Below, in pieces: positions 1 to 64,000 of a stretch of DNA of 64,000 nt (positions within the stretch are counted from its first letter, which is position 1; each line of letters opens with the position of its first letter). The DNA is from Alteracholeplasma palmae J233. GTDB taxonomy: Bacteria; Bacillota_I; Bacilli_A; Acholeplasmatales; Acholeplasmataceae. The notes beneath the pieces are model-generated. The model did not search any database, was not told where the DNA came from, and saw nothing but the letters and a program-made list of their open reading frames with translations. The stretch covers positions 1 to 64,000 of the forward strand of contig NC_022538.1 of the NCBI RefSeq assembly GCF_000968055.1, read 5' to 3'. The position numbers and the translations under genes are program-made.

Positions 1-291
1 TTTTTTAACCTTTTTTTATAAAATTACATTTATTAGTTTTACAAAGTTATCCACAGCGTTTTCGTGGATAGAATTGTGGGAAACTTTCCCACAAATTTCC
101 CACATTGTGGAAAAGTGGGAAACTCTTTTGTTGGCTTTATAATGCATTTCTAATGCTCTTTTTGTCCACATTTTGGTGTTTTTCTAAATTGTTGCTAAAA
201 AGTTATCCACAAATAATGTGGGAAACTTTTGAAACTTTTTCCACATTTATATGATATTCTATTATCACAACTAAAAGAACGGAGGTCTGTC
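1..291. other. oriC: oriC region upstream of dnaA with a dense DnaA-box cluster
   Basis: Two perfect TTATCCACA DnaA boxes lie at 47-55 and 203-211. Near-matches fill the space: TTTCCCACA at 85-93 and 96-104, TTGTCCACA at 162-170, TTTTCCACA at 237-245, and reverse forms TGTGGGAAA at 75-83 and 217-225 and TGTGGAAAA at 106-114. The first 40 bases are almost pure A/T and could be part of an unwinding region. The window starts here, so the left part of the origin is not visible. Position upstream of dnaA fits a standard bacterial chromosomal origin. Confidence 0.85.
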
Positions 292-1638
292 ATGAACATT
301 TATGATGATTTGTGGAATAAGATTTTAAAAGATCTTGAGTACATCTATAGTGAAGAAGTTTATAATGAAATATTCGCTCCTATAAAGTCTACTCATAAAT
401 TCCAAAATGGTCTTATATTTATAATTGTAGAATCTGAATTTATTAAAAACAGAATTTCAAGAATGTATATGCCTAAAATTAATGAACTCGCAACAAAACA
501 CTTTGATCAAGCAGTAAGATTTAAATTTGTAACTGCTCAAGACTTAATTAGTGAAGACTCACCAAAAGATAGAGTTCTGACAATTAACACCTACCGTCCT
601 GGTAATTTAAATAATGCTTACTCGTTTGATAATTTCGTTGTTGGTAAGAGTAACACTTTCGCCTTTAGAATGGCTATGAAAGTAGCAGATCAACCAGGCG
701 TAGTAGCTAACCCTTTCTATATTTTTGGGGATGTAGGTTTAGGTAAAACCCACTTAATGCAAGCAATCGGTAATTACATTCTAGATAACGATGTTAACCA
801 GCGTGTTTTATATGTAAAAGCTGATGGTTTTATAGAAGATTTTACCAATCTTTTAAGAAAAGAAAAAATGGATGATTTCAATCATAAATATAGAGATATA
901 GATGTCCTATTAGTAGATGATATTCAAATAATGGCTGGGGCAAACCGGACACAGATGGAGTTTTTCAAACTTTTTGACTACTTGTATCTGAATAATAAGC
1001 AAATTATTATTACAAGTGATAAACCTGCTTCTGAACTTAAAAACATTATGTCCAGATTAACTTCTAGATTTGAAGCTGGATTAACAGTTGATATCCAAGT
1101 TCCTGATCTTGACCATCGATTAACTATTTTAAAAAGAAAACTGAGCTCTTTTGACCCTAATAACGATGTTAGTGATGATGTTTTAGAATTTATTGCCTCA
1201 TCTTTTGTTACTAATATCCGTGAAATGGAAGGCGCTTTAATTAGACTTTTAAGCTATGCCTCTGCTTGTAACCTTGATATTACATTAGATGTGGCTTATG
1301 AAGCTTTAGATCCTTTATTAAAAACTAAAAAACGCAGTAATAACTTAAATGAAAACAACTATGATAAAATACAAAGTGTTGTAAGTGAATTCTACAATAT
1401 CAGTCTTCAAGATTTAATTGGTAAAAAAAGACACTCTAAATATACTTTACCTAGACATATTGCCATGTATCTAATTAAATTAAAGTATAATATACCTTAT
1501 AAAACAATTGGAACCTTATTTAGTGATAGAGACCACTCAACTGTTTTAGCAGCTTGCGAAAAGATAGAAAATGAACTTAGACAAGATGCTAATTTAAAGA
1601 TTGCAGTTGACACTATCGTTAAAAAAGTAGATGCTTAA
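292..1638 (+). CDS. dnaA: Chromosomal replication initiator protein DnaA
   Basis: 448 residues. DnaA binds the boxes upstream, melts the origin and loads the replicative helicase. Visible parts are the N-terminal DnaB-interaction domain, the AAA+ core with Walker A GDVGLGKTH and Walker B LLVDDIQ, and the C-terminal box-binding domain with the signature DRDHSTVLAACEKI. The start is ATG 292, six bases after GGAGGT at 281-286; an upstream in-frame ATG at 229 lies inside the DnaA-box region and has no ribosome-binding site. Length is normal for Firmicutes DnaA. It is first in the order dnaA-dnaN. The boxes at its promoter suggest autoregulation. Confidence 0.97.
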   Translation: MNIYDDLWNKILKDLEYIYSEEVYNEIFAPIKSTHKFQNGLIFIIVESEFIKNRISRMYMPKINELATKHFDQAVRFKFVTAQDLISEDSPKDRVLTINTYRPGNLNNAYSFDNFVVGKSNTFAFRMAMKVADQPGVVANPFYIFGDVGLGKTHLMQAIGNYILDNDVNQRVLYVKADGFIEDFTNLLRKEKMDDFNHKYRDIDVLLVDDIQIMAGANRTQMEFFKLFDYLYLNNKQIIITSDKPASELKNIMSRLTSRFEAGLTVDIQVPDLDHRLTILKRKLSSFDPNNDVSDDVLEFIASSFVTNIREMEGALIRLLSYASACNLDITLDVAYEALDPLLKTKKRSNNLNENNYDKIQSVVSEFYNISLQDLIGKKRHSKYTLPRHIAMYLIKLKYNIPYKTIGTLFSDRDHSTVLAACEKIENELRQDANLKIAVDTIVKKVDA

Positions 1639-1650
1639 TCCACATTAATA

Positions 1651-1682
1651 TTGTTTATAAAATGTTTGAAATATGTTATAAT
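1651..1682 (+). promoter_or_regulatory. Promoter for dnaN with nearby DnaA-like boxes
   Basis: An extended -10 element (TG at 1674-1675, one base, TATAAT at 1677-1682) lies about 100 bases before dnaN; the -35 is weak (TTGTTT at 1651, spacer 20). Around it are TAATCCACA at 1636-1644 (8 of 9 match to a DnaA box) and TTTTCCACA at 1719-1727, so the dnaA-dnaN gap may be a second half of a bipartite origin or a DnaA-controlled promoter. Confidence 0.55.
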
Positions 1683-1779
1683 AATAGCATAGTAAGGCTT
1701 ATAAGTGGACTTTCCCACTTTTCCACACACACTAATAACTATAAAAATAAATATTATAATAAATAAAAGGAGAATCGCC

Positions 1780-2910
1780 ATGAATTTTTCAATTAATAGA
1801 GAAGTACTTCTAACCCAATTATTAAACATTCAAAAAGGACTTCCAGTAAAAACTTCACTACCTATTTTATATGCAATTAAATTTGAAGTTTTAGAAGATC
1901 ATATTTTATTAACATCAAGTAACTCAGATATCGCTATTCAAATTATGATTGATGATCCAAGTTTAAAAGTATTACAAACAGGAAAAGCTGCTATCCCTGG
2001 TAAATTCTTTATTGAAATCATGAGAAAGATAAATGCTACATATGTTGAAATGGCATTAATGGAAGATAAATTATTAGTGATAAAAGCAGATCGCTCTGAA
2101 TTTAAACTAAGATTAATGGATTTTGACTATTATCCAGAAATTGATTTCTTAGACTTAGATGATCCAATCGTTATTGACAGTAACGTTATTAAAACAATTG
2201 TGAGAGAAACAAACTTCGCAACTGCTACAAATGAAAAAAGACCTATCTTAACAGGTGTTAACTTCAAATACGATGATAACCACTTATATGCAGTAGCAAC
2301 CGACTCATATAGACTTAGTCAAAAAAATATTAAATTAAGAACTCATAGTAAACAATTTGATATTGTTATTCCAAATAAGAGTTTAGAAGAATTAAGTAAA
2401 ATTTTAGATTCAATCAATGAAGATATTGAATTATACATTAACCCAAATAAAGTTTTGTTTAAACTTAATAAAATTTGGTTTCAAACAAGATTACTTGAAG
2501 GCAACTACCCAGATACTGTAAAAATTATTCCAACAGAATTCCCAGTATCTATTCCATTTAACAAAGAAGATCTTTTACAAGCAGTAGAAAGAGTTTCCTT
2601 ATTATCACCAAGAGATAAAGAAACTAACTATAACATCATTAAACTTAACCTAAACTTAGATAAAGTAGTAGAAATCAGTTCTACAAACAATGAAGTTGGG
2701 GATGCTTTAGAAGAAATTATTCCTAATGGGGATATAAAAGGTGAATCAATTAAAATTGCATTCAGCTCTAAATACCTAGTAGAAGCATTAAAATCTCTTA
2801 ATTCTCCAGAAATTACATTAAACTTTGCAGGAGATATTAAACCTTTTGTTATTAAAGGCAAACTAGATGAAGAATCACTACACCTTATTCTTCCAGTAAG
2901 AATGGACTAA
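1780..2910 (+). CDS. dnaN: DNA polymerase III beta sliding clamp
   Basis: 376 residues, the usual clamp length. The ring tethers DNA polymerase III to the template. The start is ATG 1780, eight bases after AAGGAG (1767-1772); the reading frame is open further upstream from 1705 but that stretch reads like promoter DNA. Clamp features include the N-terminal MNFSINREVLLTQL, EKRPILTGVNF in the middle domain and a C-terminal end LHLILPVRMD, which matches the conserved clamp C-terminus (LxxPVR). It has its own promoter and a terminator directly after it, so it is likely a single-gene unit. Confidence 0.97.
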   Translation: MNFSINREVLLTQLLNIQKGLPVKTSLPILYAIKFEVLEDHILLTSSNSDIAIQIMIDDPSLKVLQTGKAAIPGKFFIEIMRKINATYVEMALMEDKLLVIKADRSEFKLRLMDFDYYPEIDFLDLDDPIVIDSNVIKTIVRETNFATATNEKRPILTGVNFKYDDNHLYAVATDSYRLSQKNIKLRTHSKQFDIVIPNKSLEELSKILDSINEDIELYINPNKVLFKLNKIWFQTRLLEGNYPDTVKIIPTEFPVSIPFNKEDLLQAVERVSLLSPRDKETNYNIIKLNLNLDKVVEISSTNNEVGDALEEIIPNGDIKGESIKIAFSSKYLVEALKSLNSPEITLNFAGDIKPFVIKGKLDEESLHLILPVRMD

Positions 2911-2924
2911 TGATAAAATAAGAT

Positions 2925-2950
2925 AAGCTCAAGCAATTGAGCTTTTTGTT
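2925..2950 (+). terminator. Intrinsic terminator after dnaN
   Basis: An 8-bp perfect stem AAGCTCAA/TTGAGCTT (2925-2932 and 2937-2944) with a GCAA loop is followed by a T-rich run. Confidence 0.85.
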
Positions 2951-3027
2951 TTTAAATATTAAATAATACTATTTTTAAGTTATAATCGATGTAACTAAAA
3001 CTATTATTGATATTAAGGGGATAGCAT

Positions 3028-3492
3028 ATGAGTGAAAAAGAAAAACAACTATTAATATTTATTATAATGATCTTAGCATCCCAACTATTTTTAAAACTAT
3101 GGTCTTTTATCAGTCGTTATGTACATAAAACGAATCACAAATACTTTGAGAATAAAAATGGCTTAGAAGAATTCTATTACACTATCTATTTTATGATCAT
3201 TTTAATAAGCCTTGGAGTTATATATGCTTTTGTCATAATAAACTATGAAATAAAATACTACAGCCTATTCATACTAGCACTATCGCTATTAGTAAGCTTC
3301 TTATTATATAAAAAAATTAACCCGACACTTACTAAAATTACGAGTGATGAGAATTGCTTCATACAATCAAAAAGATTTTTTGGTAATAACAAAACTAAAA
3401 TACAAAACACCCACTATTTCATTAACACATTTTATCAATTTTCATTAATATTTAATACGATAGCTGCTTTAATAGTATATTTAACTTTGTAA
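3028..3492 (+). CDS. Small integral membrane protein of unknown function
   Basis: 154 residues; I do not recognise a family. Four hydrophobic segments are visible at about residues 8-28, 50-72, 78-96 and 135-153, separated by short basic loops, so it is a four-pass membrane protein. The start is ATG 3028 with AAGGGG (3014-3020) upstream. It sits between dnaN and yaaA with terminators on both sides, so it is its own unit inside the replication cluster. No catalytic motif is visible. Confidence 0.7.
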   Translation: MSEKEKQLLIFIIMILASQLFLKLWSFISRYVHKTNHKYFENKNGLEEFYYTIYFMIILISLGVIYAFVIINYEIKYYSLFILALSLLVSFLLYKKINPTLTKITSDENCFIQSKRFFGNNKTKIQNTHYFINTFYQFSLIFNTIAALIVYLTL

Positions 3493-3508
3493 TAACCTAA
3501 CAAAAACT

Positions 3509-3545
3509 AAGGAGAACATTTTCTAAAATGATTTCCTTTTTTATT
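3509..3545 (+). terminator. Intrinsic terminator after the small membrane protein gene
   Basis: A 14-bp stem (3509-3522 with 3525-3538; one mismatch and one G-U pair) with a tight loop is followed by a run of T. Confidence 0.75.
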
Positions 3546-3664
3546 TTTATAGACAAATACAATAATACCCTAAAATCGTTAAAATTTGCCATTTTTAAAT
3601 AAAACCTAATAAGACATCGTTTTTAACAAAAAAGCCTTTAAAACGTTATTTTTATTGATATTTA

Positions 3665-3673
3665 TGGTATAAT
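3665..3673 (+). promoter_or_regulatory. Extended -10 promoter for yaaA-recF-gyrB-gyrA
   Basis: TGG followed directly by TATAAT (3668-3673) lies 22 bases before yaaA. No good -35 is seen, as is common with extended -10 promoters. It is the last clear promoter before the overlapping yaaA-recF-gyrB-gyrA genes. Confidence 0.55.
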
Positions 3674-3694
3674 AAACATAAGTGAGGGAATAAT

Positions 3695-3899
3695 ATGCAA
3701 GAATTTATACTACGTGGCGAATTTATAACAATCGCTCAATTTCTAAAAGTAAATGATTATATCACATCAGGTGGTCAAACAAAATTTTTTCTAGTAGAAA
3801 ATGAAGTTTTACTAAACGGCATTCCTATTATCGAAAGAAAGAAAAAATTAAAAAATGGAGATGTCGTCACAGTTAACAAAAATAAGTATGTGATTACAT

Positions 3900-3907
<8 letters not shown>
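3695..3907 (+). CDS. yaaA: S4-domain RNA-binding protein YaaA
   Basis: 70 residues, nearly all one S4 RNA-binding domain: ITIAQFLKVNDYITSGGQTKFFL followed by the VLLNGIPIIERKKKLKNGDVV turn. In Firmicutes this short protein sits between dnaN and recF and associates with ribosomes. GAGGG lies before ATG 3695. The stop overlaps the recF start by eight bases (3900-3907), which points to translational coupling. Confidence 0.9.
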
Positions 3908-6852
<2,945 letters not shown>

Positions 6853-6866
6853 GAAGGGGTATTATT

Positions 6867-9488
6867 ATGTCAGAAGAAATAAAAGATGATTTTGAAACAA
6901 GTAAAACAACTGAAGGACATATTAAAGAAGTAAACATTTCATCAGAAATGAGAAAATCCTTCTTAAGTTACGCAATGAGTGTTATCGTTTCACGTGCTTT
7001 ACCAGATATTAGAGATGGATTAAAACCAGTTCAAAGAAGAATTCTTTATGGAATGAATGAACTAGGTGTTTACAGTAATTCAAGTTATAAAAAGTCAGCC
7101 AGAATTGTAGGGGACGTTATGGGGAAATATCACCCTCATGGTGACTCTAGTATTTATGAGGCAATGGTAAGAATGTCTCAAGATTTTAGTTATAGATATC
7201 CGCTTGTTGATGGTCATGGTAACTTTGGATCAATCGATGGTGATGGGGCAGCCGCTATGCGTTATACCGAAGCTAGAATGTCTAAAATCGCTATGGAAAT
7301 GTTAAGAGATATTGATAAAAACACAATTGATTTTATTGATAACTACGATGCCAGTGAAAAAGAACCAGCTGTCCTACCAGCAAGGTACCCAAATCTTTTA
7401 GTAAACGGATCAACAGGGATTGCAGTAGGTATGGCGACAAACATCCCACCTCATGACTTAGGTGAAGTAGTTGATGGTTTATTAGCATATATTGATAATA
7501 AAGATATTACAGTAGATGAATTAATGGAATACATTAAAGGACCAGATTTTCCAACCGGAGGACAAATCCTTGGCTTAAGTGGACTAAGAGCTGCTTATAG
7601 AACGGGTAATGGTATTATCGCTATTAGAGCTAAAGCAGAAATTCAAACCCATAAAAATAAAAATAGTATTGTTGTTACTGAAATACCATATCAAGTTAAT
7701 AAAACAAAACTAATTGAAAGAATCGCAGAACTAGCAAAAGATAAAATTATTGAAGGGATTACAGACCTAAGAGATGAATCAAACCGTAAAGGAATGAGAA
7801 TCGTTATTGAATTAAGAAGAGATGTAAACCCTCATGTAATGTTAAATAACTTATACAAATATACACAACTTCAAGTATCATTTGGTATGAACATGATTGC
7901 CCTTGTTAAAGGTGAACCTAAAACAGTCACTCTAAAAGATATGTTAGAAGGATACTTTGAATTCCAAATGGAAGTCATTCAAAGAAGAACACAATATGAA
8001 TTAGAAAAAGCAGAAGCTAGAATTCATATTATCAATGCCTTAGTAAAAGCTTTAAACGATGTTGATAGAGCAGTTGAATTAATTAAAACTTCTAAAGATG
8101 GTGAAGAAGCTAAACAAAGATTAATTGAAACATACGACTTTGATGATATCCAAGCTAAAGCTATCCTAGATATGAGATTACAAAGATTAACAAGTCTTGA
8201 AATCTTAAAAATCAAAGATGAAGCTGAAGAATTAAGAATTAAAATAGAAGGCTATAATGAAATTATTGCTTCTCATGAAAGAAAAGAAGCTATCATCAAA
8301 GAAGAAATCACAGAAATTAGAAACAAATATGATGATGGAAGAAAATCAGAAATCAACCTTTATGAAGATCTAGACATTGATAATGAAGACTTAATCCCAG
8401 TTGAAGATATCTTAATTACAGTTACTAATAATGGCTATATTAAGAGAATGTCGCTTGATAACTATAAAGCTCAAAATCGTGGTGGAGTAGGAATTACTGG
8501 TATTAAGATGCATGAAGATGACTATGTTGAACATATGGCAATGACACAAACTCATGACTATCATTTATTCTTTACTAATAAAGGTAGAGTCTATAAAATA
8601 AAAGGATACCAAATTCCAGTTGGATCAAGACAAGCTAAAGGACTACCAATCATTAACCTTTTACCATTTGAAAAAGATGAAACATTAACATCATTTACGA
8701 GCGTAAAAGACTTTGATGATCAAAACCAATTCTTATTCTTTGTCACTAAAAAAGGTATTGTTAAACGTACCCCAGTAAGTGATTATAAGAACATTAGAAC
8801 AAATGGTATTATTGCCTTAACCTTAAGAGAAGATGATGAACTATTAAGCGTTAGACCAACAAACGGTAATAAAGATATTATCCTAGGTGCTTCAAACGGT
8901 AAAGCTATCAGATTCAATGAAGCAGATGTCCGTTCTATGGGACGTACCGCATCGGGGGTTAAAGGAATGGCTATAGATGAAAAAGATGATATCGTAGGAA
9001 TTGCTTTAGTAGAAAATGAAGACCAAGAAGTCTTAGTAGTTACTGAAAATGGATTTGGCAAGAGAACTCATGTCAGTGAATATCGTAGCCAAAACCGTGG
9101 AGGTAAAGGAGTTAAAACCCTTAATGTTACAGAGAAAAATGGTAAACTTGCCACACTAAGAGCTGTAACAGATGATCAAGATTTAATTGTTTCATCAGAT
9201 AAAGGAATTACAATTAGAACTCATATTGCACAAATAGCTGAAACTAAGCGTGCTACACAAGGTGTTAGAATTATTAAACTAAGACCTGATCATAAGGTTG
9301 CTACTATAGCGTTAGTTCCTCACCAAGATGAAGAAGAAATAGTTGATCCACAAATAGTAACACAAGAAGAAATAGAAATTAAAGATGAAAAGAAAGTAGT
9401 AGAAACAGTAACACTTTCAGCAACTTCTGAAGAAAATATAGAAGAAGAAAAAGAAGTAACACAAATAGATATTTTCGATAAAGAATAA
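6867..9488 (+). CDS. gyrA: DNA gyrase subunit A
   Basis: 873 residues. The N-terminal breakage-reunion domain has the catalytic tyrosine at residue 133 (AAMRY). The quinolone-determining region reads [12 protein letters not shown] at 89-100, with serine 94 and glutamate 98 at the positions of E. coli S83 and D87, which is a wild-type-like pattern. The C-terminal half holds the beta-pinwheel blades with repeated NRGGxG motifs (QNRGGVG, QNRGGKG). The last 60 residues are very acidic and glutamate-rich. AGAAGGGG precedes ATG 6867. A strong terminator follows. Confidence 0.97.
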
Positions 9489-9496
9489 TTAATTTA

Positions 9497-9546
9497 AAAG
9501 GCACCCTTATTTATTTTAAATTTAAATAAATAGAGGTGCTTTTTTG
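9497..9546 (+). terminator. Strong intrinsic terminator ending the gyrase operon
   Basis: A long stem GCACCCTTATTTATTT (from 9501) pairs with AAATAAATAGAGGTGC (to 9540) with one mismatched step, followed by six T residues. Confidence 0.9.
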
Positions 9547-9627
9547 TTGGGATAATAAGTAAATGAAAGTAATAAAAGATCATATGAATTAAATAATCAT
9601 AATAAAACTATGTATAATCCCAACAAA
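9543..9627. repeat. Inverted repeat pair framing 63 bp
   Basis: TTTGTTGGGAT at 9543-9553 is repeated inverted as ATCCCAACAAA at 9617-9627. The enclosed 63 bases are A/T rich and not palindromic. This could be a remnant of a short mobile element or a regulatory loop; no function can be assigned. Confidence 0.45.
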
Positions 9628-9645
9628 GTTTAAATGATAAGCAAC

Positions 9646-9705
9646 ATTTCCCGAGATTTCCCGAGATTTCCCGAGATTTCCCGAGATTTCCCGAGATTTC
9701 CCGAG
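9646..9705 (+). repeat. Six perfect copies of a 10-bp direct repeat (ATTTCCCGAG)
   Basis: ATTTCCCGAG repeats head to tail six times without a mismatch. The unit length is close to one DNA helical turn, so all copies present the same face. The array ends nine bases before TATAAT (9715-9720), where the -35 element should be, directly upstream of the AlbA_2/ATPase regulator gene. It is probably the operator array for that protein. Confidence 0.9.
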
Positions 9706-9714
9706 ATAAAGTGT

Positions 9715-9720
9715 TATAAT
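9715..9720 (+). promoter_or_regulatory. -10 element for the AlbA_2 regulator gene
   Basis: TATAAT 24 bases before ATG 9744. The -35 position falls inside the 10-bp repeat array, so the array would control access of RNA polymerase. Confidence 0.6.
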
Positions 9721-9743
9721 GTACATAGAAGGGATGATACAAT

Positions 9744-11093
9744 ATGACAAAATTGTTTAAGGAAGAATCAAACACTATAGAATACAAAAAAACATTACCT
9801 AATGAAACTGAAAGATGGTTAAAATCAATTGTTTCTTTTAGTAATACTTCAGGTGGAGAATTAATTATTGGTGTTGAAGACTCGACACTTAATATTTACG
9901 GAATTCATGAAGTAAGATCTGTTTTTGAACAAAAAATTATGGAAACTATCTATAATAATATTGAACCGAAACCCATTGTAGATATTGTATTTAAGAATAT
10001 TGAAAATAAAGACATCGCTATTATTCAAGTTTTAAAAGGGAATGAACAGCCATATTTTATTAGAAAACAAGGGATAGAAGAGGGTTGCTATATCAGATTT
10101 GGGTCAACAGATCAAAAAGCAAGCAATAGTCAAAGAACTGAATTATTACTAAATAAAAAAAATGAAAATTATACAAATAAAATTTATGATGAACAAGGTA
10201 CATTATTTAGCTTAAAAGATATCGATATCAGTGCATTCTTACTTGAAATTAACAATACGATAAAAACAAATAAAGAAATCACTATAAACAAGTTAATTGA
10301 ATGGAATATAGTTAAAAAAAGTTTCGGTGAACTCTATGCAACTAATGGTTTAATGCTACTTTTAGGACAGGGATTTAATTATAGTAACATCAGAATAGGG
10401 TTCTTTTCAGGAATAACTAAATCTAAACTAATTGACGAAATAACTGTCACGGGGTCAATTATTAAACAATATAATGAAGTAATGAAAATACTCCTTGATA
10501 AGTTAAAGACACACTATAAAATAAAAACGCTTAGAGAACAACAATATAAAGTGCCTGAAGAGACGCTAAGAGAAATTATAGCTAATGCTATCATACATAG
10601 AAACTACTTAGAGCAAGAACCAATTAAGATTAGTTTATTTGATGATCGCATCGAAATATTTTCTCCAGGTAATTTTTTTGATGGTCTACAGTTAGAGGAT
10701 GCTCTAAATGGAATTTCAAAATTGAGAAATCCAAATATCAGTGAAATTTTTTATCATATTGGAATTATTGAAAAATGGGGATCTGGAATTAAAAGAGCAA
10801 ACGAAGCATTAGAAGAAAATTTAATGAACCAATTAGTTTTTGAAATAAGGAGTGCTCACGGTATTAATGTAATAATTAAATTTGATAAAGATAACATAAA
10901 AGCAGTTGAACATAGTGTAATAGATGAAGAAAATTATTTAGAATATAAAAAAGATTTTACACGTAAACAATTAGAACAAGAACTAGGCTTTACTACAGAT
11001 CAAGCTAGGTACTTAATCGAAAAATGGCTAAGTAAAGGAAAAGTCACAAAAAGTGGTGGTGGACCTAGTACAATTTATAAAGTTAATAAGTAA
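9744..11093 (+). CDS. AlbA_2-domain / GHKL-like ATP-binding putative transcriptional regulator
   Basis: 449 residues. The N-terminal ~120 residues match the Schlafen AlbA_2 fold (ESNTIEYKK, then SGGELIIGVED). Residues ~270-360 match the HATPase_c_4 region (VPEETLREIIANAIIHRNY, then DRIEIFSPG and IEKWGSGIKRA). The last ~65 residues read as a winged helix (KQLEQELGFTTDQARYLIEKWLSKGKV). Such proteins are annotated as putative DNA-binding regulators or RNA-binding proteins; the exact activity is not established. AGAAGGGA precedes the ATG. The repeat array in its promoter suggests it regulates itself. Its accessory location, next to an IS, fits horizontal gain. Confidence 0.8.
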   Translation: MTKLFKEESNTIEYKKTLPNETERWLKSIVSFSNTSGGELIIGVEDSTLNIYGIHEVRSVFEQKIMETIYNNIEPKPIVDIVFKNIENKDIAIIQVLKGNEQPYFIRKQGIEEGCYIRFGSTDQKASNSQRTELLLNKKNENYTNKIYDEQGTLFSLKDIDISAFLLEINNTIKTNKEITINKLIEWNIVKKSFGELYATNGLMLLLGQGFNYSNIRIGFFSGITKSKLIDEITVTGSIIKQYNEVMKILLDKLKTHYKIKTLREQQYKVPEETLREIIANAIIHRNYLEQEPIKISLFDDRIEIFSPGNFFDGLQLEDALNGISKLRNPNISEIFYHIGIIEKWGSGIKRANEALEENLMNQLVFEIRSAHGINVIIKFDKDNIKAVEHSVIDEENYLEYKKDFTRKQLEQELGFTTDQARYLIEKWLSKGKVTKSGGGPSTIYKVNK

Positions 11094-11186
11094 TATAATA
11101 ACAAAATTAAGTATTATATTTATTAATATTGAAGAAAAGAATTACTCTAATTGGAGCTGTAAAGAAATGAAGTAATTCACTACTTC

Positions 11187-11209
11187 AAGAACTTAACAGT
11201 TCTTTTTTT
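11187..11209 (+). terminator. Intrinsic terminator near the left IS end
   Basis: AAGAAC (11187-11192) pairs with GTTCTT (11199-11204), followed by a T run. A second hairpin, GAAGTA/TACTTC, sits just before it at 11169-11186. Confidence 0.6.
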
Positions 11210-11309
11210 CTTATATCTACCGTGAACTATGTGGATAAAATCAAAAAACATCTACTTTTAGGCGTCAAAAAAGAAGATTCTATTAAAATCTTAAGTTTAT
11301 TGTAGATAT

Positions 11310-12809
11310 CTATTCTGTTATTCTATACTTTTTATTATGATATTTTCTCAAATTATACCCAATCGCTGTTAAATAAAACTCCATTTTAACATTATGAGTT
11401 AATCTTCGTCTAAATCTTCTTACTTTAAATGCTTCTTTAATCACTCCAAAGGCACCCTCAACTTGAATTGACCTTTGAACTCTTAATTCAATTCCTAATG
11501 GTGATGTAAGATTTTTAATAACCTCTTTTTGGTATGTAAGATTTTCATCATTAATCTCTTTACGCTTACCATTTGGTAATTCATATACATCATTACCTCG
11601 ATTATTTCTATACAGATACTTTAAAGTATCTCCATTAGGTGTTAAATAATCATTACCTGATTTAGTAAGGTTAAATGGAAAATATGGATCTTTCATTCTT
11701 TTTTTGTCATGCGTATCTTTAGCATACATTGCATATTTTTGATAAAGCTCCATATCGTTTAGTTTTAAATAACGATAATTCGTTAATCCACCATATCCAG
11801 CATCCGCTACTGGATATTTTGGATAGAAGTCATAACTTTTCTTAAATCCTTCTAAAAAAGGAATCAAAGTTTTATAATCACTACGTTCTTTATAGATATC
11901 TAGATGTAGGATATATTCATTTGATACACCAATTTGTATATTATACCCTGGTTTTAATTGACTATTACGCATATGATCTTCTTTCATATGCATAAAAGTC
12001 GCGTCTATATCTGTTTTAGCATATGAGTTTCTATCATTACCCATAATCTTTAAATGTCTTTCATACTCTACAAGTTTAGCTAAATATTCTAAGATATGTT
12101 CATAATCTCTTTGTAAAGTAGTTTTTCTTTGACCTTTACCATATTTAAACTCTATTAATTCCCTATCTATCTCATTAAGTAGAAAGTCTTTGATGCTATT
12201 TAAATTATCAGTGTTATATGTTTCATGTATTGGAAAGAAGATATCTGAGTCTTCATATCTTTTATTTAAGGATTCTATCTGTTTGGTTATTTTTTTATAT
12301 AACTTATCTCTAAACTTTTCAATAGAACCACGCCATGTAAAACTATATTTATTAGCCACCGATTCTATTTTAGTACCATCTATATATAATTTATCTGTAT
12401 CAATAGATTCTTTTTTTATTAAGTACTTACTTAGTTCATAAAAGATTTCATCTATTCCTTTAACTAAGTATTTATCCATAAAGGTTTTTATTGTTTGATG
12501 ACTTGGCATTAATTCATCTGTAAGCCACATGATTCTAATATCATTTTTAGCAGCTTTTGCCATATCTCTTAAAGATTGAATCTTTTCCATTTGACAAAAC
12601 ATGATCAGTTTTAACATTTGAACCGGATTATAACCCATACGACCTCTTGGATCTTTTGAGCTATTTAAGTATTTTTTTATCTCCAATTTTCTAAATACTT
12701 CATCAAATGTACGAACTTCACTATCAAAAGGAATTTTTATGTCTAATTGTAGTGGTAATTTTAACTGTTTTGGGTTAAAATTATGTTGTATATTTTGTTG
12801 TGTTTGCAT
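11310..12809 (-). CDS. IS1182 family DDE transposase
   Basis: 499 residues and intact. The N-terminal part has the family's DNA-binding region (YNPVQMLKLIMFCQ). The catalytic acidic residues lie in DKLYIDGTKIES, PVADAGYGG and QVEGAFGVIKEAFKVRRFRRR. It should cut and paste the element at its inverted ends. The only plausible start is ATG at 12809. There is no ribosome-binding site; instead an extended -10 (TGG then TATAAT, minus strand 12821-12816) sits seven bases before the ATG, so the mRNA is probably leaderless. Confidence 0.93.
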   Translation of the reverse strand: MQTQQNIQHNFNPKQLKLPLQLDIKIPFDSEVRTFDEVFRKLEIKKYLNSSKDPRGRMGYNPVQMLKLIMFCQMEKIQSLRDMAKAAKNDIRIMWLTDELMPSHQTIKTFMDKYLVKGIDEIFYELSKYLIKKESIDTDKLYIDGTKIESVANKYSFTWRGSIEKFRDKLYKKITKQIESLNKRYEDSDIFFPIHETYNTDNLNSIKDFLLNEIDRELIEFKYGKGQRKTTLQRDYEHILEYLAKLVEYERHLKIMGNDRNSYAKTDIDATFMHMKEDHMRNSQLKPGYNIQIGVSNEYILHLDIYKERSDYKTLIPFLEGFKKSYDFYPKYPVADAGYGGLTNYRYLKLNDMELYQKYAMYAKDTHDKKRMKDPYFPFNLTKSGNDYLTPNGDTLKYLYRNNRGNDVYELPNGKRKEINDENLTYQKEVIKNLTSPLGIELRVQRSIQVEGAFGVIKEAFKVRRFRRRLTHNVKMEFYLTAIGYNLRKYHNKKYRITE

Positions 12810-12815
12810 ACTATA

Positions 12816-12824
12816 ATTATACCA
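12816..12824 (-). promoter_or_regulatory. Transposase promoter, predicted to give a leaderless mRNA
   Basis: On the minus strand TGG is followed directly by TATAAT and then six bases before ATG 12809. A usual start site seven bases after the -10 falls on the A of the ATG. Confidence 0.6.
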
Positions 12825-12858
12825 AAAAACCGCCCTAGGATTCTAGAGCGGCTTTTTT
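12823..12858. terminator. Two-way hairpin terminator inside the right IS end
   Basis: CCGC-CTAG pairs with CTAG-GCGG across 12830-12851 (two mismatches), with six T after it on the plus strand and six T after it on the minus strand. It would stop transcription entering the IS and shield the transposase gene from outside promoters. Confidence 0.75.
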
Positions 12859-12981
12859 GTTTTATAGACTGTTACTTTTATTTCGTTACAGTCCCTTTAT
12901 TATTATAATAAAACATGCTACTTCCTTTTAAAAATGACAATAAAAGTGTATACTAAAAAGAAAAAGAAAGAGAGATATTAG

Positions 12982-13443
12982 ATGCAAGCCAGAACAATCC
13001 AACCCACACATCAAGAGTCAGGTCAACTAATATATGATTTTATCAAACAAAAATCATACGTAGAAGCCTATAGGTTATCTAAAAAAATAGAATCAAGTTT
13101 ATCTAAACTAGATCTTATCAATTACGCTCTTTGCCTAATTAAAATGAATAAAGAACAAGAAGCTATTCTTGCCTTAGAAAAAGCATTTTTGCAAAACCAA
13201 AGACTCATGGAGACAACTCCTGAATATAACCAAGAAGAAATCAATTTATTGAAAATAGAAGATAAAGAAAAAACATACCTTCTTCCAATTAATCCAAATT
13301 TAACATACGGTAAAAAATATATAGAATATCGAATTGAAAGACTCTTATATGACTTATATAAACAAACAAATAACACATTTAAAATAAATACTATTGTCAA
13401 TAAATATAAAAAATATGATTTAGAATCTTTAAGAGGTAATTAA
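12982..13443 (+). CDS. Helical, TPR-like protein heading the ankyrin operon
   Basis: 153 residues. No family is recognised with certainty. The middle (SYVEAYRLSKKIESSLSKLDLINYALCLIKMNKEQEAILALEKAF) looks like two or three TPR-type helix pairs. No signal peptide or membrane segment, so it is cytoplasmic. The start is ATG 12982 after AGAGAG. A TATACT -10 lies at 12949-12954. It ends one base before the next gene, so it is co-transcribed with the two ankyrin genes and may be a scaffold partner for them. Confidence 0.7.
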   Translation: MQARTIQPTHQESGQLIYDFIKQKSYVEAYRLSKKIESSLSKLDLINYALCLIKMNKEQEAILALEKAFLQNQRLMETTPEYNQEEINLLKIEDKEKTYLLPINPNLTYGKKYIEYRIERLLYDLYKQTNNTFKINTIVNKYKKYDLESLRGN

Positions 13444-13444
13444 A

Positions 13445-14956
13445 ATGTCAGAAGAACAAAAACAAATAGAAAAGATTAAAGATTACTATGAAAAAGAAAG
13501 AAACTATCTTAATAGCCTACCTTTATACAAAGCAATCTCTAACTTAGAAATAAAAGATGAATATGATGACTTTAATTCACTTGCCCATATTGCAGTATTA
13601 TTTAAAGATCTTGAAACTTTAAAATACTTAATAGAAAAAGAAGTGAATCTAAAAGAAGTCAATACTAATAATGATAATCTCTTTCACATGCTTGCTAGAA
13701 ATAATAGAACAATTCAACAAGATGAAAATACATTAAAACAAATAGCTGATATACTTCTTTCTCAAAGAGTAAGTTTAATCAGAAAAAACAATTCAGGATA
13801 TACCGCAGTCCATTTATCTGTGATAGAAGAAAACATCGATTTATTAACCTACTTTATAAACAATAATGTCAATCTTACTTTAACAGACAACAATAACCAG
13901 ACTCTACTTCATTTAATTGTTCATACAATAAAAGAACTCAATCAAAAAAAGGAATACACAAGATTTGAATCTGATAAAAACGAAATAGATGAAAAAATTC
14001 TAAAATTAGAAAATATAACAAAAGAACTTATTTCTAAAATAGACTCAGAAATTAGAAATAAAGATGATAAACGAGCAGTAGATCTAAGTATATCTTATGC
14101 CTTAGGAAAATTAAGTCTTATTTTAAATGATGAATCATTAGAAGAAAATGATGAAACCCAACTTAAAGTAAAAACAAAATCTAAAACTATCCACCAGGCA
14201 ATTAAAGATAACGATAGTGAAGCATTTTATGCTTTACTAGAATTAGGTGCTGATGTTAATGAAGTATACCAAGAATCTCCATTCTTGTATCAAACTCCAT
14301 TAATGGTTGCTATGATGCAAAAAAATATTGAATTTGTTAAAGTACTTCTTGAAAATAATGCAGATCCTAACTTTAAAACAGGAGAAGAAGAAAAAACAGC
14401 TCTATTCTTCTTTATATCATATACGCAATATAAAGATACAGATCATAGAAATAAAGTCATTGAACAAATTATTGACCTATTAATCAAACATGGTCTAAAT
14501 ATTAATGACACAGTAGATAAAAATGGTCATACAGCAGTTAATTTATGCTATACAAGAGATTTAGCAGTTAGAACAGATACGCAATACGGAAGTTTTAAAG
14601 AACTTGTCGCAAGAACCCTTATCTCAAAAAACGCTGATATTAACATTCCAAATAATAAAGGAATTAATCCAATCATGAATCTTATAATAGATAGTTATCA
14701 ATATAATGAAAACACACTATTAGATTTATTAGAAAATGAAATCAACTTAGACCAAAAAGATGAATTATCACAAAACCTTGTCATTAAAGCAGCTCAAAAT
14801 AGAAATGAATCAGTTATGTTACAGTATTTAAACTTTATTGAACAATTTGGTCAACTTAAAACAACAGAAACAGATATTTATCAAAAAATAGCGTTTGATT
14901 ACGCCACAGAAAATAACTACCAACAACTAGCAACATGGCTTATAGAAAGGATGTAA
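13445..14956 (+). CDS. Ankyrin-repeat protein 1
   Basis: 503 residues, cytoplasmic. Several ankyrin-type repeats are visible, for example NSGYTAVHLSVIEENIDLLTYF, a cluster from about residue 245 (TIHQAIKDNDSEAFYALLELGADVNE, PLMVAMMQKNIEFVKVLLENNADPN) and NGHTAVNL. A lysine/glutamate-rich helical insert (about residues 165-240) separates the two halves. Such repeats mediate protein binding and have no catalysis of their own. The gene is the middle one of the operon; one base separates it from the gene before. Confidence 0.85.
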   Translation: MSEEQKQIEKIKDYYEKERNYLNSLPLYKAISNLEIKDEYDDFNSLAHIAVLFKDLETLKYLIEKEVNLKEVNTNNDNLFHMLARNNRTIQQDENTLKQIADILLSQRVSLIRKNNSGYTAVHLSVIEENIDLLTYFINNNVNLTLTDNNNQTLLHLIVHTIKELNQKKEYTRFESDKNEIDEKILKLENITKELISKIDSEIRNKDDKRAVDLSISYALGKLSLILNDESLEENDETQLKVKTKSKTIHQAIKDNDSEAFYALLELGADVNEVYQESPFLYQTPLMVAMMQKNIEFVKVLLENNADPNFKTGEEEKTALFFFISYTQYKDTDHRNKVIEQIIDLLIKHGLNINDTVDKNGHTAVNLCYTRDLAVRTDTQYGSFKELVARTLISKNADINIPNNKGINPIMNLIIDSYQYNENTLLDLLENEINLDQKDELSQNLVIKAAQNRNESVMLQYLNFIEQFGQLKTTETDIYQKIAFDYATENNYQQLATWLIERM

Positions 14957-14958
14957 CA

Positions 14959-15939
14959 ATGGAAAACAATATATTAATTACTGCATGTAAAAACAATCAA
15001 AAAGGTGTTGCCTTAGCACTCATTAAAAAAGGAGGCTTTGATTTAAATAAAAAAGATCAACTAGGTAATACTGCCTTATTCTACGCAACTCTTAAAAATG
15101 CTAAAGACGTTGTTAAATTACTATTAGAACAAGGTGCAGACGCAAGCCTAGCGAATAACCAAAGTGAAGAACCTATTCACGCAGCTTCACAATCAGGAAA
15201 CAAGGAAATCATCGACTTACTTTTACAAAATGGTGCTCAAGTAAACACAACAGACAGAATAGGAAGAACGCCGTTAATTATTTCTATCCTTTCAAGAAAA
15301 ACAGAAATAGCTAAACACTTAATCTTACAAGGTGCTAATAAAGAACAAAAAGACAATGAAGGATATAGTGCATTTGACTATACAACAAGCCTAGGCTTAA
15401 GAGACCTTATCCCTTACTTAAATGGAGAAAATACTGTAGATAACCACGGTAATACACCACTTCATCAAGCTGTTTACAATAACCAAAGTGAAGTAGTCAG
15501 TGCTCTATTAAAAAACTTAACCCTAGATATTGATACCCTTAATGATGAAGGAGATTCAGCACTTAATATAGCATGTAGAAACCATAGCGTTGTAATAGTA
15601 GAAATGTTACTAAAAGCTCAAGCTAACCCTAATTTAAAACTATTAAACGGAAACTCTCCCTTACACTTTGTTGCTAATTTAGGAGGGGTTGCTGTTGCTA
15701 AATTACTACTAGCTTACAATGCAATAGTAGATGCTAAAAACGAAAATAGTGAAACCCCATTATTAGTTTCAGTGCTCTCTGGTAAAAATGATATGGCAAG
15801 ACTCTTATTAAGTAAAAAAGCAGATCCAAATGTAACAGATAACCAAGGTCATACACCGTTATACTATGCTTCAGAAAATGGATTAACAGAAATTGTAGAA
15901 TTGCTTTTAGAAAACGGTGCTGAAATTTCAGAAAACTAA
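14959..15939 (+). CDS. Ankyrin-repeat protein 2
   Basis: 326 residues made almost wholly of ankyrin repeats of about 33 residues, roughly nine copies: GNTALFYATLKNAKDVVKLL, EPIHAASQSGNKEIIDLL, GRTPLIISILSRKTEIAKHL, GNTPLHQAVYNNQSEVVSAL and so on to GHTPLYYASENGLTEIVELL. The chosen start is ATG 14959, two bases after the upstream stop, with AAAGGATG before it; the frame is open from 14935 but that would overlap the previous gene. No signal peptide. Likely a binding scaffold; the partner is unknown. Confidence 0.9.
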   Translation: MENNILITACKNNQKGVALALIKKGGFDLNKKDQLGNTALFYATLKNAKDVVKLLLEQGADASLANNQSEEPIHAASQSGNKEIIDLLLQNGAQVNTTDRIGRTPLIISILSRKTEIAKHLILQGANKEQKDNEGYSAFDYTTSLGLRDLIPYLNGENTVDNHGNTPLHQAVYNNQSEVVSALLKNLTLDIDTLNDEGDSALNIACRNHSVVIVEMLLKAQANPNLKLLNGNSPLHFVANLGGVAVAKLLLAYNAIVDAKNENSETPLLVSVLSGKNDMARLLLSKKADPNVTDNQGHTPLYYASENGLTEIVELLLENGAEISEN

Positions 15940-15961
15940 GTTCAAATATATTTAATTAAAC

Positions 15962-15983
15962 GCAGAGAAACTCTGCTTTTTTT
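15962..15983 (+). terminator. Terminator of the ankyrin operon
   Basis: GCAGAG-AAA-CTCTGC stem followed by eight T. Confidence 0.9.
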
Positions 15984-15993
15984 TATGTAATTA

Positions 15994-16031
15994 TTAAAAA
16001 AAGTGCATTTTATAACATATAAACTGCACTT
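15994..16031 (-). terminator. Strong hairpin that reads as a terminator only on the minus strand
   Basis: AAGTGCATTTTATA (16001-16014) and TATAAACTGCACTT (16018-16031) form a 14-bp stem with one mismatch and a 3-base loop. On the minus strand it is followed by seven T; on the plus strand there is no T run. No minus-strand gene is visible upstream of it, so it may end an unannotated RNA. Confidence 0.55.
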
Positions 16032-16066
16032 GGGAACATACACGTTCAAAAAAAATAAAAGCCCCC

Positions 16067-16072
16067 TATAAT
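16067..16072 (+). promoter_or_regulatory. -10 element upstream of the 708-residue protein gene
   Basis: TATAAT in a run that is nearly symmetrical (CTATAATATAG), giving a 5' leader of about 85 bases that contains the ribosome-site hairpin. Confidence 0.5.
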
Positions 16073-16117
16073 ATAGTTAATATAAAAAACATGATAATAA
16101 AAAAACTATTATGAAAA

Positions 16118-16165
16118 AGGAGGTAAGATTTATAAGAGAAATCTCTTTTAAATCTATGAAAAATG
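16118..16165 (+). promoter_or_regulatory. Ribosome-binding site bridged to its start codon by a hairpin
   Basis: A perfect-looking AAGGAGGT (16118-16124) is 38 bases before ATG 16163, too far for normal use. The bases between, 16126-16155, form a 30-base hairpin: 13 of 14 positions pair, with one T-T mismatch. When folded, the site sits about eight bases from the ATG. A short overlapping frame from ATG 16111 to a TGA at 16183-16185 also spans this leader. Confidence 0.7.
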
Positions 16166-18289
16166 AAAAAAATAGCATTTATTGAAATTGATTCAACCAT
16201 TAATATCTTTAAAGAAAATAATTATTCAAAACTCCTTAAAAAAACAGATCAAACACAATACCAAATTGACTACTACACAGATAAAAATATTTCTATTTTA
16301 TTTATGAATGAAAATTTTAAATTACTAACATACGATGCACTTATCATAGATATTGCTTACGAAGAATTAATAGATATTTTAGAATACTATAAAAAAGACA
16401 TAGAAACCTTTATAGAATATGGAAAAGGTATCTTAGTAACTGCAGATATAACAGATATCAACTTAACATTCCTTCCTAAAACCCATGAAATTTCTATTTT
16501 AAAAGACGAGGAAGATAAAATAGAAGATTATACATATAATGAGAAGAAAAACTTTGACATCTCAAATTTTATCCTAAATTACCCTAATAAACTAAACAAA
16601 ACTAAACTACAAATAAAAAACACTTCATATATAGAAGCTAAAACAAAAGCTTACTATTTTAATTTAATAAAAGAAAAAAGTATCTTGATAACAAGTTTAC
16701 CTATTAAAAACCAAAAACTAATTATCACAACTCTTACACTTAACTATTTAATTGAACAAAACACAATTCTAGAAAATCTGACTTATTACATCACAAGAGG
16801 TATTCCTAGAATAGCTTTTATCAGTAGTAAAGAAAATGATACTCTAATAGATAACACAGAAGTAGAAGTTGAACTCTTTAATCATACAAGCACGAGATAC
16901 AAAGACTTAAAACAATTACAAAAATCACCTATAAAAGAATATCACCATATTTATGTGCTTTCTAAAGAATATAATAAAGAAGACGCCTTAAAATTGTTTA
17001 ACCATTATCAAAAAGAAAAAATAGTAAGAGTATTTTACCAAATAAAAGAACAAACCGGTCCAACCTTTCATGAATTAACCAATTACCATTCGCTAGAATA
17101 TTTAAAAACAGAACTATACAGTCTAACCCTTAGCGAATATGCTAATGGATTTTTCTTGGAAAGTATTTATTTAACCTATTCTATTATTGAATGCTTCTCT
17201 ATGTTTAATTTAGAATATGATCAATTTATTAAAGGTATTTTAGAAAAAATCAATGAAAAGTATCATGATGGAAATTATGATGAAGACCTCGATAAAACAC
17301 TGATACTATATAGATTATTAAAATTAATTAACAAAAAAATTGAGACAGAAAATAAAAAAATCAACCAAATTCAACAATGGCTTGATGATAAAATACTAGA
17401 TTTAGATGAATATAATCAAATGAAAGTGATTGTCATTAGATCAGAAGATAGCTTAACTTATCTGGAGACAATCGATCAAAAAATTCAAAATAATATTATA
17501 AAGACAATAGAAGAAAAGAAAGCATTTTTTCAAGAAGAAATTCTAATCACAGAAAAATTAGAAAAAATTAATCTTTATATATCTATCTTAAAACTATTTA
17601 AAATAGATAATAAAAAATTCATTCAATCAATAGAAACTGAAATCATAGAAATCATTGATAAACAAGATAGTTTAGGAATTTGGAATGAGGATTTTATTCA
17701 AACATCAAGAATTGTTAATTTATTTTATGAATTAGATCAAACCTTATTTACAAAAAAGACCCAAGAAAAGATAACCTATGCACTATTTCGTTCGATTATC
17801 CACCTGAAGAAAGCTAACCTTATGCATCAAAGAAAGAAAGACTTAGTTTTCTTAGTGACAACCAGTCGTTCACTTTACTACTATTATAAGGATATTTATA
17901 AAAATTCTATTGACGTTATCCATGATGAAACTAAAAAAATCATTGAAAATAAAACAATTGATTTTCTAACCACATCATTAGAAAGGTTAATTGATATCAA
18001 TATAGAAGATAAGAAGAAATTAGAACGCTTAAATGAAATAGAAAAAACATATCTAAAAAATAAAGTTAAACTCAACACTGTGTCAAGTTTAACAGTTATA
18101 TTAGTCCTATTACTTATCTCGTATTATCTATATTTAGCACTAGAAGATACCCAAACTTTTAAGAAAATAATGAGTCAATCGCTTATGTGGGTACCGATTG
18201 CGATTGGTTTAATTATTACCCCAACTGTTAATTTTTTATCAAAAAAAATAGTAGGTAAACAAATTAAAAAAAATAAAGATCAAGAGTGA
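16163..18289 (+). CDS. Large membrane-anchored protein of unknown function
   Basis: 708 residues; not recognised. The N-terminal ~240 residues alternate strands and helices (KKIAFIEIDSTINIF, YDALIIDIAYEEL, GKGILVTADITD) in a way that recalls a glutamine-amidotransferase-like Rossmann fold, without a visible catalytic cysteine motif. The middle (~330-600) is all helical and includes DSLGIWNEDFIQTSRIVNLF, a pattern like alpha/alpha toroid proteins. Two membrane helices end the protein (~645-662 and ~670-692) with a basic tail. Most of it should therefore be cytoplasmic and tethered at the C-terminus. Translation probably depends on the bridging hairpin upstream. Confidence 0.75.
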   Translation: MKKIAFIEIDSTINIFKENNYSKLLKKTDQTQYQIDYYTDKNISILFMNENFKLLTYDALIIDIAYEELIDILEYYKKDIETFIEYGKGILVTADITDINLTFLPKTHEISILKDEEDKIEDYTYNEKKNFDISNFILNYPNKLNKTKLQIKNTSYIEAKTKAYYFNLIKEKSILITSLPIKNQKLIITTLTLNYLIEQNTILENLTYYITRGIPRIAFISSKENDTLIDNTEVEVELFNHTSTRYKDLKQLQKSPIKEYHHIYVLSKEYNKEDALKLFNHYQKEKIVRVFYQIKEQTGPTFHELTNYHSLEYLKTELYSLTLSEYANGFFLESIYLTYSIIECFSMFNLEYDQFIKGILEKINEKYHDGNYDEDLDKTLILYRLLKLINKKIETENKKINQIQQWLDDKILDLDEYNQMKVIVIRSEDSLTYLETIDQKIQNNIIKTIEEKKAFFQEEILITEKLEKINLYISILKLFKIDNKKFIQSIETEIIEIIDKQDSLGIWNEDFIQTSRIVNLFYELDQTLFTKKTQEKITYALFRSIIHLKKANLMHQRKKDLVFLVTTSRSLYYYYKDIYKNSIDVIHDETKKIIENKTIDFLTTSLERLIDINIEDKKKLERLNEIEKTYLKNKVKLNTVSSLTVILVLLLISYYLYLALEDTQTFKKIMSQSLMWVPIAIGLIITPTVNFLSKKIVGKQIKKNKDQE

Positions 18290-18294
18290 TCTTT
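18275..18294. terminator. Hairpin between convergent genes
   Basis: AAAGATCA-AGAG-TGATCTTT overlaps the TGA stop of the 708-residue gene. On the minus strand it is followed by a long T run, so it mainly ends the convergent small gene. Confidence 0.65.
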
Positions 18295-18295
18295 A

Positions 18296-18622
18296 TTAAA
18301 GTAAACTACGTAAAACATCTATTTGACTTACTGCCTCAGCTCTATTATCAATGAATAAATCATATAACTTTCTTTTCATTTTATATCTATGACTATTGCC
18401 ACTTTTTCTAAACGCTAAATGTAACCTTAATGTATCAATTTCATTAGGATTTTTAAAGAAAATATCGAGCAATTTTTCAAGGTAAGTTAACTCAAGATTA
18501 TCACTATTTTCAATGTTTTTAATCAATAAAACCGTATCTGTATCTTCTAAGTAGAAGAAACCTTCAGACTTTAATTGGTATAATTTGTCGATAATATCAT
18601 CATTTAATGCATCAAAATCCAT
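18296..18622 (-). CDS. Small hypothetical cytoplasmic protein
   Basis: 108 residues; family not recognised. Predicted helices are rich in acidic and hydrophobic residues (LEDTDTVLLIKNIENSDNLELTYLEKLLDIFF), and the C-terminal half is basic (KSGNSHRYKMKRKLYDLF). The start is ATG at 18622 with AAAGGA upstream; a GTG three codons earlier would overlap that site. It is convergent with the 708-residue gene and shares the hairpin between them. Confidence 0.6.
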   Translation of the reverse strand: MDFDALNDDIIDKLYQLKSEGFFYLEDTDTVLLIKNIENSDNLELTYLEKLLDIFFKNPNEIDTLRLHLAFRKSGNSHRYKMKRKLYDLFIDNRAEAVSQIDVLRSLL

Positions 18623-18755
18623 AAAAATCACATCCTTTTACCGATAAGTATAGCATAATTCACTAAAATATATTAAAATAAAGTCTTAGGAGAAAAGTAA
18701 AAATTTAATTTCCGACTATTATTAAAGTGAAAATAAAATTTAAAGGGTGAATAAA

Positions 18756-19373
18756 ATGAATTTTTATGAAAAACTAAAATTAGAACATGGAACAAACAAA
18801 CCAATTGTGATAGAAGATTTATGTGACTGGAATTATACAAATGAATCTATTAGAAAACAACTTTCTAACCTAGCAAAAGAAGGGAAAGTAATCAGATACA
18901 TTCATGGTGTTTACTATATTCCAGAAGAAGAAACTTCTGTAGATAACGGTTTAGATGTAGAAGATGTTTTAGAGTATAAGTATATTAGAAATGGCAAAAA
19001 TGTCATGGGATTTTATTTAGGGTATAGACTGGAAAAAGAACTAGGTCTTCCTTACAAACCGGATACAAGTCACGAAATTATTACTAATAGAGAAAAAACA
19101 AGAAAAAGACCAATAGAAATAGAAGGTATACCAGCCATTATTAGAAAACCATATCTAGTAATAACTGAAAGAAATTACAAACTTGTACAACTCTTGTACT
19201 ATATTAAAAAATCAACATTTAAAAGCCTTGAAAATCACTATCAGATCCTAAGGGATTATGTAATGAAAAATAAATTTACCAGAAAAGACTTATTAGTTAC
19301 AACGGAAAAATTTCCCAAGGCCGTTTTAAATAAAGTCATTGATTCTGGATTATTAAAAGACTTTTTAAGTTAA
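18756..19373 (+). CDS. AbiEi-like (DUF6088-type) winged-helix protein, no toxin partner seen
   Basis: 205 residues. The N-terminal winged helix (TNESIRKQLSNLAKEGKVIRYIHGVYYIP, about residues 25-53) matches the style of AbiEi-type antitoxins of type IV toxin-antitoxin systems, and the longer C-terminal part also resembles them (GFYLGYRLEKELGL). The start is ATG 18756, eight bases after AAAGGG; a GTG at 18747 is inside that site. AbiEi usually lies before an AbiEii nucleotidyltransferase toxin, but the next gene is an unrelated membrane protein and a terminator lies between. It may be an orphan regulator or a leftover antitoxin. Confidence 0.65.
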   Translation: MNFYEKLKLEHGTNKPIVIEDLCDWNYTNESIRKQLSNLAKEGKVIRYIHGVYYIPEEETSVDNGLDVEDVLEYKYIRNGKNVMGFYLGYRLEKELGLPYKPDTSHEIITNREKTRKRPIEIEGIPAIIRKPYLVITERNYKLVQLLYYIKKSTFKSLENHYQILRDYVMKNKFTRKDLLVTTEKFPKAVLNKVIDSGLLKDFLS

Positions 19374-19392
19374 CTAAACTAGATATAAAGAG

Positions 19393-19420
19393 ACTTGTTA
19401 TGAACGTAACAAGTTTTTTG
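19393..19420 (+). terminator. Terminator after the AbiEi-like gene
   Basis: ACTTGTTA-TGAACG-TAACAAGT stem (8 bp) then TTTTTT. Confidence 0.9.
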
Positions 19421-19507
19421 TCTTGTAATAACTTAGCTTATTGATAAAAACAGCATTAAGTGTTAAAATTAATCTATTCAATATAGACTTATTTGGGAGT
19501 TGATTAC

Positions 19508-21310
19508 ATGGGAAAAGAAGAAACAAACGATTCTATGGATATTTATGAACCGTTAAAAGAATATCGCTCAATCTATAAAAGTAAACACAATCAAAATGTG
19601 ACTGATTTCTTTGATGCCTTAGTTTTAAAAGCTCAAATAGATCAAGGATTAAACAAAAGTACGAATGATAAAATAAAAAAATTAGAAAAACGTGCTAATA
19701 CTTTAAAATCATCCATTACAAAAAGAAGAATCCTTCAAGCATTCTCATGGATAGGAATTATTATTGCCTTAGTTGCATCAATCTACGGCATCATGCAATT
19801 AGTTAAAAAAATAACAGAGCTAAAATCTATTCTATCGTTAAGCTTAGGAAGTGTAGCACTAGTTGTATTGATTATCGTTATTTTTAAAGTCATTAATCCA
19901 AAACTAAAAATACTCATTAAAAATCATGATAAACTAAGAAAAGAAATAGATGACCTCATACAAGAAGCCTATCAACAATTAGAACCATTAAACAATTTAT
20001 TTACAGAAACTATGAGTTTAGAGCTCTTTAAAAAAACACTGCCTAACATTAACATGGACCTAGTATTTGATTCTAGAAGACTAGATTACCTAGTCAATAA
20101 ATTTGGATTAGGAGATCTAAAAGACTTAAATAGATCAGCGCTTTTTATCCAATCAGGAGATATTAAAGGAAATCCCTTTTATTTATCTAAAGAACTTGTT
20201 CACGAACTAGGGACAAAAGCTTATACAGGATCAATTACTATCCATTGGACAACAACATCCCGTTCTAATGGTAAAACTGTAACCAATCATCATACCCAAA
20301 CACTTACAGAAACAATTGTAAGACCTTGCCCATACTATACAAAAGAAATTTACTTAGTATACGGAAATGAAGCGGCACCCGATTTAATATTTAGTAGAGA
20401 AGATTCTGATGCAGAAGATTTAAATCAAAAACAAATAGATAAAAAAGTTTCAAGAGACATAAAAAAACTAGGAAGAAAATCTGAAAAGAGTATAAAAACC
20501 GGTGGTAATTATACAGTCTTAGGTAATTCAGAATTTGAAGTTCTCTTTGGGGCAACTAACCGTAATCACGAAACTCAATTTAGATTATTATTTACCCCCC
20601 TTGCTCAAAAATCACTTCTAGAACTGATGAAAGATACAGAATATGGATATGGCGATGACTTTGATTTTGTGAAACATAAAATGATTAATGTCCTTTATCC
20701 AGAACACTTAGATCATTTTGAATTAAAACCAAATCCTAAGTTTTTTAGAGGCTATGACTTAGAAGTAGTTAAGAAAAACTTTGTAGACTTCCAAAATGAG
20801 TACTTTAGACAACTATATTTCGCGTTTGCGCCAGTTTTAGCTATTCCTTTATATCAACAACACATGCCACACGAATATATCTATAAAGACCTATATGATA
20901 GTTATGTGAGTTTTTATGAACACGAGTCAGTTGTTAATCATATGAATGAAAATGAATTTAAGCATCCATTATCAACAACACCTAATATTTTAAAGACAAC
21001 GGTTAACAAAAGTAAAGATTACAAAGATACAATTACAGTAACTGCTTATGGATATGAAACACATAATAGAGTAGATTATTTTACGAAACTAGGTAGAGAT
21101 GGTAGAATGCATACAATTCCTGTTCATTGGACAGAATACATCCCGGTTTCAAAAGATACACCGATTGAGATTAGTGTTCCAGTTGAAGAAAAGGAATTAA
21201 GTTATCAAGATAGAATTAGAAAAGTTTTAGAAAATACTTCAAAACAAGGCATTGATCCAAAAGAAGTTTATAAAATAGGCTTATATTTAGCATATATATT
21301 AAAAAAGTAA
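19508..21310 (+). CDS. Membrane protein paired with LemA
   Basis: 600 residues. An N-terminal helical region is followed by two membrane helices (about 76-97 and 108-130), another helical stretch and then a large soluble region rich in strands that includes ITIHWTTTSRSNGKTVTNHHTQTLTETIVRPCPYYTKEI. No enzyme motif is recognised. The start is ATG 19508 after GGGAG; an in-frame TTG at 19493 has no site of its own. It lies 54 bases before lemA, so the two probably work in the same membrane complex; similar two-gene sets with LemA are common in low-GC bacteria. Confidence 0.7.
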   Translation: MGKEETNDSMDIYEPLKEYRSIYKSKHNQNVTDFFDALVLKAQIDQGLNKSTNDKIKKLEKRANTLKSSITKRRILQAFSWIGIIIALVASIYGIMQLVKKITELKSILSLSLGSVALVVLIIVIFKVINPKLKILIKNHDKLRKEIDDLIQEAYQQLEPLNNLFTETMSLELFKKTLPNINMDLVFDSRRLDYLVNKFGLGDLKDLNRSALFIQSGDIKGNPFYLSKELVHELGTKAYTGSITIHWTTTSRSNGKTVTNHHTQTLTETIVRPCPYYTKEIYLVYGNEAAPDLIFSREDSDAEDLNQKQIDKKVSRDIKKLGRKSEKSIKTGGNYTVLGNSEFEVLFGATNRNHETQFRLLFTPLAQKSLLELMKDTEYGYGDDFDFVKHKMINVLYPEHLDHFELKPNPKFFRGYDLEVVKKNFVDFQNEYFRQLYFAFAPVLAIPLYQQHMPHEYIYKDLYDSYVSFYEHESVVNHMNENEFKHPLSTTPNILKTTVNKSKDYKDTITVTAYGYETHNRVDYFTKLGRDGRMHTIPVHWTEYIPVSKDTPIEISVPVEEKELSYQDRIRKVLENTSKQGIDPKEVYKIGLYLAYILKK

Positions 21311-21364
21311 AACAATATTAAAAAAAAATGTATAATAGAACTATAACAATAGGAGGTACAAATA

Positions 21365-22027
21365 ATGGCAAATGAATTAGATGAATTAAATGGTCCTGTA
21401 AATAAACAAGGACAAGATGTAAATGTAATCGCAAAACAGTTACCTGTAAAAGTGGGTACTGGATCTTTAATTTTTGAAATATGTTTATGGATTCTGATTA
21501 TACCAGGAATTATCTTCCAAATTAAAAAAGTATCCGCTAGAAACCATTTCAAAGCATTACAACAAAAGATTCAACACAATGCATCACAAATAGATAACTA
21601 CTTAGAACAAAGAGTTCAAATCTTACAAAACGTTGTAGGAATCGTAGAAAAATCAGTAGATCTAGATAAAGATGTTATGAAGTCAGTAGCACAATTTAGA
21701 GGCGGAGTCAATCCAACTGATGAAAACAGAAACGAAGTAGCAGGACAATTAGATTCTGCCTTAAGAAGTGTAAGAGTAGCATTTGAAGCATACCCAGAAC
21801 TAAAAGCACATCGTGCATTAGCTGATGCGATGCAACAAAACAGTTACTTACAAAAAGAAATTACCGCAGCTCGTGAAGTTTATAATGATACAGTATTAAA
21901 ATGGAACCAAGATATCTTTGCATGGCCAACTAAAATGATAGTTGCTGCTAAAGAAGGATATACTTCAAGAATTCCTTTTTCTGCAAGTGAGGAAACTAAA
22001 CAACAAGCGAGATCAAAATTCTTTTAA
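21365..22027 (+). CDS. lemA: LemA family membrane protein
   Basis: 220 residues. One membrane helix (about 36-55, IFEICLWILIIPGIIFQI) is followed by the long helical LemA domain with ENRNEVAGQLDSALRSVRVAFEAYPELKA and the C-terminal REVYNDTVLKWNQDIFAWP. LemA proteins are membrane-bound helical bundles of unclear function. AGGAGG lies before ATG 21365, and TATAAT at 21331-21336 could give lemA its own promoter in addition to read-through. A terminator follows. Confidence 0.9.
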   Translation: MANELDELNGPVNKQGQDVNVIAKQLPVKVGTGSLIFEICLWILIIPGIIFQIKKVSARNHFKALQQKIQHNASQIDNYLEQRVQILQNVVGIVEKSVDLDKDVMKSVAQFRGGVNPTDENRNEVAGQLDSALRSVRVAFEAYPELKAHRALADAMQQNSYLQKEITAAREVYNDTVLKWNQDIFAWPTKMIVAAKEGYTSRIPFSASEETKQQARSKFF

Positions 22028-22051
22028 CAATCATTAAAATTATTAAAAATT

Positions 22052-22081
22052 CAGAGAATAGTAAAATATTCTCTGTTTTTA
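22052..22081 (+). terminator. Terminator after lemA
   Basis: CAGAGAATA-GTAAAA-TATTCTCTG, a 9-bp perfect stem, then TTTTT. Confidence 0.9.
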
Positions 22082-22116
22082 TTAAATAGACTAATTACAA
22101 CTTGGGGTGAGTTAAT

Positions 22117-22536
22117 ATGGAAAAAATAAATACTAGTGATTTAAATAGTAAAGAAATAAAACATGGTTTTATAAATAAAGTGTTTTTACTTATAAATATA
22201 GGTTTAGCTATTATTTGTATTATTCTAAATATATTCTCTGATAAATTATCATACGAAATAATTAACATAGCTATCATTTTTATAGCAGCATATTCTTTTT
22301 TATTTACAGCTATAGGGGAATGGTATCCAAATAAAAAAAGAATTGATTCGAAATTTTTGTTAAATGCACTTATTGTTTTTATAATAACATTATCTCTAAT
22401 TAGTTTGAAAAAAGATACCTATATGCCGATAATAAACAAAGATATAGAAAATTTATTATATTATCTTAAGTTGACTGCTCTAGGTAAACTAGCAATAGAT
22501 GTATGTCTTGGATTACATATAAGTATCACTTTTTAA
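22117..22536 (+). CDS. Small four-helix membrane protein of unknown function
   Basis: 139 residues with four hydrophobic segments (about 20-41, 46-66, 80-98 and 112-132). No family recognised. GGGGTGAG precedes ATG 22117. A broken copy of the same gene lies about 240 bases downstream (22773-23181), so this is the intact member of a tandem duplication. It stands alone between terminators. Confidence 0.65.
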   Translation: MEKINTSDLNSKEIKHGFINKVFLLINIGLAIICIILNIFSDKLSYEIINIAIIFIAAYSFLFTAIGEWYPNKKRIDSKFLLNALIVFIITLSLISLKKDTYMPIINKDIENLLYYLKLTALGKLAIDVCLGLHISITF

Positions 22537-22589
22537 CATAATCTAAATATAGTACTTTAATTAACAGAATTTTATAATATTAATATGTG

Positions 22590-22650
22590 AAGAACACTTT
22601 TTAATCTATCAGTTTAAAGAACTTGATTAAAAAAGGGTTCTTTATTTTTA
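22590..22650 (+). terminator. Long-stem terminator after the small membrane protein
   Basis: AAGAACACTTTTTAATC (22590-22606) pairs almost fully with GATTAAAAAAGGGTTCTT (22625-22642), followed by a T-rich run. A further hairpin with AGAATAT/ATATTCT arms lies at about 22670-22705. Confidence 0.8.
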
Positions 22651-22772
22651 TATAAGAATAAATTAGAGAATATGTTACTTTTTTATTTTGTTAAAAAATA
22701 TTCTCAGAGTTACAACAACAGGAATAATAGTTTGCTATAAATAGGGTTATTTCACTATTTGTAGGAGTTAAC

Positions 22773-23181
22773 ATGAAAAAAATAAATATAACAATTAAAA
22801 ATCTATTTTTAATAGTAACTATATTGATAACTAATCGAACGATTCAGGTGATTATTTTTATTTGTGAATATAGTTATTTCTATTACCTAGGGCATTTTAC
22901 GTATAACCTCTATAGAATTATCATAAAAAATAATTAATACAACCGTTATTTTTATAGCATTTTATTATATTGTATTTAGGGAAATTAGAAAATAAACATT
23001 TTTGTTAAATACCATTGTTGTTTGTATACTAACTCCACTATGTTTGTCTTTAAAAAAAGGTACTTATATGCTAATTTTTAATAAAGACATATAGCATTTA
23101 TTATATTATCTTAAATTGGCTAGTGCAGGCAAAATGATAATAGATGTAGTTATGGGCTTTGATATACCTATTGCTTTTTAA
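22773..23181 (+). pseudogene. Decayed copy of the four-helix membrane protein gene
   Basis: It starts with ATGAAAAAAATAAAT, like the ATGGAAAAAATAAAT of the gene at 22117, and stays alignable to the end: AAAAAAGGTACTTATATG and CATTTATTATATTATCTTAA match the intact gene's codons, as does the final CTTTTTAA. The copy holds several in-frame stops and small indels, so no long frame is open. GTAGGAG still precedes its ATG. Confidence 0.8.
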
Positions 23182-23202
23182 TAGAATTAGAATAACTTTT
23201 AT

Positions 23203-23231
23203 AAACGATCAAGAAATGGTCGTTTTTTTAA
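23203..23231 (+). terminator. Terminator after the pseudogene
   Basis: AAACGATC pairs with GGTCGTTT (one G-U pair), followed by a T run. Confidence 0.75.
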
Positions 23232-23280
23232 ATTTTAAAAATTACTCTTGTATATTAAACATCATAATGATACGATATAA

Positions 23281-23294
23281 GTAAAACGCTTTCA
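23281..23294 (-). promoter_or_regulatory. cre/LacI-type operator in the leader of the first beta-helix lipoprotein gene
   Basis: Read on the minus strand this is TGAAAGCGTTTTAC, which matches 12 of 14 positions of the CcpA cre consensus TGWAANCGNTNWCA. It directly follows a TATAA-type -10 (23276-23280). The same TGAAAGCGTTTTA string is found at 62176 before the paralogous gene, so the two genes probably share a sugar-responsive repressor. Confidence 0.55.
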
Positions 23295-23319
23295 CAAATA
23301 TAGACAAGAGGAGAATAAA

Positions 23320-26016
23320 ATGAAAAGCAAAAGAATTATAAGTTTTCTAGTGATAGTTTTAAGTTCTTTAATATTGGTTGCCTGTAAAGGTAACGAGAAA
23401 CAAAAAGGAGAAATCAGTGTTTCATTCAGTGTTGATGGTAAAATCATAAATACAATCACTACTGATAAAGGCACTACGATATCAAAACCTTCAGATCCTA
23501 AACTCAAAAACTTTGAATTTAATGGGTGGTATACCCAAGAAGTGGGTGGCGTATCGTGGGTATTTGATGTAAATATTGTAAATGAGAACCGTACATTATA
23601 CGCAAGATGGAAAAACGAAGAGACTAAAAAAGTTAACCAAATTATCTATAAAAATGAAGTTATTACTCTAGATAAAAAACATCTTTATATTAATGAAACA
23701 CTCAAAACCAATGAATTAACAGAGTATACATTTACAAACTTACAAGACGCTATTTCTTATGCAGAAAGTGCAACCGAAGACAATCGTTTATATATCTATT
23801 TAGAGCCTAGTGTATATTGGACAAGTGACCCTGATGATGAAACAATTTATACAAAAGAAACAGGGCTTATTGGACTTACTATGCCTCAGGAAAACCTAAG
23901 CCTTATAGGATTAGATGATAATCCAGAAAATACGATTATCGCAAGCAATAGAGGTCAAATGGCAGGCGCTATTGGTAACTATAACACATTAGCCATTGCT
24001 CATGGCTTCAACTCAGATGGCATTACTTTTGCCAATTATTGTAACGTTGATTTAGTGTATCCTTTAGATACAAGTAAAAATAGAGAAAAAAGAAGTGACA
24101 CTATTACACAAGCTCAAGTGATCACTAAAGCTAATAGTGAACCTATGGATAAATGGATTTTTAAGAATTCAAGATTCGTTAGTTTCTTAAATGTATTTTC
24201 AAGAAGTGATGAACCACATCGTGTTTATTATGAAAACTGTTACTTCCAAGCAACCGATGATGCTATTGGAACAGGTGATATTAACGTATTTGTTAATTCA
24301 CACTTTAAACTATATAGTAACCACCCAAGTGGTAGTGCTTCAAATATTTTACAGGCTTATTTAGGATCTACCTTTGAAATCGAATTTAAAAACCCAGAAA
24401 GTAAATCAACGCTCTTTTTCGCAAAGCATAACAATAATTTTGTTTTAATTGATAATACATTTACTGGAAATGCAACGCAATTTGAATGGACTGATACTGT
24501 AGATGTGGATACACGTCATTATGTTCATAATAATACTTTTAATGGTAAACCGCTTGTAGTAAGTGCATCTAAGAGTGAAACAAGTGTTCACTTAACAGAT
24601 GAAATGTTAAAAGCTTATAAAATAGGTAATACCTATAACGTGTATAATTTATTAAGTGGTGATGATAATTGGGATCCGGCTAATCAAAAAGACCTATTTA
24701 AAGATGAATTATATATTTCACATGCTGAACTATTAGCTGATAAAACAGTTATAGATGCAGAAAAAGATGAAATATTAGAAATTAAATTAGACCTATTCCC
24801 TAATAGTAGAAACTTAGGAACAGTAGAATGGCTTGTGGACGAAAATGCGGTTGAAGTAATATCTAAAACAAATAATAAAATTGTTATTAAAGGAATTAAC
24901 TCAACAAGCAGAACTATCAAAACAAGAATTAAAGCAATACTTCCATCAGGATATGAAGCAATTAAAACAATAGAAATTCTTTCAGAGTTATTAGAAGCTC
25001 CAACGTTCAAAGAAACACCAACATTAAAAATTGAAAATGGAACTGCTGAAGTATCATATAAACTTGATATGAGTAATGATTTTGATGATCATAGTATCAT
25101 TACATGGTATAAAGTAAAAGATGGTAGAAAAACAGAAATAGCTGTTACCAGATTTAATCAACCATTAAAAGTTTATGAACTTACTAAAGGTGAAGTTGGA
25201 TACTATCTAGAAGTAGAAGTTGAAGGAAAACATCACTCAAGCTATCCTCAAGAAAAAGTTACTATAGAAAGCAGAACTATTTTAGAAAGTGATGTCACTA
25301 GTGATATCATAGAAACAGACTTTTCTCATATATCAACAAAAAGACAAGATGAAATTATAGATAATACTTGGTACTTAGATACGTATAGACCAGTAGATTT
25401 AGGATCAGAGTTTAAATGGGATCCAGACCAAGAAAACTCATGGGAATATAATAAAGGTAGTCATGGAGCAGCATCATTATATGGCTTAATGACAACAGGA
25501 AGAGGCGCTAGATTATTATATAATCAAAGTGGATCATACAATGATATGAAAGTAACATTAGCATTAACACCACATAAAACAGCTGGACAAGGTTTTGGTA
25601 GTGCAACAGGGCAATATATGGATATATATATTAAATATGATGCACATACACAAACAGGTTATGGGGTTAGAATTGAAAGAACTCCAGACCATACTGATGC
25701 GGTTAAATTTACATTGTATCAATTTATAAATGGTGTTGGTACAGCTCTTAAAGAAGGCATGTTTACAACAGCCTTCATGCCAAATGCAAAAGTAGAACTA
25801 TCAGTAATTGGTAATATCTTAAGTGTTAAAGCAACTACACAAACTGAGCAATCAGCAAGCCAAAAAGAAAAAGGACTTTCACCTGAAGTAAATATTTCAG
25901 TAGAAATAACTGGTAATAACTTTGGTGGTTTTGGTGTACAACATACTGGAACTGTAAGTTCAGGTAATAGAACAATGCTTGAAAGTGTTAAGATTGAGGC
26001 AACTAAAAACAATTAA
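23320..26016 (+). CDS. Surface lipoprotein with InlB repeat and pectinesterase-like beta-helix
   Basis: 898 residues. A lipoprotein signal ends in LVAC with the lipid-bearing cysteine at residue 22. Next comes one InlB B-repeat (about 32-105, ending NRTLYARW), then a right-handed beta-helix (about 140-450) with YLEPSVYW, NRGQMAG, NYCNVDLVYP and YYENCYFQATDDAIGTGDINVF, a layout like pectinesterase or polysaccharide lyase folds. Ig-like domains follow, then a jelly-roll-like C-terminal region (about 690-898). It should bind or cleave polysaccharide outside the cell; the catalytic residues are not certain. The partial gene at 62213 is a paralogue with the same beta-helix. AGAGGAG precedes ATG 23320. 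Confidence 0.8.
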   Translation: MKSKRIISFLVIVLSSLILVACKGNEKQKGEISVSFSVDGKIINTITTDKGTTISKPSDPKLKNFEFNGWYTQEVGGVSWVFDVNIVNENRTLYARWKNEETKKVNQIIYKNEVITLDKKHLYINETLKTNELTEYTFTNLQDAISYAESATEDNRLYIYLEPSVYWTSDPDDETIYTKETGLIGLTMPQENLSLIGLDDNPENTIIASNRGQMAGAIGNYNTLAIAHGFNSDGITFANYCNVDLVYPLDTSKNREKRSDTITQAQVITKANSEPMDKWIFKNSRFVSFLNVFSRSDEPHRVYYENCYFQATDDAIGTGDINVFVNSHFKLYSNHPSGSASNILQAYLGSTFEIEFKNPESKSTLFFAKHNNNFVLIDNTFTGNATQFEWTDTVDVDTRHYVHNNTFNGKPLVVSASKSETSVHLTDEMLKAYKIGNTYNVYNLLSGDDNWDPANQKDLFKDELYISHAELLADKTVIDAEKDEILEIKLDLFPNSRNLGTVEWLVDENAVEVISKTNNKIVIKGINSTSRTIKTRIKAILPSGYEAIKTIEILSELLEAPTFKETPTLKIENGTAEVSYKLDMSNDFDDHSIITWYKVKDGRKTEIAVTRFNQPLKVYELTKGEVGYYLEVEVEGKHHSSYPQEKVTIESRTILESDVTSDIIETDFSHISTKRQDEIIDNTWYLDTYRPVDLGSEFKWDPDQENSWEYNKGSHGAASLYGLMTTGRGARLLYNQSGSYNDMKVTLALTPHKTAGQGFGSATGQYMDIYIKYDAHTQTGYGVRIERTPDHTDAVKFTLYQFINGVGTALKEGMFTTAFMPNAKVELSVIGNILSVKATTQTEQSASQKEKGLSPEVNISVEITGNNFGGFGVQHTGTVSSGNRTMLESVKIEATKNN

Positions 26017-26043
26017 CCTTTCTAAAAAATATTTTAAAGATTT

Positions 26044-26071
26044 GAGGGCGCTAAACAAGCGCTCTTTTTTA
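26044..26071 (+). terminator. Terminator after the beta-helix lipoprotein gene
   Basis: GGGCGCT-AAACA-AGCGCTC hairpin followed by six T. The rest of the 313-base gap to 26330 is A/T rich; TAGATA/TATCTA arms near 26256-26276 could form a small leader stem, but nothing else is supported. Confidence 0.75.
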
Positions 26072-26329
26072 TGCAAATAGTCTATATTGATGTTTTAAGA
26101 ATATGCTAGTATAAAACATTTGAATGACTTTAAGTGTATTTTGTATGATAAGATAAAAAGAAGACTAAGATTATTTTTATTAAATAAAATTATAGAAAAA
26201 TTTTAAAAAAAGTATAAAGCATAATAAAAACAAGATAAACTCTCCGCTAAGTAGATAAAAAAGGTCTATCTAGGGGTGGTTAAAAACTCATCTAAAGAGT
26301 AGACTTTAAAGTGAAAGGGGGTCCTAGAT

Positions 26330-27448
26330 ATGGACAACAAAAGAATTTCAGAATTACTTAGATCACTGAGAAAAGCAAAAGGCTATACCCAGCAGCAAGT
26401 TGCTGATGCTCTACATATTTCACCTAAAACAGTTTCAAAATGGGAAAATGCGGAAGGCATTCCGGATATAACAATAATCTCTTCTGTTGCAGAACTTTAT
26501 GAGATTACAATCGATGAACTTTTAAAGGGGAAGATTCAACAAGAACAAAAAGAACCTAAAAAAACACCTAGACTATTTAATGCTTTAAAATCAAGAGTAT
26601 TAGGTGAGCTTAGTACCTATATTTATATAGCAATTATTGCACAAGTTGCTTTGATTATTATAGCAACTATCGTGGGGCTCTTAGTAAAAGAATCTAAGTT
26701 AATCTTATTTGGAGTTATTTCAGGACTTGGTATTGGAGTAAGTAGTGTTATTGTTTTAATGGGAAGAGCTAAATATAAAAACCAAGTTTTATTTGAAGAA
26801 GATGAAAATATTATTTATGCATATGATCAAACAAAAAATAGTGCTAAAAAAATGCTTTATTACTATTTAGTCGTTACAGTTGTACTAGGAATGCTTAGTT
26901 TTTACTTTCCTCTTGCTATAGGTATTTTTGAGGAAATAGAGTATGTTATAGTTTTTTCAGATATTTTTTCAATGATTTGTATTGTGATTTCTACTGCAGT
27001 TGTTCTCATTTATATTCAGAAAAATCTTTATGAATCAAACAATCAGAGTAAGTACCTATCGTATTTTAAATTGTTTATTATCCTAATGACTGTATATAGT
27101 ATACATTTTATGATCAACGGTATTGTTGTCCAAGAGGTATATCGAATCAAGTTAATACCTAATTATTGGTTCAAGTGGGAAACAACATACTTTGGTCTGA
27201 TTCACTTTGCATCATTTATCAGCGTGATTTTAGGAGCTTTCTTCGTATTTATCAAAAAGAGATATTTATACATACTACCTATGCTTCTAATTGTTAATAT
27301 TTTTTCAAGTATTCCCTTATATTTAGATACGCCTAAAGGAACACAACTTTCACCATCTATGTATGCATTTACAGGAAGTTTTGTTTATATTTGTTTATTT
27401 ATTTCAGCAATTATTTCGTTTAGAAAGGCAAAAGAAATTGACTTATAA
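26330..27448 (+). CDS. XRE-family regulator with a multi-pass membrane domain
   Basis: 372 residues. The N-terminal HTH_3 domain (about 5-62) reads ISELLRSLRKAKGYTQQQVADAL then ISPKTVSKWENAEGIPDI. After a linker, six to seven hydrophobic segments run from residue ~95 to the end. The DNA-binding part must therefore sit at the inner membrane face. HTH-membrane fusions of this kind are often sensors of membrane stress or peptides in Firmicutes; the target here is unknown. AAAGGGGG (26313-26320) precedes ATG 26330. Confidence 0.8.
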   Translation: MDNKRISELLRSLRKAKGYTQQQVADALHISPKTVSKWENAEGIPDITIISSVAELYEITIDELLKGKIQQEQKEPKKTPRLFNALKSRVLGELSTYIYIAIIAQVALIIIATIVGLLVKESKLILFGVISGLGIGVSSVIVLMGRAKYKNQVLFEEDENIIYAYDQTKNSAKKMLYYYLVVTVVLGMLSFYFPLAIGIFEEIEYVIVFSDIFSMICIVISTAVVLIYIQKNLYESNNQSKYLSYFKLFIILMTVYSIHFMINGIVVQEVYRIKLIPNYWFKWETTYFGLIHFASFISVILGAFFVFIKKRYLYILPMLLIVNIFSSIPLYLDTPKGTQLSPSMYAFTGSFVYICLFISAIISFRKAKEIDL

Positions 27449-27855
27449 AGAAATATTAACTTTTAGAATAGTCATAGAAACAAGGCTAATATCAAGGATC
27501 AAAAATAAAACAGACACTTTAAGATTGCTATGAAAAAGAGGCTTTACAAATTTGCTTGGAATCAAGAATTTCTCAAGAACTAAAAAACTTAGCTGAAAAT
27601 ATTCTATATAAGTATCAAGGCATGTGAAACTAATTTAAGTCACTTACTATCATAAGAACATTTACTGGCTTAAATAGGCTATATAACGAATTAGAAGCAT
27701 CACAATTAGCATTAAATTGTATAATTTCTGCTAATAATAAAAAAACACTCAAATGTAAAATAATTGAAAAATGTGAAAAAAGCCTTGAATTAATAACTTG
27801 CTTCTTGTAATATAAGGATGAGTACAAAACTTAATCATTCCACCCCCGCCATAAT
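27449..27855 (+). pseudogene. Gene-free stretch with decayed coding fragments
   Basis: No intact frame. Two stop-free fragments look like old coding DNA: one at about 27556-27625 reads ESRISQELKNLAENILYKYQ, and another at about 27640-27810 includes NRLYNELEASQLALNCII and ends at a TAA. They are in different frames and have no start or ribosome-binding site. The family is not recognised. Confidence 0.35.
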
Positions 27856-27909
27856 AATGGTGCAAAATTAAAAAGGAAAACTTTTTATTTTTTGTGCCAT
27901 TTTATATTT
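27856..27909 (+). promoter_or_regulatory. Long inverted repeat in front of the OB-fold lipoprotein gene
   Basis: An arm of about 20 bases at 27856-27875 (AATGGTGCAAAATTAAAAAG) pairs with 27881-27901, closed by a five-base loop; only a couple of positions mismatch or bulge. TTTATATTTT follows, and AGGAGG is only ten bases further on. It could be a leader attenuator, the terminator of an upstream transcript or a regulator-binding palindrome. Confidence 0.6.
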
Positions 27910-27924
27910 TAGGAGGAGAAACGA

Positions 27925-30336
27925 ATGCAAAGAATCAAAAAAGCTTTAGCTGTTTTATTTATTTTTTCTTTATCACTTGTATTAATCGCATGTAATGATA
28001 CAAATAAAGAAAAAAGCGAAGAAACATATACTGTTTCATTTGAAGGAACTGATGTAGAGAATCAATCAGTTCAAAAAGATCAAATCGTAAATGAGCCAAC
28101 TAATGTAACAAAGGAAGGTTATACATTTATTGGTTGGTATGAAGATGAAACTTATACAACCGTATTTGATTTCACTAAAAAAATAACGCAAGATACCAAA
28201 ATCTATGCTTTATTTTATACCTCAATCAAAACTATTCTAGATTTAGGAAGTAAACTAGAACATGGATCAGTATCAACTGATATATACTTTGTTAAAGGAA
28301 CAATTAAATCTATCGCTAATTCAACATATGGTAATATGACGATTACTGATGGTGATCAAAGTATTTTCGTATATGGTGTCTTTGGTGATAATGATATTAA
28401 GTTTTCAGAGCTAACTAATATTCCTGTAGTAGGAGATATCATTTATATCAAAGGGCCAATCAAAAAATTCAATGATGATGTAGAACTTAATAATACAAAA
28501 TATATCAAACATGAAAAAAATGATACAACTGAAAAAGTAACAGTCACATTTGCAGAAACTAGTTTAAAACCGATGACAATTTCTAAAGGTCAAACAATTG
28601 AAGAGCCACAACAACCAAATAAAGAAGGATTTATCTTTGCAGGTTGGTATAGTGATAAAGAATATACTAAAGCATATGATTTTAAAAGTGCAATTGATGC
28701 AGATATCACCATCTATGCTAAATATATTGATTTAACTCAATATGCAGAAATGGATCTTCTATCAGCAAGAAGTCAAACTATAGGAACAAATGTTATTATT
28801 AAAGGAGTAGTTGCACAAATTACTTATGCAGATAAGCATAAACCAAATGGAGTATTCATAGTAGATGATACGAATGCAATGTATATCTTTGATGACAAAA
28901 TTGCATCTGAAGTTGAAATTGGAAACTATATAAAAGTAGCAGGAACTAGAAAAAACTTTATTTTAGAAAAAGAACAACCAGCAGCACAAAAACACCAATA
29001 TGAAGGTGCTATTCAAGTAGCAGATACATACTTAATGGAATTGACTAAAGGCAACCAAAACTTTAATAAAGACTGGATTCCAGAAACAACTATCAAAGAA
29101 TTACATGACACAAAACCTTATGACAAGAATATCACAGGAACTATTTATAAAGTAAATGCCTTTATAAGAAAAGTTGAAGGAAAAGGTTTTGACAATTATT
29201 ACTTCAATGATTTAGATGACAAAACAGGCTTTTACGCATATACAGCTAATAGTGGATCTGACTTTAAATGGTTAGATGAATATGATGGACAACTAAGAAC
29301 AGTCTATTTATCAGTGATTAATGCAAAATCTAGTCCAAGTGATATTATATACCGTGTGATACCAATGAGTATCGAAGAAGTCTATTCTTACAATACAGAT
29401 TATAATCCAGAATTTGCGGTTAAATATAGAGCAAAAGAACAATTTACGAATAACTACTTAGAAGGATACTCACCAGAGGTAGATCTTATCACAACAGTTG
29501 AATTTGAAACGCTAGGTATTAAAAACACAAATTTAACATATACTTCAAGTAATACAGAGGCACTTGAATTTATTACTGAAAATAATAAACTTACCTTTAA
29601 AGTTAAAAATAAAGGTATCATAACAGTTACTATCACAGGAACTTATGAAGATAAAGAATATCAAGAAGAAATTCAAATAGAAGTATTCTCTACTCCGAAT
29701 GTAGACATTAAGACAATTGAAGATATTCTAAAATTAGAAGATGAAACAGAAGTTTATGTAGAAGGAAATATTATTGCTTCTTTAGTCAATAAAACAGGAT
29801 TCTATATAGTTGATCAAACAGGTATTATCGCAGTTCAATTAGTTCAAGATGAATTTAATAAAATAGCTTTAGGAAATAAAGTTATTATTAAAGGTAAAAA
29901 GACACACGATGGTGTAAAATATGGAAAAGATAATCAATTAAGTTCAGTAGGCCAACTAGTGATTGATGATGCAGTTATTATCGCTAACAAATATGGTAAT
30001 CACCAATATGAATCAGATATCCTAATTAAAAATAAAACTCTTAGTGACTTTATCAATTTAAAAGCAACTGAAGAACATACAGATAAAGTATATTTATTAG
30101 AGGCTAAGATTGAATATAAAGAAACACCATTTTCATCAAATTATTTACTAACAGAAGGTAAGAATAGTTTAAATATTTATTCAGCAAACGGTGGCCAATT
30201 AAGTTTCTTAGAACCTTATAAAGATCAAACAGTTCAAGTAGAGTTTGCTGTTGTTAACTGGAATGGTAAAACAGCAGGAGCAGTCCTAGCAGTTATTATT
30301 GATGGACAAAGAATCCCAAACCCATCTAACTTTTAA
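27925..30336 (+). CDS. Surface lipoprotein with InlB repeats and OB-fold-like domains
   Basis: 803 residues. The signal ends in LIAC with the lipid cysteine at residue 23. Two InlB B-repeats are visible (about 35-105, with GYTFIGWYEDETYTTVFDF, and 208-272, with GFIFAGWYSDKEYTKAYDF). Between and after them are at least three OB-fold-like domains (SVSTDIYFVKGTIKSI, IGTNVIIKGVVAQI, DETEVYVEGNIIASL), as in surface nuclease accessory regions, but no nuclease domain is present. It is a cell-surface binding protein of unknown ligand. AGGAGGAG lies before ATG 27925. Confidence 0.78.
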   Translation: MQRIKKALAVLFIFSLSLVLIACNDTNKEKSEETYTVSFEGTDVENQSVQKDQIVNEPTNVTKEGYTFIGWYEDETYTTVFDFTKKITQDTKIYALFYTSIKTILDLGSKLEHGSVSTDIYFVKGTIKSIANSTYGNMTITDGDQSIFVYGVFGDNDIKFSELTNIPVVGDIIYIKGPIKKFNDDVELNNTKYIKHEKNDTTEKVTVTFAETSLKPMTISKGQTIEEPQQPNKEGFIFAGWYSDKEYTKAYDFKSAIDADITIYAKYIDLTQYAEMDLLSARSQTIGTNVIIKGVVAQITYADKHKPNGVFIVDDTNAMYIFDDKIASEVEIGNYIKVAGTRKNFILEKEQPAAQKHQYEGAIQVADTYLMELTKGNQNFNKDWIPETTIKELHDTKPYDKNITGTIYKVNAFIRKVEGKGFDNYYFNDLDDKTGFYAYTANSGSDFKWLDEYDGQLRTVYLSVINAKSSPSDIIYRVIPMSIEEVYSYNTDYNPEFAVKYRAKEQFTNNYLEGYSPEVDLITTVEFETLGIKNTNLTYTSSNTEALEFITENNKLTFKVKNKGIITVTITGTYEDKEYQEEIQIEVFSTPNVDIKTIEDILKLEDETEVYVEGNIIASLVNKTGFYIVDQTGIIAVQLVQDEFNKIALGNKVIIKGKKTHDGVKYGKDNQLSSVGQLVIDDAVIIANKYGNHQYESDILIKNKTLSDFINLKATEEHTDKVYLLEAKIEYKETPFSSNYLLTEGKNSLNIYSANGGQLSFLEPYKDQTVQVEFAVVNWNGKTAGAVLAVIIDGQRIPNPSNF

Positions 30337-30356
30337 CAAAAGATAATCATATAAAT

Positions 30357-30425
30357 AAAATCTCTTTTTGTAAATACAAAAATACCAAAAGGTATAAAGT
30401 ATTTATAGAAGAGATTTTTTTATAA
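30357..30425 (+). terminator. Long-stem terminator
   Basis: AAATCTCTTTTTGTAAATAC pairs with GTATTTATAGAAGAGATTTT across a loop that itself holds ACCAAAAGGT, followed by a T run. Confidence 0.8.
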
Positions 30426-30508
30426 AACGATTTCGTGTGTTTTTAAATTAACTAAGTCTAAATAAATTGATATAATAATTAAGTAAATTTATACGATTAG
30501 AGGACTAT

Positions 30509-31861
30509 ATGAAAGATGTTAATTTCCTTAAAGGAAATATTTTAAAATTATTATTTATATTTATGTTACCCGTAGTAATATCTAACTTAATTAATCAGTT
30601 ATATTCTCTTATGGATACAATTGTAATTGGTCAGTTTTTAGGTAAAAGAGCATTAGCTGCAGTAGGAACAACAGGACCAATAGTTTTTTTAGTTATTGGC
30701 TTTGCACAGGGAATTGCCACAGGATTAGGATTAAAAGTAACACAAAGTATTGGCAAGAAAGATATTTCTCAAGTTAAACAATCGATAGCAATCTCATTTC
30801 TAATTGGAATCACTCTTTCTATTGTTTTAACAATCCTAGGAATTGTCACAGCACCCTACTTGTTAAACTTTATGAAAGTACCAGATTATTTATATCATGA
30901 TAGCTATACTTATATTTTAGTTGTCTATGCTGGAATTACTTCAACAGTATTTAGTATTTTGTTAGTCTCTATTTTACAAGGCTTTGGAAATAGTAGATTT
31001 CCATTAATTGTTATGATTTTAACCTCAATATTTAATGTGATTCTAGATGTTGTCTTGATTGGAGTTTTAAAATTACCAGTATTTGTTTCAGGCTTAACGA
31101 ATGTGTTAGCTCAAACAGCTTCATTTATTTTATGTTATATATACTTAAATAAAAAGTATAAGGAATATAAAATATTAAAAAGTGATTTTGTTGTGGATCA
31201 AAAAAAGATTAAAAAGCATTTAGTAATGGGACTTCCAATGGCCTTTCAATTTTCAATTACAGCAATTGGAGTTATGGTTGTACAATCCTTTTTAAATCCA
31301 TTAGGAGAAAATGCCATATCAGGCTTTTCTATTGGCTCTAAAATAGAAACACTAGTAGTTCAACCAATGGTTGCCTTAGGTGTTGCAGTATCAACGTTTG
31401 CTGCACAAAATTTTGGGGCAAAACAATATACAAGGATTCGTAAAGGAATTAATTTATCATTAGTCATTTTACTTGGAACAACTTTTATAGCAACCATTTT
31501 TTCAACTGTTTTTAGTCAGCCATTAATTAGAATGTTTATTTCAAACCCAACAGAAGAAGTTATTACATACGCAACAAAGTATCTAACAACTATATCATGG
31601 TACTATATTATTTTAAATATTTTATTTGTATATAGAATGACACTTCAAGCAATAGGAGAACAAGTTATTCCTACCTTAGGTGGTGTGATGGAATTAATAG
31701 GAAGAATCTCAGCAGCATATTTATTAATCCCATCTTTAGGATATTACGGGATTTCACTAGCAAGCCCAATAGCTTGGATATGCGCAGTTTGTATTTTAGT
31801 TCCAAGAATGTATCATTATTTACATAAAAAGAATAAAGAACTAATCGTTCTTGCAGTATAA
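30509..31861 (+). CDS. MATE family efflux transporter
   Basis: 450 residues and about 12 membrane helices. The N-terminal signature reads PVVISNLINQLYSLMDTIVIGQFLG followed by ALAAVGTTGPI, typical of MATE (NorM/DinF-like) cation-drug antiporters in the cytoplasmic membrane. The second half repeats the fold (LVMGLPMAFQFSITAIGVMVVQ). GAGG lies nine bases before ATG 30509. It stands alone between terminators, so no substrate can be read from the context. Confidence 0.93.
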   Translation: MKDVNFLKGNILKLLFIFMLPVVISNLINQLYSLMDTIVIGQFLGKRALAAVGTTGPIVFLVIGFAQGIATGLGLKVTQSIGKKDISQVKQSIAISFLIGITLSIVLTILGIVTAPYLLNFMKVPDYLYHDSYTYILVVYAGITSTVFSILLVSILQGFGNSRFPLIVMILTSIFNVILDVVLIGVLKLPVFVSGLTNVLAQTASFILCYIYLNKKYKEYKILKSDFVVDQKKIKKHLVMGLPMAFQFSITAIGVMVVQSFLNPLGENAISGFSIGSKIETLVVQPMVALGVAVSTFAAQNFGAKQYTRIRKGINLSLVILLGTTFIATIFSTVFSQPLIRMFISNPTEEVITYATKYLTTISWYYIILNILFVYRMTLQAIGEQVIPTLGGVMELIGRISAAYLLIPSLGYYGISLASPIAWICAVCILVPRMYHYLHKKNKELIVLAV

Positions 31862-31867
31862 ATAATT

Positions 31868-31899
31868 GGACAAAAGATCTATATCTTTTGTTCTTTTTT
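31868..31899 (+). terminator. Terminator after the MATE gene
   Basis: GGACAAAAGAT-CTAT-ATCTTTTGTTC, 11 bp with one G-U pair, then six T. Confidence 0.9.
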
Positions 31900-32011
31900 A
31901 TATTTTAATAAGCTAAATGGCTCTATAAGTATAATGTATCTATAAAAAAACATAGAAATGGCTAGAATAGTGATATAATAGACATATATTATATAAAACA
32001 TAAGGATAAGT

Positions 32012-32325
32012 ATGTGGATGAAGATACAAAAAGATATTTCCAAGGCTATTAAGAGTAGAAGTTGGTTATCGATTGAATATCAAAACCAAAAAGAGGATAT
32101 AACTAAATATTGGATCGCTATCACAGATATTAACTTAAACAACAGAAGTTTTTCTGTTGATGCTTTTAACATGTCAAAAATGAGCAAGACTGAAAGTGGA
32201 GTCATCCATATTAATAGTCTCTTTTTGATAACACTAGAGCTGATGAAATAAGTGGATCTAGAAACATTTATTACAAATGTAAAAATAGAGTAGATTTAGT
32301 TGTTACAGATAAAATTAGAGTATAA
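32012..32325 (+). pseudogene. Truncated, frameshifted N-terminal fragment of a larger gene
   Basis: The first frame gives 79 residues (ISKAIKSRSWLSIEYQNQKED, then KYWIAITDINLNNRSFSVDAF). Coding-like sequence continues in another frame as EISGSRNIYYKCKNRVDLVV to a TAA at 32323-32325. AAGGATAAG precedes ATG 32012. The start resembles the WYL-like N-terminal part found on some larger nuclease/helicase proteins, but the family is not certain. It marks the left edge of the defence island. Confidence 0.5.
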
Positions 32326-32342
32326 AATAAGGAGAAATTATA

Positions 32343-32576
32343 ATGGCAAAAATAGTCAAAATAACGAAAAATGAGTCAGGAGTATCACAAAGAAATGGGA
32401 TAGTAAATGTTGAGTGTTTATTTGAAAAGGGGTACTTAGAAAATGGTCAACCGTGTGTTATATTAAAAACATATAATCCAAATAGTATAAATAAAGGAGT
32501 ATCTCAAATACTACACATTAATAAAGATATTGCAAAGAGGCTTATAGACATTTTTAAAGAAGAACTTGATGTTTAA
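32343..32576 (+). CDS. Small hypothetical protein at the island's edge
   Basis: 77 residues. It starts MAKIVKITKNESG and contains VNVECLFEKGYLENGQPCVILKTYNPNSI, a compact alpha/beta pattern. From memory, small proteins of this pattern occur in defence islands, but no function is known to me. AAGGAG lies seven bases before ATG 32343. Possibly a small accessory protein of the restriction-like operon downstream. Confidence 0.6.
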   Translation: MAKIVKITKNESGVSQRNGIVNVECLFEKGYLENGQPCVILKTYNPNSINKGVSQILHINKDIAKRLIDIFKEELDV

Positions 32577-32969
32577 AAAAATTATTATAGAATTCAGTAA
32601 AAAAATTAAAAATACTGAGAGTTGATCAATAAATTAGATAAATACTATAAATTATTTAACAATAAAAATTTAAATATAATTATTGTGTATTAATTACTCA
32701 GATTTTAAGCATTGTGTAAAATATGATTTATGCTTCATATATTAGTATAAATAGTTCTCTATATGTTATAATTTATTTATCAAATAATGTGGTTTTATAA
32801 TTACTTAAATTGAAAACAGGTCTATTTTTAACTACGTACAATATAAGTATTTGAATTTTTTTAATTTAAATCTTTTATAAAAAACAGGAAATTATTTCAA
32901 TATATTGATATATTAAGCCGTTTTTTACTTAAATAAATTAAAAATAGTTAGTAAGAGGGTAAAATTAAA
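32577..32969 (+). promoter_or_regulatory. 393-base gap with a candidate promoter for the MORC-type operon
   Basis: Very A/T-rich with no open frame. An extended -10 (TG at 32764-32765, TATAAT at 32767-32772) would give a 5' leader of about 190 bases. No repeat or controller-protein operator is clear. Confidence 0.4.
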
Positions 32970-34274
32970 ATGAACAATAAGAAATTTACTTTTGTTGATT
33001 TATTTGCTGGTATTGGAGGTTTTCATCAAGCCCTTGAATCATTGGGAGGGATGTGTGTAACAGCATCTGAAATTAACGAATTTGCAAAGGAAACATACCT
33101 ATTAAATTTTCCTAAAACTCCTGTTGTTGGAGATATAAATGAAAATTGGAATAAACTTCCAGAGTTTGATGTTTTATGCGGCGGATTTCCATGCCAACCT
33201 TTTAGTAAAGCCGGTAATCAGCAAGGATTTAATGATGAAGAGAGAGGCAATCTTTTCTATAGAATTATAGATATTTTAAAAGATCACCCTGAATGCAAAT
33301 TTATAATTTTAGAGAATGTGAGAAATTTATCTGACAAGAGTGAAAATTGGGATATAATACAGAACGAGTTAAGAAATCTAAATTTTTACGTTACTGAAAA
33401 GCCACTGATTTTATCGCCAAGTCAATTTGGAATACCTCAAATTAGAGAGAGGGTTTATATATTAGGGATTAGAAAAGATATTAGGGATGCTAAAAAACTT
33501 AAAAATGGATATATACATTTAGAAGAATTGGAACTAACCGATTTACCTCCGGGATTGGGGTCTTTAAGTAATGGTGATGCATGGAAAATTTTAGAACAAA
33601 ATATTGATGATAAATATAATTTGCCTCAAGAAGAAGTTCAAATATTGGATATTTGGGATGAATTTAGACGAGGGACAAATTTTGAGCCAAGCGGAGTTCC
33701 TATTTGGCTAGATTATATGGGTATAGGTCTTTCTGATAAAAAATACAAAGACTTGACTCTATATCAGGTAAGGGCAAAGCAAGATATGAAGATTGATGAA
33801 TTACCAAAGTGGAAACAAAAATTTGCTCAAAAAAACAGAGAATTTTACAAAAAGCATAAGTTATTTATAGATAATTGGTCAAAGCAGCATAATATGATGG
33901 AAAGAATTTCAACACACAAAAAATTTGAGTGGAATGGTGGAGATGAATTTTCCTCTTTAAAAGAAGTTATTATCCAGTTTAGGCACTCAGGAATTAGAGC
34001 AAAGAAGCCAACGTATTTTCCAACGTTAGTTGCTATAAACAATAAACCAATCATTTGGGATAAAAATAAAAAAACCTATAGATATATTACTCCTAGAGAA
34101 GCTGCAAATTTACAGAGTTTTAAAAAAGATTTTATCTTTTCACCTAATGAATCCCATACTTATAAGCAACTAGGTAACGCTATAAATGTCAAGGTTGTAG
34201 AGATATTAGCAAATAAATTGATTAATTTTGCTTATGATGACTGGAACAAAGGAGCAAATGATGATGGAAAATAA
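32970..34274 (+). CDS. DNA (cytosine-5) methyltransferase
   Basis: 434 residues. All main C5-methylase motifs are present: FVDLFAGIGG (I, residues 8-17), GGFPCQPFSKAG (IV, catalytic cysteine 75), ENVRNL (VI), QIRERVYILGI (VIII), and KQLGNAINVKVVEI (X). It transfers methyl from S-adenosylmethionine to cytosine; the target site cannot be read from the sequence. The target-recognition stretch is about residues 190-330. Its end overlaps the start of the MORC-like gene, so it is the modification arm of the four-gene operon. Confidence 0.95.
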   Translation: MNNKKFTFVDLFAGIGGFHQALESLGGMCVTASEINEFAKETYLLNFPKTPVVGDINENWNKLPEFDVLCGGFPCQPFSKAGNQQGFNDEERGNLFYRIIDILKDHPECKFIILENVRNLSDKSENWDIIQNELRNLNFYVTEKPLILSPSQFGIPQIRERVYILGIRKDIRDAKKLKNGYIHLEELELTDLPPGLGSLSNGDAWKILEQNIDDKYNLPQEEVQILDIWDEFRRGTNFEPSGVPIWLDYMGIGLSDKKYKDLTLYQVRAKQDMKIDELPKWKQKFAQKNREFYKKHKLFIDNWSKQHNMMERISTHKKFEWNGGDEFSSLKEVIIQFRHSGIRAKKPTYFPTLVAINNKPIIWDKNKKTYRYITPREAANLQSFKKDFIFSPNESHTYKQLGNAINVKVVEILANKLINFAYDDWNKGANDDGK

Positions 34275-35814
34275 GATTAATATTCGTCCAACAACAGGTG
34301 TGTATGCAACATATAAGAACTTAAGATATGAGCCTTGGACAGCCATAGCAGAATTTGTAGATAACTCTACACAGAGTTTTTTTGATCATCAGGAAGAATT
34401 AACTTCCATGGCGAACTTCGGTAAATTAGTTGTTGAAATAACTTACGAACAAATGCCTGATGGAAACGATACATTGACAATAAAAGATAACGCTTATGGA
34501 ATGGAAATAGAAGATTTTGAAAGAGCCATTAAGATCGATAAACCACCTTTGAATAAAAAGGGAAGAAATGAATTTGGAATGGGATTAAAAACAGCTGCCT
34601 GTTGGTTTGGAAATTTTTGGTCAATTGTGTCAACACAATTAGGATCAGACATTAAGTATTCAGCAAGTGTTAATGTAGAAAAAATAAGTGAAACCCATGA
34701 AGATTATATTGATTATGATATGGAAAAATCAGATTTGGGAGAGCATTTCACAATGCTTACAATAAGCAATTTAAATAAAAAGATAACGGGTGGAAAAACA
34801 ATAGGTAAAGTTAAATCATTGCTAGCAAGTATATATAGAGAAGATTTAAGGCGAGGCGATATTAGCATAATTTACAATGGAACTGAATTGTTTTTTGAAG
34901 AAGTAGAAATATATAAAGAAAAGCTCCATGATGGAACTTTCAAGGAGTGGAAAACTGACATTGACATTATGGTCGAACACGAAAACCAATTTTTACCTGT
35001 CAGAGGTTTTGTTGCTATTAGACAAAAAGGGAGTGTATCTGATGCGGGACTTTCTCTTTTAAGAAGAAAAAGAGTTATCGTAGGTGGAGTAGATCAAAAT
35101 TACCGTCCAAAAGAAATATTTGGTAATTCAAATGATTTTCCCTATCAAAGAATTTTTGGCGAATTACATATGGATGAGTGGAAAGTTACACAAGCAAAAG
35201 ACAACTTTGATTGGCACAATGGAGGTTTAGAAGAAAAATTTATTGAAACTCTAATTCCGTTAATAGAAGATTTAATAAAAAAATCTGCGAAAATTAGAGT
35301 TAGACAAAAAGCAATTTCAACAGATTTTATTTCAAAAGCGGTAGAAGAATTAGCTGATGCTGGAATAATAGAAAATCCAAAAATCACCTTTATAGAAGAA
35401 GGATTAAAGGAAGAATTTATAGAACAAGGAAGTTTAATAGTTGATGATAATGAAGATACATCTGTAATTATTGAAGGACCAAAAACTTCAGAGGTGAGCC
35501 TAGAAAGAAACGGTGTTCATTATAACTTTCTTGTTAACTTTAAAGATTATTCTACACAGTGGGTACTAATAAAAAAAGAAAATAGTTCTTATAGAATTAC
35601 ACTTAACATGAAACATCCGTTTTTTAAGCCTTTAATAGATGACAGTAAGTTTATAGAGGTAATGACTAAATTTGTATTTAGTATGGCTATAGCAGAGATT
35701 GAAAGCACAGTAATGTCTCCAGATAGTAGAATTGATCCTGCTGATATCAGAATTAAAATGAATACATTATTAGAGGAAAGTTTGAAATTAAAGGAGAATG
35801 AATTAAATGAGTGA
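34261..35814 (+). CDS. MORC-like GHKL ATPase of a restriction-type operon
   Basis: 517 residues. The GHKL ATPase motifs are clear: AIAEFVDNSTQS (residues 29-38, glutamate 31 and asparagine 35), DNAYGMEI, and NEFGMGLKTAACWFG. This is the bacterial MutL/MORC-type ATPase seen beside methyltransferases and Z1 proteins. The chosen start is ATG 34261, six bases after AAAGGAG; ATG 34258 and ATG 34264 are also possible. It overlaps the methylase gene and overlaps the Z1 gene by eight bases, so the proteins are likely made together and act in one complex. Confidence 0.88.
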   Translation: MMENKINIRPTTGVYATYKNLRYEPWTAIAEFVDNSTQSFFDHQEELTSMANFGKLVVEITYEQMPDGNDTLTIKDNAYGMEIEDFERAIKIDKPPLNKKGRNEFGMGLKTAACWFGNFWSIVSTQLGSDIKYSASVNVEKISETHEDYIDYDMEKSDLGEHFTMLTISNLNKKITGGKTIGKVKSLLASIYREDLRRGDISIIYNGTELFFEEVEIYKEKLHDGTFKEWKTDIDIMVEHENQFLPVRGFVAIRQKGSVSDAGLSLLRRKRVIVGGVDQNYRPKEIFGNSNDFPYQRIFGELHMDEWKVTQAKDNFDWHNGGLEEKFIETLIPLIEDLIKKSAKIRVRQKAISTDFISKAVEELADAGIIENPKITFIEEGLKEEFIEQGSLIVDDNEDTSVIIEGPKTSEVSLERNGVHYNFLVNFKDYSTQWVLIKKENSSYRITLNMKHPFFKPLIDDSKFIEVMTKFVFSMAIAEIESTVMSPDSRIDPADIRIKMNTLLEESLKLKENELNE

Positions 35815-37975
35815 TGTTATAAAGGTTATTCCCAAAACTGACAATAAAAATGTATGGACAATAAAAAGTGATGGTTACTACAGTAACTGTGTTAAAAATG
35901 TAATGGAAGAAGAAGACTACCCAGATGAATCAATAAATTCAATAATTCAGAATGCAATTGAAACCTTGTCTCAGTGTCCAGACCCTAATATTAATGATGA
36001 GTCATCAAAAACAGGAATTGTTATTGGTAAAGTTCAAAGTGGAAAGACTTCTAATTTTATTTCTTTGATAGGCTTAGCTTTTGATAATGGTTATCAAATT
36101 GCAGTTGTTTTGGGCGGAAATAAAAATAATTTACTTGAACAAAACGTAACAAGAATTAAGAATTCTTTTAGGGTTGATGCCATGAAGTTGGTTATATTAG
36201 ACACGAATAAAAATGATGATGTTATAAATGCCAATACAATATCAGAATTTATAAAGCAAAACCGTAAAATCATTATTATAGGGTTAAAACATCAAAAACA
36301 TATTGATAAAATGTCTGATATTTTTAATAATTATAAATTATCGATAGCGCCAACAATAATTATTGATGATGAGGGAGATCAAGCAACATTAAACACAAAA
36401 AAATATAGCAAAGATAAAAAGAAAATGAGTACAATCTACGAGTCTGTATTAAAACTAAAGACTAGAATTAAAAAACATTGCTTTATTTCAGTTACAGCAA
36501 CTCCTCAAGCAAACATCTTGATTGATACCCTAGATCTCTTATCTCCAGATTTTGGAGTCTTGGTTGACCCAGGGATCGGTTACTGCGGCTTATCTGAGTT
36601 CCACGGTGACAACCAAGATAAATATGTTAAGGTTATTCCAGAAGATGAAATTAGTTTATTTGATAGTTGTGGTATTCCAATTTCAGTATATGAAGCTCTA
36701 GCTTCGTTTTTTGTTTCAAATGGTGTTAGAAAATATCGTGGTGATTTTGGAAATCATGCATTATTGTTTCACCCAAGTCAAAGAAAAGTTGATCATGCTA
36801 GTGTAGTAGAAAAGTTACAAAGTGTAGTGGACAGTTGGAAGAACAAGGCTGATTGTTATGAAGACATAGCTTATCAAAGCCTGAAAAGGCACTTAGTTTC
36901 AGCATACGACAAATATAAAAATGATGGTGTTAATTTACCGTCTTTTGTTGATTTAGAAGAATTTATTTTAGACTCGATAAAATTTTGTTCAAAAATTCAC
37001 TTGACTAATAGTGATACTGACGCAAGTAAAAATTCAGAATTATATAAAACTAATATTTTTGTCGGTGGAAATATGGTTGAAAGAGGATTGACGATAAAAG
37101 GCTTAGCCATTACTTACATAATTAGAAGAGCTAAAACAACAAGTAACGTTGATAATACAGAGCAAAGAGCAAGATGGTTTGGGTATAAAGAGGCTTATAT
37201 AGATATATGTAGAGTATACACAACACAGCAGATTAAAGATGATTTTCATCATATTTTCGAACATGATGAAGCACTCTGGGATACTATAAAAAAAGCAGAA
37301 CAACAGGGTACCCCGTTTAAAGAAATTGGTAGAGTATTTAAAAATAATAGTAGATTATTAAGATTGACTAGATCAAACGTAGCAAGAACTCAGAAACTTG
37401 ATTTTGACCAATTTAAATCTCAAAATAGTGTTATTTTAGATGAAAAAGTAGCAATAGAAAATAATAGACTTTTAGAAAAAATAAAGAATGATAACAAAGA
37501 AAAATTAATTAATATAAGGTATTCAAGGACTCAGAATCATTTATTATTACCAAATTTAAAATTTTCTATAATCAAGAAAGATCTATTTAATCTATACAAA
37601 TATCCAACAACAGGTAACCTAAATAAAGGGTTCTTTGATTTATTGGAGGCTGGGTTTCAACATCTAAAAAAAGATCCAATTACTGATATTTTGTGGGTCA
37701 GATACGAAACTAAGGAAGAACGTAATATTGATGAATCAGGAAGAATGCTTAGTACATTAATGCAAGGTCATAATCCTAATGTTAATAGCCCAGATTTTTA
37801 TATTGGTGATAGAAAACTGCCTGATGAAAGAGCTGATAACATACAGGTTCAAGTGCATCTGGTTAAGCCTAACAAAATTGTTGGGTATGATTTTTATTTA
37901 CCTTTTTTTGTTATATATCTACCATCTAAGTTAACCGAGGCATTATCATCGTTTGTTACCAAAGGAGAAAAATAA
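35807..37975 (+). CDS. Z1-domain superfamily II ATPase (restriction-type)
   Basis: 722 residues. Walker A GKVQSGKT is at residues 74-81, followed by a Walker B-like IIDDEGDQ and motif III SVTATPQANILID. The Z1 domain shows GGNMVERGLTIKGLAITYI then TEQRARWFGYK. Z1 proteins are thought to be helicase-like motors of modification-dependent or restriction systems. ATGAGTGA joins the upstream stop to this start, and its TAA overlaps the next ATG (TAATG), so coupling is tight. Confidence 0.9.
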   Translation: MSDVIKVIPKTDNKNVWTIKSDGYYSNCVKNVMEEEDYPDESINSIIQNAIETLSQCPDPNINDESSKTGIVIGKVQSGKTSNFISLIGLAFDNGYQIAVVLGGNKNNLLEQNVTRIKNSFRVDAMKLVILDTNKNDDVINANTISEFIKQNRKIIIIGLKHQKHIDKMSDIFNNYKLSIAPTIIIDDEGDQATLNTKKYSKDKKKMSTIYESVLKLKTRIKKHCFISVTATPQANILIDTLDLLSPDFGVLVDPGIGYCGLSEFHGDNQDKYVKVIPEDEISLFDSCGIPISVYEALASFFVSNGVRKYRGDFGNHALLFHPSQRKVDHASVVEKLQSVVDSWKNKADCYEDIAYQSLKRHLVSAYDKYKNDGVNLPSFVDLEEFILDSIKFCSKIHLTNSDTDASKNSELYKTNIFVGGNMVERGLTIKGLAITYIIRRAKTTSNVDNTEQRARWFGYKEAYIDICRVYTTQQIKDDFHHIFEHDEALWDTIKKAEQQGTPFKEIGRVFKNNSRLLRLTRSNVARTQKLDFDQFKSQNSVILDEKVAIENNRLLEKIKNDNKEKLINIRYSRTQNHLLLPNLKFSIIKKDLFNLYKYPTTGNLNKGFFDLLEAGFQHLKKDPITDILWVRYETKEERNIDESGRMLSTLMQGHNPNVNSPDFYIGDRKLPDERADNIQVQVHLVKPNKIVGYDFYLPFFVIYLPSKLTEALSSFVTKGEK

Positions 37976-38934
37976 TGGAAATTGATAAATTATATCAAAC
38001 ACTAAAAAATATTGAAAAGCCAGTGGACAACAGTTATAATGTTGTTAAAATAGAAAATAGTTATTATGGTATTTCAAAAGAGGGTTATATAACGTTTATT
38101 AGTGAAACTGATAACGAGCATATTAGACCAACATCTCAGCGAACAAAACATCTCTTTCTAGAGACAAACATGAAATGCTCTTTAAAAACGGATGAAGTAA
38201 TATATGAAGGAATATATAACGTTCTTGTTTGTTTTGAATCAAACTATGAATCTATTATTTCATTTATACAACTTACGAATGTATATTCAAAATCAAGGAA
38301 AAGCACGTTAATTAATATTAAAACTTTTTTTGAAACATTAAAGAACTTATTTTCGAACAAAAAGCAACTACCTCTATTAGAATTGCAAGGATTATTTGGT
38401 GAACTATATTTTATGTATTATATTCAAAATGATAAGTTTGATATTTCTGATTTTTGGCAATCAAAGGAAAAAATGAAATTTGATTTTTCTATTACGGAAT
38501 ATAATAAAATAGAAATCAAAACTACAACTGGAGATTCAAGAGTCCATAAATTTAGGCATGAACAACTTGTTTCAGATATTTATGATACATGGATTGTTTC
38601 TATAATGTTAAGAAAAGATGATCAAGGTCTTTCTTTGTATGAACTATCTGAGAACGTAAAGAAGAATAATCCTCTAAAATTTAATTTACATATTCGCATT
38701 ACAAATTTACTTAATAATTATACTAAAACTGAGTTAGAACAAATTAAATTTAACGAGAATTATATAAAAAGTAACATGGGATTTTATAGAACATTAGATA
38801 TCCCAAGGTTTCAAGAAAAACAGCCTAAAGGCGTATATAATACAGAGTATGATGCCGATTTAAGCAATGTTAAGAAAAACAATAAAACACAAATCAACGA
38901 ATGGATTTGCAAGTCTTTAAAATTAAATCAATAA
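37975..38934 (+). CDS. PD-(D/E)XK protein (DUF4420-like), candidate nuclease
   Basis: 319 residues. LLELQGLFGELYFMYYI is followed by a PD-(D/E)XK active-site pattern: FDFSI (aspartate 170) and IEIKTTTGD (glutamate 180, lysine 182). This fits the restriction-nuclease-like protein that follows Z1 genes in MORC-type operons. It starts on the TAATG overlap with the Z1 gene. It is the probable DNA-cutting arm. No AIPR-domain gene is found after it, unlike many related operons. Confidence 0.82.
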   Translation: MEIDKLYQTLKNIEKPVDNSYNVVKIENSYYGISKEGYITFISETDNEHIRPTSQRTKHLFLETNMKCSLKTDEVIYEGIYNVLVCFESNYESIISFIQLTNVYSKSRKSTLINIKTFFETLKNLFSNKKQLPLLELQGLFGELYFMYYIQNDKFDISDFWQSKEKMKFDFSITEYNKIEIKTTTGDSRVHKFRHEQLVSDIYDTWIVSIMLRKDDQGLSLYELSENVKKNNPLKFNLHIRITNLLNNYTKTELEQIKFNENYIKSNMGFYRTLDIPRFQEKQPKGVYNTEYDADLSNVKKNNKTQINEWICKSLKLNQ

Positions 38935-38940
38935 TAACAT

Positions 38941-39009
38941 CAAGTAGCAAGAATTGTGGCTGATTTAGCACAGGTGATATTCAATCCAGGATCAAATAAA
39001 GTTGACTAA
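38941..39009 (+). pseudogene. Orphan 3' coding fragment after the PD-(D/E)XK gene
   Basis: A short stop-free stretch reads QVARIVADLAQVIFNPGSN and ends KVD at a TAA. It has no start codon or ribosome-binding site and looks like the tail of a deleted gene at the joint between the two halves of the island. Confidence 0.35.
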
Positions 39010-39074
39010 TACTAAATTAAAAAGTAACTCTAATAAAGATGTTAAAGTACATATAATTTATTATAAGCACGCGA

Positions 39075-39680
39075 CTAAAAATTAATTTTTTCTAGAAATA
39101 GATATTTATAAAAAGATGATTTAGATATTCCTAACACTTTAATAGCTTCACGAGAAGTTAATTCTTTATTCTTAACTTTACTAACGATATCTTTAAAATT
39201 ATTAGGCAATTTAACTCTAGGGCGTCCCATGTGGATGCCCTTTTCTTTTGCAAGTTTAATTCCTTCGGCTTGCCTTTGCTTAATATTATCTCTTTCATTC
39301 TCTGCGACAAATGACAACACCTGTAAAACAATATCACTAATAAACTTACCAACTAGATTATCAGGTTGTATTCTAGTATCTAAAAGGGGCATATCAAGTA
39401 CTTTGATATCTGCCCCTATTTTTTTAGTTATAAACGACCATTCTTCAATAATCATTTCATAGTTTCTTCCTAAACGATCAATACTTTTAACAATTAATAA
39501 ATCCCCATATTTTAATTTGTTTTTAAGTTTTAAATACGAATCTCTTTCAAAATCTTTACCACTTTGTTTATCGATAAAGATATTTTTCTTAGATAATTTT
39601 AATTTTTCAATTTCATCTAATTGTCGATCAATAGATTGTGTTTTAGATGAAACTCTTATGTATGCATATGTTTTAGTCAT
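39075..39680 (-). CDS. Serine recombinase (resolvase/invertase type)
   Basis: 201 residues. The catalytic domain shows YIRVSSKTQSIDRQ with the nucleophile serine 11, and SIDRLGRN with arginines 69 and 72. The long helix region (SFVAENERDNIKQRQAEGI) and a Hin-like HTH (LTSREAIKVLGISKSSFYKYL) follow. The start is ATG at 39680 with AGGAGG directly upstream; a longer frame to 39707 includes that site. It is small-type, fit for resolution or inversion between short sites. Two inverted 22-bp sites lie directly upstream (39728-39880), so an invertase role is likely. Confidence 0.92.
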   Translation of the reverse strand: MTKTYAYIRVSSKTQSIDRQLDEIEKLKLSKKNIFIDKQSGKDFERDSYLKLKNKLKYGDLLIVKSIDRLGRNYEMIIEEWSFITKKIGADIKVLDMPLLDTRIQPDNLVGKFISDIVLQVLSFVAENERDNIKQRQAEGIKLAKEKGIHMGRPRVKLPNNFKDIVSKVKNKELTSREAIKVLGISKSSFYKYLFLEKINF

Positions 39681-39772
39681 AAAATTCCTCCTGTATGTAA
39701 AATGCAAGACTTATTTTAACACTAAACATTCCTATAAGGTACACCTTTTAAAACTCATTAATATATAGGCTG

Positions 39773-39801
39773 ATCCTATCACTTTTTAGCTAAATAATCA
39801 A
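39773..39801 (-). promoter_or_regulatory. Recombinase promoter inside the invertible segment; GATC overlaps its -10
   Basis: On the minus strand: TTGATT (39801-39796), a 17-base spacer, then TAGGAT (39778-39773). GATC at 39772-39775 overlaps the -10, so methylation by the neighbouring dpnM product could affect it. Confidence 0.5.
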
Positions 39802-39825
39802 GTTTATATAAAAATACTATTAAAT

Positions 39826-39854
39826 TTGACACACTTTCTATCAAAAATAACAAT
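39826..39854 (+). promoter_or_regulatory. dpnM-operon promoter inside the invertible segment
   Basis: A consensus -35, TTGACA (39826-39831), then a 17-base spacer and AACAAT (39849-39854, 4 of 6 to the -10 consensus). It points to dpnM in the present orientation and would point to the recombinase after inversion. Confidence 0.55.
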
Positions 39855-39905
39855 TCCTAAAAGGTGTACCTTATAGGAATATTTTTTAATCTAGAAAGAG
39901 GCATT

Positions 39906-40733
39906 ATGAATCCAGTATTAAAGTGGGTTGGCGGAAAAAGACAGTTATTACCTAAGATAGTAGAGCTCATGCCAAAAGAATATAATCGTTATTATGAACC
40001 ATTTGTTGGTGGCGGTGCCTTACTGTTTGAAGTTTTACCAAAGGTTGCTGTTATAAACGATATGAACTCAGAATTAATTAATCTTTATGAGGTCTTAAGT
40101 AATGACAAGGATTATAAAGAATTTATTCAATACTTAGATCTACATGAACTTAATCATTCTAAAGAATATTATTATGAGATTAGAGAGATGGATAGAGATG
40201 ATAATTTTTCTCAACTATCTAAAGCGATACGAGCAGCTAGAGTAGTGTATTTAAATAAAGCCGGATTTAATGGACTTTACAGAGTCAACTCAAAAGGTTA
40301 CTTTAATGTTCCTTTTGGTAAAAAAGATAAAGTATCTATCTATTCAAAAGACAACTTAGAATCAGTACATGAATATTTATCTAATAATAAAATAGATATT
40401 AGAAATATAGATTTTGAAGCATCTGTTAATGATGCTAAAGAAAATGACTTTGTCTACTTTGATCCACCTTATGATCCATGGGAAGAAAAGAACTCATTTA
40501 CATCATACACTCAATTTGATTTTACTAAAGAAGACCAAGTAAGGCTCTTTAATGTTTTTAAAGCCCTTGATAAAAAGGGAGTGAAAGTCATGCTTAGCAA
40601 TCATTATACTGATTTTATAAAGGATTTATACAAAGACTATAGAATAACTGTGGTTCCTGCTAAAAGGCTTGTAAACTCAAAATCTAGTGGACGTGGTGAT
40701 GTTTTAGAAGTCTTAATTACTAACTATGAATAA
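39906..40733 (+). CDS. dpnM: DpnM-type Dam DNA adenine methylase (GATC)
   Basis: 275 residues. It has the N-terminal NPVLKWVGGKRQLLP, the S-adenosylmethionine motif FVGGGALLFE (33-42) and the catalytic DPPY at residues 186-189, ending SGRGDVLEVLITNYE. This is the Dam/DpnM group that makes N6-methyladenine in GATC. The start is ATG 39906, after AAAGAGG; the open frame from 39864 includes part of the recombination site. It overlaps dpnA by eight bases. Its methylation protects the host from the DpnB product. Confidence 0.94.
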   Translation: MNPVLKWVGGKRQLLPKIVELMPKEYNRYYEPFVGGGALLFEVLPKVAVINDMNSELINLYEVLSNDKDYKEFIQYLDLHELNHSKEYYYEIREMDRDDNFSQLSKAIRAARVVYLNKAGFNGLYRVNSKGYFNVPFGKKDKVSIYSKDNLESVHEYLSNNKIDIRNIDFEASVNDAKENDFVYFDPPYDPWEEKNSFTSYTQFDFTKEDQVRLFNVFKALDKKGVKVMLSNHYTDFIKDLYKDYRITVVPAKRLVNSKSSGRGDVLEVLITNYE

Positions 40734-41484
40734 ACCATACTACTTAAATAATTCTTTTTCGCTATATCATGGTGATTCACTAAAAATATTAAAGTTTATA
40801 GAAGAAAAGTCTATTGATATGATATTTGCAGATCCACCCTATTTTTTATCTAACGATGGTATAACATGTCAAGGTGGAAAAATGGTTTCTGTTAATAAAG
40901 GTTCTTGGGATAAAACAGAAATGGATGTAACTGAAAAACTTGAGTTTAATAGAAATTGGATTAGGCTTTGTAAAGCAGTTTTGAAAGATAATGGAACAAT
41001 ATTTATATCAGGGACATTTCATAATATATATATTATTGGATACGCATTAGAATTAGAAGGATTTGAAATCATCAATAATATAGTTTGGAGAAAACTAAAT
41101 CCGCCACCACACTTAGCTAAAAAAGCTTTTACTCACTCTACAGAAACAATACTATGGGCTAGAAAAAAAGGCTTTAAAAATAAATTTAATTATGATTTGA
41201 TGAAAGAAATTAATAGCGGTAAACAAATGAAAGATGTTTGGGAATTTAGTTTAACCAAGCCTAGTGAGAAAAAAGAAGGAAAACATCCAACACAAAAACC
41301 GATCGCTCTATTAGAAAGAATGATACTTGCCTCAACTAGTGAATCTGACCTCATATTAGATCCATTTAATGGAAGTGGGACAACAGGGGTTGCAGCTAAC
41401 AAACTAAAAAGAAAGTATATTGGTATCGATATGGATAGTAACTATTTAGATTTAACAATTAGAAGATATGAGAAAGGGATTTAA
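40726..41484 (+). CDS. dpnA: DpnA-type second adenine methyltransferase
   Basis: 252 residues, of the beta group with the order DPPY (residues 36-39) then FNGSGTTG near the C-terminus (about 212-219), the reverse of dpnM. KHPTQKP is also present. In the pneumococcal DpnII system DpnA methylates GATC also in single-stranded DNA, which protects incoming transforming DNA; by homology the same is likely here. It overlaps dpnM and lies five bases before dpnB. Confidence 0.93.
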   Translation: MNKPYYLNNSFSLYHGDSLKILKFIEEKSIDMIFADPPYFLSNDGITCQGGKMVSVNKGSWDKTEMDVTEKLEFNRNWIRLCKAVLKDNGTIFISGTFHNIYIIGYALELEGFEIINNIVWRKLNPPPHLAKKAFTHSTETILWARKKGFKNKFNYDLMKEINSGKQMKDVWEFSLTKPSEKKEGKHPTQKPIALLERMILASTSESDLILDPFNGSGTTGVAANKLKRKYIGIDMDSNYLDLTIRRYEKGI

Positions 41485-41489
41485 GTCAA

Positions 41490-42356
41490 ATGGAAAATAG
41501 AAGTTTTGACAAATTAATAAACGGGTTAAAAAGTACAATTACATCATATGATTATTATGTGAACTTTGATAAAGTATTTAAAGAAGTCAAAGATGTTAAA
41601 TATAATTTAAATGTTCTAAATATTTTAATAGGTGAAGATAATTTTGCTGAAGAATTTAAAAAAATGCTTGTTAAGAATCCTGATGTAGTAGGAGTATTAC
41701 CGATTCTTTTAGCAGTAAGAGATAAACAATTAGATATTCTAGATAATAATGTTGTTATAACATATGACTTTAAAGAAAACATGGATGCAAAATATTATCT
41801 AGATTTCATATATAAAACAAGACTTATAGAATTATTTAGTGACTATGGTATAAAAAATCTTGTTGACTATGTAACAGGGATAGAAGTTGGCTTAGATACT
41901 AACGGCAGAAAAAATAGAAGTGGGAGTGCCATGGGATTAACAGTCCAAAGAATCATTTCTAATATAAGTAATATCAAATGGGAAAAAGAAGCAACCCAAC
42001 AAAAGATTAAAGATACACTTGGAATAGAAATTAAAGAAGAGTATTTTGAATACACTGGAAACAAACGTTTTGATTTTGTTATTAAAAACGATAACGGTCA
42101 TCTTTTTTTAATAGAAACTAATTATTACCGCACAACAGGATCTAAACTTAATGAAACATCTAGAAGTTATATTAAACTAGCAGAGAATTTAAAACATATT
42201 CCAGAAGTAACATTCATTTGGATTACTGATGGATTAGGCTGGCTAAAAACTAAAAACAATTTAAAAGAAGCATACAATAAGATTCAATATGTATTTAATA
42301 TAAGTGATTTAGAAAACGGATTATTAGAACAACTCATTTTGGAAAAGAAAAAATAG
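41490..42356 (+). CDS. dpnB: DpnII/MboI-type restriction endonuclease (GATC)
   Basis: 288 residues. The whole length reads as R.DpnII, including GIEVGLDTNGRKNRSGSAM and the putative active-site strand region KRFDFVIKNDNGHLFLIETNYYR (about 190-212). It cuts unmethylated GATC. Third gene of the dpnM-dpnA-dpnB order, five bases after dpnA. Complete frame, so the system looks functional. Confidence 0.92.
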   Translation: MENRSFDKLINGLKSTITSYDYYVNFDKVFKEVKDVKYNLNVLNILIGEDNFAEEFKKMLVKNPDVVGVLPILLAVRDKQLDILDNNVVITYDFKENMDAKYYLDFIYKTRLIELFSDYGIKNLVDYVTGIEVGLDTNGRKNRSGSAMGLTVQRIISNISNIKWEKEATQQKIKDTLGIEIKEEYFEYTGNKRFDFVIKNDNGHLFLIETNYYRTTGSKLNETSRSYIKLAENLKHIPEVTFIWITDGLGWLKTKNNLKEAYNKIQYVFNISDLENGLLEQLILEKKK

Positions 42357-42391
42357 CCTTAATTGTGTATAATAATAGTTGAGGTAATGAT

Positions 42392-42655
42392 ATGAAAAAA
42401 TTCAACTTATTAGAATACACACAAGAAGTCATAGAAAAACTAGATAAAGAAAACTTATATATTACACATCTAACCATCGCATATAAAGTAGTTAACTATT
42501 ATAATAACAATATAGATGATGTAAAAAAACTTTCAAATGCTACATTTAATCAAATCGTTGAGCAAGTATATGAAGAATATATGGATAATGATAATAGAGA
42601 TATCTTAGATGAAATCATAGAAAATATTCTGAATAAAGACGAGTCCTTTAGTTAA
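42392..42655 (+). CDS. Small acidic helical protein in the DpnII locus
   Basis: 87 residues; no family recognised. It is helical and acidic in its second half (EQVYEEYMDNDNRDILDEIIENIL). A TATAAT at 42368-42373 and GAGG before ATG 42392 suggest its own promoter. It lies between the restriction gene and the GIY-YIG gene and could be a regulator or an inhibitor, but nothing in the sequence shows this. Confidence 0.6.
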   Translation: MKKFNLLEYTQEVIEKLDKENLYITHLTIAYKVVNYYNNNIDDVKKLSNATFNQIVEQVYEEYMDNDNRDILDEIIENILNKDESFS

Positions 42656-42668
42656 TAAAGGGCTTTTT
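42643..42668 (+). terminator. Terminator after the 87-residue gene
   Basis: AGTCCTTTA-GTTAA-TAAAGGGCT (9 bp with one G-U pair) then six T; it overlaps the end of the coding region. Confidence 0.85.
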
Positions 42669-42689
42669 TCTTTGTAAAATGATAAATAT

Positions 42690-42718
42690 TTGACATAATT
42701 CTAAAAATATGATCTAAT
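42690..42718 (+). promoter_or_regulatory. Promoter of the GIY-YIG/DUF262 operon with GATC in its -10
   Basis: Consensus TTGACA (42690-42695), a 17-base spacer, TCTAAT (42713-42718). GATC at 42711-42714 overlaps the -10, so the DpnM methylation state may tune it. Confidence 0.7.
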
Positions 42719-42749
42719 TAAAATAAACAGATGAAAGAAGGTTAAGTTT

Positions 42750-43358
42750 GTGAATGGTGAGATAAATTTGAAGGGATGGAATCAAATTATATTTAACCTT
42801 ATTGTCAATAAATTTCAAAACACTAAATTTACAACAAGTGACATCTACAGATACATACCAGAATTTAAAAAAGTCTATCCAAACAATAATTATATTGAAG
42901 AAAAGATAAGACAGACATTACAAAAATTAAGGGATAAAAAAATAGTGAAGTTTATTGATAAAGGGATATGTCAATTAATTCCAGAATACAAAAAAGAAAC
43001 AGTTGAAGCAAAGGAAAAGAAAAACACAAGAGATTTTGTATATCTTATGTCCAATGAATCAATCCCAGGGTGGATCAAAATAGGAAGAACAAACTCTATA
43101 ACTAAAAGAGTTAGACAGTTAAATACTGGAGCACCTCTTCCTTTTATTGTTGAAAAAACAATAGAAACACATTCAGCATATGATTCTCTAACTTTGGAAA
43201 AAACAATACATGCAATGATAGATACAATTAACCCAAATGTTAGAAAAAACACTGCAGCTAGTAAAAGAGAGTTTTTTATGTTAACAATCGATCAAGCAAT
43301 TAAAATATTTGATTTAGTAGTAAAAATTAATCAAACAGAAATAAATAAAAACATATAG
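42750..43358 (+). CDS. DpnI-like winged helix fused to a T5orf172 GIY-YIG domain
   Basis: 202 residues. Residues ~9-77 (GWNQIIFNLIVNKF, YPNNNYIEEKIRQTLQKLRDKKIVKF) resemble the C-terminal winged helix of DpnI, which in DpnI contacts methylated GATC. Residues ~95-187 are a T5orf172/GIY-YIG region: FVYLMSNES, WIKIGRTNSITKRVRQLN (putative catalytic arginine 120) and a glutamate near 150. The start is GTG 42750, seven to eight bases after AAGAAGG. The stop overlaps the ribosome-binding site of the DUF262 gene. A nuclease reading GATC or its methylated form is possible; this is inference from domains and context. Confidence 0.75.
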   Translation: MNGEINLKGWNQIIFNLIVNKFQNTKFTTSDIYRYIPEFKKVYPNNNYIEEKIRQTLQKLRDKKIVKFIDKGICQLIPEYKKETVEAKEKKNTRDFVYLMSNESIPGWIKIGRTNSITKRVRQLNTGAPLPFIVEKTIETHSAYDSLTLEKTIHAMIDTINPNVRKNTAASKREFFMLTIDQAIKIFDLVVKINQTEINKNI

Positions 43359-43369
43359 GGAGATAATTT

Positions 43370-45105
43370 ATGGAGAAGAAATATATTTTTAGAGACTATA
43401 CATATAGTCAATTAAAGAACAATATAAACATGCCGAGTTTTCAAAGAAGAATGGTTTGGAATTTAAAACAAAAAAAGAATTTATTGAAAGTGTTCTAATA
43501 GGTGATCCGTTTGGTGTTTTGCTGCTTTATAGTAAATTAGGCAGTAATAAGCATAGCGTTATTGATGGACTTCAAAGATTTACAACCTTAAAAGATTTTG
43601 ATAAGAACCCATTTGCGTATATTACAATTGATGAGACAAACTACCCAGAGTTACTAGAAATAGCTGATAAAATTGTTTCTTATTATAACGATCAAGAAAT
43701 CAGTGTTATTTTAAAAGAAGTCAAAAGATGTTTTAGTACAGTTATTAGAGATAAACAGGATTTTATTAATAGTAACAAGTTTGCTGATAGATTGATTAAA
43801 GAATTATTAAGAACATATCCAGGATTGGAGAACACACCTCAATACCATCAAATTTATACTAAAATAATTCTATTATGGAATAACTTAGAAAAAGTAATAA
43901 ATCTAGATTCGCTTGAAATACCTGTAATTCTTTTTACAGGCGATGAATCAGAACTTCCATCTATCTTTGAAAAGCTTAATCAAGGTGGGACTAAGCTTTC
44001 TAAATATGAAGTATTTGCCTCATCATGGGATGGAACTATTTTAAAAGGTGTGGATAGGGAAATAACTAAAAGAGTAGAGGCAAGATACAAAAAAATTATC
44101 GAAGAAACAGAATTAGAAATAGAAAACTATAACGAAGGTTCAATAAAAGGAGAAGGAAAGGTTACTTTGTATGAATATTGCCTAGCAATGGGGAAAATTC
44201 TTACAGAAGAATTGAAAGATATATTTCCATCTAAAAAGTATGATGATTCTGTAATAGATACGATTGGTTTCGCATCTCTTATAACATTTTTAGGAATGCA
44301 TTTGAAAAATATGAATAAACTAGACAAGTTTATTAATGATAAAATTAAACCAAGCAATTTAGATAATTTTAAAAATCTCATTATAAGAAGTTTTAAAGAA
44401 GTAATTGCCATACTTAAGCCTTATATATCGATCTACTCTAAATACATAGAAGCTCAAATGCTTTCTATTGCGTATACATGGTTTAAAATTCATTATGAAT
44501 TAGATATAGATACATTAGAAATAACAAATAAAAAAGATACTATGAATAACCTAAGATTGTTTACTAAGTATATGCCATATAGATACTTAAATGATATTAT
44601 TAGAAGCGAATGGTCTGGTCATGGAGATAATACATTAAATGAAATTATAAATCAGGATTTAAATAGAAATAGATATTTAATACCTATTCCAGAAGATACA
44701 TGGCAACAAAATATTAAAGATTGGATAGAAACGCAATCTAACAAACCCCTTAAAACATTTACTAGTGATTCAAAATTATTCTATTTATTTGCTACAAAAA
44801 AATATAGAACTAATGATGAACAAAAATATATTATAACCCATATTATTCCTAAGTATGTTGTAGAAAAAATAGCAGGAAACATATCAATGAGTCCTGTAGG
44901 AAATCTATATTTACTACCAGAAAAAGACAAAGCACATAAGTATGATATTTTATACAAAGCAAAACGATCAGTAGAAGGATATGAATACCCAAATAAGGAA
45001 CAAGTTCAATGGGTAATTGATGAAAATTACAGTTTAAATAAATATGAACAATTCTTAGAAGAAAGAAACAAATTTTTAATCAATGAATTTTTAAAACAGT
45101 TATAA
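43370..45105 (+). CDS. GmrSD-like DUF262 + HNH (DUF1524) protein, split by a -1 frameshift
   Basis: The first frame begins at ATG 43370 after AGGGAG and reads to NINMPSFQRRMVWNLKQKK, the normal DUF262 N-terminus, then stops at 43496-43498. The -1 frame continues as EFIESVLIGDPFGVLLLY with the DGLQRFTTL motif and a C-terminal HNH-like part (THIIPKYVVEK and GNLYLLPEKDKAHK), about 578 residues in all. The switch point is A AAA AAG (43471-43477), the classic slippery heptamer, in a run of seven A. Full-length protein could arise by ribosomal frameshifting or by slippage to eight A; otherwise the gene is off. The family includes modification-dependent restriction enzymes. Confidence 0.8.
43471..43477 (+). 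other. A AAA AAG slippery heptamer / A7 tract
   Basis: In the reading frame of ATG 43370 the phase is exactly A-AAA-AAG, the same heptamer as E. coli dnaX. A -1 slip here enters the long frame with no lost codon. Confidence 0.8.
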
Positions 45106-45110
45106 ATAGA

Positions 45111-45142
45111 TAAGGTAGAGTGCATATGCACTTTACCTTTTT
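45111..45142 (+). terminator. Terminator after the DUF262 gene
   Basis: AAGGTAGAGTGCA pairs with TGCACTTTACCTT (one G-U pair) around TA, followed by T. Confidence 0.9.
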
Positions 45143-45238
45143 AAATATAAAAATGAGGATAAATAAACACAACGAATTGGAAATGTATGAAAACGAAGTG
45201 TTATCAATCTATTAAACTGAATCGAATACAGGATAGTA

Positions 45239-45264
45239 AGAGACTTAATAAAAGTCTTTTTTTT
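45239..45264 (+). terminator. Second hairpin terminator
   Basis: AGACTT-AATAA-AAGTCT followed by a T run. The 45265-45570 stretch beyond it is very A/T rich with partial repeats of ACATATAAATATGT type and no gene. Confidence 0.75.
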
Positions 45265-45583
45265 ATGCAATTTAATTGATTATCATTTTAAAAAAAAGCA
45301 TATGTATCAATGAATTAACACATAAATATGTAATATATGAAGCATATTAGTTTACAATTTTACAGTTAAAGACTAAAATGCAATTATGAAACATATAAAT
45401 ATGTGAATAATAACAAAATAAAAATACCTACCCATTATCAAAAACAACACTTTTTATAACCTGACATAAATGATAATGGTTAAACAAAAATATAACTTAA
45501 ATGATAACCCTCTAATAGCTATTTTAACACCAAAGACAATGGTATCAAAAAATCGATTAAATGGCTTAACAAAAGCGTTAAAC

Positions 45584-45612
45584 TTGTCTAAATTATCATA
45601 ATATGCTATATT
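45584..45612 (+). promoter_or_regulatory. Promoter of the giant surface protein gene
   Basis: TTGTCT (45584-45589), 17 bases, TGC then TATATT (45607-45612): an extended -10. The octamer AAAGCGTT at 45572-45579, also part of the operators at 23281 and 62176, lies just upstream. Confidence 0.65.
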
Positions 45613-45688
45613 TTATATGCCTAAATGGCGCTTAATTTTGATTCTTTAAATTTAAAAAATAATATAAAAGAAGAAAGGAATTTAAACT

Positions 45689-48600
45689 ATGTTAAGGAAA
45701 AATAAGAATTTAGTTTTTTTAAGTCTACTAGTGTTTTTTATGTCTATATTAGTGGTGTTGTATTTTATGACACAAAGGCCAATAGCTAGTAGTCAAGAAA
45801 GTGTTGAAGCCGAAAGTAAAGATTATGAGCCAGCAAACACTCAATTATTGGCAACCTCTCATCTATTTACTGCATATGACAGTAAAGGAGTTAGGACATA
45901 CCAAGGTAATGTCTTTCAATATGCAATTAATAATGCAAAAACGGGGGGGCGAATTGATTTTATTAAGGGGTACAGCATTACTACGAAGTTGACTTTTAAA
46001 ATTGGTTATAGCCTAACGATTAATTTTAACGGATCTACCTATGTTAACAATACATCTCAGAACTTTATTGAACTCACCTCGGGAACACTAACACTTAATG
46101 GAGGCGGAGGTTTCACAAATAATGGAAGTGGACCAGCAATAAAAATCACTGGTGGAAAAGACTGGAGACCGGTAGTTAATCTAAATAACGCAAAATTAAA
46201 AACTAATGGTCAGCACGCGCTTTATATTGATGGAGGTCGTGCTATCATCAATAATTCGACAGTAGAAGGTAACAATTATAGTGTTTGGATAGTTATGCCT
46301 AACGGGGCAAATAATTTACCGGAATTAACTGTAAAGGGAAACTCAGTTGTCTATGGTATTTATTCAGGGGCTACAAATTCAAAATTTGGTGGTAATATCT
46401 ATATTCAAGGCGGAGCAATTAGAAAAGGTAGAGACGCTACTCGTGCAATTCAAAGTGGAAACACTACTAATTACTACATCACAGGTGGAAGTTTTTATGG
46501 AACAGCCTCTGATATCACTTACTTTAATGGATTAAACAAAAATAGTAGTCAATACAGATTAGTATCTTCAGGATCAAATTATTCAACAATGAAAAGATAC
46601 TCACAACCCAAATTTGATTTAATGGGTGGTAAGTTTGTAGGATACACCCCACCAGCATATCACTACTATGGAGATGTCTATAACTTTGCGAATGCAAATC
46701 AAATAGAATATAGAAAAGGTAGTGGTATAAAGTTTGCAGGATGGTATAAGGATAAAGCATATACTCAAGGATCATATACTCATAGACTAGCAACTGCGAC
46801 GACTAATGACACATATTATGCAAGATATACTTATACAGTAGAATTTGACAAAAATGGTTCAACTGAAAACCCAGTTAAAGGGAATAACTTCACGCGTACA
46901 TTCAACGCTGGAAATGGCGTTTATAATAGTATGCCAACACATACATTAACAAGACCAGGTTATAAATTTATGGGATGGTCAAGATCAAAAACAGGTGCTG
47001 CAACTTGGAAACCTGGTACAGCTATGAACTATGATGCGAATGTTGTTAATGGAAAAGTAACGCTTTATGCAGTTTGGGAACCAGAATTACTAAAGAGTAA
47101 TTATGCAGTTCAATACTTTTTTGAAAGGCTTGATGGAACATATTTCCATGATACAACAAGAAATACAAGATTTAATTCAACAGCAGGGAATATTAGTGAT
47201 CCAAGTTTTGCATCATTTACTGGACATACTATCAGTAATAAACAAGAACATATCAATTTAAGGAAAGTTGTCGTTAGAGGTGATAACACATCAGTTGTAA
47301 AACTTTACTATAACTTAAATAGATATACAGTGAAGTTTAAAGATGCCTTAGGCAATGATTATGGTGATCTTCAGACAATTAAATATGGTGGAAGTGCAAT
47401 TGCACCAGAGACTCCGCCTATAAAATTTGGTTATGATTTTTTAAGATGGGATCAATCCTTTAATTCTATAACAAAAGATTTAGAAATTAAACCTATCTAT
47501 AGCCCTAAAAAAATGAATTTCCGATTTAATCATCAAACAGGGGATGATGCATTTACAAACATCAGTCAAATTTTTGACAACCAAATTATATTTCCTAAAT
47601 CAATCGCCTATTCAGGAAAGATATTTTTAGGCTGGTTTGATGAAAATGGTAAGCAATACAATGAAAATGATATAGTTAATGTTGAATCTGACTTAAGTTT
47701 AACAGCTAAATGGAAAAGTGGTAAACCTGGAAATAAAATTATACTTAAACAACTCACTGACACAAGACTTATTTTTAGTAATTATGCAAACTATGAATAC
47801 AGACTAGAAGAAATAGGATCTTCAGTAGGGGAATACTATGATTGGACACTAGGCAATGCAAAAAGTTTTTCAAATTTAAAACCTAACACAGAATACAAAC
47901 TGTTTGTTAGAATTCCAGGGGCAACTAATTTTGATCCTTCTGATCAAATTGAAGTGGGTACCTTTAGAACTTTAATAAACTTTGATATTAAATTTGAACA
48001 TGCAACAGATACTCAAATTTTCATTAAAGTACCAACTTTAAATATGAGATATGGACTTAAAAATCCAGAAGGAAAAGCCTTTGGATATACTAATTATGTT
48101 AAAAATGAAGATAATACATATACTTTAGAATACTCTGGTCTTAACCCAAATACAGTTTACAGTTTGGAATATCAAACAGAAAAAGGATTTGAAGCATCGC
48201 TTAATTATGACTCTCATAAAGTAGTTTTTAACAAAGAACTTAAAACACTGGAAAGTGCAGTAGCGTTTGTTGGAGATAACAATATTACAATAATATCTAA
48301 TGAAAATGGTGTAGTTGTGATTGGAGAAAACCTTAATGAGACTTATGAATATCGTTTAGGTAGCGGACAGTGGATGAAACCAACTGATGGTAGAGTTACT
48401 TTTAATCATGCAAATAAAGAAATTGAAGGTAACATCTATGTTAGAAATATGCAAACAGAAACACATGCAGCATCACTTCCGGCAATCACTCAAACAGATT
48501 CTACTAAAAATTCAGCCGTAGAATTAACAGAAGAAGAACGTACACATTTAAGAGAAAGTCATGATGATGATAATTACCGAGTAACTGCTAAACCTGGATA

Positions 48601-51600
48601 CATATATAGTGTAGGGGATAAAATTACTAATGTGGATACTAATGGCTTTATCATATACGCTAAAAATACACAATTACTCATACAAAGAGATCAAACTACT
48701 TTATATGAACAAAGCAACATAGCTCCAATTATTTCATTTGAAAGACCTAATTTAACAGATGATGAGCGTAATATAGACCTTCGTTTAGTAGAAGATGAAC
48801 TTATCATGCAAGTAACAAATCCAAAAACTAATATTAGTTATCAGTTACGCGAAGAAGAAGGATCCACTGTTATTCAAGGTGTGATGGAAAATGGTATAAT
48901 TTGGTTTAATGATTTAAAACCTGGGACAACTTACAATTTATGGGTTCAAAAAACATTAGAAAATAATCCATATAAATCAGAATATCGATATATTAAAAGT
49001 GAAACAACAGGGGTACAACCAATTATTATAGAAGAAGGAAGTGAATTTACACCGGCATTTAACTATAGTATTGGATATTCAAATGAAGAAAAGCATCAAG
49101 TGATTGTCCATACACAAATTGGTTATGACTATATGTATGAAAATCAAATTTACAAAGGTGATGGTAAAAACTGGATTATTAACCACCTTGAACCAGTCAC
49201 AAATTATACATTCAAAGTCAGAATTAATGATAGCCAATATGTTTCTAATTACATGGACGTTATAGCACGTACGACAAAAATTCCAAAAGCATTCATTAAT
49301 CCAATTGATCAAACAGTAGAATTAAAAATCACAGATGATCAAATAATAATACTTAATGCACTTTCAGGATATGAGTATGCAATTGTTGAAGATGGGAAAA
49401 ATGTAGATGAAACTCATCTTGAATATATTTCTGGAAATGATGAATTGACATTCTATAATTTAAAACATGCAACTATGTATAAAATATATTCAAGAAAAAT
49501 AGAAGATGACAAATCTGAAGCATCTCATCTTTATGCTGTAGAGATGAAAGAAGATGGAGTAACGCTTCAAACAGCCAAAACTAAAAAGTTAACAACACCA
49601 AAGGTTTTACTACCTACATCAGATGAAGTAAAAAACATTTTAGAAGGATTACGCGTTACTAACCAAAAAATCTTACTTTCAGCATATGAAAATTTTGAAT
49701 ATCTAATCATAAAGAATGGTGGTACAGTAGGTGAACACTCAGTTTGGGTGACGTCAATAGAATTAACAGAACTTAACATAGATGACATTTATGACCTTTA
49801 TATAAGACGTGCTCAAACAGATACCGAAGAAGTATCAAAAGAATCATTTATTAGAGAAATTATTATTAATAAAGATGAACAAGAATTTGATGGAAAAGAA
49901 GTTATAATTGTTTCAGTTTTACATGATAAAGTATTTTTTAAACAAGAAATAGGTTATGATTATTCTATCGATCAAGAAAACTGGGTAACAGCTGAATATA
50001 CAGGTAATCAAAGCTTTGATAACTTAAATCCAGTAACAACTTACCAAATATACATCAGACTAACTGAAACAGAAAACAAGCTTCCTTCTAATGATTTCTC
50101 AGGAGCTTCTTTTACAACGACTAAAATACCAACTAGTAGTGTTTCTATAGATTTAGATACATTTAAGATTGAACTTAAAGAAAAAACAGATACTAGACTA
50201 TTATTTAGTATTGAAACACCTAAAAACGGATTAGTTTATGAATATAGTATCGATCAAACTAACTGGATAAGCACAGTTAATAATGAAACTTTATTTAACC
50301 AATTAAACCCATACACTATGTACAATATTTATGTGAGAAGTTTAGAAAATGATACACAAGAAATATCAAAACCATTTAACTTAGCAAGTGAACAAACACT
50401 AGCTCCTATTCCAACAAGAGAAAACAGTCTCCTAGATTTAGATATTACTGAAACTAGTATAGGATTTACCCTAGCTTATGGCTATGACTATAGAGTAGAA
50501 GCAGATGGTGAGGATACATGGTTTAATAGATTAGGAATGATGTATTATCAAAAAGATGAACTTACTGAAGGTCAAGCAATAACTATTATTGTTAGACGTG
50601 AAGGAACAGATGAAGCATATTCATTTGAAATCATGGTTAGAAGAAAAGGATTAATTCCAGAAGATTTCAATGTTCAATTAGTTGGAGAACCTACAGATAT
50701 TAGTATTACAATTGATGTAGATTCAGAATATGCGTATGCTATTAAAGAAAAAAACAGCGAGCAAGAATTAAACTACATCACTTTTACTGAAAGTGGCAGT
50801 CATACATTTACAGAACTGCAAGCTTTTACGGATTATGAAATATATGTTAAAAAACTAGCAACAGATGAAACAACAGAATCACTAGAAAAAATGGCTTTAG
50901 AAGTAAAAACAGATAAAGTACCTGCTGAAAAGAGAAAGCCACTTTCAATTGTCGAACAACATATCGTTTTGACAGATGATAATAGAAATAAAGACCCATT
51001 TATTTTTACCGGTTATGAAGGACTTGAATATGCAATGGTTGATGAGGGAAGTGAGCCTCAAGAAAGTGATTGGAAACGAAGTAGTAATCACATCTATGAA
51101 TTTAGCAATGTTAGAAATAAAATATTTTTTGTTAGAAGACATGAAACAGAAAATAAATACGCAGGAATATTTATTGAAGCTCCTCTTAGAGCAAGAGCAA
51201 TCGCTCCTGATGAAGATTTGGCTAAAGTAAGAGTAGATAATTTTGACACAGGAAAAAATATTTTAGTTTATGGATTAGAAAATGCAGAATACTCACTAGA
51301 TAATGAAACATGGTTAGCTGGTGAAAACATACTATTTGAAACAATCCCTAATACAGACTATATCATCTATGTTAGACGTACAGGAGAAAACCTTGTGCCA
51401 TCTGAATCACGACAAGCAGTTATTTACAAAAAAATAAGAGATGATCATTACGAAGTTGAAGATGGGAAAGAAAATAACATTACAACACCAAAAGAATTTA
51501 TTGTAATTAATAAAGAAAATGTCATGATTATTGGAATAAGTAGCACAGGATTTACTATTTTAGGTGAAGAAATCTATGAATACTCAATTGATGAGAATAC

Positions 51601-54600
51601 ATGGCTAAATGGATTAGAAATTACATTTACTGATGTTGATTTTACAAAAAATCCTAAAGTATTTATTCGTATTGCAGAAAACCATCAATTACAAAGATCA
51701 AATGCAGAAGAGGTTAAAGAAGTCCTTTTATATGACCCACAATATGTTGTTAATAAAGTAGAAAATATAACACATAATAAAATAACACTTCAAACAGATG
51801 ATACGTATACATATGAATTTTTCTTAGATGGAATAAAAGGTACTAATGGAAGCTTAAGACCGAATAAGTCATACCAAATACATGCAGTATATAATAATGA
51901 CTATCAATTGTATATATCAAAAAATCGTTTTATAGTATTTATCTCAAATGATGAAATTAATGATATATATGTAACAACAACTAAAATTCCAAAAGAATTA
52001 GTTATCCTTACAGATGAGGATAAGACAGTAAGCAAATACGGAGAAACTATACTACCTAAAGATGGCTTTGAAATGCTCTTAGTGACAAAAAATGAAACAG
52101 TGACTGATGATATGGCAGGTCAATATGAAATCTATGAGTATGATAATACAACACATGACTTATATATTAGAAAACTAGAAACAGATGAAGCTTTCGCATC
52201 CAAATATGAAAAGGCAATTGTCAAACTATATCAAGAATCACCAGAAGGAAAATTTTATACGATAGGCCGTGTAGATTACAATAAAGTAGAACTTGAAAAT
52301 ACACAAGAAATCTATGAATACTCAGTAGATGGTATTAAATTCTATAGCGGAACTCCTAATACACTAGTTATAGATGGTCTTAACCCAAATACTGAATATC
52401 CAATTTATGTACGTGCAAAAGAAACTTTAACACATGCACCATCTAATGCAATATTAGTATCAAAATTTATAACAAATAATGAAACTATTACAGAAAAAGA
52501 ATTAAGAGAATATCTTGATACACTAGGATTTAATGATCTAAGTGTTTTTGAAAGTCTAATATTAGAGGCAATCGACATCAATTATCCAAAAAGTGATTAC
52601 AATTCAATTAATGAGACAATTAATGCATATAAAGACTTAATTAAAGATAAAGCATTTGAAGCAAGAAAACAAGAAGTTTCAAAAGAATTAACAGACTATG
52701 CTAACTTATTTGGAGATAATCTTGAAGCTGCTCAAAACATTATTAATGAACAAGTGAACAAAGTTGATTCTAATAACTACTTAGACTTAGAAGAAATCAA
52801 ACAAATAATTAATGAAGGTAAAAAAGAAATCGATGCACTCTTATTAGAAGAAAGTATTTTAAAAGCTATTTCAAAATTTGAAACAATTAAAAATGACCTT
52901 AGCCCAACAGATGCATCAATGGATCAAATATTTGAAAAAGGATATCAAATTCTTAAAGACGCAAAATCTCTAGAAGAATTAAAAATAGCAGAAGAAGCAT
53001 TTGAAAACGAAATTCAAACTAAAAATAATGAATATGCAGAAGATAAGAAAGATCAAATTAAAGAAGAGATTAAAAAAGAACTAGAAGAAAAAAATATTAT
53101 TATCACACCAGAAATAGAAACGATCATCAATGAAAAGTTAGATGAGATTAATGGTGATAATTATAAAAATAATGAATTAATGGAGGAAATAAAAGAATCA
53201 ATTAAAGAAAACATTGAAGAACACCAACTCAATGAATATAAACAAGAGGTTATCAAAAAAGCACAAGAACTTCAAAAAGAAGATGCAAGTGAATCATTTA
53301 ATGAAGCGATTCAAGAATCAATTAAGGCAATCCAAGATGCTTTAAGTAAAGATCAAGCAGATGCTTTATTCAATGAATTAAAAGAAACTTTAGAATCAAT
53401 TGAAAACAATGAACAAGCAGAAGATAAGAAAGATCAAATTAAAGAAGAGATTAAAAAAGAACTAGAAGAAAAAAATATTATTATCACACCAGAAATAGAA
53501 ACAATCATCAATGAAAAGTTAGATGAGATTAATGGAGATAATTATACTGATGATGCTCTACTAGAAAAAATTATAGAAACTATTAAACTTAATACACATA
53601 TCTATGATGGTAAAGAAGAATTTAAAAAGTATATAGGTCTTTTAAAAGAACAAAACGGAGAATTATTTACTAAAGTAGTTGGAGAGTCATTAGATTATAT
53701 TGATAACTCAAAAAATATTGATGAAATAAAAATACGTGTTGAAACAGCTAAAAATCAAGCAACGCTTGCCTATATTTCTGATTTCATTCAAGAAAGCACA
53801 CAATTAGAGATAGAAAATATAAAAGTAAAAGAAATAAAAGAAACATTAGCTAATCATTTAATAGGATTAGATAATGCTAATAAAGTCTTAGCTTTAGATA
53901 CAACAATAAAAGAATTGTCATATTTAAATGAACAACTAGAAGTAATTGAATCATTTCACAAGCATTATAATTTATTACTTACAAACAATCGATATAAGGC
54001 AAACAGAAAAAATGATTTAAAAGAAATATATGAAACATACTTAGAATTGTTAAATCAAAGTAAAGGTATATCTACCTTAAATACTGTATTTTCTGAAGGT
54101 AAAATAGAACTTGAGAAAATTAATCCATACGCAATCAGTGAGCATGGAATTATCCCAGGAGAAAGTCTACCAGAATTAGATGATACAACTGATATGATTA
54201 AAGGTGGCATCACAAATGATGAAGGGCTTAAATCAACATATAAAATGGTAGTTAAAAATCAGACAGACCAGGCACTCATAGAAGCCTTCAAAAAAGCCTT
54301 ACAAGAAGGTAAAATCAATTTACCTGAAGGAATCAATTTAGAACAAATCATTAAGCAATCAATAGGTAAATCTTTAGACATATACTTAGATAATCAAGGA
54401 CAAAAAGTAACAGAATTTATTGGTAGTTATAAAGTATCATTATTAATACCTACTGAAATTAGGGAGTATTTAAACTTACGTGTTGTACATTATACAAATG
54501 GTATATTTGAGGTAATTGAACCTCAAAGAGAATCAAATTATCTTACCTTTGAAACAACATCATTTAGTCCATACTTTATTATCGGTGATAAACCACAAGA

Positions 54601-55441
54601 AGAACGCGTTAATTTATGGTGGGCAATTGGCATTGAAATTGTAATTATTTTAGTTCAAGCGTTAATTATTACTAGAATGGTTCAAAAACGCAAGAATAAT
54701 AAAAAAATAATGAGCATTTCACCTGTAGTCTTACTAACAACATTACCTATAAACGCAATACCAGTCATTATCATACTAGGAGTTATTATTCTGATTTTAA
54801 TGTTTGTAATAATATACATAGCACTTATATTTAAAAGAAAAGAGGATATTGTTACTGAAGAAAAAAATATTCATATTATCAATCAAACTATAGATATAGA
54901 AGAAATCAAAGAAGAACCAAAAACTACGATAATAGATATTAAAAAGAAATTTATACTCTATAAAAAGAGCTATGAAGCAAGGTTGATCCAGTCACCAGAA
55001 GAAACACAACTAAGATATTCAGATATTAAGAATCATCTTTTAAGTTATAAAATGATTTCAAGCAGAATGACATGGAATCAAGAAAGCTTTGTTTCAGGTA
55101 AGAACTTGTTAGTTAAAATAGTAATGAGTGAAACAACATTTACTGTGTTTTATGCATTAACCCCTGAACAAGTAGAGGATCCTAAATATAAATATATTTA
55201 TGAAACTCAAACTAAAAAGCATTTAACAACACCACTAAGAATTAGAGTCAAAGGACCAAGAGGTGTTAAATATGCTAAAGAACTAATTGATATACTAATG
55301 AAAACTAAAGACTATGAACAATCTAATATCCCTAAAAAAGATTATAGAAGAAAGTATCAAACAAACGAAGAACTTGTTAATAAAGGTTTAGTTCGTAAAG
55401 TAGATAGTGATAAAGCATTAGAAGAAATTGTAGAATCATAA
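45689..55441 (+). CDS. Giant 3250-residue membrane-anchored surface protein
   Basis: The N-terminal signal/anchor helix is at ~8-27. Residues ~60-330 form a beta-helix-like region rich in Gly/Asn (TLNGGGGFTNNGSG). Three InlB B-type repeats follow (~326-680; GYKFMGWSRSKTG, KIFLGWFDENG). About 20 fibronectin-III-like modules span ~683-2260, marked by NLxPxTxYxIYVR strings. A coiled-coil stalk (~2268-2800) holds a near-perfect internal duplication. Near the C-terminus are membrane segments (~2975-2997 and ~3018-3052) and a conserved-looking cytoplasmic domain (~3090-3250; YEARLIQSPEETQLRYSDIK, VKGPRGVKYAKELID). It is probably an adhesin or envelope scaffold. AAAGGA precedes ATG 45689. Confidence 0.85.
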   Translation: MLRKNKNLVFLSLLVFFMSILVVLYFMTQRPIASSQESVEAESKDYEPANTQLLATSHLFTAYDSKGVRTYQGNVFQYAINNAKTGGRIDFIKGYSITTKLTFKIGYSLTINFNGSTYVNNTSQNFIELTSGTLTLNGGGGFTNNGSGPAIKITGGKDWRPVVNLNNAKLKTNGQHALYIDGGRAIINNSTVEGNNYSVWIVMPNGANNLPELTVKGNSVVYGIYSGATNSKFGGNIYIQGGAIRKGRDATRAIQSGNTTNYYITGGSFYGTASDITYFNGLNKNSSQYRLVSSGSNYSTMKRYSQPKFDLMGGKFVGYTPPAYHYYGDVYNFANANQIEYRKGSGIKFAGWYKDKAYTQGSYTHRLATATTNDTYYARYTYTVEFDKNGSTENPVKGNNFTRTFNAGNGVYNSMPTHTLTRPGYKFMGWSRSKTGAATWKPGTAMNYDANVVNGKVTLYAVWEPELLKSNYAVQYFFERLDGTYFHDTTRNTRFNSTAGNISDPSFASFTGHTISNKQEHINLRKVVVRGDNTSVVKLYYNLNRYTVKFKDALGNDYGDLQTIKYGGSAIAPETPPIKFGYDFLRWDQSFNSITKDLEIKPIYSPKKMNFRFNHQTGDDAFTNISQIFDNQIIFPKSIAYSGKIFLGWFDENGKQYNENDIVNVESDLSLTAKWKSGKPGNKIILKQLTDTRLIFSNYANYEYRLEEIGSSVGEYYDWTLGNAKSFSNLKPNTEYKLFVRIPGATNFDPSDQIEVGTFRTLINFDIKFEHATDTQIFIKVPTLNMRYGLKNPEGKAFGYTNYVKNEDNTYTLEYSGLNPNTVYSLEYQTEKGFEASLNYDSHKVVFNKELKTLESAVAFVGDNNITIISNENGVVVIGENLNETYEYRLGSGQWMKPTDGRVTFNHANKEIEGNIYVRNMQTETHAASLPAITQTDSTKNSAVELTEEERTHLRESHDDDNYRVTAKPGYIYSVGDKITNVDTNGFIIYAKNTQLLIQRDQTTLYEQSNIAPIISFERPNLTDDERNIDLRLVEDELIMQVTNPKTNISYQLREEEGSTVIQGVMENGIIWFNDLKPGTTYNLWVQKTLENNPYKSEYRYIKSETTGVQPIIIEEGSEFTPAFNYSIGYSNEEKHQVIVHTQIGYDYMYENQIYKGDGKNWIINHLEPVTNYTFKVRINDSQYVSNYMDVIARTTKIPKAFINPIDQTVELKITDDQIIILNALSGYEYAIVEDGKNVDETHLEYISGNDELTFYNLKHATMYKIYSRKIEDDKSEASHLYAVEMKEDGVTLQTAKTKKLTTPKVLLPTSDEVKNILEGLRVTNQKILLSAYENFEYLIIKNGGTVGEHSVWVTSIELTELNIDDIYDLYIRRAQTDTEEVSKESFIREIIINKDEQEFDGKEVIIVSVLHDKVFFKQEIGYDYSIDQENWVTAEYTGNQSFDNLNPVTTYQIYIRLTETENKLPSNDFSGASFTTTKIPTSSVSIDLDTFKIELKEKTDTRLLFSIETPKNGLVYEYSIDQTNWISTVNNETLFNQLNPYTMYNIYVRSLENDTQEISKPFNLASEQTLAPIPTRENSLLDLDITETSIGFTLAYGYDYRVEADGEDTWFNRLGMMYYQKDELTEGQAITIIVRREGTDEAYSFEIMVRRKGLIPEDFNVQLVGEPTDISITIDVDSEYAYAIKEKNSEQELNYITFTESGSHTFTELQAFTDYEIYVKKLATDETTESLEKMALEVKTDKVPAEKRKPLSIVEQHIVLTDDNRNKDPFIFTGYEGLEYAMVDEGSEPQESDWKRSSNHIYEFSNVRNKIFFVRRHETENKYAGIFIEAPLRARAIAPDEDLAKVRVDNFDTGKNILVYGLENAEYSLDNETWLAGENILFETIPNTDYIIYVRRTGENLVPSESRQAVIYKKIRDDHYEVEDGKENNITTPKEFIVINKENVMIIGISSTGFTILGEEIYEYSIDENTWLNGLEITFTDVDFTKNPKVFIRIAENHQLQRSNAEEVKEVLLYDPQYVVNKVENITHNKITLQTDDTYTYEFFLDGIKGTNGSLRPNKSYQIHAVYNNDYQLYISKNRFIVFISNDEINDIYVTTTKIPKELVILTDEDKTVSKYGETILPKDGFEMLLVTKNETVTDDMAGQYEIYEYDNTTHDLYIRKLETDEAFASKYEKAIVKLYQESPEGKFYTIGRVDYNKVELENTQEIYEYSVDGIKFYSGTPNTLVIDGLNPNTEYPIYVRAKETLTHAPSNAILVSKFITNNETITEKELREYLDTLGFNDLSVFESLILEAIDINYPKSDYNSINETINAYKDLIKDKAFEARKQEVSKELTDYANLFGDNLEAAQNIINEQVNKVDSNNYLDLEEIKQIINEGKKEIDALLLEESILKAISKFETIKNDLSPTDASMDQIFEKGYQILKDAKSLEELKIAEEAFENEIQTKNNEYAEDKKDQIKEEIKKELEEKNIIITPEIETIINEKLDEINGDNYKNNELMEEIKESIKENIEEHQLNEYKQEVIKKAQELQKEDASESFNEAIQESIKAIQDALSKDQADALFNELKETLESIENNEQAEDKKDQIKEEIKKELEEKNIIITPEIETIINEKLDEINGDNYTDDALLEKIIETIKLNTHIYDGKEEFKKYIGLLKEQNGELFTKVVGESLDYIDNSKNIDEIKIRVETAKNQATLAYISDFIQESTQLEIENIKVKEIKETLANHLIGLDNANKVLALDTTIKELSYLNEQLEVIESFHKHYNLLLTNNRYKANRKNDLKEIYETYLELLNQSKGISTLNTVFSEGKIELEKINPYAISEHGIIPGESLPELDDTTDMIKGGITNDEGLKSTYKMVVKNQTDQALIEAFKKALQEGKINLPEGINLEQIIKQSIGKSLDIYLDNQGQKVTEFIGSYKVSLLIPTEIREYLNLRVVHYTNGIFEVIEPQRESNYLTFETTSFSPYFIIGDKPQEERVNLWWAIGIEIVIILVQALIITRMVQKRKNNKKIMSISPVVLLTTLPINAIPVIIILGVIILILMFVIIYIALIFKRKEDIVTEEKNIHIINQTIDIEEIKEEPKTTIIDIKKKFILYKKSYEARLIQSPEETQLRYSDIKNHLLSYKMISSRMTWNQESFVSGKNLLVKIVMSETTFTVFYALTPEQVEDPKYKYIYETQTKKHLTTPLRIRVKGPRGVKYAKELIDILMKTKDYEQSNIPKKDYRRKYQTNEELVNKGLVRKVDSDKALEEIVES
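53036..53545 (+). repeat. Two 129-bp direct repeats in the stalk of the giant protein
   Basis: 53036-53164 and 53417-53545 differ at only two bases, both silent, and encode the same 43 residues (EDKKDQIKEEIKKEL onward). They are 381 bases apart, exactly 127 codons, so recombination between them would add or drop 127 residues in frame. Confidence 0.95.
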
Positions 55442-55453
55442 ATAAAAATAAAA

Positions 55454-55503
55454 AGACTGTAAACTATGAGGTTTAACTGACTTCATAGATTTACAGTTTT
55501 TTA
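55454..55503 (+). terminator. Terminator after the giant gene
   Basis: ACTGTAAACTATGA pairs with TCATAG-A-TTTACAGT (one bulge) around a 13-base loop, then six T. Confidence 0.88.
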
Positions 55504-55595
55504 CTATTTAATTACTATTAAGCAATATAATTACATTTATTCGTTCCAATAAATGTAATAAAATGGTATAATCTAGTAAAAGGAGTGTGTTAGTA

Positions 55596-56894
55596 ATGAA
55601 AAGATTAATCATTAACAAGCTAAATGACTGGAAAAATAGTGGTGCTAAAAAACCATTAATTATCAATGGGGCCAGACAAATAGGAAAAACCTATACAATG
55701 ATTGAATTCGCTAGAAACCAATATGATAACTATATATACCTTAACTTCGAATCTGATAGTTCACTAGATTCAATATTTGAGCGCGATTATAACATATCAA
55801 GAATTATAACTGAACTAGAAGCTTTATATGGTAAACAAATTATAGAAGAAAGAACATTAATTATCTTTGATGAGATTCAAGCTTCTAAACATGCATTAAC
55901 AACCCTAAAATATTTTAATGAAAACAATTCATCATATCATGTTATATCAGCTGGATCATTATTAGGAGTTGCCCTTAATAAGAATAAAATATCTTTTCCT
56001 GTTGGAAAAGTAGATATGATTGATATGTATCCACTTAATTTTAAAGAATTCTTATTAGCTTTAAACGAAAACCAATTATTATCTCAAATTGAAAAATCAT
56101 TTATAACTAATACCCCTTTATCAAAAGCATTACATGAAAAGGCCCTTGATTTAGTCTCTCAATTTTTAGTAGTTGGAGGAATGCCGGAAGCAGTTAGTAA
56201 TTATGTATTAAATAAAGACTATGATCTTGTTAGGGTCATTCAAAAAGGGATTAATGCATCTTATTCATCTGACATGAGTAAATATAGTACAGACGTAGAA
56301 ACAATCAAAACTAAAGCAGTATATGACTCCATACCATCACAATTAGCAAAAGAGAATAAGAAATTCCAATATAATATGATCAAAAGTGGAGCACGGGCTT
56401 CGCAGTATGAAGCATCATTAGAATGGTTAGATAAATCTGGAATTATATACACTTGTTATAAAATAAATGAACCTAAACATCCTATTGAAATGAGCAAAAA
56501 TATTACTTCATATAAAGTCTACTTATCTGATGTTGGACTTTTAACAGCTAAAATAAATCTTAATCATAATATTATTTTAGGTAATCAAGAAATGTTATCA
56601 AGTACTGCTAAAGGCGCTATATATGAAAATTATGTTGCTACAGAGTTGAAGATGAAAAACTATAACTTATATTATTATGAATCAGAAGGTAAGTCAGAAA
56701 TAGATTTTATTATTCAAAAAGAAGGTTTAATTCTTCCAGTTGAAGTTAAATCAAGCGATAATGTTAAAGCTAAAAGTTTATTAGTATATACGAATAGATT
56801 TAAGCCAGAATACAGCATTAAAGTTACAAGTAAGAATTTTGGTTTTGAAAATGGAATAAAAAATATTCCACACTACGCTTTGTTTAATATATAA
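55596..56894 (+). CDS. AAA_14 ATPase with DUF4143 domain
   Basis: 432 residues. Walker A GARQIGKT is at residues 25-32 and Walker B LIIFDEIQAS near 92. The C-terminal DUF4143 part ends in a nuclease-like strand pattern (SEIDFIIQKEGLILPVEVKSS). Members are common, often in many copies, in bacteria and archaea; their role is unsettled. The start is ATG 55596 with AAAGGAG ten bases upstream; in-frame GTG 55587 is too close to that site. It has its own terminator-bounded unit after the giant gene. Confidence 0.9.
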   Translation: MKRLIINKLNDWKNSGAKKPLIINGARQIGKTYTMIEFARNQYDNYIYLNFESDSSLDSIFERDYNISRIITELEALYGKQIIEERTLIIFDEIQASKHALTTLKYFNENNSSYHVISAGSLLGVALNKNKISFPVGKVDMIDMYPLNFKEFLLALNENQLLSQIEKSFITNTPLSKALHEKALDLVSQFLVVGGMPEAVSNYVLNKDYDLVRVIQKGINASYSSDMSKYSTDVETIKTKAVYDSIPSQLAKENKKFQYNMIKSGARASQYEASLEWLDKSGIIYTCYKINEPKHPIEMSKNITSYKVYLSDVGLLTAKINLNHNIILGNQEMLSSTAKGAIYENYVATELKMKNYNLYYYESEGKSEIDFIIQKEGLILPVEVKSSDNVKAKSLLVYTNRFKPEYSIKVTSKNFGFENGIKNIPHYALFNI

Positions 56895-56922
56895 AAAATA
56901 GAATATGAAAGAGGAATGTAAT

Positions 56923-57185
56923 ATGTATAAAAATAACACTTTTGAAGTAAATAATGTTAAGTATAAAATAGATTTAAGCTCTAAATATCCTAGATTGATT
57001 GAGGAAAAACAGGAAAAGTTCCAGAAAATCAAAAAGGTGTCTGTCGAGATTGGTTAAGCCTTAAAGGGTATGATTTACCAACAGATGCGATAGTATTTAA
57101 TACTCATACTGCAATTGAATTAATCTGCAAAATACTAAATGGTTGCGAGTTAACAGAAAAAGAAAAATCAATTAAAACAATATAA
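56923..57185 (+). pseudogene. Frameshifted small gene before the GIY-YIG gene
   Basis: GAGGAATG precedes ATG 56923, which reads MYKNNTFEVNNVKYKIDLSS to a stop 43 codons on. Coding-like sequence goes on in another frame: GVCRDWLSLKGYDLPTDAIV, THTAIELICKILNGCELTEK and a TAA at 57183-57185. Joined, it would be one protein of about 87 residues. Family not recognised. The shift lies near the A-rich GAGGAAAAACAGGAAAAG. Confidence 0.6.
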
Positions 57186-57211
57186 TTCAGTTAAAGAGAT
57201 AGAGGCAAAGT

Positions 57212-58075
57212 ATGGGAATCAAATTAAATCAACTTTTAGGTTTAACAAAAGAAGAAATTAAAAATTCAAAAATAAATCTTAATATGACAAGCGAAAAAAG
57301 AGAATGCCTAGACTTATGGTTAAAGAATAAAGATGTTTCCTTTTCTTATTGGTCACATCAATCAGGAAGAAAAAACTATCAAGAAGGAAATTATTCATTT
57401 GGCTTTGTAAGATTAGGAAATAATAAGTGGCTTTTGATAACAGCATCAGTTATTACAAAAGTTCCTGATAATCCTAACGGTGGACATTGTGAATATTCAA
57501 TTATAGACAAATATAGACCGCTATTTGGAAGACTTATCATTAACTTAGAAAAAGGTAACAAATATGCAAGGTATGTTTTTAAACTAGATACGTTTATTGA
57601 TAATGCAGAAGTAGACCAGATTTTACAAGTAGAATACGGAGCCATTCCATTTGTGGGGTATCAAAATATAAATCTTAATTTTTTAGAGTTAAAAAGATAT
57701 ATCGATCTAGAAAGTTGGAAAGCAGCATTAAGTGCTGTTAATGCAATCTATCTTATTAGTGACAGAAGTAATGGAAAAAGATATGTTGGATCTGCATATG
57801 GAACACAAGGGCTTTATGGCAAATGGAAAGAGTATTTAGAAAATGGATATTCAGAATTTGAATTAGGTAATGATAGTAGATTTCCAAATAAAAAACTAAA
57901 AGAAATCGCTAAAGATAGTTTAAGAGGAATGACATATATTGAAGCTAATTTCTCTTTTTCAATTTTAGAAACAATACCCAAAAACTATTTACCCGAAGAT
58001 GTTATTAAAAGGGAAAATTACTATAAAGAAGTACTTCAAACAAGAAATGATTTATATGGGTATAACGCTAACTGA
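57212..58075 (+). CDS. GIY-YIG nuclease family protein
   Basis: 287 residues. The N-terminal ~170 residues are a separate alpha/beta domain (FSYWSHQSGRKNYQ, FGFVRLGNNKWLLITAS) and the C-terminal part from ~175 is a GIY-YIG fold: AIYLISDRSNGKRYVGSAYG then LYGKWKEYLENG, with the expected arginine replaced by a lysine-rich stretch. GAGG lies seven bases before ATG 57212. Such two-domain proteins occur singly in Firmicutes and may act in defence or mobile-element control; activity is uncertain. Confidence 0.8.
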   Translation: MGIKLNQLLGLTKEEIKNSKINLNMTSEKRECLDLWLKNKDVSFSYWSHQSGRKNYQEGNYSFGFVRLGNNKWLLITASVITKVPDNPNGGHCEYSIIDKYRPLFGRLIINLEKGNKYARYVFKLDTFIDNAEVDQILQVEYGAIPFVGYQNINLNFLELKRYIDLESWKAALSAVNAIYLISDRSNGKRYVGSAYGTQGLYGKWKEYLENGYSEFELGNDSRFPNKKLKEIAKDSLRGMTYIEANFSFSILETIPKNYLPEDVIKRENYYKEVLQTRNDLYGYNAN

Positions 58076-58171
58076 ATCAAGAATAATATAGCATTCTATC
58101 AAATAGATAGAGAACTGTTACTATTCTATTTTTATAATGAGATATAAAATAAAAATGAAATGAGGGAAAAT

Positions 58172-58816
58172 ATGAAAACTATTACAATTAAATCAAAAGG
58201 GAAAATAAGTATTCAGCCAGATACAATTGAACTTAACTTTAAACTAAGTCATGAAAACAAAGAATATGATCAAACATTACTTGAAACAACAGAAAAATAT
58301 AATACCTTACTATCCAAATTAGTTCATATTGGTTTTACCAAAGAATCACTTAAAACATTAGATTTCAACATACGAACAAACTATGAAGATCATCATGAAA
58401 ATGGTAATTATAAAAGAGTATTTGTAGGATATATATGTACACAAATATTAAAACTATCATTTGATATTGATTATCATAAGCTTGCTCAAATTTTAGAAGC
58501 TATATCTAAATCAAAAACAAACCCAGAAATATCATTTAATTTTACTGTTAAAAATAAAGAAGTATACGCAGATAAAGCATTAAAGGATGCTGCTAAAAAA
58601 GCTTTTAAAACAGCTAAAAGCTTAGCTTTAGCATCAAATGTAACATTAGGAGAAGTTGTTTCTATTAATCACGCTATAGAAGATCATAGATTCATATCAG
58701 ATACAAAAGTCCAAATGCATAAAAACTATGTATTATCTAGTTCAATAGAACTAGATTTAAATGTAGAAGATATTAAGATCGAAGAATTAGTAGAATTTAC
58801 ATTTGAAATCAAATAG
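58172..58816 (+). CDS. SIMPL domain (DUF541) protein
   Basis: 214 residues. The SIMPL fold shows TITIKSKGKISIQPDTIELNF at the N-terminus and ALKDAAKKAFKTAKSLALASNVTLGEVVSI in the second half. No signal peptide is seen, so unlike many family members it appears cytoplasmic. The start is ATG 58172 after GAGGGAAA; an in-frame ATG at 58160 lies on that site. Function in bacteria is unclear. Confidence 0.88.
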   Translation: MKTITIKSKGKISIQPDTIELNFKLSHENKEYDQTLLETTEKYNTLLSKLVHIGFTKESLKTLDFNIRTNYEDHHENGNYKRVFVGYICTQILKLSFDIDYHKLAQILEAISKSKTNPEISFNFTVKNKEVYADKALKDAAKKAFKTAKSLALASNVTLGEVVSINHAIEDHRFISDTKVQMHKNYVLSSSIELDLNVEDIKIEELVEFTFEIK

Positions 58817-58886
58817 AAAGATATAAGCGTACATTTAATTAGTGAAAAACAAATTATACAATTTAATTAAATCATTTAAACATATT

Positions 58887-58922
58887 GGAAATGCCTAGAT
58901 AAAGCATTTCCTATTTTCTTTT
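58887..58922 (+). terminator. Terminator after the SIMPL gene
   Basis: GGAAATGC-CTAGATAAA-GCATTTCC then TATTTTCTTTT. The 58923-59180 stretch after it is A/T rich and shows no gene. Confidence 0.85.
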
Positions 58923-59180
58923 AAAAAGTATTTTAAAGATATATGATAAGTACTACGTATAAAACTAAAAGTACATATAGCTATTTAATTTATGTAATCG
59001 TTTTTAAATTTAAAACTAGATTATTTTAGATATAAAGTTATTTGAATATAAACAGTATTCAGAATATGTTATAAAAACATTAAATCCATCTAAATCAATA
59101 GTACTAATTAGCTTTTATATATATTTTTGACCACTAAAACAACAGTAGCAAGTAAAAAAGTGAAAATGTCGCCATTAAAG

Positions 59181-59210
59181 TTACCTAAAAAATTATCACT
59201 TTGGTATAAT
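59181..59210 (+). promoter_or_regulatory. Promoter of the HTH-M48 gene pair
   Basis: TTACCT (59181-59186), an 18-base spacer, TGG then TATAAT (59205-59210). Its position rules out starts upstream of 59229 for the next gene. Confidence 0.7.
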
Positions 59211-59228
59211 GGTACTCGGGTGATTAAA

Positions 59229-59651
59229 ATGATGAAGATATCTCAGTCAGCTGTTGAAAATAAAATAGTGGATATTAAAAATATTGTAAGAGATAAAGAA
59301 GTACTTAACTATATAGAAAATAATTTTGATGATAATAGATTTTCAGATATATTATTTCAAATGATAGATAAGAAAGAAATGAAAGATGTAGACGTTTATA
59401 AAACAGCAGGAATCGATAGACAGTTATTTTCTAAAATAAAATCTAATCCTTATTACACAACCAATAAAATAACTATTATTAAATTGGGGCTTGCTATGAA
59501 ATTAGATGAAGAAGAGTTTCAAATGTTACTAATAAGTGCAGGATATAGTTTAAGCAAAAATAGTTATGTAGATATACTGGTTTTGTTTTGTATCAGTTCT
59601 AATTATCAAAAGTACCAAGAAGTAAGAAATTACATAGACTTAATAAAGTGA
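59229..59651 (+). CDS. Small regulator-like protein with a C-terminal HTH, paired with a peptidase
   Basis: 140 residues. The region from about residue 45 (RFSDILFQMIDKKEMKDVDVYKTAGIDRQLFSKIKSN) and LGLAMKLDEEEFQMLLISAGYSL reads as a Cro/CI-like HTH found attached to several Firmicutes domains. The start is ATG 59229 (or 59232) after GGGTGA; the longer frame from TTG 59127 contains the promoter. The M48 peptidase gene starts 14 bases later, so the pair may form a regulator-peptidase unit. Confidence 0.65.
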   Translation: MMKISQSAVENKIVDIKNIVRDKEVLNYIENNFDDNRFSDILFQMIDKKEMKDVDVYKTAGIDRQLFSKIKSNPYYTTNKITIIKLGLAMKLDEEEFQMLLISAGYSLSKNSYVDILVLFCISSNYQKYQEVRNYIDLIK

Positions 59652-59664
59652 GAGGAAGATAAAC

Positions 59665-60564
59665 ATGTTTTTTTTAAAATTTTTAATTAATTTATTTAAA
59701 CCAAGAAATTGGGGACTATTAGTGTATATGGCGATTAATGCATTTTTCTTTACTATTGTATTTGAGTATTTGTTACAACTTGTTTTTAAAACAACAGATA
59801 TTATGTGGTATTACATTGTACCAGTATATATCATATTGCTTTTTATTATGTTGAGTTCATTTGGAGAAAATATTTTTAATGCTATGCGAAAAATGAGAGA
59901 AATACCCAAAAACTCTGAAACAGAACATATTTATGAACTATTTAATGAAGTATATAGTAATGCCAAGAAAAATAATAACTCAATTAGTAATAAAGTTAAG
60001 CTGTACTATATAGATGATGAGAATATTAATGCATTCGCATTTGGCCGAAACACTATTGGAGTTACTGCTGGTAGTTTGCAACTAGATGATGAGGCATTCA
60101 AAGGAATTTTAGCACATGAATTTGGACATCTATACGCGCAAGATAGTCATGTGAATTTAGGAATTATGGCGACTAGTTTTTCAATGCAATTTGCAATTTA
60201 TGCAGTATCATTATTATTTCTATTTTTCACATATATTATAGACATAATTATTACAGCAGTTCTTAATAAGACAAATTTTGGAAAAACAGAAAAAATTCTT
60301 TTATTTTCAACCATTGTTATAGCTATTAGAAGTATAATAATTAATGTTTGGACATTTATAGGTAGAGTGTTAGTTTCTATTGCTAGCAGAAAACAAGAAT
60401 ATAAAGCTGATGCATATGCATCAAAAATTGGCTACAATGAAGGACTGTATAGTGCATTAACCATACTTTCTGAGGGTGAACAAACACAGTCATTTGTAAA
60501 TTATATATTATATGGAACGCATCCAAGTACAGATAAACGACTTTTAGCATTAGAAAATAAATAG
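59665..60564 (+). CDS. M48 family membrane metallopeptidase (HtpX-like)
   Basis: 299 residues. The zinc motif HEFGH is at 151-155 and the third ligand is probably glutamate 245 in EYKADAYASKIGY. Two N-terminal membrane helices (about 19-42 and 47-68) and one or two central ones (about 175-205 and 215-235) give the HtpX layout with the active site facing the cytoplasm. HtpX-type enzymes degrade damaged membrane proteins. GAGAGGAAG precedes ATG 59665. A terminator follows. Confidence 0.9.
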   Translation: MFFLKFLINLFKPRNWGLLVYMAINAFFFTIVFEYLLQLVFKTTDIMWYYIVPVYIILLFIMLSSFGENIFNAMRKMREIPKNSETEHIYELFNEVYSNAKKNNNSISNKVKLYYIDDENINAFAFGRNTIGVTAGSLQLDDEAFKGILAHEFGHLYAQDSHVNLGIMATSFSMQFAIYAVSLLFLFFTYIIDIIITAVLNKTNFGKTEKILLFSTIVIAIRSIIINVWTFIGRVLVSIASRKQEYKADAYASKIGYNEGLYSALTILSEGEQTQSFVNYILYGTHPSTDKRLLALENK

Positions 60565-60576
60565 AATAATTAAGCG

Positions 60577-60602
60577 AACGCCTCTTTTAGAGGCGTTTTA
60601 TA
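60577..60602 (+). terminator. Terminator after the M48 gene
   Basis: AACGCCTC-TTTTA-GAGGCGTT, an 8-bp perfect stem, with a short T tail. Confidence 0.75.
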
Positions 60603-60726
60603 ATAGATGTATGTCAATAATAAAGATCCATAGGCTTTAATTTTATTGTCTTATGTAATATAATAGACATAGTTTTTATTCTTATAGAAATAAAAAAAGA
60701 GTATTTAATAGTTTATGGGGGGAATA

Positions 60727-62055
60727 ATGAAAAGAATATATAGAATAATAATTGTAATTTTACTTGCCTTGTCATTAAGTGCATGTCAAAAAACAGATTC
60801 AAACATAAAAGAAAGTAGTAAGCAACGATATAATGTTTATAATGACTCGTTTACATATATAGGGTTTAAAAAAAAGAGTCTAAATAGTTATAATTTTAAA
60901 ACTAACATAGAAACTAGCACTCCGATTATAGTGGTAAGTGCTAAAAGTAATATCAACTTAGTTGAAGTAACCGCAAATACCACAATGTATTCTCAAGATG
61001 AAAAAAAGATACATAATACTACAAAAACAATAACAAAATCAATTATAAGAAACCAAGAGTTTAATATTGACTTTGAAATTTCAAAAAAAGTTTCAAATGA
61101 AACAACAAGGGTATCAGTTACTTTTAGTGGTAAAACTACTGATAAGAATAATAATTCGAAAAGTGATAAAAAGATAGAATATAAAGTACTATTCAAATTT
61201 AATAATGGAGAGATTGATTTAGAAAAAAAAGTTAAAGCTAATGAGACTATATCTAAGCCAAGCACTCCGCATAAAAAAAATTATATATTTCAATCTTGGT
61301 ATCTAGATCAAGACTTTAAGCATGAGTATGATTTTTCAAAAAAAATAACTAGTGATTTAAATTTATATGCAAAATATATAGTTGATTATGCAACTATTAC
61401 TAATAAAGTTACACATGAAATTATGCCATCTGTAGTCAATATAACTAAGAAAAACTATAATACAATTCTGGGAATTACAACATCATCGCAAAGTTTTATT
61501 GGAAGTGGCATTATATTTTATGAAGGATCAGGATATTATTATGCTTTAACTAATAACCATGTGACAGTTAAAAATCCAGACTATAGCAAAGTTAGTTACG
61601 AGGTAGAAGATTATAAGGGAAATAAGTACGACGCATATTTAAAACATGAGTCTCCTTCATATGACTTAGCAGTTATATATTTTAAGAAGAAAGAAACCTT
61701 GAAAGTAATAGATAGAGCAAAAGAAAATCCTAACATTGACACTGAAATAATTTCATTAGGACAACCTAAAGGACAAACGAATGCAATTACGTATGGGAAA
61801 GTTACAGAGTATACAGAGGCTCCAATATTAAAAAACACAAAGTGGTATGAATCAAGTGTTCAGTTTGAAGTGATTTCACACAGTGCTAGAATTGCAGGAG
61901 GTTCTAGCGGAGGAGCAATCCTTGATGTCGACTTTAATTTAGTAGGTATTAATTATGCTTCATCAACTAGTTATAACAGTGGAGAATTTGTTAGTGCATA
62001 TGCTATACCAATTAAAAAAGTGGAAGAATATTTAAGGGTATATATATGGAGCTAA
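60727..62055 (+). CDS. Surface lipoprotein with InlB repeat and trypsin-like protease domain
   Basis: 442 residues. The signal ends in LSAC with the lipid cysteine at residue 20. One InlB B-repeat lies at about 150-218 (YIFQSWYLDQDFKHEYDF), then an S1C/DegP-type protease domain with histidine 278 (TNNHV), aspartate 313 (YDLAVI) and serine 394 (GSSGGA). There is no PDZ domain. It should cut proteins at the cell surface. The start is ATG 60727 after the GGGGGGA run; in-frame ATG 60715 is upstream of that site. A TATAAT lies at 60659-60664. Confidence 0.88.
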   Translation: MKRIYRIIIVILLALSLSACQKTDSNIKESSKQRYNVYNDSFTYIGFKKKSLNSYNFKTNIETSTPIIVVSAKSNINLVEVTANTTMYSQDEKKIHNTTKTITKSIIRNQEFNIDFEISKKVSNETTRVSVTFSGKTTDKNNNSKSDKKIEYKVLFKFNNGEIDLEKKVKANETISKPSTPHKKNYIFQSWYLDQDFKHEYDFSKKITSDLNLYAKYIVDYATITNKVTHEIMPSVVNITKKNYNTILGITTSSQSFIGSGIIFYEGSGYYYALTNNHVTVKNPDYSKVSYEVEDYKGNKYDAYLKHESPSYDLAVIYFKKKETLKVIDRAKENPNIDTEIISLGQPKGQTNAITYGKVTEYTEAPILKNTKWYESSVQFEVISHSARIAGGSSGGAILDVDFNLVGINYASSTSYNSGEFVSAYAIPIKKVEEYLRVYIWS

Positions 62056-62083
62056 CAAGAAATAAATAGTTACTTTAATTAAA

Positions 62084-62116
62084 AGGGTGTGCACGGTAAA
62101 AGGCACGCTCTTTTTG
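62084..62116 (+). terminator. Terminator after the protease gene
   Basis: AGGGTGTGC pairs with GCACGCTCT (two G-U pairs), followed by TTTTTG. Confidence 0.8.
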
Positions 62117-62138
62117 TATATAAAAGTGAATTAAATGA

Positions 62139-62189
62139 TTGACTAAGCGCTTACACTAAGAGTATAATTACATTCTGAAAGCGTTTTAT
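62139..62189 (+). promoter_or_regulatory. Promoter with two LacI/cre-type operators
   Basis: TTGACT (62139-62144), an 18-base spacer, TATAAT (62163-62168). The palindrome AAGCGCTT (62145-62152) lies in the spacer next to the -35, and TGAAAGCGTTTTAT (62176-62189) lies just after the start site. Both have the central CG typical of LacI-family operators. Confidence 0.7.
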
Positions 62190-62212
62190 AAAAAAGACAG
62201 GAGAATGTAAAG

Positions 62213-64000
62213 ATGATGAGAGTAAAAGAAAATAGTTTAAAAGTGATAGATATTACTAAGAAGATGTTTGTCTTACTTTTAAGTTCAATTCTTGTAGTAG
62301 TACTAGTTGCGTGTAATAAAAAAGCACCAGAAATACACGCACTTGCAATTAGTTCATTTCCAACAAAAACAGTATATAAAGTTGGAGAATCTTTTGATAA
62401 AACTGGAATAGAAGTGATAGGTGTCATGTCAAATCAAACAGTTATCAAATTAAACGAAGGAACTAAAGATAATGAATATCAGTTCAGTGGCTTTGACTCA
62501 CAAACAGAAGGAACCAAAAAAGTAGAAGTGAAAAGTGGTAACTTTAAAACTCATTTCACTGTTATAGTAAATAATAATAAAGATGAAGCTAGAGCCCAAA
62601 TTACTTTTATGAATGACAAAACAGTTTTATCTACAAAAACAATTGATAAAGGTTCTATATTAGAAGAACCAGCATTAGTTAAACAAGAAAACCAATACTT
62701 TGTGGGTTGGTTTATTGAAGAAACTAATTATATGTGGAATTTTTCTACAGATCAAGTAAAAGAAGATGTAACATTAAAAGCTAAATATGTTACTCTTGAT
62801 GAATCACATGTTATTCTTGATGCATATATGAAAGAAGAACAAGCTTCAAAATATACATTTAAGACACTTCAAACTCTAAAAGAAGCTAACATTAAAAACA
62901 ACACAACAGTGTATTTCGCACCAGGTGTCTATTGGGCTGATGACTATTTAGATACTAATGAGGCAAATACTCCAGAACATCCAGGATTAATAGGAATAGA
63001 GTTTTTTCAAACAGGATTAAAATTTGTTGGTTTAACTTCAAATGCAGATGATGTAAGAATAGCGGGTAATAGAGGACAAACAGTAGGTTCAAAAGGTAAC
63101 TGGAATGTTATTGGAGTAGGACAAGACTTTAGTTCATATAATATTAGTATTGCTAACTACTGCTCAACAGATCTAGTATACCCAAGAGATGTTACACAAA
63201 ACCTTAAACGTAGAACAGATGCTAGAGTACAAGCTCAAACACTAGCAACCCTTGATGCTGGTGATAGAATGTATTTTGAAAATACAAGATTTGTCAGTCA
63301 CCTAAACTTAATGGCAGCTGGTAACATGCAAAGAGCATACTTTAAAGACTGTTATTTCCAATTAACAGATGATGCAATCGCTGTTGGTAAGATTAATGTA
63401 TATGAAAACTGTACATTTGATTTATATGGAGCTCACCCAACATGGGGAGGGATTGAAACACTAGCATTATTCCTTAATTCAACTTTTAACATTAAATATG
63501 ATTCAGGTATTTTATACTGGGCTAAATCTGGCGGAACCTTTGGTCTTATAGATTCAGTTTTTACAGGTAAAATAGAAGAAGTAAGATGGGAAGACTTCCA
63601 AAGACCAGATGCTAAACACTATGTCTATAATAACAAAGATGAAAAAGGAAATGATATCATCTTTGCTAAAGATTATCCAGCTGTGACAGAATATCTAACA
63701 GAAGAAACATTACCAATATTTAAGAATAAAGATAATACTTATAATATTTCAAATATATTAGGTGGTAATGATGGTTGGAACCCTACTTTACAAACAGTTA
63801 AAACACCATTTAAATTAGTTTTAGCCTCTAATACAACCGTATTAGAATCTAGTCAAGAAGATAACCAAATTGTGTTAACTCCAGTACTAACACCTTCAAA
63901 TATCTTATCAATTGATAGTATAGAATATACTTATGATGAAAGTTTATTTGACTTTATTTCACAAGAAAATGGAGTATTAAAACTAAAGGCAAAACTAAAC
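62213..64000 (+). CDS. Beta-helix surface lipoprotein, 3' end outside the window
   Basis: 596 codons are visible with no stop. A lipoprotein signal ends in LVAC with the cysteine at residue 34. An Ig-like domain (about 42-122; FPTKTVYKVGESFDKTGIEV), one InlB B-repeat (about 138-202) and a pectinesterase-like beta-helix (about 230-520) follow, with NRGQTVG, NYCSTDLVYPRD and YFKDCYFQLTDDAIAVGKINVY, closely parallel to the lipoprotein at 23320. AGGAG precedes ATG 62213; the n-region before the signal is long. It is likely a polysaccharide-binding or -cleaving surface protein under sugar-responsive control. Confidence 0.82.
   Translation, partial: MMRVKENSLKVIDITKKMFVLLLSSILVVVLVACNKKAPEIHALAISSFPTKTVYKVGESFDKTGIEVIGVMSNQTVIKLNEGTKDNEYQFSGFDSQTEGTKKVEVKSGNFKTHFTVIVNNNKDEARAQITFMNDKTVLSTKTIDKGSILEEPALVKQENQYFVGWFIEETNYMWNFSTDQVKEDVTLKAKYVTLDESHVILDAYMKEEQASKYTFKTLQTLKEANIKNNTTVYFAPGVYWADDYLDTNEANTPEHPGLIGIEFFQTGLKFVGLTSNADDVRIAGNRGQTVGSKGNWNVIGVGQDFSSYNISIANYCSTDLVYPRDVTQNLKRRTDARVQAQTLATLDAGDRMYFENTRFVSHLNLMAAGNMQRAYFKDCYFQLTDDAIAVGKINVYENCTFDLYGAHPTWGGIETLALFLNSTFNIKYDSGILYWAKSGGTFGLIDSVFTGKIEEVRWEDFQRPDAKHYVYNNKDEKGNDIIFAKDYPAVTEYLTEETLPIFKNKDNTYNISNILGGNDGWNPTLQTVKTPFKLVLASNTTVLESSQEDNQIVLTPVLTPSNILSIDSIEYTYDESLFDFISQENGVLKLKAKLN

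Follow-up and report, generated by a model that had tools for sequence, protein, structure and literature searches.

Invertible promoters flipped by serine recombinases are well known (PMC5903667; reviewed in PMC11868660 and PMC11892184), the master invertase Mpi of Bacteroides fragilis being one such enzyme (PMC5903667), and invertible promoters controlling methyltransferases have been suggested in general terms (PMC10333322). Type I restriction-modification systems are also known to be altered by DNA inversion, one of them being the phase-variable hsd locus of Mycoplasma pulmonis (Dybvig and Yu 1994, cited in PMC11892184; PMC9465063). The locus analysed here, from Alteracholeplasma palmae J233, resembles Mpi and other invertons in combining a small serine recombinase with short promoter segments framed by inverted repeats. 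As with Mpi, one enzyme may serve several loci; here there are three site pairs and two recombinase genes. Mpi is known to act on capsule and surface loci, whereas the switch here would act on an operon for type II restriction-modification, its promoter alternating between this operon and the recombinase gene itself.

The locus is also comparable to hsd of M. pulmonis, in that a mollicute restriction-modification system would be changed by site-specific DNA inversion. The hsd systems are of type I and the DNA inverted is specificity/coding DNA, whereas here the system is of type II, the DNA is ~125 bp of promoter sequence and the enzyme is a serine recombinase. Inversion at hsd is carried out by a tyrosine recombinase. 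As in the DpnI/DpnII systems of Streptococcus pneumoniae, there is a dpnM-dpnA-dpnII operon, here with a gene for a DpnI C-terminal-domain protein close by. In pneumococcus the DpnI and DpnII cassettes are alternatives found in different strains; here, by contrast, both kinds stand in one cassette, the DpnI_C proteins carry GIY-YIG or PLD domains, and the operon has a putative invertible promoter. The recombinase shares its catalytic fold and residues with Hin/Gin and with Sin/Bin3, but here the segment is ~125 bp and the recombinase gene lies outside it.

The initial annotation regarded an invertible promoter built into such an operon as a new arrangement. This stands insofar as a literature search that took in few subscription papers turned up no type II operon, DpnII-type or other, described as having an invertible promoter. 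It has to be narrowed in that restriction-modification by DNA inversion is already known from M. pulmonis, and in that a second type II case (L100, below) emerged from our comparisons.

The window, i.e. the whole 64,000-nucleotide stretch analysed, forms the start of a genome of 1,554,229 bases, which consists of one contig and is designated G000 in the comparisons. The features of the locus are collected in Table 1. Directly beside the DpnII cassette lies a four-gene defence-like operon (32970-38934) encoding a C5 methyltransferase, a GHKL-type ATPase, a Z1-domain helicase and a DUF4420 (PD-(D/E)XK) protein. Further on, 45689-55441 encodes an exported protein of 3250 aa in which Listeria-Bacteroides repeats and fn3-like modules occur.

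Table 1. Features of the recombinase-DpnII locus (positions in the window; strand as + or -)
Feature	Position	Strand	Remarks
Small serine recombinase, 201 aa, presumed invertase	39075..39680	-	PF00239, E 3.8e-25
Left inverted repeat	39728..39750	+	Core AAGGT-AC-ACCTT 39736-39747; central dinucleotide AC 39741-39742, presumed crossover
DNA enclosed by the two central dinucleotides, presumed invertible	39743..39865	.	Homologous segments oppositely oriented at two paralogous loci of the same genome
Conserved predicted promoter TTGATT-17-TAGGAT, extended -10 (TGA), toward recombinase	39773..39801	-	GATC 39772-39775 overlaps -10
TTGACA-17-AACAAT toward dpnM, proposed in the initial annotation	39826..39854	+	Not conserved; p 0.17 against shuffles
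Right inverted repeat	39858..39880	-	Core AAGGT-GT-ACCTT 39861-39872; central dinucleotide GT 39866-39867
dpnM-like D12-class adenine methyltransferase (Dam family)	39906..40733	+	D12 MTase 5.1e-67
dpnA-like N6_N4 methyltransferase	40726..41484	+	1.4e-63
DpnII-type restriction endonuclease	41490..42356	+	DpnII REase 3.8e-92
ORF, 87 aa	42392..42655	+	Conserved behind dpnII in three other cassettes (82-88 aa)
Terminator-like hairpin and T run, ends DpnII operon	42641..42665	+
Separate promoter-like element TTGACA-N14-TGATCTAAT	42690..42718	+	GATC overlaps -10; in 4/4 cassettes, spacer variable
DpnI_C (methyl-GATC-reading winged helix) and GIY-YIG-type T5orf172	42750..43358	+	DpnI_C 3.1e-20, T5orf172 4.8e-16
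GmrSD_N (type IV restriction) gene	43369..45105	+	10 bp behind DpnI_C gene; frame broken, A7 tract near start

We think it likely that the segment is an invertible promoter, flipped by the recombinase and switching between the recombinase gene and the DpnII operon. Two 22-bp copies in perfect inversion had been claimed in the initial annotation, and direct sequence reading bears this out: 39728-39749 (ATTCCTATAAGGTACACCTTTT) and 39859-39880 (AAAAGGTGTACCTTATAGGAAT) are perfect reverse complements (22/22). The perfect match is even one base longer, at 23 bases (Table 1), and 27 nt match at 96% (39724-39750/39858-39884). The opposed AC and GT centres described for the AAGGT-NN-ACCTT cores are likewise present; the sites are palindromic with a non-palindromic central dinucleotide of opposite polarity, and their core centres are 125 bp apart. 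Extended into its inner flank, the right repeat becomes an almost perfect palindrome of 28 bp, as long as the dimer site of a resolvase or invertase. A two-site pattern with a 95-125 bp gap occurs in 3 of 88 family genomes and in none when the pattern is read backwards. A stricter pair pattern, scanned for in 395 genomes of the class, was found in G000 and G005 only, and no pair pattern was found in viral contigs.

A chance origin of the repeats is ruled out, since the arms are too long and stand 107 nt apart, and since dinucleotide shuffles of the 450-bp flanks of related loci peak at 18/22 against 22/22 for the DpnII-locus pair. A plain terminator hairpin is ruled out by the same long arms with 107 nt between them. 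As in invertons, the segment is short, surrounded by inverted repeats and bounded by an inverted central dinucleotide. Tn3-type res, by comparison, comprises several directly oriented subsites suited to deletion, whereas there are only two sites here and their polarity is inverted. The suitability of the sites for inversion by a serine recombinase, also claimed at the outset, is supported by these inverted non-palindromic centres and by members of the recombinase clade adjoining such inverted pairs.

The gene beside the sites does encode a small serine recombinase, with a PF00239 domain, the catalytic Arg and Ser and a DRLGR motif. The catalytic-type residues R9, S11 and D68-R69-L70-G71-R72 are invariant across six aligned homologues. 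The closest solved structures are Bin3/Sin (7.4e-33) and gamma-delta resolvase, with DNA invertases matching more weakly, and the best named NCBIfam match is the Mpi master invertase family NF009949, at 55.7 bits and so far below the curated cut-off of 272. A scan of 84,980 genomes yielded 80 recombinase loci, from Firmicutes and relatives, at 52-69% identity. Together with one viral-contig locus, they provide 35 flanks in which an inverted pair reaches 18/22 or more; in the shuffle control (best of eight per flank) 3 reach 18/22 and none goes above. Among viral contigs, the recombinase was found in one phage-like contig, without a site pair, and plasmid and phage relatives of the recombinase have at most 53% identity.

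Targets in the clade are diverse and include glycosyltransferases, large exported proteins and a complete type II restriction-modification pair. The last is found in an Oscillospiraceae MAG (L100, 5992-8981), where the recombinase is followed by an inverted site pair and then by a C5 methyltransferase and an NgoFVII-type endonuclease. Judged by its genes, L100 appears to be another case in which a switch of the same recombinase clade precedes a type II system.

Within the segment, the initial annotation had proposed one promoter facing each way, to be exchanged on flipping. Both pairs of hexamers exist, TTGACA (39826-39831) and AACAAT (39849-39854) on the plus strand and TTGATT-17-TAGGAT on the other, but only the latter is conserved, in four species, and stands above shuffles (0/60 score as well); it is the predicted promoter of the segment. 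The recombinase-side half is conserved at 4/4 DpnII loci as TTGATn-17-TAGGAT or TTGAAT-17-TACGAT with an extended -10, and in all four this promoter faces the recombinase. The dpnM-side half shows no conservation among the four loci and TTGACA-17-AACAAT is missing from the related ones. We rejected an exchange of two promoters because the dpnM-facing box lacks both conservation and significance. In G000, G014 and G001 a GATC overlaps the -10 of this promoter, whereas in G005 it is the -35 that is overlapped.

The dpnM start lies only ~25 bp beyond the right repeat, which leaves too little room for another promoter in between. A single promoter is likely to drive either the recombinase or the DpnII operon, depending on its orientation. 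Since the one conserved promoter faces the recombinase, the assembled state is most likely that in which DpnII is off or low and the recombinase is on. In the wider recombinase clade, too, the stronger promoter is more often aimed at the recombinase, i.e. in the off state. Two Lachnospiraceae-type relatives, L073 and L096, carry homologous strong consensus promoters (TTGACT-17-TATAAT) in opposite directions, facing the target in L073 and the recombinase in L096.

A whole-genome scan for AAGGTNNACCTT revealed two further pairs, at 1,056,534/1,056,658 and 1,089,984/1,090,108. All three pairs have the same AC..GT polarity, with spacings of 125, 124 and 124 bp; four single AAGGTNNACCTT sites elsewhere in the genome have other centres and are at chance level. 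The third pair adjoins a recombinase paralogue with 66-68% identity, and the second, which no recombinase gene adjoins, would have to be served in trans. Both loci (L005 3017-4670, L006 2936-5312) have a paralogous small membrane ORF and an AAA ATPase on the same side, the ATPases being 64% identical with distant AbiLi/OLD-like matches. A conserved palindrome, GATACNNGTATC, lies between switch and gene in both.

These two loci carry a trace of inversion. Their ATPase-side flanks are colinear (893 bp, 75.7%, plus strand, E 2e-177), whereas from site to site the alignment switches to the minus strand, L005 4533-4673 against L006 4482-4622 (69%, E 3e-10). The interior without the arms also aligns only in inverted orientation (64% over 97 bp, E 2e-7; no plus-strand match), with shuffles giving z 5.4 for this orientation and 0.5 for the other. 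Given colinear flanks and an inverted site-to-site stretch, the segment bounded precisely by the sites was inverted in one of L005 and L006 relative to the other, so inversion between such sites has happened at paralogous loci. The promoter-like element has an extended -10 that reads TGTTAGAAT in L005 and TGCTAAAAT in L006; at one locus it faces the ATPase and at the other it faces the opposite way, and the L006 segment promoter is weak by score. Opposite orientations were thus observed between L005 and L006 and between L073 and L096, and none at the DpnII locus itself.

The operon beside the segment was correctly named as DpnII-type: matches to the D12 MTase, N6_N4 MTase and DpnII REase families identify a D12-class methyltransferase, a second N6 methyltransferase and a DpnII-family endonuclease, from which we infer GATC specificity. 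Recombinase, site pair and dpnM-dpnA-dpnII occur together in G000, G014, G005 and, decayed, in G001, with 86% (G014) and 73% (G005) recombinase identity to that of the window. Both dpnM and one site are decayed in G001, and in G006 the recombinase and one site are kept and the operon is lost. None of the genes neighbouring the cassette in the window occurs in the three other cassette regions; as neighbours differ between species, the cassette moves as a unit. Among 45 dpnM-type loci, the pair is present at 4/4 with the recombinase and 0/41 without it, a link between recombinase and sites that is one of association. Several of the 41 recombinase-free loci have an ordinary promoter just upstream or an extended N-terminal reading frame. 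An Anaeroplasma MAG (L038, 2691-5946) has a recombinase divergent from a DpnII operon and no site pair; its endonuclease gene is split over two frames. Related strains had been suggested as a place to look for both orientations; all four known DpnII loci, the window's included, face the same way, with none in the opposite orientation.

This uniformity bears on two other readings of the locus. The sites could be operators. Bound to both of them in the manner of Tn3 TnpR at res, the recombinase would then occlude or loop out the promoter that divergent genes share, and invert nothing. The divergent arrangement suits looping, as does helical phasing (centre spacings in the clade keep to whole turns of the helix, with R 0.62 at 10.5 bp and p 3e-4), and L038 retains the divergent genes without the pair. 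Operators, however, need no polarity. When palindromic GT-NN-AC sites near recombinase relatives were chosen without requiring any relation between their centres, 18 pairs were inverted, none direct, 4 self-complementary and 4 other, so that the non-palindromic centres are inverted in 18/18 scorable pairs of relatives; they are also inverted in 6/6 Acholeplasma-family pairs. A count of 18 inverted against 0 direct is not what operators or resolution sites would produce. Furthermore, homologous segments are oppositely oriented at L005/L006 and L073/L096, and Tn3-type res, with three subsites, is laid out differently. We consider operators a very unlikely explanation.

The single orientation across four species would also fit a switch that was once active and is now locked, or flips very rarely, at the DpnII locus, the promoter serving the recombinase only and DpnII being weakly expressed through TTGACA-17-AACAAT or silent. 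Cassettes do die, as the decayed site and dpnM of G001 and the lost operon of G006 attest; the window genome, however, has perfect sites, an intact recombinase frame and all catalytic-type residues, and on balance locking seems unlikely here. It is barely credible that the repeats regulate nothing and are instead the ends or landing sites of a mobile element, whether this is the recombinase gene or the whole cassette. A mobile element would agree with the differing cassette neighbours and with short serine recombinases often being mobile-element enzymes, but the pair encloses ~125 bp of non-coding DNA with a conserved promoter and not the cassette. It is also present at loci whose target is an ATPase, a C5 methyltransferase or a glycosyltransferase, and each time it lies either close to the target or between it and the recombinase.

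With an invertible promoter as the preferred reading, recombinase dimers would bind the two palindromic sites and then pair them, and strand exchange at the central AC/GT dinucleotide would flip the promoter between the sites. As assembled, the promoter would read into the recombinase gene, with dpnM-dpnA-dpnII off or low; after a flip it would read into dpnM-dpnA-dpnII, away from the recombinase. We infer that the adjacent recombinase flips the segment, that transcription does start at this promoter and that flipping turns the DpnII operon on and off within a population. Some observations count against this reading. A segment that drives the recombinase should erase its own orientation, yet this is the orientation assembled in 4/4 cases; L038 has divergent recombinase and dpnM genes without a site pair; and the L006 segment promoter scores weakly.

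Behind the DpnII operon, the separate promoter-like element at 42690-42718 has an imperfect -10: its second base, expected to be A, is the C of the GATC. Across 88 family genomes there are eight occurrences of the pattern, and none when it is read backwards. Four occurrences precede the gene behind the DpnII operon; the other four stand directly before GmrSD_N (type IV) genes in G023, G024 and G076 and before a GmrSD_N remnant in G005. A sample outside the family gave two new matches, one preceding an AIPR gene and one inside a coding gene, and DpnI_C/GIY-YIG homologues away from the DpnII switch lack the downstream GATC promoter. The element is a candidate for a promoter through which modification-dependent restriction genes sense methylation. 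A precedent is pIN of IS10, which overlaps a GATC and is repressed when Dam methylates it.

The gene that follows joins DpnI_C to a nuclease domain, as in DpnI-like nucleases, and its product aligns with residues 186-252 of DpnI (4esj); cutting is predicted from the domains, and the product is a candidate for the nuclease of the opposite state. Cassette nuclease genes encode DpnI_C with GIY-YIG in the window, in G005 and, broken, in G001, and G014 has AIPR and a PLD-nuclease-DpnI_C protein instead; the same methyl-GATC-reading domain is joined to different nuclease domains across cassettes. For the frame break in the adjacent GmrSD_N gene, a pseudogene, a slippage-type switch and an assembly error are candidates.

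Taken together with the switch, these genes raise the tentative and rather doubtful idea of a phase-switched DpnI/DpnII alternation within one genome. Speculatively, methylation by DpnM would silence the downstream promoter, and loss of methylation would allow the methyl-GATC nuclease to be made. In the dpnM-facing state, GATC would be methylated and DpnII would destroy unmethylated incoming DNA, while the silenced GATC promoter would ensure that the methyl-GATC-dependent nuclease spares the chromosome. In the recombinase-facing state, methylation would be lost, the downstream promoter would wake, and the DpnI_C nuclease would destroy methylated DNA, e.g. that of phage propagated in cells of the opposite state.

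If promoter inversion turns an entire type II restriction system on and off, as proposed here, methyltransferase and endonuclease would switch together, which poses a survival puzzle for an unmethylated genome entering the DpnII-on state; the same puzzle arises on switching off, when the cell has to survive while methylation decays. The locus makes this question testable in a small-genome bacterium. AAAGGT-AC/GT-ACCTTT pairs spaced at whole helical turns offer a signature for finding such switches in Firmicutes and mollicutes. To our knowledge, opposite DpnI/DpnII restriction states have so far been known only as a difference between strains. If the alternation is true, each sub-population would restrict phage coming from the other, and, if wired as proposed, one clone could present opposite restriction states to phages.
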